Part shown: one piece after another, positions 1 through 49,949 of the stretch
Layout: the number at the start of each line of letters is the position of its first letter
How positions within the stretch are numbered: the first letter of the stretch is position 1
DNA from: an uncultured Planctomycetota bacterium
GTDB taxonomy: Bacteria; Planctomycetota; Brocadiia; CAIUPP01
Reading direction: 5' to 3'
DNA length: 49,949 bases
Assembly (NCBI GenBank): GCA_903901045.1
Contig: CAIUPP010000037.1
Span: forward strand, 1-49,949
Notes under the pieces: model-generated
The model's database searches: none
What the model was told of the DNA's origin: nothing
Seen by the model: only the letters and a program-made list of their open reading frames with translations
Program-made: the position numbers and the translations under genes

Positions 1-206
1 GCACGGTGGCGGCCGAGATGCTGATCGAGCGGATCACCCACGGATGGCGTCCTGTGGAGAAGCGCGAGATCAAGGCGAAGCTCATTATGCGCCGGAGCGT
101 CGGTCCCGCGCCCAAATCTGCGCTCGATCTGGCGGGCGCTTCCCCGCGCGATGCCGGCGGCTGGGGTGACTCTGCTTTGGCCAAGAGCGGTCTTGGCGCC
201 AAATGA
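1..206 (+). CDS. C-terminal fragment of a LacI-type transcriptional regulator (5' end outside window)
   Basis: The reading frame is open from the left edge to a TGA at 204-206. Its first ~35 residues contain an ERI...P.....I.AKLI.R.SVG pattern, typical of the last helix and strand of LacI/GalR-type sugar-binding effector domains. The remaining ~30 residues are low complexity. The DNA-binding domain lies outside the window, so a GntR-LacI hybrid such as the one at 25704-26711 is equally possible. It sits 150 bp upstream of the codirectional GH78 gene, which makes it a plausible local regulator of saccharide use. The family call rests only on the tail. Confidence 0.6.
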   Translation, partial: TVAAEMLIERITHGWRPVEKREIKAKLIMRRSVGPAPKSALDLAGASPRDAGGWGDSALAKSGLGAK

Positions 207-355
207 CCTTGGGGCCTCTGTGCGGCATTATCCCCAACAAGCCAGCTTCAGGACGCTATGTCACCAAATACCCGGCCGGCCATTGCTGGACAGATCCAGG
301 CCTCCTGTCACGGCTGAACCGATGATCAGACAGGCCGCAGTAGCAGGAGCAACAC

Positions 356-2812
356 ATGAACTCGTGTGTCGCGTCTGAGTTTGCCTCGTGGAATGGAGCG
401 TGCTGGATCTGGCCAGAAACATCGGGACGCCAGCAGAACAGCCACGTGCTATTCCGCAAGTCCTTTTCCCTCAAGCCGCGTGCGCGTCACGCCGTCTGCC
501 GCATCAGTGCCAACACCTTCTATGAACTTTACGTAAATGGCCGATGGGTTGGCCGCGGGCCGGTGCGCTCGGACCCTGCTTGGCAACATGTGGACACGTA
601 CGACGTAACGGCGTATCTAGCCGAAGGCGATAATGTCGTGGCGGTTCACGCTTACCACCACGGCGAAGACCATGTCGGAGTGCTCACGACGTATGCCGGA
701 CCGGGCGGGCTTCTTGCTCAAATCGAGATTGAGTTGGCTGACAGCCAGCATGCCAGCATTGGCACAGATGTGAGTTGGCGCGTGATTCGTGCCCCGCAGT
801 ATGCCACGGATACGGGCTTCATCACCCGGGATCGTGAGGACTACAAAGAGACGTGTGACGCTCGTCTGGAACTGGTCGGCTGGCAAAAGAATGAGTATAA
901 CGACCGCTCATGGCGTTCGGCTGTCGTGCTGGGCACCGTACCTTGCCCGCCGTGGACCCAACTCATTGCGAACCCGCTGCCAGCGATGACCCATGAGACC
1001 GTCTTCCCGCTTAACGTGTTCACCCACCACAGCGGCGGCGCGTACGGCTTCTGCAAGCACGATGTGGTCGCCCCCGAAGCGATGCGCTGCGACGATGATG
1101 CGGTAACCGTGATCTCCCCCGTCGAACCTGACTTCGAGGTGCAGATTCTCTTCGACTTCGGCAAGGCGATGGTGGGACGCTTCCACCTGGATATCGCCGA
1201 CGCGACCGGCGGCGAGGTGTTTATCTCCTATGGGGATTCGCTTGACCTGACGCGGATTGACCATCTCCTCCTTCGGCCCGGCGCTCAATCCTACCAGCCT
1301 TACGAACGCCGCTTTGGACGCTATGTGATGCTGACACTGCGCAACCTCAGCGGGCCGGTAAGCATCCGACGGGCATGGTTCGAACTGGTCACGTACCCCG
1401 TTGAACCGCGCGGCGCGTTTGAGTGCAGCGATCCGATGCTGAATCGAATCTGGGAGGTCGGCCGTTGGACCCTGCGTATGAATATGCACGACCACTACGA
1501 GGACTGCCCGTTCCGCGAACAGATGCTTTACTGCGGCGACGTGCGCGTGGCTTCCCTGTTGGCATATTATACCTTCGGAGACTATGCCCTGGCCCGGGAA
1601 TCCCTGCTCAAACTCGCGCGGATTCAACGCGACAACGGTTCGATTCCCAACTGGGGGTATATTGCAGACAAGTGGCCCACGGTCATTCCGGAGTACCCAG
1701 CCCTGTGGCTGATCACTCTGCATGACTATTGGCTGCATAGCGGTGACGCCTTGCTGGTCGTGGAACTGTGGCCGAACGTGAAGAAGCTGTTGACCTGGTA
1801 TGCGCAATGGCATGACGAGACCGGCCTGATGCGCCAGTTGCCGAATGATCTGCGGGCCGACTTTGTCGACAATCTCTCGGGTATCCCGATGGACGGACCG
1901 GTGCTGGCCGTCCAGTGCTTCTACTATCTGGCGTTGCGCGGCGCGCAACGAATGGCCAAGGTCGCTGGCGACGCCGATACCGCCCGCACGTGTGACAAGC
2001 GCGCGACCCACCTGGCTGAGGCAATCAACGCTCGCTTCTGGGACGAGAAACTCGAAGGGTATCTAAGCTGCCTAAGCGGAATGGGTGAGGAGACGGAGCA
2101 CTTGACACCTGATGTGGATCCGAAACTGAGGCAACCGTTGAGCCAGATCACCAACGGAATGGCGCTCTATGCGGACGTGGTGCCCGATGAACGGCTCAAA
2201 CCCACTCTCCGAACGCTGCTCGAACCAAAGCGCGCTTCACCGGCGCGCTCCGGCTACATGGGTTACTACCTCGTGGAGGCATTGTTCCGCCACCACCAGG
2301 ACACTGACGCCGTCCGCCGTATCCGGGAGTACTGGGGTGGCATGATCGAGCGCGGCGCCACCACGTTCTGGGAAGTCTTCGATCCCAGCATGCCCGAGGG
2401 CCGAGTGCTGGAACGGCTGTGGTCCCTGTGCCACGAGTTCTGCGCCGGGCCGTTGCATAGCCTGCCGCGTCACGTCCTGGGCGTCGAGCCATTGGAGGCC
2501 GGCTTCCGGCGGACCCGCCTCGCCCCGGTGCTGGGTAGCCTCCAGTGGGCCAAGGGGCGCGTGCCTACCCCCCTCGGCGCCGTAACGGTGCATTGGCAGA
2601 TCGTGAACGACGGCCTACTGACCTTAGAGTTCAGCCAACCGGCTGGGATGGAAATGGAAGTCGAGGTCCCGTCGTGCAAGGGCACGCTCACTCATCTGGA
2701 ATTGGACGGCGCCGATCTGTGCGGTCTACTTGGCGTGCAGCCGCCACGAATCAAGTTAGCCTCACCTGCAACGGACGCTGTCCATCATTTGACGGCTCAC
2801 TGGCGACCTTGA
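356..2812 (+). CDS. GH78-type alpha-L-rhamnosidase-like glycoside hydrolase
   Basis: This 818-aa protein has the layout of bacterial alpha-L-rhamnosidases: N-terminal beta-sandwich domains (about 15-190, including a FYELYVNG...GRGP motif for sugar-binding domains), a six-hairpin catalytic barrel (about 370-720) and a C-terminal beta domain. The catalytic segment E382-D-C-P-x-R-E388 followed by G394-D395 matches the conserved acidic region of the family. Family members hydrolyse terminal rhamnose from glycans or glycosides. No signal peptide is visible, so it probably acts on imported oligosaccharides. The ATG is preceded by AGGAG at 345-349 with 6 bp spacing. Rhamnose specificity is inferred; related GH106-like or inactive members cannot be excluded. 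Confidence 0.85.
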   Translation: MNSCVASEFASWNGACWIWPETSGRQQNSHVLFRKSFSLKPRARHAVCRISANTFYELYVNGRWVGRGPVRSDPAWQHVDTYDVTAYLAEGDNVVAVHAYHHGEDHVGVLTTYAGPGGLLAQIEIELADSQHASIGTDVSWRVIRAPQYATDTGFITRDREDYKETCDARLELVGWQKNEYNDRSWRSAVVLGTVPCPPWTQLIANPLPAMTHETVFPLNVFTHHSGGAYGFCKHDVVAPEAMRCDDDAVTVISPVEPDFEVQILFDFGKAMVGRFHLDIADATGGEVFISYGDSLDLTRIDHLLLRPGAQSYQPYERRFGRYVMLTLRNLSGPVSIRRAWFELVTYPVEPRGAFECSDPMLNRIWEVGRWTLRMNMHDHYEDCPFREQMLYCGDVRVASLLAYYTFGDYALARESLLKLARIQRDNGSIPNWGYIADKWPTVIPEYPALWLITLHDYWLHSGDALLVVELWPNVKKLLTWYAQWHDETGLMRQLPNDLRADFVDNLSGIPMDGPVLAVQCFYYLALRGAQRMAKVAGDADTARTCDKRATHLAEAINARFWDEKLEGYLSCLSGMGEETEHLTPDVDPKLRQPLSQITNGMALYADVVPDERLKPTLRTLLEPKRASPARSGYMGYYLVEALFRHHQDTDAVRRIREYWGGMIERGATTFWEVFDPSMPEGRVLERLWSLCHEFCAGPLHSLPRHVLGVEPLEAGFRRTRLAPVLGSLQWAKGRVPTPLGAVTVHWQIVNDGLLTLEFSQPAGMEMEVEVPSCKGTLTHLELDGADLCGLLGVQPPRIKLASPATDAVHHLTAHWRP

Positions 2813-3052
2813 ACAAACAAGTCAAAGGCCGGTGGGCCGTGGTTATGCCGAGAGACCGCTGCACACTCGTAGGCTGTGCTTGAAGGAATAGAGATCCACG
2901 CCGTGAGACGTGACGTGCCGAGACTCGGTTCTTCTGTATGTGCGTTATAGGTGTCGCGGCACACGGAGTTCATATCGGTTCCGTCTGGCCATTGATCGCC
3001 AGACGGAAATAACAGACTCATTTGGACAAACGCCAGTGAAAGGGAGTAAGTC

Positions 3053-4090
3053 ATGCCTTACGCGGGAGTAATGGACGACGTCCGGTCTGCCATCAGAGGG
3101 GCGCGACCCAAGCGCATGCCTTTCTTCGCATGCAGCGAGGAGTTCGACGTGCGCATGGCCGGCGAAGTGTACGAAAAGTACTGCGCCGACAGCAAGATCA
3201 TGGCCAAGGTCCAGAGCAGCGCCGTGGACCGTTTCGGCTACGACTGGTCCTGGATGCAGGTGGACGACTGCATCATCTACGAGCTTCTCGGCGTGGGCGT
3301 GGTGGGCAGCGGCAACATCCTGCGCGCCACCAAGGACTACCGCCCCGCCACGCGGGCGACCCTGGACAGTCTCAAGATGCCCAGCCTCAGAAAGGACGGC
3401 CGCTGCCCCGTCCTCCTGGACGCCATCAAGCGCATGAAGGACAAATACGGCGACACGCTGATGGTCGTCGGCCGCACCGAAGGCCCGTACTCTTCCGCCG
3501 GCCTCCTCTACGGCATCGAGGCGACGAACTTCCTGATGTTCGAGGACGCGGAACTCCTGCGCGACACGATGAAATTCTTCATCGAGCTGCAGAGCGAGTT
3601 CGGCCGCGCGCAGTTCGAGGCCGGCGCCGACGCGCTCTGGTACGGCGACTGCAACGCCAGCAGCCACCTGATGTCGCTGAAGACGTACAAGGAATTTGTT
3701 GTCGGCCCGCTGGCCGCAGTGGTGAAGAACTACAAGGGGCACGGCCTGACCATTCTGCACTCCAGCGAAGAGAAGCCGGACTACGCGGCCGTCATGGCGG
3801 GAACCGGAATCGACATCCTCAGCATCGGGCCGGGCGGCAACCTCGCCGAATGCCACGCCGCCGTGAACAAGAAGTGCGCCGTCATCGGCAACGTGGACCC
3901 GATCGGCGAGTTGATGAATGGCACCCCGGCCTCCGTTGCCAAACAGGTCGAAGGCATCCTGCGGACCGTGTCAGTCAAAGGCGGCCACCTCATCAATTCC
4001 GGCGAGATGGTGCCGCGAGCCACGCCGGAGCAGAACATGATGGCGTTCGGCAACGCCGTCCGCGAGATTTGGCCGAAGGTCGCAGGATAA
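3053..4090 (+). CDS. Uroporphyrinogen decarboxylase (URO-D) family protein, non-haem type
   Basis: This 345-aa TIM-barrel protein carries URO-D superfamily signatures: a central EGPYSSAG segment, a TGIDILSIGPG strand-loop and the C-terminal GNVDP...GTP block. It lacks the N-terminal arginine-rich substrate motif of true HemE. It also lacks the HxC zinc motif of the MtaA/MtbA corrinoid methyltransferases, since the corresponding position reads H236-S-S. It therefore belongs to the large uncharacterised URO-D-like group often found in saccharolytic PVC genomes. GGGAG lies about 8 bp upstream of the ATG. The DegT aminotransferase follows 62 bp downstream on the same strand, suggesting an operon. 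Its substrate is unknown. Confidence 0.75.
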   Translation: MPYAGVMDDVRSAIRGARPKRMPFFACSEEFDVRMAGEVYEKYCADSKIMAKVQSSAVDRFGYDWSWMQVDDCIIYELLGVGVVGSGNILRATKDYRPATRATLDSLKMPSLRKDGRCPVLLDAIKRMKDKYGDTLMVVGRTEGPYSSAGLLYGIEATNFLMFEDAELLRDTMKFFIELQSEFGRAQFEAGADALWYGDCNASSHLMSLKTYKEFVVGPLAAVVKNYKGHGLTILHSSEEKPDYAAVMAGTGIDILSIGPGGNLAECHAAVNKKCAVIGNVDPIGELMNGTPASVAKQVEGILRTVSVKGGHLINSGEMVPRATPEQNMMAFGNAVREIWPKVAG

Positions 4091-4152
4091 CAGGACGCCC
4101 GCGGTCTACGTATCGCCGAGTAAGAGAAACATTTGAAGGGAAGATACTCATT

Positions 4153-5490
4153 ATGGCAAAAGCAAAGACGGGCACGAAGAAGAAGGTCAAGTTCACCGGC
4201 TCGGAATCGGAAGGCGGGATCACGAGTTCATACGAGATGTCCGACGGGGTGAAGCTCAAGGTCCCCTACTCATTCATGGGCTCGATCTATGACAAGGAGG
4301 AGGAGCAGGCGGTCCTGGCGGCAATGAAGCAGGACAGCCTGACGATGGGGCCGCAGGTGAAGCTGTTCCAGAGCGAATTCGCCGCAAAGCACGACGTCAA
4401 GCACGCCTTCGCCGTGAGCAACTGCACGACAGGGATGCACCTGTGCACGCAGCTTTTCCAGATCAAGCCCGGCGACGAGGTGATCGTCACGCCCAACACC
4501 TTCATCGCCACCAGCCTGGTGATCCTGAAGGAGAACGCCATCCCGGTGTACGCGGACATCGACCCGCGCACGTTCAACATCGACCCGAAGGAGATCGAGA
4601 AGAAGATCACCAAAAAGACCAAGGCGATCTACGTGGTCCACTACGGCGGCCTCATGTGCGACATGGACCCGATCATGGCGCTGGCGAAGAAGCACAAGCT
4701 GTACGTGCTGGAAGACTGCGCACATGCCCCCAACGCGGAGTACAAGGGACGCAAGGCCGGCTCCATCGGCGACGTGGGGGTGTTCAGCTTCCACAGCCTC
4801 AAGAACATGACCACCTGCGGCGAAGGCGGGATGATCACCAGCAATCACGACGAGTGGGTCGAGCCGATCGAGGCGCTGCGCTGCATGAACCTCGATCACT
4901 ACAAGCCCGGCCAGACGCACTGGGAGTACAGCGGCGGCATTGTGATGGAGAAGAAGACCAAGTACGACTACTGGATTCCGAGCCACTTCGACGTCAAGGA
5001 TATCGCCGGGTACTGGGGGAACAACTACCGGATGAACGAAATCCAGGCGGCGGTGGGCCGGGTGCAGATCAAGAAGCTGGACATGCTCACCGACAAGCGC
5101 GTCGCGTTCGGGCGCGCCATCAGCGAAGGGATCAAGGGAATCAAAGGGGTCACCCCCGTCTACGAGCCGAGCTACGCCAAGCACGTGTACCACCTGTATA
5201 CGCTGTGCGTCGAGGAGAAGGAACTGGGGTGCGGGCGCGACGACTTCCTGCGCATCCTCTACGTCGAGGAGGGGGTGCAGGGGATTCTGCACTACCAGCC
5301 GACGTACCATTTCAGCGGGCTGAAGAAGATGGGGATCACCGGCAACTGCCCGAACGCGGAGGCCTTCTTCTACAAGCGCGAGATGAACCTGCCGATGCAT
5401 CCACGGTTGACCCAGCAGAACATCCAGGACACCATCGCCGGCATCCGCAGCGCCGCCGCAAAGGCGCGCAAGGGGTATCGGATTAGGTGA
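4153..5490 (+). CDS. DegT/DnrJ/EryC1/StrS family PLP aminotransferase
   Basis: This 445-aa protein has the fold-type I aminotransferase signatures of the DegT family: TMGP near residue 65, an NCTTGMHL loop, EDCAHA, and the lysine segment FSFHSLKN with K217 as probable PLP Schiff-base lysine, followed by CGEGG. Family members usually transaminate keto-sugar nucleotides; some are dehydratases or regulators. The ATG at 4153 was chosen because a GAAGGGA lies ~12 bp upstream and homology begins shortly after; the frame stays open further upstream only through overlap with the preceding gene. The first ~20 residues are a lysine-rich extension, longer than usual. It follows the URO-D-like gene and is probably co-transcribed. 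Confidence 0.88.
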   Translation: MAKAKTGTKKKVKFTGSESEGGITSSYEMSDGVKLKVPYSFMGSIYDKEEEQAVLAAMKQDSLTMGPQVKLFQSEFAAKHDVKHAFAVSNCTTGMHLCTQLFQIKPGDEVIVTPNTFIATSLVILKENAIPVYADIDPRTFNIDPKEIEKKITKKTKAIYVVHYGGLMCDMDPIMALAKKHKLYVLEDCAHAPNAEYKGRKAGSIGDVGVFSFHSLKNMTTCGEGGMITSNHDEWVEPIEALRCMNLDHYKPGQTHWEYSGGIVMEKKTKYDYWIPSHFDVKDIAGYWGNNYRMNEIQAAVGRVQIKKLDMLTDKRVAFGRAISEGIKGIKGVTPVYEPSYAKHVYHLYTLCVEEKELGCGRDDFLRILYVEEGVQGILHYQPTYHFSGLKKMGITGNCPNAEAFFYKREMNLPMHPRLTQQNIQDTIAGIRSAAAKARKGYRIR

Positions 5491-5492
5491 AG

Positions 5493-5514
5493 GGCAAAGT
5501 GCTCAGCACTTGCC
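5493..5514 (+). terminator. Stem-loop directly after the DegT gene
   Basis: A 9-bp stem with one bulged A and a TCA loop begins 3 bp after the stop codon at 5490. No T-tract follows, so it is either a weak or Rho-assisted terminator or an mRNA-stabilising 3' hairpin. Confidence 0.4.
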
Positions 5515-5595
5515 AAGCGCGGGCGGTTCGCACTACAGTGGCGGGTGTTCCCCACGTTCGACATCTCTGCACCAATAGTTAAAACGAAATCACCC

Positions 5596-5626
5596 CACGG
5601 GCGACCTCTTCATGAGGCCGCCCGTG
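5596..5626 (-). terminator. Terminator-like hairpin downstream of the small ORF
   Basis: An inverted repeat of 8 bp (CACGGGCG/CGCCCGTG), one mismatch, then 4 bp (CCTC/GAGG) encloses a 5-nt loop. On the minus strand it is followed by a moderately T-rich stretch (GATTTCGTTTT). It lies 25 bp beyond the end of the minus-strand ORF at 5651-5887, which fits termination of that transcript. Confidence 0.45.
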
Positions 5627-5650
5627 ATCGCCTTGCAGAAGATTGGATAC

Positions 5651-5887
5651 CTACGACCCTGTCGGTATGTCATGGGTGCCTGAGCCCTCGCCAGGACCGT
5701 CTGGCATTCGACGGTCTGGCAATGCCATTGTGACTGGTGGACCTGCCTCTTCCGCCTGACGACTACCACGCTGCCGCCGATGGTGTTCCGCCACCACGAG
5801 CCGGGCCGTCAACTCCACGGCACGCTTTCGACGCTCCTCCAGGCTTGGCGGCAAGGCTGCTCCGGATGCCTTGAGATTCTTCTTCAT
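5651..5887 (-). CDS. Possible small protein downstream of the recombinase
   Basis: This 78-aa reading frame begins M-K-K-N-L-K and has a charged, arginine-rich helical centre (LEERRKRAVELTARLV) and a Gly/Pro-rich tail. It resembles no family I recognise. It lies in the recombinase orientation, 83 bp downstream, but beyond the recombinase terminator, so it would need its own promoter. The Shine-Dalgarno is weak (GAGAGA). A strong hairpin follows its end. It may be an accessory gene of the mobile element, for example a small DNA-binding or directionality protein, or it may be non-coding. Confidence 0.35.
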   Translation of the reverse strand: MKKNLKASGAALPPSLEERRKRAVELTARLVVAEHHRRQRGSRQAEEAGPPVTMALPDRRMPDGPGEGSGTHDIPTGS

Positions 5888-5904
5888 GGGGTCTCTCTTC
5901 GTTA

Positions 5905-5938
5905 GAAAAAATACACCCCCGCGTTGGACGGGGGTGTA
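5905..5938 (-). terminator. Intrinsic terminator of the serine recombinase gene
   Basis: A perfect 9-bp stem (TACACCCCC / GGGGGTGTA, arms 5912-5920 and 5930-5938) with a 9-nt loop is followed on the minus strand by six T residues. It starts 32 bp after the recombinase stop codon and is a textbook Rho-independent terminator. Confidence 0.85.
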
Positions 5939-5970
5939 GATAGACGACGAACAGCTGATAGAAAGGATTC

Positions 5971-7983
5971 TCAGCCAGCTTGGCGCTGATGGACTCCTCT
6001 GCGCGGAGGCACCGGCAGGCCACGCGAAACGTAGTACCGCTGGTATGCGGCCGCCGCCGTTCCGGTCGGGATTCCTAACTTGTTTCCGATCTTCATGAAA
6101 CTCACGCCGCCTTCGTACATCTGGCGCACCTCGTCGCCAACGCGGTCTATGAGCGGCGGTTCGCGAAGGGACATCTGCACCTGTGTAGCTTTCGCAGATG
6201 ACACCTCCGCAACCCCCGCACGCTGGGTCACCGGCTTCAGGATGGAGACGCTGAAGGCGGCTGAGGCATTTGCCTTCGCCGAGTGGGGGCGTTTCTCAAA
6301 CGACACGCTGACCTTGCCGTCGACCAACACTCGGAAGAGTTCCGCCGCTTCATAAAGGGTTTCCGCACCCAAGATGCCGTTGCCGGCACGCTCCATTGTC
6401 CCAGCCAAGTCGGCCAGAATGTTCTCGATTTCCTGACGGCTCAGGGTGCGCTGGACTTGGTCGCGCTGGCGGTGCAATTCATGCAGACGCGCCTGGCATT
6501 GCGTCCGCTCCTGGCGCGCTGCCTTGAGCTTGCCAAGGGACTCACGCCGGTCTTCGTCGCTTTCGCCCTCGCCAGCCTCCATAAGATAGTCAATGTGTCT
6601 GGAAAGCTTTGCCACGGACTGTTCGGCCTCCGCTGCCTGATGCTGAAGGTTCCCATCGCCACTGGCCGCCTGCTTCTGCGCAGTCTGGATGACCTCGACC
6701 GCATAGGTGGGGTCCTGGAGAAGCAGGTTCTGGAGCTTACGACAAACCAGAGCTACTCCCCGCTGGCGGAGGACGGTGCCGCTGTTCGGGCAGCGAGGAG
6801 TGGGGCAACCCATGCTTTCCCCGTTGGTCCCGACCTGGTAGAAGCGCGCCCCGCAGTGTGCGCAGTGAAACACGTCCGTCACCAGGTCATGAAGCTGCAG
6901 GGGCCTTGAGCGCTTGTGCTGGCCGCGGTGATGGCGGCGGTTCTCTTGGAGGCGCGCTTGGACCTGAAAGAAGATTTCGTCGCTGACGATCCGGAGCGCC
7001 TCATCCCGGCGCTCAATAATATCCTTCGGGTCGGCGGCGACCCGCTCGGTCCCGTCCTTGCGGGCCACCCATTTGGTACGGAAACAGCCGTGCCGCCAGG
7101 TGCCAATGTATTTTTCATTCATCAGCATCGCCCGAAAGGATCGGAGGCTCATGCACGTTCTTGACGAGCGGTGGTCATACGGCCCCTTCGCGTCCAACCA
7201 CCTCCGCCACGCCTCCCGGAGCGGCACACCCTGAGCCACCATCTCGAAGTGCCTACGTACCAGGCTGGCCACCTCCGGATCGATCTCCGGCATAGCTTTT
7301 GGAGTACCTCGATTCGTCTTCTCGCCGGGTACCTCCTTGCGCCGATAGCCAATCGGTAAAGCGCCGATGACATAGCCCCGGGCAAAGCGGCCTTTCAGCC
7401 CTTCCCGGACGTGGTCGGCCACCGCCTCGGTAAACGAGTCATCGATGATCCCAAACATGGCGATCTTAAGCTTCCAGCCCTTCTCGTCTCTTGTGTCAAT
7501 CTGCTGAGACGTGCTGACGGCATGAAAGCCCCGGTCTACCACTTCCTCTTGAACGTACTTGAAGCCCTGATATGCCAAACGGAACAATCGACTCATCTTG
7601 AAGACCAGCAGGATGTCGGCCAGTTTGGCGTCGAAGATCGCCCCGAGCCGGTGAAGTCCTTCACGCTGTACCTTCTTACCCCTGACGCCCTCGTCGCAGC
7701 AAAGCAGTTCCGGAGGAGCATACATGCCGTGCTGCGCGGCGTAGGCGGCGCAGGCCTTGAGTTGGTCGGCGGTACTGCTTTGGAGCTTGGTAGAGTAACG
7801 GCTATAGGGCGTGGCGATGAGCAGGCCATGACGTTGCGCCCAGGCAACGCGCTCCTCGAACGGCGCCTCCGGATTAAACTCCGTCAGGTCTACCTTGTTG
7901 GCGCGGGCCGTCTCGATCCAATGTTGATGCACTTCGAACTGCAGGGCCGGTTTGGCAGAACCGGCATCAGGTAAGTTGACCAT
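5971..7983 (-). CDS. Large serine recombinase (resolvase/integrase family)
   Basis: This 670-aa protein cuts and rejoins DNA through a serine nucleophile. The N-terminal catalytic domain (about 55-210) has Y60-S-R-Y-S64-T, with S64 as probable nucleophile, and the downstream arginine motif MSRLFR. A Recombinase domain with PIGYR follows, then a CAHC...CPTPRC zinc-ribbon and a coiled-coil. The C-terminal ~50 residues look like a helix-turn-helix, which is unusual for the family. A ~55-residue extension precedes the catalytic core. The ATG at 7983 was preferred over an upstream in-frame ATG because GGGAGG lies 6 bp before it. An intrinsic terminator follows. Att sites are not recognisable. Confidence 0.92.
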   Translation of the reverse strand: MVNLPDAGSAKPALQFEVHQHWIETARANKVDLTEFNPEAPFEERVAWAQRHGLLIATPYSRYSTKLQSSTADQLKACAAYAAQHGMYAPPELLCCDEGVRGKKVQREGLHRLGAIFDAKLADILLVFKMSRLFRLAYQGFKYVQEEVVDRGFHAVSTSQQIDTRDEKGWKLKIAMFGIIDDSFTEAVADHVREGLKGRFARGYVIGALPIGYRRKEVPGEKTNRGTPKAMPEIDPEVASLVRRHFEMVAQGVPLREAWRRWLDAKGPYDHRSSRTCMSLRSFRAMLMNEKYIGTWRHGCFRTKWVARKDGTERVAADPKDIIERRDEALRIVSDEIFFQVQARLQENRRHHRGQHKRSRPLQLHDLVTDVFHCAHCGARFYQVGTNGESMGCPTPRCPNSGTVLRQRGVALVCRKLQNLLLQDPTYAVEVIQTAQKQAASGDGNLQHQAAEAEQSVAKLSRHIDYLMEAGEGESDEDRRESLGKLKAARQERTQCQARLHELHRQRDQVQRTLSRQEIENILADLAGTMERAGNGILGAETLYEAAELFRVLVDGKVSVSFEKRPHSAKANASAAFSVSILKPVTQRAGVAEVSSAKATQVQMSLREPPLIDRVGDEVRQMYEGGVSFMKIGNKLGIPTGTAAAAYQRYYVSRGLPVPPRRGVHQRQAG

Positions 7984-8040
7984 CGTAACCTCCCGTGGTA
8001 ATGTAACAGGGTTCCATGCCCACGAGAGGGCCACCGGAGA

Positions 8041-8466
8041 CTACGTGGTGCTGGCCAGTACACGCTGTCGGCGTTTGCTGTACAAGCCCGGGGCCACAAG
8101 CTGGAGAATTTCATCTCCTTCAAAGGTAATGGCTTGTGGCAACAGACCAAGCACCAGTCGTTGTCCCGGCGTTTCGTTCACAAAGGACCAAGTTCGCCCG
8201 CCCCGACCATTTTGCAAGAGAAGCCCTTCGGCCAACAGGTCGAAGGGCTTTCTCATTGTCACCATTAGTTTTCTCCCCTGTAGTGTCCAGTTCAACCCGA
8301 TCAGTTCGAGTATTCGCCGCTTCTCCGGGTAATCAGCCATAAGCCAACGCTCGTGAAGGTGTTGCGCGAGTTCAAACGCTTTTATCGTAATCTCCGTATT
8401 TTGGTCTTCACCCACATCTATCGCTTCAAGTTGTAGCTTCAACTGATCACAGGAAGGCTGGACCAA
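8041..8466 (-). pseudogene. C-terminal stub of a second serine recombinase
   Basis: The frame encodes YPEKRRILELIGLNW followed by MRKPFDLLAEG, the distinctive C-terminal signature of another serine recombinase type. The catalytic, Recombinase and zinc-ribbon domains are absent. The frame stays open upstream to a stop at 8641-8643, but that ~58-codon extension shows no recombinase similarity. This suggests a deletion or rearrangement joined the stub to unrelated sequence. The nominal start is a TTG without a convincing Shine-Dalgarno. The stub differs from the C-terminus of the intact recombinase 57 bp away, so it is not a simple duplicate. It marks a site of repeated mobile-element insertion. 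Confidence 0.6.
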
Positions 8467-8849
8467 CCCGAATTCGTTGCGAAATCCTTCATCTCGATCT
8501 CCCGAAAATCCAATTATGTGGAGACCGAACAGGATATCAGAACCAACACTCCAGCCGCAGATTACACCGGGATGAAATTCTGGACAGCACGCGCCGTAAA
8601 TTGCCGGGTCTTGCCGAGCGAGTGCCGCCAGTGCCGGGCATCAACCGCCTCGACTCCTGCGGCGACTCAGTTACCGCCACGCCGGGTCTGGAGGTCGCGG
8701 GGTCAAGTCACCCCATGGCCAATCACATGGCACTACGCTCTTGCCGTCAAGGCCGACTGCGTTAGTCAGAGAGGATTTCATTTCAGATGCGTTCCCTTCG
8801 CCATTCGACCGGAGAGAAGTGCTCTCCGGATATGAGACTGGATTTCGAG
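8467..8849. other. Gene-poor stretch next to the recombinase stub
   Basis: No reading frame here has convincing family similarity, start site and codon pattern. It is probably residual mobile-element DNA plus the upstream region of the following plus-strand genes. Confidence 0.5.
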
Positions 8850-8855
8850 TATAAT
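8850..8855 (+). promoter_or_regulatory. Candidate -10 element upstream of the small ORF and MBL gene
   Basis: A perfect TATAAT lies 69 bp upstream of the possible small gene at 8924. No good -35 hexamer is visible 16-18 bp upstream (the best position reads GGATAT), so the assignment is weak. Confidence 0.3.
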
Positions 8856-8923
8856 GCCCCATCGTTGCGCGACGTGAGTGTAAGCTTTTCACGCTTCCAG
8901 AAATAGAACCTCCGGGGAGCGCC

Positions 8924-9094
8924 ATGAGCACAATCAGAAGAGCGTATGTTGAAGTCTCTGCTCCAGGCGGCCCCCGCCGCATCGTGCGGAATGGCGGCGT
9001 CCGCTTCCCCCTTCGGTCCGCAACAAGTTCCGTGGCCTTTGACGTTCACCTCAACTCGATATCTGACGCATTGATAAACGCTGACAAAGGGTGA
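8924..9094 (+). CDS. Possible 56-aa protein of unknown function
   Basis: This short frame starts with ATG 4 bp after GGGGAG and ends in TGA 25 bp before the MBL-fold gene. The product has an N-terminal basic segment (MSTIRRAYVEV), a central glycine/arginine part and an acidic C-terminus (SISDALINADKG). Codon use is GC-rich in third positions, as in its neighbours. No family is recognised. The ribosome-binding site, spacing and possible upstream -10 box make translation credible. Confidence 0.4.
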   Translation: MSTIRRAYVEVSAPGGPRRIVRNGGVRFPLRSATSSVAFDVHLNSISDALINADKG

Positions 9095-9119
9095 CCGAGT
9101 TCTTGGAAGGGAACATCCC

Positions 9120-9848
9120 GTGCGAATCGGCAACTTCGCGGTGGCGTACCTGTCACACGCGTGCTTCAGATTCACGACTCCGGAAGGCAAGGTTCTGTTG
9201 ACCGATCCGTTCTTCAGCCCGGGCTTCAAATGGCAGAATCACATTGAGCGGCGTCTTACTCCTTCGTACGTGCCCGTATCGGCGATCAAGGTCTGCGACA
9301 TCATCTTTGTGTCGCACATCCACGGCGACCACTACGATGCAAACGCCATTCTGGCCATCCACGCCGCCACTCACGCAAGGGTGCTAGCCCCGCCCGATGT
9401 GCTTGAGTCCCTTGCTGCAAGGGGGATGGAAGATTCATCTCTGCTTGTCGCTTCAGAAGGCGAACTCTTCCGCTTCGGCGATTTAACGATTCATACGTAT
9501 GCCGGTTATGACGAGTCGTTCGATGCGCAGGGACGACCGAACAAGTTCTCTTTGGTGGCCGAAACCGGGGCTACGCGCCTTTTCTACAGCGGCGACTGCC
9601 ACCACCTGCCTCCGGCCGTGAGGGGCATGAAGGTCGAGGCCATGTTCTGCTGGCCTCACCCGAAGGACGACAAACTTGTGGGTTTGGTCAAAGGCCTCGA
9701 AGCCCGATGCTTCGTGCTTATGCATGGCGACCGATTTGAGCCCGGCAGGTTCTTCTGCAACTTCAACTATGCCGCCCAGAAGAAGCGCATGGCTACGCTC
9801 TGCCCTGAGCAGGAAGTCGTGATCCCGAAGCGGACGAAGCGGCTGTAG
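9120..9848 (+). CDS. MBL-fold metallo-hydrolase (UlaG/YycJ-like)
   Basis: This 242-aa protein has the metallo-beta-lactamase signature H66-I-H68-G-D70-H71, the SGDCHH strand that supplies the bridging aspartate, and a C-terminal LMHGDRF supplying the last histidine. This is a complete dinuclear metal site. The LSHACFRF and TDPFFSPG segments resemble UlaG-like phosphodiesterases or lactonases that act on small molecules. Translation begins at GTG, preceded by GGAAGGGAA. No signal peptide is present, so it is cytoplasmic. It may be coupled with the 56-aa ORF upstream. Its substrate is unknown. Confidence 0.82.
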   Translation: MRIGNFAVAYLSHACFRFTTPEGKVLLTDPFFSPGFKWQNHIERRLTPSYVPVSAIKVCDIIFVSHIHGDHYDANAILAIHAATHARVLAPPDVLESLAARGMEDSSLLVASEGELFRFGDLTIHTYAGYDESFDAQGRPNKFSLVAETGATRLFYSGDCHHLPPAVRGMKVEAMFCWPHPKDDKLVGLVKGLEARCFVLMHGDRFEPGRFFCNFNYAAQKKRMATLCPEQEVVIPKRTKRL

Positions 9849-9890
9849 AACAACAGGAACTTGTGGTAGTGGCTGCTACAAACAATCCCC

Positions 9891-9925
9891 GGCCGACACG
9901 AGCCCCTGTGACCTTGTGGTCGGCC
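9891..9925 (-). terminator. Weak hairpin beyond the end of the mttB-like gene and its remnant
   Basis: Seven-bp arms (GGCCGAC/GTCGGCC) enclose a 21-nt loop. On the minus strand it is followed by GGGGATTGTTTG, a poor T-tract. It sits where the long minus-strand run should end, between convergent genes. Confidence 0.3.
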
Positions 9926-9972
9926 ACAGCAAACTTCACCGGGGCCCCTTCGACCAACCGCGCGGCTCTCTC

Positions 9973-10080
9973 TTACAACTTCGCCGCAAACCGATTCCCG
10001 ATTCTGGCCAACTCACGCTGCTGGTCCCCGGCGACCACCGGCTCATTGGCCAATCTCAACGCCTTCAACCGTTCGCGAGC
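9973..10080 (-). pseudogene. 3'-tail remnant resembling the end of an mttB-type gene
   Basis: Immediately after the mttB-like stop, in another minus frame, 35 codons read ARERLKALRLANEP... QQRELARIGNRF and end at a TAA at 9973-9975. The pattern (A.E...L, an N.P kink, D.Q..L.R) lines up with the last 30 residues of the adjacent MttB protein (ERAHAKVQ... PQDIQEGLRRLF). The frame is open without a good start. It is best explained as the surviving 3' end of a second, tandem mttB-type copy; the alignment is short and by eye. Confidence 0.4.
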
Positions 10081-10082
10081 CC

Positions 10083-11507
10083 TTACCGCGCCGGATTGGA
10101 GCGGCTTACGCCCTCGTCGTGAAAGAGCCTGCGCAGCCCCTCCTGAATATCCTGAGGGACCGGCGAGGCGTAGTTTGCCGTCATGGATTGCACCTTGGCA
10201 TGGGCGCGTTCGAGGAGAGAGGAGGACGGTTCCAGCCCGCCGGAATAATCGAACAGGTCGTGCGAGAAGAACTCCCCGCCGCGCAAGTACTTCAAGGTGA
10301 GATCGTCCGTCATGTAAGTCCCGCCTGCCCCCGCATGGTCAATCCCCTCCAAAGCCAGACGCTCGGCGTCGATGCGGATTCCCCCGGCGAGGAACCGCGC
10401 CGCCAGGAAATAGGCCTCTTGAATGAGCATCATCTCCGTGGAATGCCCGATCGCGTTCAGCGTTGAGCCAAATCCCGGCAGCAGGTTTGCGCCCGCGGCC
10501 ACCGCGGAAAGCATGAAAAGCATTCCCTCCGCACCGCTTTGCTGGTCAAACCGATGAACCATCGCGCCTCCGCATTCTGCGGAAACCGGAACGCCATAAG
10601 ACTTGCCCAGCTGAATGCTGGCCGCCTTCCACAACACTTTATCCAGCGTGTAGTAAAGGCAAGCGCCATTCTTCATGTCCCCCACGGCCGGGCCAAGCGC
10701 GTAGACGAATGGAGCGCCCGGCTTGCGCATCTGAGTCAGCGCCAGCAGGAAGACCGCTTCGGCATTCGCGGTCGTGAGCGTTCCCGCAAGACTGAAGGGG
10801 CTCGTCATGCCTGCCGTGGGACAGACGGTCGAAATGACCGGGAAATCATACTCGCAGGCCACCTTCATCAGTTCGACATTTACGCCGGTCACTGTGAGCG
10901 ACGAGAGCGAGGCGACCGCCACCGAGAATAGCCGGCTCCCACGCAACTCTTTTCCGCGCGACAGGACTTGGCCGATCTTCAGCCACCGTTGCATGCTATC
11001 CAGGGAGGTCGCATAGACGAAGTTGTGTTTGGCGTGATGGAGCAGGTGTTCCTGCAACGCGACCAGGTTCGAATGCGGGCCCTCCACGTCGGTCACAGGA
11101 AAGTCCATGCAGGTCATCCCCAGGACATGGGGGAGTTGCTGCCCGACGGCCGTGTTGCGCCGGATGTCTTCCAGACGCGGCCGGCGTGGGCGTTTCTCTT
11201 CGTAGTCTACGATCCATGGATCTGTCGTGATCGCGACGCCCCACTGCCGGTCGCCCCCCACGGTGCGCCGGACGCCGTCGACGCCGGTGACAACATATTC
11301 GGCCGGTGCCTGCGCGAGCAACTCCCGGAGTAACGTCCTGGGCATGCGCACGATGCCGCTGGTCTTGTCAACCCGGGCTCCGGCCTTGCGACATAGCGAC
11401 AGCGTCTCTTCGTGCATCACCTTGACGCCGGTAGTTTCCAGTACTCGTTCCGTGGCGTCGCGGAAAAGTTCGACCTGCTTTTGCGAGAGCATCATGCCGG
11501 GAATCAT
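10083..11507 (-). CDS. MttB/trimethylamine methyltransferase family protein (non-pyrrolysine)
   Basis: This 474-aa protein has the MttB superfamily TIM barrel, with conserved segments VYATSLDSMQRW, TVCPTAGMTSP and a glycine-rich GANLLPGFGSTL. Members move a methyl group from quaternary amines such as trimethylamine, glycine betaine, proline betaine or carnitine to a corrinoid protein. The frame runs without an in-frame amber codon, so this is a pyrrolysine-free type like the betaine demethylases. No corrinoid protein or reactivase gene is present in the window. The ATG at 11507 was chosen because AAGAGGAA lies 7 bp upstream. It is the last intact gene of the long minus-strand run, 25 bp after the symporter gene, which may import its substrate. 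Confidence 0.88.
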   Translation of the reverse strand: MIPGMMLSQKQVELFRDATERVLETTGVKVMHEETLSLCRKAGARVDKTSGIVRMPRTLLRELLAQAPAEYVVTGVDGVRRTVGGDRQWGVAITTDPWIVDYEEKRPRRPRLEDIRRNTAVGQQLPHVLGMTCMDFPVTDVEGPHSNLVALQEHLLHHAKHNFVYATSLDSMQRWLKIGQVLSRGKELRGSRLFSVAVASLSSLTVTGVNVELMKVACEYDFPVISTVCPTAGMTSPFSLAGTLTTANAEAVFLLALTQMRKPGAPFVYALGPAVGDMKNGACLYYTLDKVLWKAASIQLGKSYGVPVSAECGGAMVHRFDQQSGAEGMLFMLSAVAAGANLLPGFGSTLNAIGHSTEMMLIQEAYFLAARFLAGGIRIDAERLALEGIDHAGAGGTYMTDDLTLKYLRGGEFFSHDLFDYSGGLEPSSSLLERAHAKVQSMTANYASPVPQDIQEGLRRLFHDEGVSRSNPAR

Positions 11508-11532
11508 GCTGGATTCCTCTTGAAGGAGAGGC

Positions 11533-13542
11533 TCATGGCGCATCGGACGCGCTAGCCGATGGCGAAGTGGCGGACGTCTCCGGCTCATGAATGACCCGTC
11601 CGTCGTCCTTGTCATCGCGCACGGTGGTTTTCAACGTCTTGAACAGCGCCCTGATGTCCCGGAAACCGCCGATGACGAACCAGACCGTGGCGGGCACGCC
11701 GATCACAAGGTTCAACAGGATGTAGAAGTGCCAGAACTTCGTCCACCATTCCACGCTGGTGCCGAACGTAAAGTGAATCGCGGTAACCAGCAGAAACACC
11801 GCAAACCATCCGAAGTTCCATATGACCATGGCAATGGTGAGAATCTTGTCGGCGCGCGTGAACTCATCCCGAATGCCGATGATCTCAAGCCAGCGGCTCT
11901 GCCGCGCTCCGGGCTCCTGAACGGCGTCCTCCTTCACGGCCCACTGTCCGCGGTGGAGGATCTTCTCAAAGTTGGCGTCTGTTTGCCTGCTGCCGGTCAT
12001 GAGAGACACGACAACATAGAAAATCACGGCCGCGATCATGGCGAAGCAGTACAACCAGTTGCCGTTGAAGGGAATGCTGGTATGGAAGAAGAACTGCCAG
12101 AGTTGCTCGCCGAAGATACCCGCAACGCCCAGGATCGCGCCGGAGATGATGGCCGCGTAGGCCCCCGCCGTGGTGCCGCGCTTCCAGTACAGGCCACCGA
12201 CGATCACCGCCCCCGAGCCCCCCAGCCAGATCGTGCCCGTGACAATTTGGAAGAAGAAGATCTTCATCGTCTGAGGATAGGTCAGACTGAAGATGAATGC
12301 GAACAAGGCAACCCCGGCGATGGACCATCGCAAGAGCCGAATATGCTGCTCGGCGCTGAGCGGCCGTTTGCGCAGGGGCAGCACGACGTCCTGGACGAAA
12401 ATGGAGCCCCAGGAATGCATGTACGTGTCGTGACACGTGAATGAGAAGAAGAGCATGATCATCGCCACGAGCCCTTTGATGCCGATGGGCAGGAAATGGG
12501 CCATGGCAACCGGCACGAACATCTGGTTGCGGATGGTCTTGTCCGATATCTTGTCCAGGTTGGCGCTGATCGCCGCGGCCTCCGCGGAAAAACGGGCGGC
12601 GTGCATGATGGTGATCGCCGCGAGCGGAAGCAGGATGATCAGCAGGCTCAGCGGTATCTTGCGCCAGGTGGAGATGATGCCACCCATCCGCTGCTCGTGC
12701 GGGTTCCGGGCGGAGCTGTTAAAGCCTTGCGTGCCCTGCCAGGACATGTAGCCGTAGAATGTGCCGAAGATGCCGATGAGGAAGAACCAGATACTGAAAT
12801 CGCCCACCTGACTGGTATGGTAGGGATGAAGAAGCGAGGCATCGGCGGAAGGCGCCGCGGCCTGAAGCGCCTGCGCCATATCCGGCCAACTGAACTTGAC
12901 CATGATCGCCGCGATGACCACCATGCAGACCACGATGGTGATGATCCCCTGAAAGCATTCGGTGACCATCACCGAAATCTGTCCGCCCATGTTCACGAAA
13001 GTCAGCGCCATGCCGAGGTCCACGGCCATCACCACGGCGAAGGTGGAAATGTGGAAAGGAATTCCCGGGATCTGGAAGAAATCAGGCAGGCCGCAGAAAT
13101 AAATGAAGAAGCGCGCCGCCACGGCGGGGAAGATGCCGAAGTTCAGGATGCCGCACGCCCAGCATACGAAACCGCCGAAGATGCGGAATCTCCGGCTGTA
13201 GCGCACTTCGAAGAACTGCGCCATCGTGAGCGCCCGTGTTTCGCGGAACCGGTAGAAGACCCAGCCGGTCAAAAGGATGATGGTGCCACACGGAATGGAC
13301 ATCAGCCCCCACCATATGGGCGGCAGGCCGGCCTCGGAGTGCATCTCAAACGCCCCTACCGTCCCGCTGACGGCCGTTGCGCCCATGAAACCGGCGATGG
13401 AAAGAAGATAGCGCCCGGCGGAACGATTGGCCGAGAGAAAATCCGCCACGCCTTTCAGATACGAGCGCGTGCTCAGACTCACTGCGCGCAGCACGACCAC
13501 CGCCACAGCCAGGATGGCCCAGTCAATCCAACTCATATTCAC
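11533..13542 (-). CDS. Sodium:solute symporter (SSS family)
   Basis: This 669-aa integral membrane protein has about 13-14 hydrophobic helices and SSS features: ADFLSANRSAGRYLLS near residue 35, a GATAVSGT helix, ALTMAQFFEVRY and a YGYMSWQGTQGF extracellular segment. Such carriers use the sodium gradient to import sugars, amino acids, choline or betaines. The C-terminus is longer than the ~500 residues of classic members and ends in a hydrophilic Ser/Ala tail. The GTG at 13542 has AAGGAGA 8 bp upstream; an in-frame ATG lies 6 bp further on. Its position between the M19-like and MttB-like genes suggests it imports the compound they process. Confidence 0.9.
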   Translation of the reverse strand: MNMSWIDWAILAVAVVVLRAVSLSTRSYLKGVADFLSANRSAGRYLLSIAGFMGATAVSGTVGAFEMHSEAGLPPIWWGLMSIPCGTIILLTGWVFYRFRETRALTMAQFFEVRYSRRFRIFGGFVCWACGILNFGIFPAVAARFFIYFCGLPDFFQIPGIPFHISTFAVVMAVDLGMALTFVNMGGQISVMVTECFQGIITIVVCMVVIAAIMVKFSWPDMAQALQAAAPSADASLLHPYHTSQVGDFSIWFFLIGIFGTFYGYMSWQGTQGFNSSARNPHEQRMGGIISTWRKIPLSLLIILLPLAAITIMHAARFSAEAAAISANLDKISDKTIRNQMFVPVAMAHFLPIGIKGLVAMIMLFFSFTCHDTYMHSWGSIFVQDVVLPLRKRPLSAEQHIRLLRWSIAGVALFAFIFSLTYPQTMKIFFFQIVTGTIWLGGSGAVIVGGLYWKRGTTAGAYAAIISGAILGVAGIFGEQLWQFFFHTSIPFNGNWLYCFAMIAAVIFYVVVSLMTGSRQTDANFEKILHRGQWAVKEDAVQEPGARQSRWLEIIGIRDEFTRADKILTIAMVIWNFGWFAVFLLVTAIHFTFGTSVEWWTKFWHFYILLNLVIGVPATVWFVIGGFRDIRALFKTLKTTVRDDKDDGRVIHEPETSATSPSASASDAP

Positions 13543-13591
13543 GCTCAGCGTCTCCTTGTCTCGGGAGTCCGGCTGTGCTCAAACAGGCCGC

Positions 13592-14848
13592 CTATTTCAG
13601 GATCGTCTCGAAGACACGCATGAAGTTATGCCCCATCGCCCCCTGCGTCTCCTGGGGGGTGAAGCCTGCGTCCAGGAGCGCGCGAGTCAGATTCGGCGTC
13701 TTGTCCGCCTCCTCAAGACCAAGCACGTGCTGGTAACTGCACTCGTAGTCTGGTCCGTAACCGACGACCTCCGGCCCGAAATGCTCGCGCAGATACTTCA
13801 TGTGAGCGACGGTCTTGGACATGGAGGACTTTACGACGTACCCCTTGAGCCGCCCGAGTTCCCTCTCTTCCCAGGAGTCCCATACGGTATAGCGCTGGCG
13901 CACGTAGTCGCGAATGTCCCTGGCCTGCGCGGCGATCTGCTTTTCCTTCTCCGCCCGGCGCTCGGAAATGAGGCGGAGCTTCGCCTCGTTCTCGGGGTCC
14001 CCCGTCTTGGCCTCATCCCGGACGTCCGGCCCGAGACAGACGCCGATCCCATAGACGCCGCGGTGTTCCGCGACCCGTCGAATGCGCGTGTCATCGAAAT
14101 TGCGTTCGTTCACGAAGAGCGAGCCGACGCCGCCATGGCTGTACACGAACGGCAATCCTTCCAAACGAGAGACCACGTCGTCGAACCCCTCCGGGAGCAG
14201 GTGCGCCACGTCCACGATGATCCCCAGCTTCTTCATCTCCTCGATCGTTCGGATGCCATGGGCATTCAGCTTTGTGCCGTGATACACAACCTTGCCGGGC
14301 TGACCGTACTTGACCACGTCGTCATACGGGCCCGTTTCGGGCCAGTCCTGGAACCCGCAGTGGATCATCCGCACGCCGAGATCGTAGTACTCCCGCAGGA
14401 TGGCCATATCGTTGAGGTGGCTGACACCGGAGAGATGCAGAAGGATGGCCACGCCCCCCTCGGCGTTGATCCGGCGGATGTCCTGAGCATTTCGAGCAAT
14501 CTGGAGTTGACCGCCGGTCAACTTCGGCAGCCGGTGAACCTCCTCGTACTGCTGCTGGATGAAACGGACTTTCGCCCGTCCGCCGAGCCCCTCGCCGGAG
14601 GGCTTCCAGAAGCCGATGCCCGGAGACCAGACAATCACTTTGACGCCGCCGAGGATCAGCCGTTCGAGGTTGGTGGCGCAGAGGCAACTCCGGCCGAGAA
14701 TGGGGCTGACGTCGAATCCATCGGCAGTGACATCGAGAGGAATATTGTTGTAGCCGAGTACGACGGTGGTCTGCCAGTGCAGCTTGCGCGCCGCCTGTTC
14801 GCGCTCATGCTCGCGCGCAGCCAACTCGCGATAGGCTTGTGCATCCAT
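13592..14848 (-). CDS. Divergent peptidase M19 (renal dipeptidase) family protein
   Basis: This 418-aa protein shares the M19 barrel and several signatures: IIVDVAHLLPEGFDDV (family histidine 198), PFVYSHGG (histidine 219), VGYGPDYEC, and a C-terminal LTRALLDAGF... MGHNFMRVF. The N-terminal HxD motif of the family is missing (VVLGYNNIPLD stands near that position), and the bridging Glu of the EGG motif is replaced in LLHLSGVSHL. It may therefore bind metal differently, hydrolyse something other than dipeptides, or be non-catalytic. The ATG at 14848 was chosen because GGAGGAAG lies just upstream, within the 14-bp gap after the RidA stop. No signal peptide is visible. Confidence 0.78.
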   Translation of the reverse strand: MDAQAYRELAAREHEREQAARKLHWQTTVVLGYNNIPLDVTADGFDVSPILGRSCLCATNLERLILGGVKVIVWSPGIGFWKPSGEGLGGRAKVRFIQQQYEEVHRLPKLTGGQLQIARNAQDIRRINAEGGVAILLHLSGVSHLNDMAILREYYDLGVRMIHCGFQDWPETGPYDDVVKYGQPGKVVYHGTKLNAHGIRTIEEMKKLGIIVDVAHLLPEGFDDVVSRLEGLPFVYSHGGVGSLFVNERNFDDTRIRRVAEHRGVYGIGVCLGPDVRDEAKTGDPENEAKLRLISERRAEKEKQIAAQARDIRDYVRQRYTVWDSWEERELGRLKGYVVKSSMSKTVAHMKYLREHFGPEVVGYGPDYECSYQHVLGLEEADKTPNLTRALLDAGFTPQETQGAMGHNFMRVFETILK

Positions 14849-14862
14849 CCGCTTCCTCCGTT

Positions 14863-15279
14863 TCACTTCAGTCTCATGGACTTGCCCGCCGCTTTCTCAC
14901 CGTTGCACGCCAGTTGGCTGAGGCCCTTCCTGAAAATAACAAAGTCCAACTCAAGGAAGGGTTTGTCGCCCACGACCGGGATCGTGGTCCGACAGGGATA
15001 CGGCGGCTTGAAGAATTCCGCATAGACGTCGCAATAATCTTTCCAGACGCCCGGCCCACAGAGCAATGCGGTGACTTTGACCACGTCGGCAAACCCGACG
15101 CCGCGCTCCGCCATCAGCGCCTTCATCTTCCTGAAGAGCTTGCGCATGCCGGGCTTGGGGGCCTTGATGTCGAAAGGCTCGCCAAGACCCGCGGTGTACA
15201 TGTAGTCGCCCCCGATGGTGACCTTCGATATCGGCAGATTCAGGTCCATCATGTCGTGAAAGAAACGAGCGTCGCTCAT
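14863..15279 (-). CDS. RidA/YjgF/YER057c/UK114 family protein
   Basis: This 138-aa protein has the chorismate-mutase-like fold of the RidA family. R97 (PYPCRTTIPV) and E110 (FLELDFVIF) match the arginine and glutamate that hold enamine or imine substrates in deaminating members. Such proteins hydrolyse reactive imines released by PLP enzymes, or serve in specific catabolic pathways. A position directly after the class III aminotransferase gene and before the M19-like gene fits a pathway role. The Shine-Dalgarno is modest (AGAAGAG). Confidence 0.85.
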   Translation of the reverse strand: MSDARFFHDMMDLNLPISKVTIGGDYMYTAGLGEPFDIKAPKPGMRKLFRKMKALMAERGVGFADVVKVTALLCGPGVWKDYCDVYAEFFKPPYPCRTTIPVVGDKPFLELDFVIFRKGLSQLACNGEKAAGKSMRLK

Positions 15280-15337
15280 GGTTCACTCTTCTACCAATGT
15301 GCCGGCTGAATGACACTAAGCCGGGATTATCGACTCA

Positions 15338-15437
15338 GCGCGTCGTAATCAGACCTCTGGACTATTCCGACCCTGCGATGATGCGTCCGTGGACGCCCAC
15401 CTTGAGCTGGTCGCCGGCCAGCGGCAGTGCGCCATCC
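15338..15437. repeat. Imperfect direct repeat, copy A (partner 16887-17002)
   Basis: About 100 bp here are roughly 80% identical by eye to 16887-17002, including the shared block CCGTGGACGCC and the run CGGCAG followed, after an 18-bp gap, by TGCGCCATCC. The two copies flank the class III aminotransferase gene in the same orientation. Confidence 0.75.
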
Positions 15438-15449
15438 CGCGGGTGGCTG
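15362..15449 (-). pseudogene. Duplicated 3' tail of the beta-helix lipoprotein gene
   Basis: Directly after the aminotransferase stop codon, the minus strand encodes RDGALPLAGDQLKVGVHG followed by RIIAGSE and a TAG at 15362-15364. This matches the C-terminus of the beta-helix protein (DAGALPLAGEQLKVGVHG, RIVAGSE) encoded upstream on the same strand. The DNA similarity extends to about 15338. Relative to the full gene there is an 18-bp in-frame deletion, and a GAG-to-TAG change ends the frame early. Nothing upstream of this tail remains. It shows that a second copy of the gene, or at least its end, once stood here. Confidence 0.75.
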
Positions 15450-16772
15450 TCACACCTGCCTCCGGCGGAAGAGCGGGCGTGCGACAGGAACTTCCAGCAA
15501 CCCGTCCACACTGCCGCGCTGCAAAGCCGTCTTCACAACGAGGGCCACTTCCCGCAAGGCGGCGAGAACGGCCTCTATTTCACTCGGAGTGTGCGCCGCG
15601 AGGATGTACGTCATTCCCGGAAAATGAATCCCCCGCCGCGCCATTTCCTGAATGATGAGGGTCTGGTAAGGAGCGGGATTCTCGACCTCCAATCCAATAT
15701 GAAAAACAGGAGGCAGTCCTTTCAGGAGGAATGGCGTGTCGGTATCTCTTCGGAGTTTGAGGACGCCTTCCTGGAGTCGTTTGCCCATTGCCCAGATGTG
15801 CCCGATCACGTCTGTCCGGCGAACTATCTTCTGAATGGCGATAGCGGCGGCCATGCTGGCCGGTTCGCTCCAGTAGGAACTGCTGATGAAGCTCGTCTCG
15901 ACCGCGCGCATCACTTCCCGCTTCCCGACGATGGCGGCAACCGGGTAGCCGTTGCCCAGCGCCTTCCCGAGAGTGGCCATGTCCGGCGTGACACCGAAGT
16001 ACTTCTGCGCGCCACCGAGAGAATAGCGAAAGCCGGTGACGACCTCGTCGAAAATCAGCACAACCTCATGAGCGTCGCAGAGGTCTCGCACCCCTTCCAG
16101 GTAGCCGGCCGCAGGCTGAGCGAAACGCGCCGCTTCCATGATGACGCAAGCGACTTCGCCTCGATTGGCCTCCAGCTTCATGCGGAGGTCCTCCAGATCA
16201 TTGTAAGCGAAGGGGATGGCGGTACCCGCCAGCGCCTTCGGAACCCCGGCGCACGGCGCGCCGGGGAGCAGGTGCGCAGAGAGACCGTCTCCAGAGGCCA
16301 GGTTTGCCGCTATGTACCAATCATGCCAGCCATGGTAGCCGCAGAAGAGCACTTTATCCCGGCCCGTATACGCACGCGCGATGCGAACGGCCACGGCGTC
16401 CGCGTCGCCGCCCCCCTTGGCATAGCGAGTCATTTCGGCGCAGGGAATGGCGTCGGCCAGGAATTCGGCCAGCTCAATTTCGCGCGGGCTGTTGATGGGG
16501 TAGGCAATGCCCTTTCGAATCTGCTCGATCGCGGCGGCATCCACCTCGGGATGGCAATAGCCCAAGTAGACCACGCCTGTCCCCCCCGCCATATCGATGA
16601 ACTCGTTCCCGTCCACATCCCAGAACCGGCACCCCTCCGCGCGTTCGGCATAGATGGGGCTGACGCCGAACGCATGAAGGCTGGGGTGGCGGCTGAGCAA
16701 CTGCGTCTGTCCCGCAATGCGCTCCCTGGCTCTTTCGAACAACGCTTTGGACTTCGCGACGCCCTTGTACAT
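15450..16772 (-). CDS. Class III PLP aminotransferase, glutamate-1-semialdehyde aminomutase-like
   Basis: This 440-aa fold-type I enzyme has WDVDGNEFIDMAGG near residue 51, YHGWHDWY at 146-153, D242 in IFDEVVTGFR (binding the PLP nitrogen) and K270 in LGKALGNG (Schiff base). The glycine-rich loop reads YAKGGGDADAVAVR instead of the SGTEA of true HemL, which places it in the related group of sugar or specialised aminotransferases. It is therefore not a safe haem-pathway gene. The ATG at 16772 has GAAGGGAAAG directly upstream. RidA downstream may remove its imine products. The gene is bracketed by two copies of the beta-helix gene tail, evidence of local duplication. Confidence 0.85.
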   Translation of the reverse strand: MYKGVAKSKALFERARERIAGQTQLLSRHPSLHAFGVSPIYAERAEGCRFWDVDGNEFIDMAGGTGVVYLGYCHPEVDAAAIEQIRKGIAYPINSPREIELAEFLADAIPCAEMTRYAKGGGDADAVAVRIARAYTGRDKVLFCGYHGWHDWYIAANLASGDGLSAHLLPGAPCAGVPKALAGTAIPFAYNDLEDLRMKLEANRGEVACVIMEAARFAQPAAGYLEGVRDLCDAHEVVLIFDEVVTGFRYSLGGAQKYFGVTPDMATLGKALGNGYPVAAIVGKREVMRAVETSFISSSYWSEPASMAAAIAIQKIVRRTDVIGHIWAMGKRLQEGVLKLRRDTDTPFLLKGLPPVFHIGLEVENPAPYQTLIIQEMARRGIHFPGMTYILAAHTPSEIEAVLAALREVALVVKTALQRGSVDGLLEVPVARPLFRRRQV

Positions 16773-16882
16773 TATCTTTCCCTTCAATTGTCCCCACATA
16801 CCATCTCATAACCAAGTTGTCCCAGATCCGCTGACCCTGGGACTGGTGCGGCTGCTCGTCCAGACCGCGACTTTGACGATGG

Positions 16883-19051
16883 TTAGCGAGTGGTCGTGAG
16901 TCCTCGCGACTCTTCCGATCCCGCAACGATGCGACCGTGGACGCCGACCTTGAGCTGTTCGCCAGCCAGCGGCAGCGCCCCAGCATCGGGGCGTGCGCCA
17001 TCCTTGGGGCGTAAAGGGTCCATCCATTCCGCGGGGAGCACGATGCCAAGTCCAACGGCCGGACTGTCCTTTTGCAGGCGATAGTCGTTGTCGCCATCGC
17101 GAAGGCGAGTAACATGGACGGGCTTGAGGAACTTCGGATCGGCCGCGACCGAACAGGACTCCCATCCTGCAGGATAGTTCTTCTTATTCGCCTCGGAGAG
17201 CGGATGAGTGCGCGCCTTTTCCAGGAAATCGGCGCGAGGCGGCTTCCCTTCGGTGACGTCCCAGTGGACGTTGCCGTCAATCTGAAGATCCGCCTGCTTT
17301 GCCTCCAGGTAGATGCCTGGATACCCCTTGGCCTCCGAATCGTAGTACACGTAAATGTTGTTGAAGACCCGCCGGGTCATGTCCGGGCCCGTACTTTGGA
17401 TCATGCTTCCGGCGTAAGCGCCGTTGGGGTGGTTCATCGGGATGATACAGGTGTTCTGGTAGAAGTACATGCGTTCGATGGAGAGGAGGTCGCTGCCGTG
17501 GGTCATGAAGGCTTGGGAACCGTCGATGACCATCCCCCCGGGCAGCTTCGGCGTGGGCCGGTTGTACTGGATCGGTCCGCGCATGTCGATGACATTGCGG
17601 AAGACGTAGATGTCTCCGCCGGGTCCGCCCCGGGTATGGGCCGCGATGCCCGTGGTGACGCGGCTGACGACGTTCTGGTAGACATAGAGCTTGTCCGTGA
17701 TCCACGGCGTGGGGCTGCTGATGTAGATGCCGTCATCCTGCATGGCGCCCACCCAGTTATGGTGGAACCGGATGTTCCGGCCGCTGGGGTACACTCCGTC
17801 GTGCCCGTCGGCGAACTCACAGTAGGAAACGTCCCAGTTGTTGTTCAGGGGATAGTAGAAGACCTCGTGTTCATAGCCCCCTTCGGTGGCGAGGACGGCG
17901 TGGGTGTTGAGCCGCGCGATGTGGCGGGCCGGTTCCGGCTTGCTCTTGCGGTCCGGGCCGCCTAGTTCCGGCCGTATCTCTCCGGTTGTGAACGGAGGAT
18001 ACACTTCGCCGTCGTAAGAGTAGAGGCCGTTCTCGCTGCGATAGGCCCAGGGGGGGATGTTCCCGTACACGCCGCAATGCGTCATCTTGAGCGGGCCGGT
18101 CCCTTTCGACCAAATTGTGTACGTCCCGCCGTACATCGTGCAATCCTCGAATTCTACGCCAACGCCGAACTGCATGTGCAGGGTCCTGTACCCGCCGCCG
18201 CGGATCAGGAGGTCCTGAAACCGCACGTACATCCCCTGGCTGATGTAGAGCGGGGTGGAATCGAAGGGGGCGACGACCAGGGGCAGCTTGCGCGGGTCGG
18301 TCTCGCCGGCGTAATTGTCGACGGCGCACTGGGCGCTGTCGGGCAGTTGGATATGCGTGTGGGCCAGGCGCACGTGAATCCGCCCCGTCTCCTTGTCGTA
18401 CCAGATCCCCGGCCCGCAATACTGCGGCTTGACCATGAGTTCGGGATCATTGATCCAAAGTTCATTCGCCGAACGCAGGTCCATCGCATACCAATAGGTC
18501 TGCAATCCCACGTTGGAGTCGCCAAAGAGGCCGACGACGTCGCGGATATTCTTGAAGATTCCGGTGGAAACATACTCCCCGTCAGCGGCCCCCTCCTCCG
18601 TGCAGGGAGTCCAGGCTTCGCGGGGGTTCGTTTGGAATTCCGGGATGCCGCCGTCGAGGATGGCCAGTTCGCCGGGATAGGAGCGGATGGTGATGGGCGC
18701 GTCGGGCATCCCGCGGATGGCGCAATAGACGTTCTCGAAGTAGGTCCCGCCGCGAAGGTAAAGCGTGTCGCCCGCCTTCACCTTCTGGAAGGCATGGTTG
18801 ATCGTCCGCCAGGGGGACTGCTCGGTGCCCGGATTCGCGTCATTGCCCTTCGTGGGATGCACGTAGTATGCCGGGCCCGACGCTTTGGGCCGCGACGAGG
18901 GGAGCGGTTGCGGACGCAGCGGCGCATGCGACCGGCTGGTGACCTCTGAACCCATTGCGTAACCTCCTGTCGGACTGACGCTCGCGCCCTCTCTCTGATA
19001 GGCACCACAGCCCGCCAGGATGAGCGCTGCCACGGCAATGCATCGAATCAT
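16883..19051 (-). CDS. Secreted right-handed parallel beta-helix lipoprotein (DUF1565-like start)
   Basis: This 722-aa protein begins with a lipoprotein signal; the lipobox L12-A-G-C15 predicts attachment to the membrane. From about residue 60 it has the DUF1565-type opening YYVHPTKGNDANPGT.. PWRTINHA, then repeated short strands with N/D-rich turns (FEDCTMYGGTYT, YVYQNVVSRVTTGI, FRNVIDMRG) typical of pectate-lyase-like beta-helices. Such proteins bind or cleave polysaccharides; no catalytic triad can be assigned by eye. GGGAGGAAC precedes the ATG. It sits among exported glycan-related proteins. Its 3' end is duplicated downstream of the next gene. Confidence 0.85.
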   Translation of the reverse strand: MIRCIAVAALILAGCGAYQREGASVSPTGGYAMGSEVTSRSHAPLRPQPLPSSRPKASGPAYYVHPTKGNDANPGTEQSPWRTINHAFQKVKAGDTLYLRGGTYFENVYCAIRGMPDAPITIRSYPGELAILDGGIPEFQTNPREAWTPCTEEGAADGEYVSTGIFKNIRDVVGLFGDSNVGLQTYWYAMDLRSANELWINDPELMVKPQYCGPGIWYDKETGRIHVRLAHTHIQLPDSAQCAVDNYAGETDPRKLPLVVAPFDSTPLYISQGMYVRFQDLLIRGGGYRTLHMQFGVGVEFEDCTMYGGTYTIWSKGTGPLKMTHCGVYGNIPPWAYRSENGLYSYDGEVYPPFTTGEIRPELGGPDRKSKPEPARHIARLNTHAVLATEGGYEHEVFYYPLNNNWDVSYCEFADGHDGVYPSGRNIRFHHNWVGAMQDDGIYISSPTPWITDKLYVYQNVVSRVTTGIAAHTRGGPGGDIYVFRNVIDMRGPIQYNRPTPKLPGGMVIDGSQAFMTHGSDLLSIERMYFYQNTCIIPMNHPNGAYAGSMIQSTGPDMTRRVFNNIYVYYDSEAKGYPGIYLEAKQADLQIDGNVHWDVTEGKPPRADFLEKARTHPLSEANKKNYPAGWESCSVAADPKFLKPVHVTRLRDGDNDYRLQKDSPAVGLGIVLPAEWMDPLRPKDGARPDAGALPLAGEQLKVGVHGRIVAGSEESRGLTTTR
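16887..17002. repeat. Imperfect direct repeat, copy B (partner 15338-15437)
   Basis: This copy covers the last ~110 bp of the intact beta-helix gene. It retains the 18 bp (CGCCCCAGCATCGGGGCG) missing from copy A and has no internal stop, so it is probably the original. Confidence 0.75.
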
Positions 19052-19097
19052 GCGCGAAGTTCCTCCCTTTATGAGCGGTCTTCAGAGGCCCCGCTGC

Positions 19098-21917
19098 CTA
19101 CCACAGATTCTCCGACGTCAGGAATCGTCCGAACATTTCCGTGCCCTTTTTCACCCCAACGTCGTTTCCGCCGATGATGAGTATCATGCCGTGTTTGTAT
19201 GCCGGCAGATATTTGATTGCATATCGGCCCCGGCCGGGGTAAAACTCCGTGATTTCGCCGGGCACGGTCTCCTGGATGATCTGCCGCAGAGGCTCTGATT
19301 CCTTGAACGTGCCGACGAGAACGACCGTCTCCTTCGCGGCCGGGTCCAGCGCGTCAACCACCACGGGCGCAACACCGCCGAGACGTTTCAATTGCTCCGC
19401 CAGCGACTGCGCGGCTTCCGGCATGTCCGTGGAGACGATCCGGCAGGCGGGCCGCCCGTCCTTGACCAGGTACGTGTCGGCATACTTCACGCTCGCCGGG
19501 ACGTTCCCCAGCGCCGCCTTGAGTTGGGTCGTCAGTTCAAAGAGCTTCAGCTTGGCCGCCTCGAACCGTTCTGGCGGCAGATTACGCATGACTCCCAGGA
19601 ACGTCAGATCGTCCCCATACGCGGTGGCCTTGCTATCGTCGACAATCGGGATCAGCGCGTTGGGGGAGCGACCTATCACTTCTTCCAGCCCCTTCTCCGC
19701 CTGCGCAGCGGCGGCCCCCTTGCCATTCTTTCGCGCATAGTCCATCATGCGGTAAAGCGAGGCGAGGTAGCGCCCCTGATAGACGCTCTGCCCGTCCTCG
19801 ACGACCGTCACGGAGTCGAACGGCCCATCCGGCCCGTCGAGAGCGCCCTCCGTATCGTTGTCCCTCCAGCGCACGTACCCATGCACGTGGAATCCGGCGA
19901 AGCGCATGTAGGCCATCAGCCAGCCGACGGAGCCGCCGTCCACCTTGCCCCAGAAACTCGAAGCGGTGCAGCCCCAGAATATATCCTTCGGGTCGAGCGT
20001 CACATTCTTCTCGGCGAGCCATTCGCGGTATGGTTTGGACAGTGTGTTCATCTGCCAGAGGTCGATATCCGGATCGATCTTGGCCGCCGCGCGCGGAAGC
20101 TGCATGAAATCATAAGTGGTGGTGTAGGTCTTAATCCCGGCGGGACGTATCACCCGGGAGTATTTGATGAATTCCTTCACCCCCTCGGCGCCAAACTCAT
20201 CCATAATCTTCGTGTAGACATTGGTGTAGCCACGGTCTTTAAGGTAGGTGGCATATTCGCGCCAGTACCACTGCTCCGCGCGGAGCTTCTCGGGCGTGAG
20301 GTCCCCGTTCTCCGGCGCGAGGTAGTTCATGGAGAAATTAAGCAGCCCTGCGCGGATGGCGCTGTCAAAGTAAATCGTGTCGTATTCGGAGAAATCCAGA
20401 TGCGGCAATTTCTCCCGATTGAGGATCTTCGGATCCTGGTCCGCGGCCTCCTTCCACCGCCGGCCATCCTCCTTGAGCCGGACAAAGTCTTGCAGACAGT
20501 AGCGCCTGTCCACGTCGCTCCAGCTCTGGCCAAAGTCCACCCCCAGCTCCCCCAGGTGCTGCATGTAGTTGACGATCTTCGCGTTATTGTTCTCTTTCGA
20601 GTTCGCAGAAGTCCAGTTTCCGCCCGGCATGCAGAACCAGATGTGCTCGCTTTCGTAGTGCAACAAGTCCGGCTCGGGCTGCCGCAGCGGCCAGACCGTG
20701 ACCTTAACCGGTAGTTTCTGGAGCAGCCTGCCGCCGTCCTTCAGTTCGATGGCCCCGGCATACTCGCCCGGCCGGGCGTCCACGCAACGGAGCTTGACCC
20801 ACCACGTGGTTGTGCCGTTAGCCTCCGCTTTCACCGCCGGACTGCCCACGGGGTCAACATACTGAGGATCCACCAGCCAGTAGCTTGCTTTCGTATAGTC
20901 GGCCCGCGGCTTGTCCTGGACGTACACACTCAGGTCGGAAGCGGGTATCTTCGCACCCCCAGGACCCGCAAGATCGGTGGGGGTGACCGTCAGCGTCCGG
21001 ACGGAAGTTGCGTTGGTGACGAAGAAGGACTTCCAGCAACGTTCCCCCATTCCCGCATTGAAGACCAGCGCCTTCAATTCATCCCCTGCGAGCGGATACG
21101 GCGGAACCTGCGCCATCCCCCCAGTCAGTTTTCCCTTCTGCCACCGCGACCAGACTGCGAATTCCCTGCCGGCCCCCTTCGCCCACTGCTCAATCGCCTC
21201 CGTAGCCGTGGGGAGCGGCAGCGTGGCCGCCAGGTTCCGCCAGACCTGCACCGCCACCGCGGGGAGGTCCTGAAGGATCTGCCCCTGCACGTCGGCCGGC
21301 CAGCCCTGCGGGGTCAGCTTGCCGCCCAGAACGACGACCTCTCCCTTTCCGTACGCATTCACCATCAGGTACGATTCCGTCCCATGGCCGATCACGGAGA
21401 CGCCCGTCGTGACTTCATCGACCCCCCCCGCGCCAACAAGGCCGGAGAGCATCTCCGCAGTCACCCCTTTGGCCAGCGGATGCTCGGGCTTGAGAAGCTG
21501 AGCGCTCTTCGGATCGATGGAGCCGGTCCACCATTTCTTCGCGCCAATCCAGCCCGGAGGCGTGTTGCCGAACAGGGACTGCCCCTCCGTTCCGCTCAGG
21601 ATTAGGATGCCGCCGTTCTGCACCCATTCCTTCAGGCCGTCCACCTCCTCCTTGGGGAAGGCGGCGGCGCTGCCCTCACCCACCAGGATGGCCGATGCGC
21701 GGTTCAACGCGCCCGGCTCAACCGGATAGATCGGCTTGCTTCCATAATTGACGTCGGCGACCAGCCGCAATGGCCAGACGATTTCGTCGTTGAACGTGAT
21801 CGTTTCGTAGCCGCCGAACCACGCTGCGAGCGGCTTGCGCATTTCCTGCGACCAGCCGGGAGCCGCGCACGCGGCGCAGACCACCCATGCGGTCAAGTAC
21901 ACCAGTAACCGCTTCAT
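19098..21917 (-). CDS. Large secreted DUF4091/GH123-like protein
   Basis: This 939-aa protein starts with a signal peptide (MKRLLVYLTAWVVCAACA, probable cleavage near residue 25). Three parts are visible: an N-terminal amidotransferase/ThuA-like domain (about 25-190, with EEVDGLKEWVQNGGILILSG), a central DUF4091/GH123-like barrel (about 400-700) and a C-terminal region resembling the small N-terminal domain of GH20/GH67/GH84 enzymes (about 800-930). In the barrel, D573-E574 of KIMDEFG fits the Asp-Glu pair used by GH123 in substrate-assisted catalysis. The start was set at 21917, where GGAG lies 8 bp upstream and the signal peptide begins. An N-acetylhexosaminide substrate is only a possibility. 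Confidence 0.75.
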   Translation of the reverse strand: MKRLLVYLTAWVVCAACAAPGWSQEMRKPLAAWFGGYETITFNDEIVWPLRLVADVNYGSKPIYPVEPGALNRASAILVGEGSAAAFPKEEVDGLKEWVQNGGILILSGTEGQSLFGNTPPGWIGAKKWWTGSIDPKSAQLLKPEHPLAKGVTAEMLSGLVGAGGVDEVTTGVSVIGHGTESYLMVNAYGKGEVVVLGGKLTPQGWPADVQGQILQDLPAVAVQVWRNLAATLPLPTATEAIEQWAKGAGREFAVWSRWQKGKLTGGMAQVPPYPLAGDELKALVFNAGMGERCWKSFFVTNATSVRTLTVTPTDLAGPGGAKIPASDLSVYVQDKPRADYTKASYWLVDPQYVDPVGSPAVKAEANGTTTWWVKLRCVDARPGEYAGAIELKDGGRLLQKLPVKVTVWPLRQPEPDLLHYESEHIWFCMPGGNWTSANSKENNNAKIVNYMQHLGELGVDFGQSWSDVDRRYCLQDFVRLKEDGRRWKEAADQDPKILNREKLPHLDFSEYDTIYFDSAIRAGLLNFSMNYLAPENGDLTPEKLRAEQWYWREYATYLKDRGYTNVYTKIMDEFGAEGVKEFIKYSRVIRPAGIKTYTTTYDFMQLPRAAAKIDPDIDLWQMNTLSKPYREWLAEKNVTLDPKDIFWGCTASSFWGKVDGGSVGWLMAYMRFAGFHVHGYVRWRDNDTEGALDGPDGPFDSVTVVEDGQSVYQGRYLASLYRMMDYARKNGKGAAAAQAEKGLEEVIGRSPNALIPIVDDSKATAYGDDLTFLGVMRNLPPERFEAAKLKLFELTTQLKAALGNVPASVKYADTYLVKDGRPACRIVSTDMPEAAQSLAEQLKRLGGVAPVVVDALDPAAKETVVLVGTFKESEPLRQIIQETVPGEITEFYPGRGRYAIKYLPAYKHGMILIIGGNDVGVKKGTEMFGRFLTSENLW

Positions 21918-21948
21918 CTGTTGACTCCTTCTCGACCGAGAAACCACA

Positions 21949-23214
21949 CTAGGGCGCAAGCACGCTCGCCACGATGTTGCGCAACGTCACCACCATGTCC
22001 GGCCGGGAGCAGTTGGTGTCGCTGAAGCCGATGAGCTTCCCCTGCCCCACGGGATGAATGAACAGCGCGTTGTTGCCTCTGAGCGGGCTCTCGGTGGAGT
22101 CCACGTTGATGAGTATCTCCTTCTCGTCCACTTTGCCTTCGGCCACGAATCGGGCCATTTCCGGCGGGTACCATTCGAGCTTCATACCGGCTTTCATCCC
22201 CGGCGCCAGGAGCGGCGAGTCCTGGGCGACGACGCCGAAGAAGTGGTCTTCGGGCTTGACGTGCCGGCTCCAGCCCGCGCGGTATCCGCCGGTCCAGGGG
22301 ATCTTGTCCCACGCCGTCCCCTTGCCGGTGGCGAAGTATTGGGCGAATTCGGAGGACATGATGAGGTTGCCGCCGGCGTTCAGATACTCGCCGATCGCCT
22401 CCGCGTCCCCTTCCTTCGAGACCCAGCGCCCGGCCACGATCACGAGCTTGTAGTCCTTCCACTCCTTCGGATTGACCCACTCAGCCTTTTGAACAGCGTC
22501 CACGTTCATTGCCTTGAGGACTTCATAATAAGGCAGGCCAAACGTGCGCATGGATTCATTCACGACCAGCGCATTCCCCTTGCCCTTCAGGTCGCGCGTC
22601 TCGGCGAACATCGGGTGGACCTTTTGCAGTAGGTCCTTGGCTTGTTTGGCGTCCAGGAACTTGAGCGCGGCGTCTCCGGTGACTTTCGCGGCGTCAAAAT
22701 AGACGTGCGGAGTGTAGGTGTCCAGAGGCTCCAGCCAGAGGCAGTTCTCGCTCTTCACCTTGTCGGCTGCGACCTTGAAGCTGAACGTCTGACGATGCTT
22801 CTTCTCCCCCACCTTGGAATTCGCGATGCCGATCAGTGTGTCGTTCCAATAGACCGCCAAGCGTCCATAATCCCACGTGTCCTGCATGCACCATAGGCTG
22901 ACGTCCACGGTCAGCGCCGCCGGCTTGTCCACGGCGATTCCCGCAGCGATCGTGTCCGGCTGCCCCGCTTCTTTGGCGTATTCATTGGGCCGAAGAAGCG
23001 TAATCTCGTCCCCGTCGCCCGGAAGTCCCTTGGCAAACCCACCCGGCTCGAAGGAAAGGTCGTCCACGACAATCTGGTCTGCCTTGAACACATTGCGGCA
23101 CGCCAGATTCTTGCTCCCCGCGATCACGACCTCTCCGGCAAAGGCCGGGGCAAGCCATCCGGCGATCACGAGCACGCCGACCAGAACCCCCAGTTTCGAC
23201 AGTCGCTTCTCCAT
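21949..23214 (-). CDS. Secreted protein with an amidotransferase-like C-terminal domain
   Basis: This 421-aa protein has a signal peptide (MEKRLSKLGVLVGVLVIAG, cleavage after AFA). An N-terminal beta-rich region (about 30-200) with TVDVSLWCMQDTWDYGRLAVYWND resembles carbohydrate-binding sandwiches. The C-terminal part (about 205-421) has KLVIVAGRWVS, EYLNAGGNLIMSS and a final GKLIGFSDTN, like the glutamine-amidotransferase-like folds used in exported saccharide proteins. A catalytic Cys-His pair is not evident. It precedes the DUF4091 gene by 31 bp, and that gene carries a similar domain at its N-terminus, so the two products probably act together. Function unknown. Confidence 0.65.
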   Translation of the reverse strand: MEKRLSKLGVLVGVLVIAGWLAPAFAGEVVIAGSKNLACRNVFKADQIVVDDLSFEPGGFAKGLPGDGDEITLLRPNEYAKEAGQPDTIAAGIAVDKPAALTVDVSLWCMQDTWDYGRLAVYWNDTLIGIANSKVGEKKHRQTFSFKVAADKVKSENCLWLEPLDTYTPHVYFDAAKVTGDAALKFLDAKQAKDLLQKVHPMFAETRDLKGKGNALVVNESMRTFGLPYYEVLKAMNVDAVQKAEWVNPKEWKDYKLVIVAGRWVSKEGDAEAIGEYLNAGGNLIMSSEFAQYFATGKGTAWDKIPWTGGYRAGWSRHVKPEDHFFGVVAQDSPLLAPGMKAGMKLEWYPPEMARFVAEGKVDEKEILINVDSTESPLRGNNALFIHPVGQGKLIGFSDTNCSRPDMVVTLRNIVASVLAP

Positions 23215-23259
23215 GTCAGTCCCTCCGAGAATAATGCAAATAGATGCCGCGCCGACGGA

Positions 23260-25629
23260 CTACCGGCCGGTCTTCTCCATCCGTAATCCAACCAGCTTTG
23301 CTTCTGAGCTTGCGCCAAAGACCACTTCGACGCTGCCATCGGGCATTTTGGCGGCGTCAATCTGCCAGCCGTTGACATCGTAAGCAGCGCTCGTTCCCTC
23401 CACCGTGAACTCATGGCATAGCAACAGCGTTCCATCATGCCGCAGCACATCCAGAAAGTAATGTCCCGGGTTGCCCACTCGCCGAACCAGGGAAAGGATC
23501 TCCGGCTTGCCGTCGCCGTCGACGTCCAGCACCTTAACGCCGGCGCGACTGCATCCCGGCAACTCCGGCAACCCACGGCTCCACATCACCGTGCCATCCC
23601 CGTTCAGAACCCACAGGCAGTCCTCGTCACGAGTATCCGTATCTCCCTCCAGATGGGTCACCGCTGCAACAATTTCCCGCTTGCCGTCGCCATCGAGGTC
23701 CGCCATGGCAATGGCGGAGGCATTGGGGCCGTTGGTGTTTCGTCCGAGCAGCTTGGACCATTTCAACTCGCCCGCATGGTCGAGACAGAAGAGCGTGACA
23801 TTCCCCGCCTGCCAGCTTTCGCCGACGATGCTCGGACGCTCCCTGGCGGCCAGTGCGGCGGCGTCAAGGACATCCACGCTGGACCAGCGGTGCGGACTGA
23901 CCCAGCGCAGCCAGAGCGGCGCACCATCTCCGGCAAAACAATGAATCTGCGCCGAGCAGGTCCCGGCCAGCAGTTCCGGCCGACCATCGTTGTTCAGATC
24001 GGCGGTTGCCACACCGTGCCCGGGGCCGTGGACCGGCGCTTCCCAGAGGAGTTCTCCGTTGCGCCGCAGCACATACAGAGTCCCGACCCGCGAGGGGGAG
24101 CGCTGGAAGTCGCTGATCAGCAGTTCCGCGAAGCCGTCGCCATCCACATCGGCCAGTTTGATGCGGTCCGGCCGGCTGTGCGTCTTGAACGTCCAAAGGA
24201 GATGCCGGTCCCGCCCGTCAAGGGCGGTCACCTGATTGGCCCAGTGCTGGGTGATGACGACGTCCATGACGCCGTCGCCGTTGAGGTCCACAAGCGCGAC
24301 ATCCTGCGGCGATTTCATGTCGGCCTGCCAAGCAAGCGACACGCGGAATGGGAAGGGCTTTTCCGGCGTCCGCGCCGCCAGCGGCGGAGCTTCGCCCGGG
24401 AACTGGACCGGGGTGGACCACTTGTCCAGAAGCATGTCCTGGTAATACAGGCGCGAAACCAGCGCGCACGGACCGGCCATGCCGGGGTTCGCTTTCCACG
24501 ATCCTTGACGGTCAAATGGCACGGAGGGGACGTCTACCGAGCCGAGGTCCGCCAATACGCGGGCATGGACGTCCAGCAGTTCCTGCCGTAGAACAAGGTT
24601 GGCCTGGGATGTCTGCAAGTCACCCCGGATGTGCGTTTCATATGATATCTTCCGGCGCGAAGGCAGCTCCGGGAGTTGATCGATGACGGTTTCCGAGAAG
24701 AAGGCCGGAGTCAGAGCAGACTCTGTCCGCGCTTCGCCGAGTGTTTGGCCGGCCTCCATGAGTTTCGCATGGACTTGGATCGTCCGGTAGAACTCCGACG
24801 TCTTCGGCGCCAGGTTGACGTAAATGGAGGAGACCGCATTGGGGGAAAGGATGACGCCGCGCGTCGCCATCGAAGGAGCAATCCCATTTCCCGACACTGC
24901 CAGCGTCAGTTGGGCCGGCCGCGCGCACGAAAGCCCATTGGACACTTTCACTCTACAGAGTCCGGCTTGAAGGAGGAATGGGTCCAGAAAGTCCACGCTT
25001 CGGAGCGCGACTTTGTCTTCCGCGCCCGCAGGTCTTTCCAAAGCCGCCTGCGTGACGCGAATGTCGTCCAGGTCAAACAATGCATCGCCGCCAAGCCATA
25101 GTACCCGGCAGCGGAAGGCGTATGCGTGGCCGGAGTTCAGCGTCAGACCCCGGACCCCGAAAGTCCTCCAGTTCCCAGTCAGGAACTGGGTGGAGGTTCT
25201 CAGCAAGGTAAGGACGTCGGCTTGGTCGGTTTCGTCGTAGAGGGCAATCTCAACCGGGACAGGGCCGCCATGCTCGTCAAAGTGCGAACCGGGATTCGTA
25301 ATCCGGTTCTTGCGGATGCTGAAGGAGACATCGACGGGCCCGGCAGGAGCGACGAAGGTGGGGCGAAGCCGCCAACTGTGCTGTCGGCAGGGTGTGCTTT
25401 CGATGCCCCAGACGCGGTAGGCGAACCGGCCGGAGGCGGGGGATTCGTCGGTCAGCCCCTCGACCAGCTTGCCGGCCGTCCCCTCTTCCACCGACGGGGT
25501 GAGGTCACCCTCAAAGTCCTGGTTCGCGACGAACGTGGCGGGTTGGGCGGAAGAGTCCGGTCCGGCGGCAGCCAGCATGCAGATACCTCCAACCGCAAGC
25601 ACGTAACCCGCCCTGCACACGCGCTTCAT
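23260..25629 (-). CDS. Secreted FG-GAP/VCBS-repeat beta-propeller protein
   Basis: This 789-aa protein has an N-terminal signal peptide and two or three beta-sandwich domains in the first ~440 residues. These are followed by at least five calcium-binding FG-GAP/VCBS motifs: DLNGDGVMD, DVDGDGFAE, DLNNDGRPE, DLDGDGKRE and DVDGDGKPE. Such repeats build a seven-bladed propeller used for adhesion or ligand binding. GAGGGAGC lies 8 bp before the ATG. It is the first exported product after the GntR regulator and could bind the polymer processed by the proteins that follow. No enzymatic motif is seen. Confidence 0.85.
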   Translation of the reverse strand: MKRVCRAGYVLAVGGICMLAAAGPDSSAQPATFVANQDFEGDLTPSVEEGTAGKLVEGLTDESPASGRFAYRVWGIESTPCRQHSWRLRPTFVAPAGPVDVSFSIRKNRITNPGSHFDEHGGPVPVEIALYDETDQADVLTLLRTSTQFLTGNWRTFGVRGLTLNSGHAYAFRCRVLWLGGDALFDLDDIRVTQAALERPAGAEDKVALRSVDFLDPFLLQAGLCRVKVSNGLSCARPAQLTLAVSGNGIAPSMATRGVILSPNAVSSIYVNLAPKTSEFYRTIQVHAKLMEAGQTLGEARTESALTPAFFSETVIDQLPELPSRRKISYETHIRGDLQTSQANLVLRQELLDVHARVLADLGSVDVPSVPFDRQGSWKANPGMAGPCALVSRLYYQDMLLDKWSTPVQFPGEAPPLAARTPEKPFPFRVSLAWQADMKSPQDVALVDLNGDGVMDVVITQHWANQVTALDGRDRHLLWTFKTHSRPDRIKLADVDGDGFAELLISDFQRSPSRVGTLYVLRRNGELLWEAPVHGPGHGVATADLNNDGRPELLAGTCSAQIHCFAGDGAPLWLRWVSPHRWSSVDVLDAAALAARERPSIVGESWQAGNVTLFCLDHAGELKWSKLLGRNTNGPNASAIAMADLDGDGKREIVAAVTHLEGDTDTRDEDCLWVLNGDGTVMWSRGLPELPGCSRAGVKVLDVDGDGKPEILSLVRRVGNPGHYFLDVLRHDGTLLLCHEFTVEGTSAAYDVNGWQIDAAKMPDGSVEVVFGASSEAKLVGLRMEKTGR

Positions 25630-25703
25630 GACCGCAATGCTCCCTCAATCCCCAGTCCTTGCGCCGCGATACTTTCAGCGGAACCGGACGGGTAGTCGCA
25701 CAC

Positions 25704-26711
25704 CTATGGGCTTTTCGGCGGGATCAACACCTGATGCGGCGGACGGCGGCCGGCGATGGCCTCGAACAGCATGTTCACAGCCTGCTCGCCCAGAACGTCC
25801 TGAAAGCCGACGACATCCATACGCGGGGAGACCTCCACCTGCAACGGCCCCTGATCAAGGACGCCCAGCACGGGGTGTGTCTTCAAGGCGTCGTTCTGAT
25901 AGTAGAATTGCAGCAGCGGATAGAAGCAGCCTTGTTCCACCACGAGCGCGTCGCACTTATCACCGTTGCGCGCAAAGAACTCACCGAAGTCCTCGAAGCG
26001 ACGGTCCTTTCGGCACCAGACGACCGCACTCTCATCGCCCGGCAGGCCGAGATCCTTCAGAGCGTCATGGTAGCCCCGATCTATCTCGCCGGCCAACAGG
26101 TACGTTCGCGCGCCGTTCACCAGGCCAATGCGGCTGCACCCTCGCAATCGCAGGCGCTCCACAAGCATCCGCGCCCCCTGCGCCAAGTCCGGCAGAATGG
26201 AGAGCACCGGCCTCTTCGATGCGCACAGGCCGATGACCGCCGTCGGAATGTGCATCATCTCCAGGAATTCCAGCCAGGAATCATCCACGTGGCCGCTGAT
26301 GAGCGCGCCACTGACGCCGGAAAGTTGGCCGATGACGACATCGCTCGGGCGCTCGCCTGCGTGAATGAATTTCAGGTCGTGACGCCGCATCTGCGCCGCC
26401 TTGCGCAATTCGTCCACCATTTGCTCATAAATCGGCGTCGGGCTATTGACCAGCAGGAAAGCGACCGTCCCCAGACTCTGGCCGCTGGTGGGGTCTCGCT
26501 TGACGAACGTTCCCTTTCCCTGCGTCCTCTGAACCACGCCCTGCCGTGACAATTCTGCCATCGCCCGCTGGACGGTGATGAGGCCAACGCCCAACGTGCG
26601 CGCCATTTCGCGCTCGGGCATCAGTTGCCCGCCCTCACCGATGCTGTCGCGCGCGATCAGATTGAGAACGTGGTGTTCCACGCGCGTCGTTTTCGTGAAC
26701 CGATTCGGCAT
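25704..26711 (-). CDS. GntR-family regulator with LacI/periplasmic-binding-type effector domain
   Basis: This 335-aa protein has an N-terminal winged helix-turn-helix (about 10-75; MPEREMARTLGVGLITVQRA then QGKGTFV, the GntR signature). It is followed by a sugar-binding type I periplasmic-binding fold (about 90-330). This architecture, related to AraR, usually represses sugar-use genes until a sugar binds. The start at 26711 was preferred over an upstream GTG because GGAGCAG precedes it. It lies within the minus-strand run it may control; candidate operators are the dyad at 28215-28230 and the hairpin at 26734-26764. The ligand is unknown. Confidence 0.9.
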   Translation of the reverse strand: MPNRFTKTTRVEHHVLNLIARDSIGEGGQLMPEREMARTLGVGLITVQRAMAELSRQGVVQRTQGKGTFVKRDPTSGQSLGTVAFLLVNSPTPIYEQMVDELRKAAQMRRHDLKFIHAGERPSDVVIGQLSGVSGALISGHVDDSWLEFLEMMHIPTAVIGLCASKRPVLSILPDLAQGARMLVERLRLRGCSRIGLVNGARTYLLAGEIDRGYHDALKDLGLPGDESAVVWCRKDRRFEDFGEFFARNGDKCDALVVEQGCFYPLLQFYYQNDALKTHPVLGVLDQGPLQVEVSPRMDVVGFQDVLGEQAVNMLFEAIAGRRPPHQVLIPPKSP

Positions 26712-26733
26712 GCTTCTGCTCCATTTACACACC

Positions 26734-26764
26734 GGTTCGCGGAGGAGTGACTCCTCCGCGAACC
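26734..26764 (-). terminator. Long perfect stem-loop between the prepilin-like and GntR genes
   Basis: Arms of 14 bp (GGTTCGCGGAGGAG / CTCCTCCGCGAACC) enclose a 3-nt loop. It begins 22 bp after the prepilin-like stop codon and ends 22 bp before the GntR start. No T-tract follows on either strand, so it is more likely a 3'-end stabiliser or partial attenuator of the upstream message than a full terminator. An operator role is also possible. Confidence 0.6.
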
Positions 26765-26786
26765 GTGATCGATCTGTCTAACCGGC

Positions 26787-28178
26787 TTACTTGGGAGGCC
26801 ACGCGTCGAAGACATTGTAGTCTGCCGGGTCGGTGGGCAGGACATCCCCATCATTGCCGCTGTCAATGCCGCGGCTCACGTCGAGCTGATGGAAGGCGCG
26901 CTGCCAGACCTCGACGCCGGTCGTCGGGGCCCATGTGCCGAACTTGTAGCTGGAGGTGTTGCTGCCGCAGAACATTGAGAATGCGGCGCTCTCCGTGTTT
27001 CCGCCGCTCCACCAGTTCGAGCTGCTCCCTCCCATGTTGCCCGGATCCATCCACATGATCCGCTGCTGCGGATCGCCGTACCACGCGGCGCTCCAGTCGC
27101 CGTAGAGAACGTTATAGCCGTCCCGATGGTCATACCATCCCTGGCCCGGCAGCACGCTCGAATTCTGCTTCTGTGTGCGCGTCCAGTCGTCGGAGACGAT
27201 GGCACGGCCGCCCAGCATCTTCTGCGTCTTGAAGATCGGGCAACCCGGGTACGCCCGCATCCGCGGCCGCATGTAGAAGAGCGCCATCGCGCCGTTCACC
27301 GTGGCCTTCCCAGGACCCGCCTCAGCCGTGTAATCCCGCGACACGGTCTGCGTGAACGTCGCATTGCGGTACATATAGTTCGCCGCCACGCCCACGGAGA
27401 GCGCCTTCGCGTTCGTGTACGAGTACTGGGTCGCCCATGCATAGCTGGGGCCAACGTCCCCGTAATTATAGAGCCAGCTCCTGCCATAGTCGACGTCCGC
27501 CCAACCCTGCTTGCTGAACCACGCCGCGTAGTCCCCTTTGGCGAGGCTGTTCGCATCGAAGCCGCCCAGAAGCCGGACGTCATTTTGTCCGTACAGGTAC
27601 TTTCCGCAGGTACCGTAGATCAGTTGGTTCGCGGGCTTCGGAGCTCCAACGGCGCTCGGACAGAAGAACCCTTTCGTATCGGCCATGTACCCGCAGAAAG
27701 CCAGGTATCCCAGATTGGTCGGGGCTGTCTTCAGACGGCCCTTGGTAAGCCGGATCGCCCCATTCGGCTGAAGCCCGTAGGCGATCATCGTGAAGAGCGA
27801 AGGAGCCGGCGTGTCGGTCGGGCAGAAGGTCGGCGCGGTGATTACGCGGTCGCCCGTAGTCTGGTCCGTCCAGTCGCCGCCTCCCGCGTACGACGCATTG
27901 GTCACGTCCCCCCATCCATTGGCCGTTGAATCCTGCCAGGGACTTCTCCCGTAGCCCGGGTAGGACGGGAAGTAATTACTGTAGTCTGAGCAGTAGCTTT
28001 CCAACCCCCTGCTCATCTGGCTCAGGTTGTTGAGGCACGCCGTGCGTCTTGCCTTCTCCCTCGCGGCAGCCAACGCGGGTAGGAGCATCCCGGCCAAAAT
28101 GGCGATAATCGCGATCACGACTAGCAACTCGATCAGCGTAAACGCCGACAGCATACGCCTTAGCAACTGCGTCGCCAT
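26787..28178 (-). CDS. Prepilin-type N-terminal domain protein (DUF1559-like, PVC-type)
   Basis: This 463-aa protein starts with a type IV prepilin leader: positively charged M-A-T-Q-L-L-R-R, cleavage before F13, E17 at +5 and a hydrophobic helix [15 protein letters not shown]. The following [19 protein letters not shown] is characteristic of the large prepilin-like families in Lentisphaerota, Kiritimatiellota, Planctomycetota and Hydrogenedentota. The long C-terminal region is rich in Trp, Tyr, Gly and Asn and probably forms an exported globular domain. AGGAGGGAGA precedes the ATG. A strong promoter lies 67 bp upstream. Members are often found beside saccharide-degradation genes; their exact job is unknown. 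Confidence 0.88.
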
Positions 28179-28214
28179 GACTCTCCCTCCTTGCCTCTAA
28201 ACCCAAAAAGAACC

Positions 28215-28230
28215 CACTTATCCACAAGTG
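28215..28230 (-). promoter_or_regulatory. Short dyad in the leader of the prepilin-like gene, possible operator
   Basis: CACTT and AAGTG half-sites separated by 6 bp lie just downstream of the predicted transcription start. The position suits a repressor such as the GntR/LacI hybrid encoded in the same run. The half-sites are short, so this is tentative. Confidence 0.3.
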
Positions 28231-28244
28231 CTACTAAGTATAGT

Positions 28245-28272
28245 ATTATAGAATCACGTTGTTGGATGTCAA
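28245..28272 (-). promoter_or_regulatory. Sigma70-like promoter of the 18-kb minus-strand run
   Basis: On the minus strand, a perfect TTGACA (28272-28267) and a perfect TATAAT (28250-28245) are separated by 16 bp in a locally AT-rich region. Transcription would start near 28238, giving a ~60-nt leader before the prepilin-like ATG. Confidence 0.8.
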
Positions 28273-28375
28273 GAACAAAATGTGTCTAATTCACTAAATC
28301 TCACCGTCCGCTTGCCCAGTAGTCCGACTTCCGCCAATGTCCATAGCCACCGGCAGATCCTTCAAAACCGCAGGA

Positions 28376-30175
28376 TCAGCCCGACTTGGACGTGACCGTA
28401 ATCTTCGCCATCTTGCGGGGCTGGCCGGTCGTATCGGACTCCACGGCGAAAAGCTTCTTGTTCAACTCCGTGCCGTAGCTCACGCGGTTGAACTTTTGCG
28501 TCAGGTCCGCGCTCAGGGTGATCCGGCCGAGCCCCTTGCCAACCCCGAAAAGCAGCTCCGCCGCCGGGCCGAGGCTCTCCTCCTGCGCCGAGTAGGTCAG
28601 GACGAAGGATGGGCCGTCCGGAACCGTGCATGGCGCATAGGGGGAGGCGGTAACGACAATGACCTCATGTCCGGACTCGACCAGCGGAGTGATCACCTTC
28701 CAGGCGGTCTTGGTCTTGAAGGAGCCGAAGTCCGTAATCAGCACCAGCCGGGCGCGTCTTGCGCGTTCCAGGCATTCGGTGATCTTCTTGTCCGAAACGT
28801 CCCCCTCGATCTCGACGCTGTCGGCCTCGGGAGCGTGTTCCCAGACCCTCTCAGTAAAGTAGCCCGGATGATGCCACTTGTCATTGCCTCCGTGCGGAAG
28901 CTGGAACTCGTGGATCTGTTCGATCACGAGAATGCCCCTGCGGTCGCGGATGGGAATTCTCTTTGCATCATCTTTCATGACCAGGAGGCACTTCCCCGCA
29001 GCCTCCCGAGCCATGGCCTTCATCTCGGCAGAGCCGGTGATACTCTCGGTGCGCGAAGGATCGGCGAAGCGGTTCCGCCCGAAGATGCCTTTGGAGAATT
29101 TCAACCGGAGAATCCGCCGGACGCTTTCGTTGAGCCGCTCTTCGGTGATCTTGCCTTCCTTCACATAATTAATCACCGCGTCGTAACACTGCTGCGACAG
29201 GTCCCCCTCGGCCTTCAGGAGCACCAAGTCGATCCCGGCCTTGATGGCCCGCGCGGAAGCCTCCGGAATGCCGTACAGCTCCCGAATGCCCAACATCGCC
29301 ATGCTGTCGGTGGTGACGACCCCGTCGAAGCCCAGTTCCCTGCGCAGCACGCCACGCACCATCCGTTCGGAGGTGGTGGCCGGCTCGCCGGTGGGGTCGA
29401 GCGCGGGGCAACGCATGTGCGCGGTCATGACGGCATCCAGCCCCGCCTTGATCAGTTCTCTGAACGGACGCAGTTCCACTTCATTCAGTCTCTTCTTGTC
29501 AAACGGAAGGCTGGGCAGCGAAAAATGCGCGTCCTGATCCGAGTCCCCTCTGCCTGGGAAATGCTTCCCCGTAGCGATGATGTCGTATTCATGGAACGCT
29601 TTGAGCGACTGAAGCGCACAACGCACGACCTCCTCGGGACGGTCCGAGTAGCTCCGCGCGCCGATCTCCGGGTTCCGCGGATTGATGTTGACGTCGAGAA
29701 CGGGCGAATGGATCATATTGATCCCATAGGCGCGCAACTGCCTGGCCACCATGCGGTGGACCCGATAGACGAAATCCGGCTCCGGCACCGACGCCAGTCC
29801 CATGGCCGCGGGAAACATACTGACGTCCCCCCTGTTGATATTGCCCCCCGCATCCCCCTCCTGATCGGCCGACATGATCAGAGGGATGGAGAAGCGCCGC
29901 TCGGCGGCGATCTGCTGCAGCTTGTTCAGCAACTCGGTGTATTCGCCAGGGGAGAGGTAAGGGGCGGGCCGCGCAATGTCCGTAGTGCCATAGCCATGTT
30001 CGACGGCCGGCGTAAGGCGCAGTCCGCCACAGTGTAACTTCGTCAGCGCCTCAACATGCCGACGTCGGATGGTGCTGCCAGCGAAGCCAAAGGTAAAACA
30101 TTGTCCTACTTTCTCTTCGACTGACATCTGCCCGAGGATTGATTCAAGCTTCTCAGCAGTGACTTCCGCACTCAT
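28376..30175 (-). CDS. Glycoside hydrolase family 3 enzyme (NagZ-like or beta-glucosidase-like)
   Basis: This 599-aa protein has the GH3 barrel (about 10-350) with K204-H205-FPGRGD and D215-A-H217, matching the KHFPGHGD..xDSH loop that supplies the acid/base histidine in NagZ-type enzymes. D290 in VVTTDSMAM is the nucleophile. A second alpha/beta domain (about 390-560) follows. NagZ-type enzymes release beta-N-acetylglucosamine; some family members act as beta-glucosidases. The start at 30175 has AGGAAGAGG upstream and an independent promoter. No signal peptide is visible, so it probably acts in the cytoplasm. Confidence 0.9.
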   Translation of the reverse strand: MSAEVTAEKLESILGQMSVEEKVGQCFTFGFAGSTIRRRHVEALTKLHCGGLRLTPAVEHGYGTTDIARPAPYLSPGEYTELLNKLQQIAAERRFSIPLIMSADQEGDAGGNINRGDVSMFPAAMGLASVPEPDFVYRVHRMVARQLRAYGINMIHSPVLDVNINPRNPEIGARSYSDRPEEVVRCALQSLKAFHEYDIIATGKHFPGRGDSDQDAHFSLPSLPFDKKRLNEVELRPFRELIKAGLDAVMTAHMRCPALDPTGEPATTSERMVRGVLRRELGFDGVVTTDSMAMLGIRELYGIPEASARAIKAGIDLVLLKAEGDLSQQCYDAVINYVKEGKITEERLNESVRRILRLKFSKGIFGRNRFADPSRTESITGSAEMKAMAREAAGKCLLVMKDDAKRIPIRDRRGILVIEQIHEFQLPHGGNDKWHHPGYFTERVWEHAPEADSVEIEGDVSDKKITECLERARRARLVLITDFGSFKTKTAWKVITPLVESGHEVIVVTASPYAPCTVPDGPSFVLTYSAQEESLGPAAELLFGVGKGLGRITLSADLTQKFNRVSYGTELNKKLFAVESDTTGQPRKMAKITVTSKSG

Positions 30176-30248
30176 TGGTACCACCTCTTCCTGGCTCGAC
30201 CACCACAATGGGTGTCCGCCCCATAGATATCTTATGAATGGATGCATA

Positions 30249-30277
30249 ATAGTACATATTCCGCAAGCCGATGTCAA
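30249..30277 (-). promoter_or_regulatory. Sigma70-like promoter of the GH3 gene
   Basis: On the minus strand, a perfect TTGACA (30277-30272) and TACTAT (30254-30249) are separated by 17 bp. The predicted start near 30242 leaves a ~67-nt leader before the ATG at 30175. Both this and the prepilin-like promoter share TTGACATC at the -35 region. Confidence 0.75.
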
Positions 30278-30649
30278 TGGCCGAGAGTCGCAGGTTTCCA
30301 GAATGTAAGCGTGGGGCTGGATTATGGTGGGCGCCGGGCAAAAGACGAGCAGCAGGCAGTCACACGACCGAGACTTATTCGGGTACGACGCCTCGTCATG
30401 TCCATTTATTCATCCGTGCCCGACAATTGCCATTGTGCGGCACATTGTCAGGTGAGGTGACCTTGTCGAACGCGCTCTGTGGAGAGAATTGCCGGATGCT
30501 CTTGAACGGCCCCCCCCCCCACAAGTGTACAAAGAAGCGGCGCGCTGCGTCCTTGAAGGCGCTCCGCGCGAATATATTCCGGGCAGCGCTTGCGCTATTC
30601 TGCAGTGCGCCTCGGCGCGCGCGTCTCATCAGAGCAAGGGATGGCAGAC
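30278..30649. other. Intergenic region between the divergent GH3 and cupin genes
   Basis: No further gene is supported here. An 11-C homopolymer lies at 30510-30520. The plus-strand promoter of the following operon must lie here, but no convincing -35/-10 pair is visible. Confidence 0.5.
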
Positions 30650-31159
30650 ATGGACGAACTGCAAAAAGCGCTGAATGTCAGCGCGGGCGTTCTCGCCGGA
30701 GCCGAGCGAGAGGAGGCGCTTGCTTCCCTTCAGGCGCAGATTCGCGCGTGGGACATTGCGCTGCCGCGCGTGGAACCGCTCCTCTGGCATTTCGGCCTGC
30801 ACGATTTCCCGAAGACCGGTTTGACCGAGTACTGGATCGCGAACGAACTGGAAGCCGGCTATTGCGCGAAGTACCTGTTTCTCTTCGACGGGCAGAGCTG
30901 CCCGATGCACTTGCACCAGGTCAAAGTGGAAACGTTCTTCATCGTGAAGGGCCGGGCGCGGATGCTCTGCAGCGGCGTCGCCCGGGAGATGGGGCCCGGC
31001 GAGACGCTCCTCGTCCACGCGGGGACGTCACACAGCTTCACCGGCCTGGGTCCGGTTCTCCTCCTCGAAGTGTCCATGCCCAGCCGAGTGGATGACAATT
31101 TCTTTGAAGACACCCGCGTTCCCTACGGCGGCAACTATCGCAAAGGAGCGTCCCGATGA
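30650..31159 (+). CDS. Cupin-domain protein, possible D-lyxose isomerase-like
   Basis: This 169-aa protein has one cupin barrel with probable metal ligands H87, H89 and E94 (PMHLHQVKVETFF) and H128 (AGTSHSF). Length and layout resemble the short D-lyxose isomerases, which convert D-lyxose to D-xylulose; other sugar isomerase or binding cupins fit equally well. The ATG at 30650 has AAGGG 9 bp upstream, while an in-frame ATG at 30641 touches that motif and is less likely. Its stop overlaps the start of the next gene (ATGA), and a sugar kinase follows. This context supports a sugar-converting role but does not prove it. Confidence 0.7.
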   Translation: MDELQKALNVSAGVLAGAEREEALASLQAQIRAWDIALPRVEPLLWHFGLHDFPKTGLTEYWIANELEAGYCAKYLFLFDGQSCPMHLHQVKVETFFIVKGRARMLCSGVAREMGPGETLLVHAGTSHSFTGLGPVLLLEVSMPSRVDDNFFEDTRVPYGGNYRKGASR

Positions 31160-31941
31160 GTCATCTGCTCGCGGAGAAGACGTGGCCGGAGTTGCAGAAA
31201 GCGATTCAGGAGCGGACGGTGCTGTTGCTTCCGCTGGGGCAGACCGAGCAGCACGGACGGCACTTGCAGACCGGGGCCGACAGCATCATCGCCGAACGGG
31301 TGGCGCTCGCGACGGCCGAGAAGTCGAACCCCTCCGTTCCGGTGCTGGTCATGCCGACGATCCATTACGGATACGCCCCGAAAATGGTCGCGCAGTGGCC
31401 CGGGACATTCCGCATTCGCTGGAAAGTCATGGTGGACTACGTCGCGGATGTCTGTTCCTCGGCGCTGCTCGGAGGCTTCAAGAAACTGGCGATCGTGTCG
31501 ACGCACGGTCCGCACGGCGACGTGGCCCGCCTGGCCGCGCGTGAAGTGTTTGACCGCACCGGCGTCGGCATCGTCGTCACGCAGCCGCACACGTTCGCCC
31601 TGCCGGTCTTCAAGAAGATCCGCAAGAGCAAACTGGGGGGCGCATCCCATGCCTGCGAGTACGAGACCTCGCTGCTGATGCACTTCGGCTACCCGGTGGA
31701 CCTGACCGGGACGGACGCCCGCGACTCCGTCAAGGTCTGCAACGAATGGGTGGCCGGGGACATGGCCGGCTCCGGAAAAGTTTCCTGGTCCACGTGGGAT
31801 CTGCAAACGACCTCCACCGGCGCGCTGGGAGACCCCAGTTGCGCTTCTCCCGAAACCGGCAGGCAGTGCATGGAGAGCATCGTCGAGGAATACTGCCGGT
31901 TCCTGAAGTACTTCCGGGAGATGGAAACCCCCGTCCGGTAG
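31156..31941 (+). CDS. Creatininase family protein
   Basis: This 261-aa protein has the metal-binding pattern of creatininase-type amidohydrolases: E31, H33 and D42 in GQTEQHGRHLQTGAD, H120 in STHGPHGD, and E170 in SHACEYETS. The usual GHGGN reads HGPHGD here. Family members include creatinine amidohydrolase, mycofactocin peptidase MftE and FAPy deformylase ArfB, so the substrate cannot be deduced. Its ATG overlaps the cupin stop by four bases, indicating translational coupling. The FGGY kinase starts 9 bp after its end. Confidence 0.85.
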   Translation: MSHLLAEKTWPELQKAIQERTVLLLPLGQTEQHGRHLQTGADSIIAERVALATAEKSNPSVPVLVMPTIHYGYAPKMVAQWPGTFRIRWKVMVDYVADVCSSALLGGFKKLAIVSTHGPHGDVARLAAREVFDRTGVGIVVTQPHTFALPVFKKIRKSKLGGASHACEYETSLLMHFGYPVDLTGTDARDSVKVCNEWVAGDMAGSGKVSWSTWDLQTTSTGALGDPSCASPETGRQCMESIVEEYCRFLKYFREMETPVR

Positions 31942-31950
31942 GACCCCGAC

Positions 31951-33390
31951 ATGGAGAAAATCCTCGCGCTGGACCTCGGGACGAGCTACCTGAAAGCCGC
32001 GCTCTTCAACCGGCAGGGAGCGCTCTGCGCGTTGGCCAAAACGCCGACGCCCATCTCCCGCTCGCCCGACGGGGGATGTGAGATGCCCTCGGAGCGCTTC
32101 CGGCAGGCGGTGCGGGAGATCGTCTCCGCCCTGGATCGACCCGACCCGCGTGGACGCCGGGAAGTCGTTGCGGTCACCTTCGCGACGCAAACCAACACTT
32201 TTCTGCTGCTCGACAGGGCGGACCGGCCTCTCATTCCCTTCATCATCTGGTGCGACCAGCGCGCAAGAGAACTCGGCGGCGAGGCGCGGAAGCTGGCGCA
32301 GACCCCCGGTTTCCGCTCCACGACGGGCGTCCCCTCTCTCGACAGCGACTACATGGCGGCCAAGCTTCTCTGGCTGAAGAGGAACAGCCCGGAGTTGTGG
32401 CAGGAGGCCGGCAAGCTCTGCCTCTTGAGCGATTACCTCACCCACTGGCTGACCGGACGGCACGTGACGGAGGCCGGGGCCGCGGGGCTGACGGGAACTG
32501 TGGACATCCGCAGACTGGCCTGGTGGTCTCCGTTCTGCGAACAACTGGAATTGCCCCCTTCCTGGCTGCCCGCCATTGCGCGCGCGGGGACGGACCTTGG
32601 CCCGCTCTCGGGGAGCGCCGCCGCCGAACTCGGGGTGCCGGCCGCGTGCCGGTTCGTCGTGGGCTGCCTCGATCAATACGCCGGCGCTATCGGGGTCGGC
32701 AACGTGACTCCCGGCGGGGTCTCTGAAACGACCGGCACCGTCCTATCGACCGTGCGCTGCGCGCGGGGCTTCAGCGACCACCTGCGGGAGAACGTCTTTC
32801 AGGGACCGAGCTTCGATCCGGCACTGTATTACCAGATGCTCTTTGGCAGCGAATCCGCGAACCTCCTGGAGTCATACCAGCGCCAACTGCCGGACCGGTC
32901 GCCGTTCGAGGAACTGGATCGCTTGGCGGCCACCGCGCCTCCCGGCGCGAACGGACTGAGGGTCCGGCCGCCCGCCCTTCTCGCCAGTGCGCCGGATGCA
33001 TTCGCCGGCGGGGATCGGCGGCACACCAGCGCGCATGCCGCGCGCGCCATCATGGAAACGGTGGCGCTGGCGCTGGCGCGCCAAGTCGGGCAATTGTGCG
33101 GCGCGGAGCGTCCGCGCGCGATCCGGGCTTCCGGAGGAGCCGCCCGCAGCGACGTGTGGCTTCAGATCAAAGCGGACGCCCTCGATGTGCCGTTCGAAGC
33201 CACCGACTGTGCCGAACCGACCAGTCTGGGCGCAGCCATCCTGGCGGGGATGGCGCTCGGATGGGGCACGGCGCCGGAGTTGGCGCAACAATGGACCCGC
33301 GTCTCCCGCTTGTTCAACCCCCGCCCGGAAATGCACAAAGCGTACTCAGAGTTGTTTGCCGAATTGCGCGGTATCGCCGGTGCGCCCTGA
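31951..33390 (+). CDS. FGGY-family carbohydrate kinase
   Basis: This 479-aa protein has the two actin-like domains of FGGY kinases. The N-terminal phosphate loop reads LDLGTSYLKAALF, the catalytic base is D241 in CLDQYAGAIGVG, and the C-terminal nucleotide region has IRASGGAARSDVWLQIKAD. Family members phosphorylate xylulose, ribulose, gluconate, glycerol and related sugars. The CLDQ.AGAIG segment is most like xylulokinase-type members, which would suit an isomerase upstream giving D-xylulose, but specificity is an inference. A TAGGA ribosome-binding site lies 6 bp before the ATG. It closes the three-gene operon. Confidence 0.88.
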   Translation: MEKILALDLGTSYLKAALFNRQGALCALAKTPTPISRSPDGGCEMPSERFRQAVREIVSALDRPDPRGRREVVAVTFATQTNTFLLLDRADRPLIPFIIWCDQRARELGGEARKLAQTPGFRSTTGVPSLDSDYMAAKLLWLKRNSPELWQEAGKLCLLSDYLTHWLTGRHVTEAGAAGLTGTVDIRRLAWWSPFCEQLELPPSWLPAIARAGTDLGPLSGSAAAELGVPAACRFVVGCLDQYAGAIGVGNVTPGGVSETTGTVLSTVRCARGFSDHLRENVFQGPSFDPALYYQMLFGSESANLLESYQRQLPDRSPFEELDRLAATAPPGANGLRVRPPALLASAPDAFAGGDRRHTSAHAARAIMETVALALARQVGQLCGAERPRAIRASGGAARSDVWLQIKADALDVPFEATDCAEPTSLGAAILAGMALGWGTAPELAQQWTRVSRLFNPRPEMHKAYSELFAELRGIAGAP

Positions 33391-33627
33391 CCTGCGCCGC
33401 GCGAGTATAGCGATTATGCAACCCCGCGTCCCGTGCAACCTTCATGAGCCGCGGCCCCTCGTGTTTCCTCCAATCGCGCGGTATCGGGCTTATCGCGTTC
33501 AACCCTTGCGCTCCCAAGCGATTCAGGATAACCTGTCACTCGCAGCCGTGAACGCTTGCGCCCTTCTTCGTGCATCACCCGAACCGAACTCAGCCACCAG
33601 AGGAACCAGCGGAGCGGAAAGAAAGCT

Positions 33628-36600
33628 ATGAGCTGCTTCTCTCAGGCGCATCTCAAGTTGATGGCCCTGGCATTGACGCTCCAAGTCCTGGCCTTTGCTG
33701 CGCTGGGTCAGGAGTCGGGCACTCCGCTCAGGTTCGTCGGCAACAGCAAGATCCCCCCCATCCTCTTCACGCAAGACGAGAAGCCGGTCGGCCTGGTGGT
33801 CGATCTGGCATACGCCGTCGCGGAGAAAGCGCACCTCTCCATTCGCGTTGAAGCGATGGATTGGCCCGAGGCTCAATCACTGGTGGCCGCCGGCAAGGCG
33901 GACGCGCTGCTGCAAATCAACCCCACGCCGGAGCGAGAGAAGCTCTACGACTTTTCGGATATCCTGTTGGAGTCTCGCTTTCACATCTTCCGCAAGAACA
34001 CGCGTCTCGATATTCAGAGCCTGGCTTCCCTCTATGGGAAGAAAGTGGGCGTCGAGGCCGGCGGCTTTCCTGCTCAGTATCTGAAGGAGCACGAGCAGAT
34101 TCATCTCGTCGTGCTGCCGAATTGGAAGGCCGGCTTTGACATGCTCAAGACCGAGCAGATCGATGCGGTCTTCGTGGACCGGTGGGTGGGCGAGTACGAG
34201 CTCTACCTCAATAGCATCGAGGGGGTGATCGTCGTCGAGCCGCCCGTCGTCACGAACTACTCGCGAATCGCCGTCAAGAAGGGCAATACGGAACTGCTCG
34301 CCCGAATTAACGCCGGATTGAAAGAGATCGAGAGCGATGGCGCCCGTCAGCAGATCTTGAAGAAGTGGCAGGCGAAAGAAGTTGTTTATGTGACCAGGGA
34401 ATCCATCGACCGGCTGGTCTTATGGGCGGCCCTGGGATGCATTGTGGTGCTCATTGCGATCACGTTGAAGACCCTGGCACACTCCCGCGCGATCAAGAAG
34501 ATCAACCGCGAACTGGCGGAACGTTCCAGTGCTTTAATCCGCGAGAACGAAGAGCGCAAGCGTGCCGAAGCAGCCTTGATGGAGGCGCACGACTCTCTGG
34601 AAAAGCGCGTGGCGGATCGCACCGCCGAGTTGCAGTCCGCCAACACGTCTTTGGAGGACTCGCGCCGGGAAGCGCTTCAACTGATGCAGGACGCCGTCGC
34701 GGCCCGCCGGCAGACCGAGCAGGCCAACGAAAAGCTGCGCCAGGAAATCATCGACCGCCAGCAGGCCGAAGAGACGCTGAAGCAGAGCGAGGACCGCTTT
34801 CGGACAACTTTCGAGGGCAGCGCCGTCGCCATGTCGCTGACCGACCCCGACGGCAAGTTGCTCAGGGTGAATGCGGCCTACTGCCAGATGCTGGGTTATT
34901 CCGAGGCAGAACTCGCCCGTCTTAATTTCTACGAGTTCTCCCATCCCGCCGATCTTCCCGGCAACCGCGAAGGCGTGCAGCGGCTGCTCAGCGGCCAACA
35001 ATCCACCTTCCGCATGGAGAAGCGCTACATTCGCAAGGACGGCCGGGTGATCTGGGGCGACATGAGCACGGCGGTCGTGCGCGACGCAAACGGCAGGCCG
35101 CTCCACATGGTGACTCACGTGCAGGACATCACCGAGCGCAAGCAGGCCGAGGAGGCCATTCGGGAAAGGGAGCGCCTCTTTCAGGACGTCATCGACGGCA
35201 GCCCTTCCCCCATTTTCCTCAAAGACCGCGATGGGAAATTCATCACCATCAACGCGTCGCTGGAGAGAATGCTCGGAATGTCGCGGGAAGACATCATAGG
35301 CAAGACAGACTATGACATTGCTCCCAGGGAAGTCGCCGACGCTTGGCGGACGAACGACAAACAGGTGATGGCGACTGGCAAGGCCATCCAAATCGAGGAA
35401 CGGGCGGATCTCCGGGATGGTCACCACATCTTCCTGGCGAACAAATTCCCGCTGGTGGATGCCGAGGGCCGCACCTACGGCGTTGGGGCCATCGGCCACG
35501 ACATCACCGAGCGCAAGCGGGCGGAAGAGGAATTGCAGCGCGCCGATGATCGGTTCCGAGTGCTCACGCAGAATCTGGCCTCCGGTGTCGCGCTGATCGA
35601 CGAGCACGGCCGGTTTGTCATCGTGAACCCCGCCTTCCTGCGGTTGTTTGAACTCTCCGAAGCGTCCGACATCAAAAATATCAACGACCGCAACTGGAGC
35701 GAATGGCAGGTCTTCGAGGAAGACGGCTCGCTCATGGATGTCGATGAGCACCCCGTGCGCAAAGCCGCCATGAGCGGCCGGGCTGTTCGGAACAAGCCCG
35801 TCGGCGTCCGGGCGCCTTCGGGCAAAGAGCTCAAGTGGATGCTCATCAGCGCCGAGCCTGTCTTCAAGGCCGACGGCCGAATCGACGCGCTCATCTGCAC
35901 GTACCAGGATATCACCGAGCGTAAGCGGGCCGAAGAGGCGCTGCACAAGCGGGCGGAGGAGGCGCTGCGCCTGAGCGAACAGGAATTCCGCTCGCTGGCG
36001 GAGGCCATGCCCCAGATCGTCTGGGCCACCCGGCCCGATGGCTGGAACATCTATTTCAATCGGCATTGGACGGACTACACGGGGATGACGATGGAGGAAA
36101 GCTACGGCCATGGCTGGAACAAGCCCTTCCACCCCGATGACAAGCAGCGCGCTTGGGAGGCCTGGCAGCGGGCGACGCAACACAACGAGCCCTACTCGCT
36201 GGAATGCCGTCTGCGCCGCGCCGATGGGGCCTATCGGTGGTGGCTGGTCCGCGGTTCGCCGATGCTCGGGGAGAACGGCGAGATTCTGAAATGGTTCGGC
36301 ACTTGCACCGATATCGAAGAGATCAAGCGCGCCGAATCAGCGCTGCAGGAGGCCAACGAACTGCTGGAAAAGCGAGTGGCCGAGCGCACGGCGGAGCTGC
36401 TGGAGAGCGAGGAGCGTTTTCGCACGATGGCCAATGCGATGCCGCAACTGGCGTGGATGGCCAGACCCGACGGCCATATCTACTGGTATAACCAGCGCTG
36501 GTATGACTACACCGGCACGACGCCCGAGCAGATGGAGGGCTGGGGTTGGCAGAGCGTCCACGACGCGTCTGAACTGCCCAAGGTGCTCGAGCGCTGGAAA

Positions 36601-37953
36601 GTCTCCATTGCGACCGGTGAACCTTTCGATATGACCTTCCCGCTGCGGGGCGCCGATGGAGCGTTTCGGCCCTTCCTGACTCGTATTTTCCCCCTGAAGG
36701 ACGCGACCGGCCGCGTGGTCCAGTGGTTCGGAACGAATACGGATATCAGCGAAATAAGACGCGCCGAGGAGAAGTTGAGCGAGCTGAATCTATCGCTCGA
36801 ACAGCGCGTGGCCGAGCGCACGGTCGAAGTGCGGCAGCAGGCCGACCAGCTCCGCGCGCTGGCGACCGAGTTGACCCAGGCGGAGCAGCGCGAGCGCAAG
36901 CGCCTGGCGAAAATCCTCCACGACCACATTCAGCAGCTCCTGGTCGCGGCGCGGATGCAGGTGGAGTGGATGCAGCGCGACAGCCGGCCGGAGCGGTTGC
37001 AGGCCACGGCGCAGGGGGTGGACAGCATTCTCAAGGAAGCGCTGGATGCGTCTCGCTCCCTGACGGTCGAGCTCAGCCCTCCCATTCTCCACGAGGCCGG
37101 GCTGATCGGCGGCCTGAACTGGCTGGCCGCCCGCACCCTGGAGAAGAACCAGGTCACAGTGGTTCTTCGCGCGGAGAACAAGGCCGAGCCGCCCGCCGAG
37201 GATGCGCGATTGCTGCTCTTCGAATGCGCGCGGGAATTGCTGCTCAACGCCGTGAAGCACTCCGGGGTGTCTCAGGCGCACGTCACCCTCCTGCGGACGA
37301 ATGACGGCCTCATCAAACTGATCGTTAGCGACGAAGGGAAGGGATTCGACCCCGACGTGTTCAGAAATCGCCAGCCCGACGAAGCCAGCTTTGGCCTCTT
37401 CAGCATCCAGCAGCGGCTGGTCCATATTGGCGGCCAGATGGAGATCGCCACCGCGCCGAAGAAGGGAACCTGTATCACCTTGACGCTCCCCGCCGGCGAA
37501 GCGCAGCCCGTCGCGGAGGAGACGGCCCGCGCCGCGCGCGACGAAGGCAAGCCCGCAACGATCGTCGTGCGCGAGAAGAGCGCCACGCGGCGCGTCCTCA
37601 TCGTGGACGACCACAAGATCATGCGCGAAGGGTTGGTCGGCCTGATGCAATTCGAGCAGGACATCGAAGTCGTGGGTCAGGCGGCGGACGGCCCCAGCGC
37701 CATCGAACTGGCCGCGAAGCTCCAGCCCGACGCCGTCATCATGGATATCAACCTTGGCGCGGGGATGAACGGCGTGGAAGTCACGAAGCGAATCCTGGCC
37801 GCAAACCCGAGCATCAAAATCATCGGGCTGTCCATGCACACGGACAACGACGTCGCGACGGCACTGCGCGACGCGGGCGCGGTCGCTTTCCTGACCAAGG
37901 GCGGCCCGTCCGAAGACCTCATCGCCGCGATACGGTCAGCCTGCACGGCGTGA
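33628..37953 (+). CDS. Hybrid sensor histidine kinase: periplasmic-binding domain, five PAS domains, HisKA_3, receiver
   Basis: This 1441-aa protein has a signal peptide (1-27), a family 3 solute-binding domain (30-250), a membrane helix (264-284) and a coiled coil. Five PAS/PAC units follow (about 385-510, 512-630, 632-770, 780-900, 920-1045). Then come a NarL-type dimerisation domain with phospho-accepting H1098 (KILHDHIQQ), an ATPase domain with N1207, and a C-terminal receiver with D1327/D1328, D1373 and K1424. The periplasmic domain probably detects an amino acid or other small solute. The receiver resembles those of LuxR-type regulators but has no DNA-binding domain, so output must go to another protein. 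GGAAAGAAAG precedes the chosen ATG. Confidence 0.92.
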   Translation: MSCFSQAHLKLMALALTLQVLAFAALGQESGTPLRFVGNSKIPPILFTQDEKPVGLVVDLAYAVAEKAHLSIRVEAMDWPEAQSLVAAGKADALLQINPTPEREKLYDFSDILLESRFHIFRKNTRLDIQSLASLYGKKVGVEAGGFPAQYLKEHEQIHLVVLPNWKAGFDMLKTEQIDAVFVDRWVGEYELYLNSIEGVIVVEPPVVTNYSRIAVKKGNTELLARINAGLKEIESDGARQQILKKWQAKEVVYVTRESIDRLVLWAALGCIVVLIAITLKTLAHSRAIKKINRELAERSSALIRENEERKRAEAALMEAHDSLEKRVADRTAELQSANTSLEDSRREALQLMQDAVAARRQTEQANEKLRQEIIDRQQAEETLKQSEDRFRTTFEGSAVAMSLTDPDGKLLRVNAAYCQMLGYSEAELARLNFYEFSHPADLPGNREGVQRLLSGQQSTFRMEKRYIRKDGRVIWGDMSTAVVRDANGRPLHMVTHVQDITERKQAEEAIRERERLFQDVIDGSPSPIFLKDRDGKFITINASLERMLGMSREDIIGKTDYDIAPREVADAWRTNDKQVMATGKAIQIEERADLRDGHHIFLANKFPLVDAEGRTYGVGAIGHDITERKRAEEELQRADDRFRVLTQNLASGVALIDEHGRFVIVNPAFLRLFELSEASDIKNINDRNWSEWQVFEEDGSLMDVDEHPVRKAAMSGRAVRNKPVGVRAPSGKELKWMLISAEPVFKADGRIDALICTYQDITERKRAEEALHKRAEEALRLSEQEFRSLAEAMPQIVWATRPDGWNIYFNRHWTDYTGMTMEESYGHGWNKPFHPDDKQRAWEAWQRATQHNEPYSLECRLRRADGAYRWWLVRGSPMLGENGEILKWFGTCTDIEEIKRAESALQEANELLEKRVAERTAELLESEERFRTMANAMPQLAWMARPDGHIYWYNQRWYDYTGTTPEQMEGWGWQSVHDASELPKVLERWKVSIATGEPFDMTFPLRGADGAFRPFLTRIFPLKDATGRVVQWFGTNTDISEIRRAEEKLSELNLSLEQRVAERTVEVRQQADQLRALATELTQAEQRERKRLAKILHDHIQQLLVAARMQVEWMQRDSRPERLQATAQGVDSILKEALDASRSLTVELSPPILHEAGLIGGLNWLAARTLEKNQVTVVLRAENKAEPPAEDARLLLFECARELLLNAVKHSGVSQAHVTLLRTNDGLIKLIVSDEGKGFDPDVFRNRQPDEASFGLFSIQQRLVHIGGQMEIATAPKKGTCITLTLPAGEAQPVAEETARAARDEGKPATIVVREKSATRRVLIVDDHKIMREGLVGLMQFEQDIEVVGQAADGPSAIELAAKLQPDAVIMDINLGAGMNGVEVTKRILAANPSIKIIGLSMHTDNDVATALRDAGAVAFLTKGGPSEDLIAAIRSACTA

Positions 37954-38018
37954 CTTGCCATGATCCGCGTGAGCGATGTGGCGGTTATTCGGGAGCAGGA
38001 GGCGGTTCGAGGGGAAGG

Positions 38019-39428
38019 TCAGGGGTTCGCGCGCCGTCCCGAGGCGGGCGGGTGCGCATTGCGTTTCCCCTGCCAGAACGGCTTCTTCTGCTGGTGCGGG
38101 GAGTGCGGTTTGTGGGAGGCGTGTTTGGGATTTCGCCCCTCGCCGCTGCCGGCGGACCGATGAGGCGCTTGTCCAGGACGCTGCCCATGGGCGGACGGCT
38201 GGGCCTGGCCGGGATGCAGTTTGAGCGTGTGTTGCAGAACGGGGATCGGGCGCCCCAGCATTTTCTCGATGACGCGCAGCGCGTCGCGTTGTTCTCCGGT
38301 GCAGAAAGTGATGGCCTGCCCCCGGGCCCCGGCGCGCCCGGTGCGGCCGATGCGATGGACGTAGGTTTCCGCTTCCGCAGGCATGTCGTAGTTGATGACG
38401 TGCGAGATGCTGTCCACGTCCAGCCCTCGCGCGGCAATATCGCTGGCCACCAGCACGCGCGTGCGGCCGCGCTTGAAGTTCTCCAGCGCCCGAGTGCGCT
38501 CTCCCTGCGATTTGTCGGAGTGTATGGCCTCGGCTGGAATGGAGGCCTGGACCAGTCGCTTGACCACCCTATCCGCGCCGCGCTTGGTGCGCGTGAACAC
38601 CAGCGCCCGCGTCATCTCCGGCTTCTGCAGCAATAGTTTGAGCAGATCGGACTTGAGCGTCTGGTCTATGAAGTAAAGGGACTGCTCGACGGTGTCGGCT
38701 GCCGGGGATTCCGCCGGCACCGTGACGGTGACGGGGTGCGTGAGGAGCTGGTCGGCCATGGCGCGGATTTCCTTCGGCATCGTGGCCGAGAACATCAGCG
38801 TTTGCCGCTTGGGGGGAATCTGCGTGATGACGCGGCGGATGTCATGGATGAAGCCCATATCCAGCATCCGGTCCGCTTCGTCCAGGACGAATATCTCAAT
38901 CTCCCGGATGCTCAGCACTCGCTGGTTGATCAGGTCGAGCAGCCGCCCCGGCGTGGCGACCAGAATATCCACCCCTTGGCGAATCGCCTGCACCTGCGGG
39001 CGCTGGTTGACGCCGCCGAAGACGACGGTGTGCCGGAGCCCGGCGTGCTGGCCGTAGACGCGGAAGCTCTCGCCGATCTGCGCGGCCAGTTCGCGGGTGG
39101 GAGTGAGGATCAGCGCGCGGATGCGCCGGTGAGCGGCCGCAGGCGGATGGCTGCCGCCGTGAGCGACGGCGGCGCCGTGCGGCGCGCCATGTGCCGCGGC
39201 CTGGGGGTGTGCATGCCCCCCGCCGACAGGCCGGCTATGGAGCAACTGCAGGATAGGCAGCGCGAACGCGGCGGTCTTGCCCGTGCCTGTCTGGGCGCAG
39301 CCCAGCAGGTCCCTTCCCGCCAGGACGTAAGGGATCGCCTCACTCTGAATGGCGGTGGGGATCGTGTAACCTTCGGACCTGACGGCGCGCAGCAGGGGTT
39401 CGATGAGTTTAAGTTTCTGAAATGGCAT
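38019..39428 (-). CDS. DEAD-box ATP-dependent RNA helicase (RhlE-like)
   Basis: This 469-aa protein has all core helicase motifs: AQTGTGKT (45-52), PTRELA (110-115), TPGR, DEAD (183-186), SAT, ARGLD and HRIGRTGR. Such enzymes unwind short RNA duplexes in ribosome assembly, mRNA decay or cold adaptation. Two features stand out: a His/Ala/Gly-rich insertion (about 67-101) between the Walker A motif and motif Ia, and a basic, His/Pro/Gln-rich C-terminal tail (about 390-469) likely to bind RNA. It converges with the sensor kinase gene. Confidence 0.95.
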
Positions 39429-39485
39429 TAACTTAGTCTAACTCTTTTCGTGATGAATCGCCAATCGAGCCGCACCGGACACGGG

Positions 39486-41816
39486 TCACTTCTGCGGCAA
39501 GGAGCGGTTCTTGAAGAAATCCGCAAAGGGATTGTTGCTCCCCCCTTTGGGAGGCAGCGCCGCCTTCTTTGCCACGCCCGCAACTGCGGCGCGGGGCTGG
39601 GACTTGGGGCGGGAAGCACCGGCTGCCCGGTCAGAGACCGGCGCCTTGCTTTTTTCAACGGACCCTGATGTCTGCGGCTCCCGGGCGCTCTTCATGCTCA
39701 GGGCGATCCGCTGGCGCTCAAGGTCCACGCTCAACACGGTGACCATGACGTGCTGCTGCACCTTCACAACGTCGGCAGGGTTTTTGACGAAGCTGTCGGC
39801 CAGCTGGCTGACATGCACGAGGCCGTCCTGGTGCACGCCGACGTCCACAAAGGCGCCAAAGGCGGCGACGTTGGTGACGATTCCGGGGAGCTTCATGCCC
39901 GGCTTGAGGTCGCCGATCTTTGAGAGTCCCTCGGCGAATTGAAAGGCTTCGAACTTCTGCCGCGGGTCACGGCCGGGTTTGGCGAGCTCACTCACGATGT
40001 CGGTGAGGGTGGGCAGACCCACCTTGTCGCTGACATACTTCTCCAGCTTGATCTTTCGGCGCAGTCCCTCGTCGCTCATCAGGTCGCGCACCGCGCACCC
40101 CAGGTCGGCGGCCATGCGGTCCACGATTCCGTAGCTCTCCGGGTGGACGGCGCTGGCGTCCAGGGGGTGTTCGGCGTCGCGAATGCGCAAGAAGCCGGCG
40201 GCCTGCTCAAACGCCTTCGGCCCCAGGCGCGGCACCTTGCGCAATTCCACGCGCGAGCGGAACGGGCCGTTCTGGTTCCTGTATTCGACCACGTTGCCGG
40301 CCAGCGTCTCGCCGAGCCCGGATACGTAGGTCAGGAGCTGTTTGCTCGCGGTGTTCACCTCGACGCCCACGTTGTTGACGCAACTGACGACCACGTCGTC
40401 GAGGGCCTGCCTGAGCTGCGTCTGATCGACGTCATGCTGGTACTGGCCCACCCCGATGGACTTGGGGTCTATCTTCACCAGTTCCGCCAGCGGGTCCATC
40501 AATCGCCGCCCGATCGAGACCGCGCCGCGGACGGTGATGTCGTGGTCGGCGAATTCCTCGCGCGCCACCTCCGACGCGGAGTAGATGGACGCCCCCGACT
40601 CGTTAACCATGACGACCATGATCCCCTTCGGCAGGTCGAGGGAGCGAACGAACTCCTCGGTCTCGCGACCCGCGGTGCCGTTGCCGATGGCAATGACTTC
40701 GATCTCGTGCTTCCGGCACAGCCGCAGAACCATCTCGCCCGCCTTGGCCCGCTGGCATTGCGGTTCATGGGGGAAGATGGCGGCATTGTCCAGGAGCTTC
40801 CCTTGCCGATCGAGGCAGACGATCTTGCAGCCCGTGCGAAATCCCGGGTCCATCCCCATGACGTTCTTCTGCCCCAGAGGGGGCGACAGAAGCAGGTGGC
40901 GGAGATTGTCGGTGAAGACCGCGATGGCCGCCTCGTCGGCGCGCTGCTTGGTGGCGAGGCGGATTTCGGTTTCCATGGACAGCGAGAGAAGCCGCTTGTA
41001 GCCATCCTGCAGCGCCTCGCGCACTTGCCCGGAGGCGGCGCCGTTCCCCTTGACGAAGAGTGTTTCCAGCAGCGCCACCGCCTCCGTCTCAACCGGCCGA
41101 ATGCGAAGATTCAGGAAACCCTCCCCTTCGCCGCGACGCATGGCCAGCACTCGGTGCGATGGCGCGGCGGCGACGGGCTCCTCCCAGTCGAAGTAATCCT
41201 TGTACTTCGCCGCTTCGGCCTGCTTCTCCTTGACGACTTGGGACTGCAACAGCGCCTTGTTCATGAAGAGTTCGCGCAAGCGGGCGCGCGCGGCCGGATC
41301 TTCGCTTATCCACTCGGCGATGATGTCCCGCGCGCCGTCCAACGCCTTCTCGTCCGATTCCACTCCCTTTTCCGCATCGATGAAACGCGCCGCCTCCGCC
41401 AGCGGGTCCATATCGCCCTGCTCGAATAACTTCTGCGCAAGGGGTTCGAGCCCCTTCTCCCTCGCGATGGTCGCGCGGGTGCGGCGCTTCGGACGGAACG
41501 GCAGGTAGATATCCTCCAGGGCGGACAGCGTCTCCGCCGCGGCGATCATCTTCTCCAACGCGTCGGTCAGCTTGCCCTGCTCGCCGATGGATTTGAGGAT
41601 CGCCTCGCGGCGCTTGTCGAGCTCGGCCAGTTGCAGCAACCGATCGCGGATGGCAGTGATCGCCACCTCGTCCAGCGCGCCAGTGGCCTCCTTGCGGTAC
41701 CGCGCAATGAACGGCACCGTGCCGCCAGCCTCGAGCAATTCGGCAGTGGCCAGGACCTGTTTTTCTGAAACCGTGATCGCTTCGGCGATCCGGCGAATAT
41801 GCAATGCGTTGGGCAT
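39486..41816 (-). CDS. tex: RNA-binding transcription accessory protein Tex
   Basis: This 776-aa protein has the full Tex layout: helical N-terminal region, YqgF-like domain (MGMDPGFRTGCKIV), helix-hairpin-helix region (VVSCVNNVGVEVNTAS, FRSRVELRKVPRLGPKAFEQ) and a C-terminal S1 domain (PGIVTNVAAFGAFVDVGVHQ). A basic Ala/Pro/Lys tail of ~70 residues follows. Tex binds nucleic acids and influences transcription. The start at 41816 was preferred over the upstream open frame because homology begins there, AAGAGGAAACG precedes it, and an intrinsic terminator lies just upstream. It ends 58 bp before the helicase gene. Confidence 0.95.
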   Translation of the reverse strand: MPNALHIRRIAEAITVSEKQVLATAELLEAGGTVPFIARYRKEATGALDEVAITAIRDRLLQLAELDKRREAILKSIGEQGKLTDALEKMIAAAETLSALEDIYLPFRPKRRTRATIAREKGLEPLAQKLFEQGDMDPLAEAARFIDAEKGVESDEKALDGARDIIAEWISEDPAARARLRELFMNKALLQSQVVKEKQAEAAKYKDYFDWEEPVAAAPSHRVLAMRRGEGEGFLNLRIRPVETEAVALLETLFVKGNGAASGQVREALQDGYKRLLSLSMETEIRLATKQRADEAAIAVFTDNLRHLLLSPPLGQKNVMGMDPGFRTGCKIVCLDRQGKLLDNAAIFPHEPQCQRAKAGEMVLRLCRKHEIEVIAIGNGTAGRETEEFVRSLDLPKGIMVVMVNESGASIYSASEVAREEFADHDITVRGAVSIGRRLMDPLAELVKIDPKSIGVGQYQHDVDQTQLRQALDDVVVSCVNNVGVEVNTASKQLLTYVSGLGETLAGNVVEYRNQNGPFRSRVELRKVPRLGPKAFEQAAGFLRIRDAEHPLDASAVHPESYGIVDRMAADLGCAVRDLMSDEGLRRKIKLEKYVSDKVGLPTLTDIVSELAKPGRDPRQKFEAFQFAEGLSKIGDLKPGMKLPGIVTNVAAFGAFVDVGVHQDGLVHVSQLADSFVKNPADVVKVQQHVMVTVLSVDLERQRIALSMKSAREPQTSGSVEKSKAPVSDRAAGASRPKSQPRAAVAGVAKKAALPPKGGSNNPFADFFKNRSLPQK

Positions 41817-41845
41817 CTTCGTTTCCTCTTGCAGTGCGAAACAGG

Positions 41846-41881
41846 AAAAAGGCCGGACGGCATATTCTGCTGTCCGGCCTT
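41846..41881 (-). terminator. Intrinsic terminator between the tRNA-like sequence and tex
   Basis: A perfect 10-bp stem (AAGGCCGGAC / GTCCGGCCTT) with a 13-nt loop is followed on the minus strand by a T-run. It begins 10 nt after the CCA end of the tRNA-like sequence and lies 30 bp upstream of the tex start, so it closes a transcript arriving from upstream. Confidence 0.85.
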
Positions 41882-41891
41882 CTATTGCAGA

Positions 41892-41965
41892 TGGCGCTCG
41901 GGACTGGATTTGAACCCGCAGGGGTTTGCCCCTCACCCAGACATCGAGACACAAACTCATGCCAG
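41892..41965 (-). ncRNA. tRNA-like 3' terminus (T-arm, acceptor 3' strand and CCA), 5' part not foldable
   Basis: On the minus strand, GCGGG TTCAAAT CCAGT forms a T-arm with a 7-nt loop and one mismatch, then CCCGAGC-G-CCA fits an acceptor 3' strand with encoded CCA. A short AGGGG-CAAA-CCCCT hairpin before it resembles a class II variable arm. No matching 5' acceptor (GCTCGGG) or good anticodon arm is found upstream. It may be a degenerate tRNA, the 3' fragment left by element integration, or another RNA with a tRNA-like end. The terminator right after it favours a once-transcribed gene. The upstream limit is arbitrary. Confidence 0.45.
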
Positions 41966-42105
41966 GCGCGACCGACATTGATTCAACAACTTATAGCACA
42001 GCAGTGCTGTTACGTCAATTCTCTGAATTCGCACTCATTGCCAAAGGAGCGCCAGTACGGTCCCGCACCACGCGGCGAATGATTCCCCTCGCGCAAATCG
42101 GCCTT

Positions 42106-43227
42106 TCACCGGGACATTGCCGCCCAGGGCAGCGCCAGATTGATGCAAACGAAGCAGGGCAGCAGGACGGCAAAGGAGACGATGTCGAACACGCGCGCCA
42201 ATCGCGCCCGCCCGCACGTGCCGGCCATGTGCAGTGAGATCGTCGACTGAACGAGAACCAGGAAGATGGTGCTCAGGCCGACCGTATTGACCATTCCGGT
42301 CAGCGTGACCCGGTCCACATGGGGAAGCATCGCCCCGACGAAGACGTTATTGGCCACCGCGGCGAAGAACGCCCCCACCGGCAGAGTGAAACGGGTGTTG
42401 TCATAAGTCGCCAGGACGAAGAGAGTGACCAGGGCAACGGCCACCGAGGCGAAGAGCGCCTGGAACATCATCCAATACACACTAACGCTCAGAGGCGCCA
42501 CGAGCATCGCGAAGACCAGCCTGGAGCGGACGCTTCTCGCGCCGCCCGGGGCCGCGGCCCCCAGGTCGTCCCGGTGCGTCGTCGCAACCACGAAGCTGCG
42601 TTTGAGCCTCACAAGCCGGGGCAGTCCGTCCGGGTCCAGGCCGCTGCCGGCGTCATCGGCGACGAACCGAAGCGTCGCGGCTTCGTGGCGGCTGTCCTGA
42701 ATTTCAACGGCCAGCCCCTCATCGGCGAAGGGAAACCGCGAAGGATCGAACTCCGTGGTCATCCGCGCCGTAACGTGGTACCGTTCGTAATTCTCTCCAT
42801 CACGCACGCCCGACTCAATCCGCTCCCGGCTTTGGATATCGCCATTGACCAGTTCAAAGTTCTCCCCGGGATGGAGCGTCTCGCCGGACCAGCGGAACCA
42901 GACGTCGAAGTCCGCCGTCCAGCCGGCATCCTTCAGGGAGAAGTCGCGCACGTGCCGGATGTAAACGCCCGCTGTCACATTACCCGGCGCGTTCTCGGCC
43001 GTCGCGCCGTGCACACTCGCGGCTTCCAGCCAGGCGTGGCGTCTGGCCTCCGTCTGGTTCCTGTAGCCGCTGAGTTGGCGAACCCCAAACCCGCCGCCGA
43101 TGACGTAAATGAGAATCAGTCCCGCCGCCCAGATCGCCATGAGCCAGCGCTCTCGGCCGCTGATCGAGTCCTTCAAGGCGCGCCCCCCCGCTCCGGAGCC
43201 CGCCCCGGCAATTCCTTCTGTCGTCAT
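42106..43227 (-). CDS. Membrane protein resembling prokaryotic pentameric ligand-gated ion channels
   Basis: This 373-aa protein has an N-terminal helix (about 28-48), an external beta-rich domain (about 75-230) and four or five C-terminal helices. The external part carries VYIRHVRDFSLKDAGWTADF then DVWFRW, and later YERYHVTA with FPFADEGLAVEIQ. These match the loop and FPF(D) positions of Cys-loop-like bacterial channels, although no Cys-loop disulfide is seen. The extra N-terminal helix and helix count differ from GLIC and ELIC. The ATG was preferred over an upstream TTG. It lies 37 bp downstream of a PAS-PP2C phosphatase gene. Channel activity is inferred from the architecture only. Confidence 0.6.
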   Translation of the reverse strand: MTTEGIAGAGSGAGGRALKDSISGRERWLMAIWAAGLILIYVIGGGFGVRQLSGYRNQTEARRHAWLEAASVHGATAENAPGNVTAGVYIRHVRDFSLKDAGWTADFDVWFRWSGETLHPGENFELVNGDIQSRERIESGVRDGENYERYHVTARMTTEFDPSRFPFADEGLAVEIQDSRHEAATLRFVADDAGSGLDPDGLPRLVRLKRSFVVATTHRDDLGAAAPGGARSVRSRLVFAMLVAPLSVSVYWMMFQALFASVAVALVTLFVLATYDNTRFTLPVGAFFAAVANNVFVGAMLPHVDRVTLTGMVNTVGLSTIFLVLVQSTISLHMAGTCGRARLARVFDIVSFAVLLPCFVCINLALPWAAMSR

Positions 43228-43264
43228 GGTCTTCACTCTCAAGACTTGGCTGACGCCCCTGTTT

Positions 43265-44371
43265 TCACTGACGGCGAAGTTCGAGCAAAGTCAGATCGTC
43301 GTCGAAGCGAACCCGGTCTGAGAAGAGCAGGAGCGCCTTCTCCACGGCGCTCAGCTCAACGTCAGTCCGCGGATAGCCTGCGCGGGCAAGCACGTCCACC
43401 AGTCCGTCCACGCCGAGGCGGCCTCCTTGCTGCAAAGTGACCTCGGTAGCGCCGTCTGTGGCCAGGAGGAGGCTGTCACCGCTGTTGAACGGCACGGTCA
43501 CTTCGCTGTAGGCCGCGCCGGTCATGATGCCCAGCGGCAGGCCGGTGCAGTCTATCTTCTGGACCGATCCATCGGCGCGGAATAGCAGCGGTTCCGGATT
43601 CCCGGCCCCGGTCACCTGGAGCGTATTGCTGGCCAGGTCGATCATTCCGCACGTCGCCGCCGCAAAGGCGCCCTCCTCGTCCATGAGATCGCATAGCCCT
43701 CGGCTGATCGTTTCGGCAAACTTGCGCGGCCGGTGGAGCAATTCGCGATGCTCTTTCCACAGGGGATAAAGACACAGGGTGTAGAGCCCGGCGGCGATGC
43801 CGTGTCCGCTGACGTCCGCCAGGAGGAAGCCATAGCGGTCCTCATCCAACTGGCAGGCCGTCACGAAATCCCCCCCGACGATATCCACAGCCACCGTGTG
43901 CGACTTGAAGGTGATCCTGGGGTCCGGAGGAACATCGAGCCGCATGGCGCGCGCCTGTATCTTCTGCGCGCGCTGGAAGTCGCGGATTTCCAGCGACAAA
44001 TCCCTGAACGTCTCAACGCCGCCGATGACGCGCCCGCCGGCGTCGTGGACCGGCGCCACGCTGACGCGCACCGGCACGCGCGATCCATCCTTCCTTTTGG
44101 CGAAGACGATGATCGGCACGGAGCTTGAGTTGCCCGTGACAATCGCCCGATGCAGGGGACAATGTTCTTCTCCGCACAACCGCCGGCCGTCCTTATCCTC
44201 ATGGCACAGGACGTCGTCATAGCAGCTCTTGCCGATGATATCGCCGGCCGTCCATCCGGTGATGCGCTGCGCCGACGGATTCCAGTAGCGGATGCGCCGT
44301 TCAGTGTCCGTCACATACACGCCGTCATTGACGGAATCCAGCACGCTCAGAGGATCCGGCATCGCTTGCAT
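43265..44371 (-). CDS. PAS domain and PP2C-type (SpoIIE/RsbU) serine phosphatase
   Basis: This 368-aa protein has an N-terminal PAS/PAC sensor (about 1-130; GVYVTDTERRIRYWNP) and a PP2C/SpoIIE phosphatase domain (about 150-368). Metal-binding acidic motifs are VGGDFV, LADVSGHGIAAGL, LLLATDGATEV and FDDDLTLL. RsbU-like phosphatases dephosphorylate anti-anti-sigma factors in partner-switching signalling. No such partner is in the window. AAGGAG precedes the ATG. The channel-like gene follows 37 bp downstream, suggesting a shared transcript. Confidence 0.88.
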   Translation of the reverse strand: MQAMPDPLSVLDSVNDGVYVTDTERRIRYWNPSAQRITGWTAGDIIGKSCYDDVLCHEDKDGRRLCGEEHCPLHRAIVTGNSSSVPIIVFAKRKDGSRVPVRVSVAPVHDAGGRVIGGVETFRDLSLEIRDFQRAQKIQARAMRLDVPPDPRITFKSHTVAVDIVGGDFVTACQLDEDRYGFLLADVSGHGIAAGLYTLCLYPLWKEHRELLHRPRKFAETISRGLCDLMDEEGAFAAATCGMIDLASNTLQVTGAGNPEPLLFRADGSVQKIDCTGLPLGIMTGAAYSEVTVPFNSGDSLLLATDGATEVTLQQGGRLGVDGLVDVLARAGYPRTDVELSAVEKALLLFSDRVRFDDDLTLLELRRQ

Positions 44372-44414
44372 GGTCCATTTCTCCTTGCCCTAGGGCTGAA
44401 CGCAGACCGTCCGG

Positions 44415-45605
44415 TCAGAGCGCCATCACTCCTTCGGCGAGCTGCCCGCGTCGCAGCAGGTCGGCCATGAGACGCATCTTCTTGTCCGCGTGTTTAAAGA
44501 AAGCCTTGTACCCCGGGCAGAGGTAATTCAGCCTCCGCTGCCCGTCGGGTGTCTCGACGAAGCGGTTCTTGGGACACTCGCCGTTGCACACGAAAAGCAC
44601 ATCGCATTCCCGGCAGCATTGCGGCAGGGTATCCCTCTTGTGGCGGCCGAATTTCCTCTGCTTTTCCGAGGCCACCAGTTCGATCATCGGCGTGGTGAGA
44701 ATGTTCCCCAGGAAGCCGTTCGGCTCCACAAAGTGATCGCACGAATAGAGATCGCCGTTATGCTCCAGCGCCATCCCCAAGCCGCACGTGGGGCCGAAGA
44801 CGCACACCGTGCCCGCCATTCCCAGCCAGCCGGCCAGCGCCCCGTCAAAGTTCAGGACGAAGCTCTTCCCCACGTCCTGCTTCACCCACTCGTCGAAGAT
44901 TTCGATCAGGAAGCGCCCCCATTGTTCCGGCCGAACGGAGCGGCTCGTGACCTCGCTCCCCTCCTGGAACCCGCTTTCGCTTTCCCGCTCCACGATCGGA
45001 ATGAACTGGATGTACTGCGTGCGGGCTTCGTCCCGGAAGAACCGATAGACCTCCAGGGGATGATCGGCGTTCCTGGAATTGACCGTGCACAGGACGTTGA
45101 ACTCGACGTTATGTTTCTGGAGCAGCCGGACGGCCTTTATAACGCGGTCGAACGTCCCGTGGCCCCCCTTGTCCTGCCGGTGCGCGTCATGAAACTCTTT
45201 CGGACCGTCCAGGCTCAGGCCGACAAGAAAGTTATTGTCGTGAAAGAACCGGCACCACTCGTCGTTGAGGAGAATGCCGTTGGTCTGAAAGGTGTTCTCA
45301 ACCCGGACGCCGGGCTTCCGATATTTCTTCTGAAGTTCCACGGACCGGCGGTAGAAATCGAGCCCCATCAAAGTCGGCTCCCCCCCCTGCCAGGCAACGA
45401 TCACGTCGGGGATCTGGTGGGCTTCCATGATCTGGCGGATATAGGCTTCATGCACCTCAGCCGTCATGCGGAACTTGCTGCCGGGATAAAGCTTCTCCTT
45501 CTTCAGGAAGAAGCAATAGGCGCAATTTAAATTGCAGGCTGAGCCCGTCGGCTTGGCCATGATGTGAAAAGCTCTGGGCGGAGCGCTTGAAGCCGTATCG
45601 GTCAT
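44415..45605 (-). CDS. Anaerobic sulfatase-maturating radical SAM enzyme
   Basis: This 396-aa protein oxidises the active-site cysteine (or serine) of sulfatases to formylglycine. The radical SAM cluster motif is C24-N-L-N-C28-A-Y-C31, and the C-terminal SPASM region has the further cysteines of two auxiliary clusters (CGLGMALEHNGDLYSCDHF, CCRECDVLFVCNGECP). VAWQGGEPTL is also typical of the family. The start at 45605 has GGAGAG upstream and overlaps the stop of the preceding membrane-protein gene (ATGA). A Cys-type sulfatase lies two genes upstream in the same orientation and is its probable target. Confidence 0.93.
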   Translation of the reverse strand: MTDTASSAPPRAFHIMAKPTGSACNLNCAYCFFLKKEKLYPGSKFRMTAEVHEAYIRQIMEAHQIPDVIVAWQGGEPTLMGLDFYRRSVELQKKYRKPGVRVENTFQTNGILLNDEWCRFFHDNNFLVGLSLDGPKEFHDAHRQDKGGHGTFDRVIKAVRLLQKHNVEFNVLCTVNSRNADHPLEVYRFFRDEARTQYIQFIPIVERESESGFQEGSEVTSRSVRPEQWGRFLIEIFDEWVKQDVGKSFVLNFDGALAGWLGMAGTVCVFGPTCGLGMALEHNGDLYSCDHFVEPNGFLGNILTTPMIELVASEKQRKFGRHKRDTLPQCCRECDVLFVCNGECPKNRFVETPDGQRRLNYLCPGYKAFFKHADKKMRLMADLLRRGQLAEGVMAL

Positions 45606-45994
45606 ACCCGCACTCTCCAAGCGCGAAGACTGGTCGCGCACCAAACAGCCATAGCCGCGTGAAGCGCCACGGCGGGCCACAGCGCAACGCCGGACATGCA
45701 CATCAACGCTCCCGCCATCGCCAGCAGAACGGATGCGCCTGCGTTATATATGAGCATTCCCCAGAGCAGGGCATACTGCGAACGACTCCCGCCGTCGTCA
45801 CGCGCCAGCCAGCAGGCGACCCCAATGGCCAGCAGGGCCGCGGCGCAGAGCCGCGCCGCCATCAGCGCCTCCGGCGACGGCTCCCTGGCACTGAGCAACA
45901 GTCCAAGTGCCGGTGAGGGCACGCAAAGCAGAGCGAGGCCCGCGCCAGCCTCTATCGCAGCGGTCGCAATGAACAACTTCCTTCGCGAATTCAT
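45602..45994 (-). CDS. Small integral membrane protein of the sulfatase operon
   Basis: This 130-aa protein has four hydrophobic segments and short charged loops. I do not recognise the family. It resembles generic four-helix inner-membrane proteins. It overlaps the maturase start by four bases and follows the sulfatase by about 60 bp, so it is translationally coupled to the maturase. The start at 45994 has GGGGAAAG 6 bp upstream; an earlier in-frame ATG lies 21 bp upstream. Confidence 0.6.
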   Translation of the reverse strand: MNSRRKLFIATAAIEAGAGLALLCVPSPALGLLLSAREPSPEALMAARLCAAALLAIGVACWLARDDGGSRSQYALLWGMLIYNAGASVLLAMAGALMCMSGVALWPAVALHAAMAVWCATSLRAWRVRV

Positions 45995-46053
45995 CCGAAC
46001 TTTCCCCGTCTCCACAAGGCGACCCGGCTGCCGTTCAACTCATGAAACCGGAG

Positions 46054-47580
46054 CTAGTGCTTGGCGCTGCCCGACGCAGCCTCCAGCTTTGCCATCACCG
46101 CGCTCAAGTTGAACGAGGCCGGCTTCTGCCGCGGCGGAAACTTGATGAAGTCTTCGAGTTGCTGCGCCACGAGCGCCTGCATGCCGTAGATCAGGAAGGC
46201 ATGGGACAATATCCAATCCCAATAGGTGTTCGAGTTCTCGTAAGCCCGCTCGAAGGGATCGCGCCGCAGGTTGAAGATATGCGGCACGCGCAGAGCCACG
46301 AAGGGCTCGGCCCAGCACTCGCACGTCTTTGCGCGCTGTTCCAGGAGCGTCGCCTTCCAGTCCTCGTAGCGGATCGCCATGACGTCTCCGTCGTCGCTGA
46401 AGTAGAAGAAGAACTTTCGCGGGCTGTCCTTGACCTGTCCCGTCAGATAGGGAACCATGTTGTAGCTGTCGAGATGGACCTTGAAGGTCTTGTCCCCCGC
46501 CTTGTAGCCCGCGAGCAGTTTCTCCTTAATGCCCGGCTGCCCGGCGGCGGCCAGCAGCGTCTCCGCCCAGTCCTGGTGGGTAACGATTCCATTGAGCACC
46601 GTGCCCGCCTTGATCTTTCCGGGCCAGCGCACGAACGCCGGAACCCGCCACGCGCCTTCCCAGTTGGTGTCCTTCTCGCGGGCGAACGGCGTGATGCCGG
46701 CGTCCGGCCAACTGTTGTAGTGCGGGCCGTTGTCCGTGGAGTACATGACGAGGGTGTTGTCGGCAATCCCCAGATCATCGAGCTTCTTGAGCATCATGCC
46801 GATGTGCTCATCGTGGGCGACCATCCGGTCGTTGTAGTCCCCCTGCCCGCTCTTGCCCTTGTGCTTCTCGGCAACGTGGGTGCGGAAGTGCATGGCCGTG
46901 GTGTTGTACCAGACGAAGAAGGGCTTGCCCGCCTTGTTTGCCTTGTCGATGAAGTTCAAGGCGCCGGCGGTGATCTCATCGTCGATGGTTTCCATGCGCT
47001 TGATGGTGAGAGCGCCCGTGTCCTCGATCTTCTGCTTGCCCACCTTGCCCCAGCGCGGCTGCACCGTCGCGTCGTCCTTGTCGGTCGCAAAGCAGTGGAG
47101 CACGCCTCTGGGGCCGAAATGCGCCTTGAAAGCCGGGTCCTTGGGGTAGTCCGGGAGTTCCGGCTCCTCTTCCGCGTTCAAGTGGTAGAGGTTGCCGAAG
47201 AACTCGTCGAATCCGTGCACGGTCGGCAGGAACTCATTCTTGTCGCCGAGGTGGTTCTTGCCGAACTGGCCGGTGGCGTATCCCAGGGGCTTGAGCAATT
47301 CGGCGATGGTCGGGTCTTCCGCGTGAAGACCCACGTCGGACCCGGGCAGACCGACCTTGGTCAGCCCCGTGCGGATGGGGCTCTGGCCGGTGATGAACGC
47401 CGCGCGGCCGGCCGTGCAGCTCTGCTGACCGTAGTAATCGGTGAAGCAGACCCCTTCGTTGGCGACGCGGTCGATGTTCGGCGTCCGGTACCCCATTTGG
47501 CCGCGGCTGTTGAAACTGATGTTCCACCAGCCGATATCATCTCCCCAGAGAATGAGGATGTTCGGTTGCTTGGTTGCCAC
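46054..47580 (-). CDS. Arylsulfatase, formylglycine-dependent, Cys type
   Basis: This 508-aa sulfatase hydrolyses sulfate esters through a formylglycine made from C55 in the motif C55-T-A-G-R59. This is the C-x-A-x-R variant of the classic CxPxR. Metal-site residues D14-D15 (ILWGDDIG) and the downstream STDNGPHYNSW segment agree. The start is a GTG at 47580 with AGGAGGAAC directly upstream; the product begins MATKQPNILI without a signal peptide, so it should be cytoplasmic. The maturase downstream can act on such motifs. The substrate, possibly a sulfated saccharide imported by the cell, is unknown. Confidence 0.93.
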   Translation of the reverse strand: MATKQPNILILWGDDIGWWNISFNSRGQMGYRTPNIDRVANEGVCFTDYYGQQSCTAGRAAFITGQSPIRTGLTKVGLPGSDVGLHAEDPTIAELLKPLGYATGQFGKNHLGDKNEFLPTVHGFDEFFGNLYHLNAEEEPELPDYPKDPAFKAHFGPRGVLHCFATDKDDATVQPRWGKVGKQKIEDTGALTIKRMETIDDEITAGALNFIDKANKAGKPFFVWYNTTAMHFRTHVAEKHKGKSGQGDYNDRMVAHDEHIGMMLKKLDDLGIADNTLVMYSTDNGPHYNSWPDAGITPFAREKDTNWEGAWRVPAFVRWPGKIKAGTVLNGIVTHQDWAETLLAAAGQPGIKEKLLAGYKAGDKTFKVHLDSYNMVPYLTGQVKDSPRKFFFYFSDDGDVMAIRYEDWKATLLEQRAKTCECWAEPFVALRVPHIFNLRRDPFERAYENSNTYWDWILSHAFLIYGMQALVAQQLEDFIKFPPRQKPASFNLSAVMAKLEAASGSAKH

Positions 47581-47715
47581 GCCAGTTCCTCCTGTTCTTG
47601 TACTGCGGCATTGGAGATCGTTGCGCGCCTTCACACTATGTGGATATTGCTCCGTCTCTGCGGGCACACGGCTTGGATTTTCTTCACTTCATTCCTTCGC
47701 CTCCCTCCCACCTCT

Positions 47716-48489
47716 TCACGGGGCGCGCATCTTCTGTTGCAGATCGACCATGGCCTGCTGGCTGACCTTAATCAGCCCCTCCTGCGGACGGTCCAGGTCG
47801 GCCGTCAGGCATAGAACGACTGAGAACGAAAGGGCCAACGCCAGCTCGATGAGGGCGAAGTTCTTCCCGCTCATCCCGAGTTGAACCCCCGCCATGCCCA
47901 TGGCGAGCATGGCCAGAACGTACAGGGCCACCCATATGGCAGCCGGAATGCGGTCCCGCACGCCGACCTTGACCCGTTCCAGGTGCAGGTCGATCATTTC
48001 GTTCAGCGATTGGACAAACAGTCCCACCGCAATCGACCCCGTCTCCGACCGTCCGATCTCCGCGGCCCTGGCCCAGAGCTGATCCTGAAGGGCGTCCGAG
48101 CGCCGCATCGCCTGCTCTAACTCCTTCCACTGGGCCGGGACCGCGTCAGATCGCAGGTCCACATATTCCTTCAGGAGGCCGCGAATGTCGGAACGGTACG
48201 GCTCGGGCAGGAGGCCGGCGCGCAGCCAGGTCGTCCCGATCGCATTCACTTCCTGCACGACGAGGTTCTTTCTGGCGTCGTAGCGGACGGCGGCTGAGTT
48301 GAAGGTGAAACCCAGCATGAAAGCGAGCAACCCCATCGCCGACGCGACCAAAACGCCGGCCGAGTCGCCCTTTCCTTCCCCGGGGGACCTGTTCCTTCTC
48401 CCTACGAGGAAGCCGGCCCCGATGGCAAGCATGACCACCGCCATCGTTCCCATGAAGATCGCCCACAGAGGCACGCTATCGAGGTGCAT
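47716..48489 (-). CDS. Membrane protein of the DUF4239/bestrophin-like type
   Basis: This 257-aa protein has two N-terminal helices (about 8-28 and 45-65), a long cytoplasmic helical region (about 70-175, rich in Glu/Arg/Leu) and two C-terminal helices (about 185-230). The VASAMGLLAFMLGFTFNSA segment and following RYDARKNLVVQEVNAIGTTWLR are typical of DUF4239 proteins, which show remote similarity to bestrophin anion channels. Function is unproven. The Shine-Dalgarno is weak (AGGAAAGG, ~13 bp upstream). It follows the DUF2092-like gene by 26 bp. Confidence 0.7.
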   Translation of the reverse strand: MHLDSVPLWAIFMGTMAVVMLAIGAGFLVGRRNRSPGEGKGDSAGVLVASAMGLLAFMLGFTFNSAAVRYDARKNLVVQEVNAIGTTWLRAGLLPEPYRSDIRGLLKEYVDLRSDAVPAQWKELEQAMRRSDALQDQLWARAAEIGRSETGSIAVGLFVQSLNEMIDLHLERVKVGVRDRIPAAIWVALYVLAMLAMGMAGVQLGMSGKNFALIELALALSFSVVLCLTADLDRPQEGLIKVSQQAMVDLQQKMRAP

Positions 48490-48515
48490 AATCCTAACGC
48501 CTTTCCTCCCTGGGG

Positions 48516-49949
48516 CTATTGCGCCGGAATGACGGCGGACGATTTGTTGACAGTGCGGAACGTCAGATCGACCTTGGTAGCGCCCGCCCGGATCACATAC
48601 GCAAACGCCTCGTTCGGCACCGCGGCGGTATCGAACGAGTCAATCTGCATCGTATACCTGGGCCGGGCGGGCACCTGGGGATACGAAATGCTCACTTTGC
48701 GGATCAGCGGCTGGTCGCCCGTGGCAACCCAAATCTCCACATCCCTGTCCTGCGTCGTAAAGCCGAGATGGTGACACTCGCCGCCGCCTATCGTATCGAC
48801 GCCGATGTACTCGGCGGTCTGGACTTTCGGCACCACGCGCTCGTAGAGATCGGTTCGCAGCAACTCGGTCACGGGCAGCGTGGCGCCGTAGTTCTGCGCG
48901 ATCTTCTCCAGGGCGACGTCAATTGTCCCGGGAATCTGAGCCTGCCCGTACGCGTCCTTCTTCAGGTCCAGGAACGTCAGGGTCAAACCGTCGTAGACCA
49001 CCCGCCGGGAATTATTGTCACTGCTGTATTGAATGCTCACCTTGTTCGGGCGGCGCAGGAAGATCGTGCGCTGGCTGGTGAAGGACACCTTCTGCCCCGC
49101 TTCGGTCAGTTCGTCGTACGAATCGGTGACGGTCATCGTGAACTGTTCCAGACCCGCGAGGTACCCGAGTCCGGCCTTGAGAATTTCGAGCGGACTGGCC
49201 GTCTCCGTGATCACCGGCTGCGGCGTCGCCGGCTGCGGATTGGGATCCTGGACGACCTGGTACCCTTCCTGGCCGTTCTGGGTGGTCTTCGCGTAATACG
49301 CGTCGTCATACTGATAGTACGTGTTGTCGTTGACAACCACGGGAGTGACCGGCTCATCGCTCTCCCACGGAGTCGTGGAGGTCCAGTAGCCCTCGGGCGG
49401 ATAGACCGGCTGGTACCACACCTCATCATTGTTCCAGCAGGGCGCGTACCAGTAGCCATGGTTGTACCAGTAGTCATTGCCTCTCCAGGCGGTCTTGACG
49501 CTGCCATCGGGGAGGCGCGCGACGGCGGCGGTTCCCTGGCGAGTCCGGACGGTCGCCACCCCATTGCCTTCGGGGCCGCGAATATATGTCGCCGTGCCAA
49601 TGGGACCGCGAATGATCCCCGCCGAACCGCCGTTGGGCCCTACCACGGTCCGTCCCCTGTCCGCGGGGTTCGGCAGCATGGATTGCCCTGTGATCGAACC
49701 ATAGTTGGCCGGGCGGTAGGTTGAACCCGCCGCTGTGCCCGTGCCCTGAGCGATCGGGGTTGCGGGGCGCACGGGGGGCCGCGGAGTGACGGGGTTATTG
49801 GCGGGCCGAGCCACAGGCGCGGGCGGCGCAGGCCGCGCTGCGGGAGCCTGCCAGGCGGGCCGGGCATCGCGCGCTGGCGGCGCCTGTCGCGCTTGAGGGG
49901 CCTGTGGCGCAGGTCGCGCAACGCGCGCGGGTGCGGCCGGCCGGGCTGC
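48516..49949 (-). CDS. DUF2092-like protein with Pro/Ala/Arg-rich region (5' end outside window)
   Basis: The frame is open from the right edge to a stop at 48516, about 477 residues. The C-terminal ~250 residues (from ILKAGLGYLAGLEQFTMTVTDSYDE) match the DUF2092 pattern, related to LolA/LolB-like folds that bind lipids (RRPNKVSIQYSSD, VVYDGLTLTFLD). Before it lies a Tyr/Trp-rich segment (YWYNHGYWYAPCWNNDEVWY), and at the window edge a repetitive Pro/Ala/Arg/Gln stretch (ARPAPQAPQARQAPPAR). The signal peptide would lie outside the window. It is probably an envelope-associated protein. Confidence 0.7.
   Translation of the reverse strand, partial: AARPAAPARVARPAPQAPQARQAPPARDARPAWQAPAARPAPPAPVARPANNPVTPRPPVRPATPIAQGTGTAAGSTYRPANYGSITGQSMLPNPADRGRTVVGPNGGSAGIIRGPIGTATYIRGPEGNGVATVRTRQGTAAVARLPDGSVKTAWRGNDYWYNHGYWYAPCWNNDEVWYQPVYPPEGYWTSTTPWESDEPVTPVVVNDNTYYQYDDAYYAKTTQNGQEGYQVVQDPNPQPATPQPVITETASPLEILKAGLGYLAGLEQFTMTVTDSYDELTEAGQKVSFTSQRTIFLRRPNKVSIQYSSDNNSRRVVYDGLTLTFLDLKKDAYGQAQIPGTIDVALEKIAQNYGATLPVTELLRTDLYERVVPKVQTAEYIGVDTIGGGECHHLGFTTQDRDVEIWVATGDQPLIRKVSISYPQVPARPRYTMQIDSFDTAAVPNEAFAYVIRAGATKVDLTFRTVNKSSAVIPAQ

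Follow-up and report, generated by a model that had tools for sequence, protein, structure and literature searches.

The window, i.e. the whole stretch of 49,949 nucleotides analysed here, encodes near its end a protein that is probably a bacterial pentameric ligand-gated ion channel (pLGIC) subunit with a retained signal-anchor helix, a lost Asp–Arg contact and a cassette-linked role in ion flux. This reading draws on computed features: the fold, the order of the structural elements, an N-terminal helix present throughout its clade, and the loss of the β-9 aromatic residue and of the Asp–Arg pair in its subclade. The channel-like gene (42106..43242, minus strand) encodes 378 aa when read from a TTG codon; an ATG at 43227 is the likelier start and yields a protein of 373 aa. 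The affiliation with the pLGIC superfamily is based on the open reading frame, an AlphaFold2 model, structural searches with Foldseek and VIA, and a family profile compared with the PDB.

Gene context

Seven consecutive genes are carried by the minus strand in the final 8 kb of the window, each starting at most about 140 bp from the end of the preceding one. They encode, in this order, a DUF2092/DUF6515 protein (48516..49949), which is truncated by the contig end because the window is the entire contig; a Bestrophin-like membrane protein (PF14023; 47716..48489); a sulfatase with a CTAGR (CxAxR) site (46054..47667); a hydrophobic (membrane) protein of 137 aa (45602..46015), which belongs to no Pfam or NCBIfam family; an anaerobic sulfatase maturase (44415..45701; TIGR03942, 494 bits at a cut-off of 349); a PAS-SpoIIE (PP2C) protein of 368 aa (43265..44371); and the channel-like protein, whose gene follows 22–37 bp downstream of the PAS-SpoIIE gene. 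The seven genes probably form one unit, of which the region 42106-44371 takes in only the last two. A weak terminator-like hairpin (41959..41978, minus strand) lies downstream of the channel-like gene; eight such hairpins occur in the whole stretch, at a chance expectation of 5.9. A promoter scan returned no minus-strand site, and ARAGORN and Rfam found no RNA on the stretches searched.

Fold and family affiliation

The AlphaFold2 monomer model, calculated from an alignment of the window channel with 36 relatives (A4, 37 rows), reached a pLDDT of 90.7 and a pTM of 0.86. It consists of one long N-terminal helix, a β-sandwich and four C-terminal helices. The periplasmic (extracellular) β-sandwich domain comprises residues 82-245 (42493..42984, minus strand) and was delimited with AlphaFold2 and VIA. 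It is followed by the transmembrane domain M1-M4 (residues 248-371; 42115..42486, minus strand) with membrane segments at about 248-270 (M1, broken by DSSP at residue 255), 276-298 (M2), 309-336 (M3) and 341-371 (M4). The original prediction had allowed for perhaps five C-terminal helices, a number rejected in view of the four membrane segments of the model; the additional N-terminal helix which it had also proposed was recovered at residues 24-71.

All 50 matches listed by Foldseek (best E 5.8e-18) and all 50 listed by VIA (Z 22.7-23.8 over 274-286 residues) are pLGICs, so that the pentameric-channel-like fold claimed beforehand was borne out and no non-channel fold appeared at the top. The best structural matches among those listed were GABA-A receptors, GLIC, GluCl and sTeLIC, led in VIA by the GABA-A β-3 homomer (Z 23.8, 2.4 Å over 282 residues, 14% identity). 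The VIA alignments span residues 76-373 and leave the N-terminal helix outside. The protein had zero model matches in Pfam and NCBIfam, and a phmmer search of the PDB with the single sequence gave weak matches (best E 0.1), all 54 of those listed being GLIC or GLIC chimeras. The profile of the 37 aligned family members matched GLIC over its length with an E-value of about 1e-23. PF02931 matches 20 of the 37 rows, and L002, a channel paralogue that the genome also encodes, has a Neur_chan_LBD match above the cut-off.

The external domain had been described as resembling that of Cys-loop receptors. The receptor-type fold of this description stands; the Cys-loop cysteine pair, the criterion of Cys-loop receptors in the narrow sense, is absent. 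The extracellular domain contains no Cys, and the only three cysteines of the protein are located near its C-terminal end, in the M3-M4 part. The proline of the β6-β7 loop (P166) is present and invariant in A4, and the window channel also has the cationic M2 0' residue (R279) and the M2-M3 proline (P302). The protein is a Cys-less 'Pro-loop' type pLGIC, and its pLGIC fold is established to the extent that prediction allows. M2 (residues 276-298; 42334..42402, minus strand), assigned from AlphaFold2 and the alignment as the putative pore helix, carries N-2', R0', T2', G6', F9', A13' and V16', the primes being placed after the GLIC numbering. Arg 0' is kept in all 37 rows; at 9', 35 rows have a hydrophobic or aromatic residue, and L056 and L058 have Gly.

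Relatives and phylogeny

Matches to the channel occurred in 19 of 392 genomes of the window's phylum, the window's own genome included. A scan of genome contigs with the single sequence confirmed none of 234 stretches, whereas the scan with the alignment confirmed 120 loci, the best 80 of which were kept. In the class of the genome that harbors L054, 2 of 46 genomes had matches, and both loci were already in the set. One other genome of the window's family was present in the search set, and the single match it gave is another paralogue. Two loci with broken frames (L060, L061) were left out of A4, and no count draws on the alignment A1, in which L041 had been entered in a wrong frame and L035 was frameshifted. 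Related loci include tandem pLGIC genes.

The tree was calculated from 67 rows after thinning of Azospirillum near-copies and removal of short calls; the first protein of L106 is present in it twice. The window channel clustered in a lineage of 24 rows (clade A, support 100/99), 21 of which are in A4. Within it, the protein forms a subclade (100/99) with its three nearest relatives, L052, L053 and L054. All three lie on MAG contigs with Deltaproteobacteria or Syntrophobacterales in the title, and the window originates from another phylum.

Loss of the Asp–Arg contact

Seven positions are the most conserved among pLGICs according to Table 1, the part of PMC4795631 drawn on here, including the loop Pro (100%), the FPxD Asp (93%), the pre-M1 Arg (94%) and the M1 Pro (77%). 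The window channel retains Phe165, Pro166 and the M2-M3 proline; the other four of the seven are gone. Its Pro loop reads FPFA (residues 165-168; 42724..42735, minus strand) with the Asp of FPxD replaced by Ala (A168), the pre-M1 position is Pro245 (42493..42495, minus strand) where 32 of 37 rows have Arg, V206 occupies the β-9 position, and M1 has no Pro. These frequent residues do not define the superfamily, and their absence marks the window channel as divergent.

Throughout A4, the FPxD Asp and the pre-M1 Arg are kept together in 31 of 37 rows, lost together in four and lost singly in two (Arg in L064, Asp in L088). The four rows that lack both are exactly the window channel, L052, L053 and L054, and these also lack the β-9 aromatic residue found in all 33 other rows. 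In L052, an Arg lies one column off the pre-M1 position and could partly stand in for the missing residue. Since the four rows make up one branch of the tree (100/99), the losses are best read as a single ancestral change in Asp, Arg and β-9 aromatic rather than as four. The M1 proline is another matter: its absence from 34 of 37 rows makes it a family trait. Finally, the -2' position, Asp in 33 rows and Glu in one, is Asn in the window channel.

With four of the seven conserved positions missing and an Asn in place of the -2' acid, conduction could have been lost. The protein would then retain a pLGIC fold and serve as an anchored sensor or scaffold in the periplasm, or else as an auxiliary subunit within some other channel; the tandem pLGIC genes of related loci would suit the latter. 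The excerpted results of PMC5760087 are in line with such a loss, as GLIC with Ala at D122, the counterpart of the FPxD Asp, was nonfunctional, though also weakly expressed, and GLIC with Asn at this position was not expressed. The same portion of that study counts ELIC and the Caenorhabditis elegans α-GluCl among the channels that depart from the conserved interaction, which means that a protein without it may still function (PMC5760087). Moreover, the invariant Arg 0' and the nearly invariant character of 9' argue against a loss of conduction, and the missing M1 proline, shared by the family, does not single out this protein. A non-conducting protein is unlikely, and the preferred reading remains that of a channel subunit with altered interdomain contacts.

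Sulfatase neighborhood

In tblastn searches of the 80 loci with the cassette proteins, the maturase was found at 74-76% identity in L052 and L054, and the sulfatase at 73% in L054. A sulfatase profile, which leans towards the window, L052, L054 and L066 because it was built from their sulfatases, detected sulfatases in L052, L053, L054, L066 and L080 only, that is in the fetched stretches of 3/3 nearest relatives versus 2/77 other loci (Fisher p 1.2e-4), a count of three that stems from fragmentary MAG contigs and may reflect one shared inherited arrangement. The remaining members of clade A showed no excess (1/21 versus 1/56 outside the clade, p 0.47, with L061 placed inside and L060 outside). 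The sulfatase link is a feature of the four-member subclade. Identities of about 75% for the maturase versus about 42% for the channel suggest different rates of change or separate transfers.

The cassette is not a fixed home of the channel, as shown by two channel-less sulfatase loci: one in Paraburkholderia (L132), where a maturase adjoins a sulfatase of 79% identity, the other in Methylobacterium (L133), where the sulfatase has 61% identity and its neighbor is a formylglycine-generating enzyme. Matches to the channel, the PAS-SpoIIE protein, DUF2092 and the Bestrophin-like protein were all absent from these two stretches. For the subclade, the sulfatase neighborhood is a hint at the physiological context.

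The PAS-SpoIIE phosphatase

The protein encoded upstream of the channel comprises a PAS and a SpoIIE domain (PF07228, E 2e-34) with the four expected motifs GGDF, DVSGHG, DGATE and DDLT. These motifs have a metal-binding role. The genome has 9 SpoIIE, 5 STAS and 12 HATPase_c_2 matches; its clearest partner-switching module, with STAS, HATPase_c_2 and SpoIIE side by side, is located on another contig (C3:19000-20336). No STAS or anti-sigma gene was found among the seven cassette genes, and the STAS and HATPase_c_2 matches of the genome lie on other contigs.

The original prediction regarded channel and phosphatase as an unusual signalling pair, and conservation of the pair was checked in other genomes from both sides. 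On the channel side, 93 loci (the best 80 of 120 and 13 more, some of them the same place) were translated in six frames and searched with a SpoIIE profile of 22 sequences. The profile found the domain in two, L086 and L080, both within the 80, for which about 2.1 are expected by a chance yardstick taken from the density of a single genome, the window's (1.11 Mb at 9 per 4.77 Mb). In L086, an Alphaproteobacteria MAG, a dCache_3-HAMP-SpoIIE protein (PF07228, E 9e-23) ends 38 bp upstream of the channel gene on the same strand; it retains GGDF, the other three motifs are not in their usual form, and the channel of this locus is a more distant relative of the window channel. In L080, two opposite-strand genes separate SpoIIE and channel gene. 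With the window phosphatase as tblastn query, the channel loci yielded one partial match, again L086. The three nearest channel relatives (L052, L053, L054) had no SpoIIE profile match. From the side of the phosphatase, the near full-length relatives in 294 genomes were a paralogue in the same genome (40%) and proteins in G147 (37%) and G088 (36%), and a further relative was found in G193 (31%). By tblastn, neither channel nor sulfatase nor maturase was found in these four stretches. In six genomes with channel relatives there was no high-identity match spanning both phosphatase domains, and the window phosphatase had zero plasmid matches at 1e-25.

A conserved channel–phosphatase pair is thus rejected: adjacency occurs in one of 80 loci, SpoIIE is no commoner at channel loci than chance, by tblastn none of the four phosphatase relatives adjoins a channel, and the recurrent neighbor of the nearest channel relatives is a sulfatase. 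The opposite statement, that SpoIIE is absent from all relative loci, is ruled out as well by L086 and L080. It is very unlikely that both proteins act as one signalling unit in which the phosphatase, set by PAS sensing or by ion flux, acts on a STAS target encoded elsewhere. The close spacing on one strand, the intact catalytic motifs, the STAS and HATPase_c_2 complement of the genome and the one independent adjacency are compatible with such a unit, and set against these are the chance-level frequency of SpoIIE, a different sensor and atypical motifs in L086, the nearest channel relatives and the phosphatase relatives without the respective partner, and a cassette without STAS or anti-sigma gene. 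The PAS-SpoIIE gene is probably a chance neighbor within a sulfatase cluster and is best read as a local addition to or passenger of the cassette, with no functional link to the channel indicated. The adjacency in L086 leaves a small chance that the meeting of phosphatases with channels of this family is not accidental, and the arrangement is possibly special to the window's lineage, for which one other genome of the family was searched.

The N-terminal helix

The N-terminal helix (residues 24-71; 43015..43158, minus strand) was assigned from AlphaFold2 and the clade A alignment. Residues of about 30-52 form its membrane part, followed by a periplasmic continuation; pLDDT values are 94-98 across residues 21-60, and the helix is unbroken to residue 71. 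By arithmetic, its 48 residues measure ~72 Å, a length sufficient to span the membrane and part of the height of the extracellular domain. The columns of residues 22-61 are ungapped in all 21 clade A rows of A4, with Trp33 in 20 and Arg27 in 14 of them. The 16 rows outside clade A have signal-peptide-like N-termini, and these columns are variable or missing. The hydrophobic core is preceded by 10-28 residues in 19 of 21 clade A rows versus 0-16 in the other rows; the two remaining clade A rows have 49 and 98 residues ahead of it, perhaps from mis-called starts. Conservation of an N-terminal membrane helix across clade A is supported, and the helix is apparently an uncleaved signal anchor. An AxA motif as a signal peptidase site occurs somewhere downstream of the helix in 11/21 clade A rows, the window channel included, versus 13/16 others, a test that separates no groups; support for the signal-anchor reading thus comes from the conservation, the length of the tail and a helix predicted without interruption. 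That the helix is an ordinary signal peptide, cleaved to leave a standard four-helix subunit, is highly improbable: signal peptides are known in other bacterial pLGICs (in the part of PMC549065 consulted, signal peptide, ligand domain and four helices are described for all bacterial proteins it examined), the rows outside clade A resemble them and AxA motifs are available, and against this stand the unbroken helix, the longer tails, Trp33 and the ungapped segment after the helix.

Proposed function and significance

Five subunits would assemble in the inner membrane with the extracellular domain facing the periplasm, M2 lining the pore and Phe288 (9') as a putative gate. Left uncut, the N-terminal helix would form a fifth membrane helix at the rim and continue upward along the outer face of the extracellular domain as far as the top. 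As the usual salt bridge is absent, the gating force would have to cross the domain interface via different contacts, in which the added helix may take part. The position of the gene at the end of a sulfatase cassette makes an ion-flux response during the use of sulfate esters the likeliest role, and a small molecule or the state of the envelope may act as stimulus.

Bacterial pLGICs as well as their Cache and PBP fusions are already known. The open-access literature searched revealed no pLGICs with a fifth membrane helix or next to sulfatases, nor the clade that retains its N-terminal helix or the branch lacking the salt bridge. Tentatively, clade A may represent a separate bacterial five-helix pLGIC lineage with a retained signal anchor and a sulfatase-tied branch in which coupling was rewired without the Asp–Arg salt bridge. 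Within this wider proposal, the rewired branch perhaps uses the added helix for coupling, and a neighboring Cache-pLGIC subunit may join certain members of the lineage in mixed pentamers. As of 2016, the section of PMC4795631 considered here knew of no biological role for any pLGIC of unicellular organisms. In this family of synapse receptors, gating is thought to depend on the salt bridge between extracellular domain and pre-M1 region. A natural branch that has given up both partners together with a nearby aromatic core residue and still has the pore helix offers a ready-made test of how far this contact can be dispensed with. The conserved extra membrane helix, if true, would be an architecture covered by none of the 50 VIA matches listed.

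Comparison with known systems

RsbP-type phosphatases have a PAS-PP2C architecture. The window phosphatase resembles them in the succession of PAS and SpoIIE/PP2C domains with catalytic motifs and differs in that its gene has no adjacent STAS or anti-sigma gene. As for the channel, the animal Cys-loop receptors (GABA-A, GluCl, glycine and nicotinic receptors) gave the highest VIA Z-scores among the matches listed; unlike them, the window channel has no Cys-loop cysteines and possesses an extra N-terminal helix. With GLIC it shares the extracellular β-sandwich and M1-M4 (profile E about 1e-23, Z up to 22.9 in VIA). The D122-R192 salt bridge of GLIC, described in the excerpt of PMC5760087, is absent from the window channel, and its N-terminal helix lies outside the aligned part. 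An added N-terminal part is also a property of DeCLIC and of bacterial pLGICs with a Cache or PBP fusion; in these, as far as the consulted portions of PMC12664993 and PMC549065 describe them, it is a folded periplasmic domain, whereas the window channel has a membrane helix and no sensor domain. The other clade A channels (e.g. L055-L058, L062-L073 and L110) share the N-terminal helix and the membrane domain. In contrast to the window channel, those 17 clade A rows of A4 that do not belong to the subclade retain the FPxD Asp (17/17) and, with one exception, the pre-M1 Arg (16/17).

Paired pLGIC genes

Directly upstream of the clade A channel gene (clade A being the branch of the channel tree that has a conserved N-terminal membrane helix and includes the window protein), three loci carry a gene for a long pLGIC of about 710 amino acid residues. 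The two genes are located at 5853-7979 and 7995-9092 in L067, at 523-2664 and 2728-3831 in L071 and at 1585-3726 and 3792-4773 in L076, with gaps of 15-65 bp; one of these contigs is from Bacteroidota and two are gammaproteobacterial. The long pLGICs of L067 and L071 contain a Cache-type sensor (PF22673). All three gene pairs are candidates for two-subunit channels. Tandem pLGIC-like gene pairs are also encoded on three deltaproteobacterial or myxococcal contigs (L082, 57-2164; L106, 6952-8999; L123, 2031-4153), and their partners were placed in different parts of the tree.

The window genome itself has a second pLGIC gene on another contig, C123 (locus L002, 1009-2049), whose product affiliates with another subgroup and matches Neur_chan_LBD. 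L054, a locus with one of the three nearest relatives of the window protein, encodes a second protein (13951-15807, 618 aa) with a Neur_chan_LBD match, and a single sulfatase cluster holds both this gene and the clade A channel gene.

Other neighbouring genes

Bestrophin-like genes are present in the window cassette (47716-48489) and in L110 from a cyanobacterial MAG, where the clade A channel gene (7986-9212) begins 2 bp past the end of a Bestrophin_2 gene (6943-7983). In L053, the locus of another near relative, overlapping frames at 3134-4883 encode fragments of sulfatase as well as a channel domain resembling that of MscS/MscK, and a single frame links the two parts; the arrangement is either a fusion or an assembly fault.

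A dCache-HAMP-SpoIIE phosphatase-like gene (1241-3388) with changed catalytic motifs precedes the channel gene of L086 (3427-4380) by 38 bp. The window phosphatase (43265-44371) has four cysteines in its PAS domain (residues 50, 56, 66 and 71), possibly a metal or Fe-S site. Elsewhere in the window, a stretch at about 41894-41945 looks by visual inspection like the 3' portion of a tRNA, but neither ARAGORN nor Rfam gave a match for it.

In L091 (1515-8873) and similar Azospirillum loci, a signal-peptide-type channel gene comes after type VI secretion genes. These genes (IcmF, ImpA, Hcp) and a UPF0114 gene precede it on the same strand, and this gene order is repeated, among the loci listed, in L090, L091, L100 and L103.
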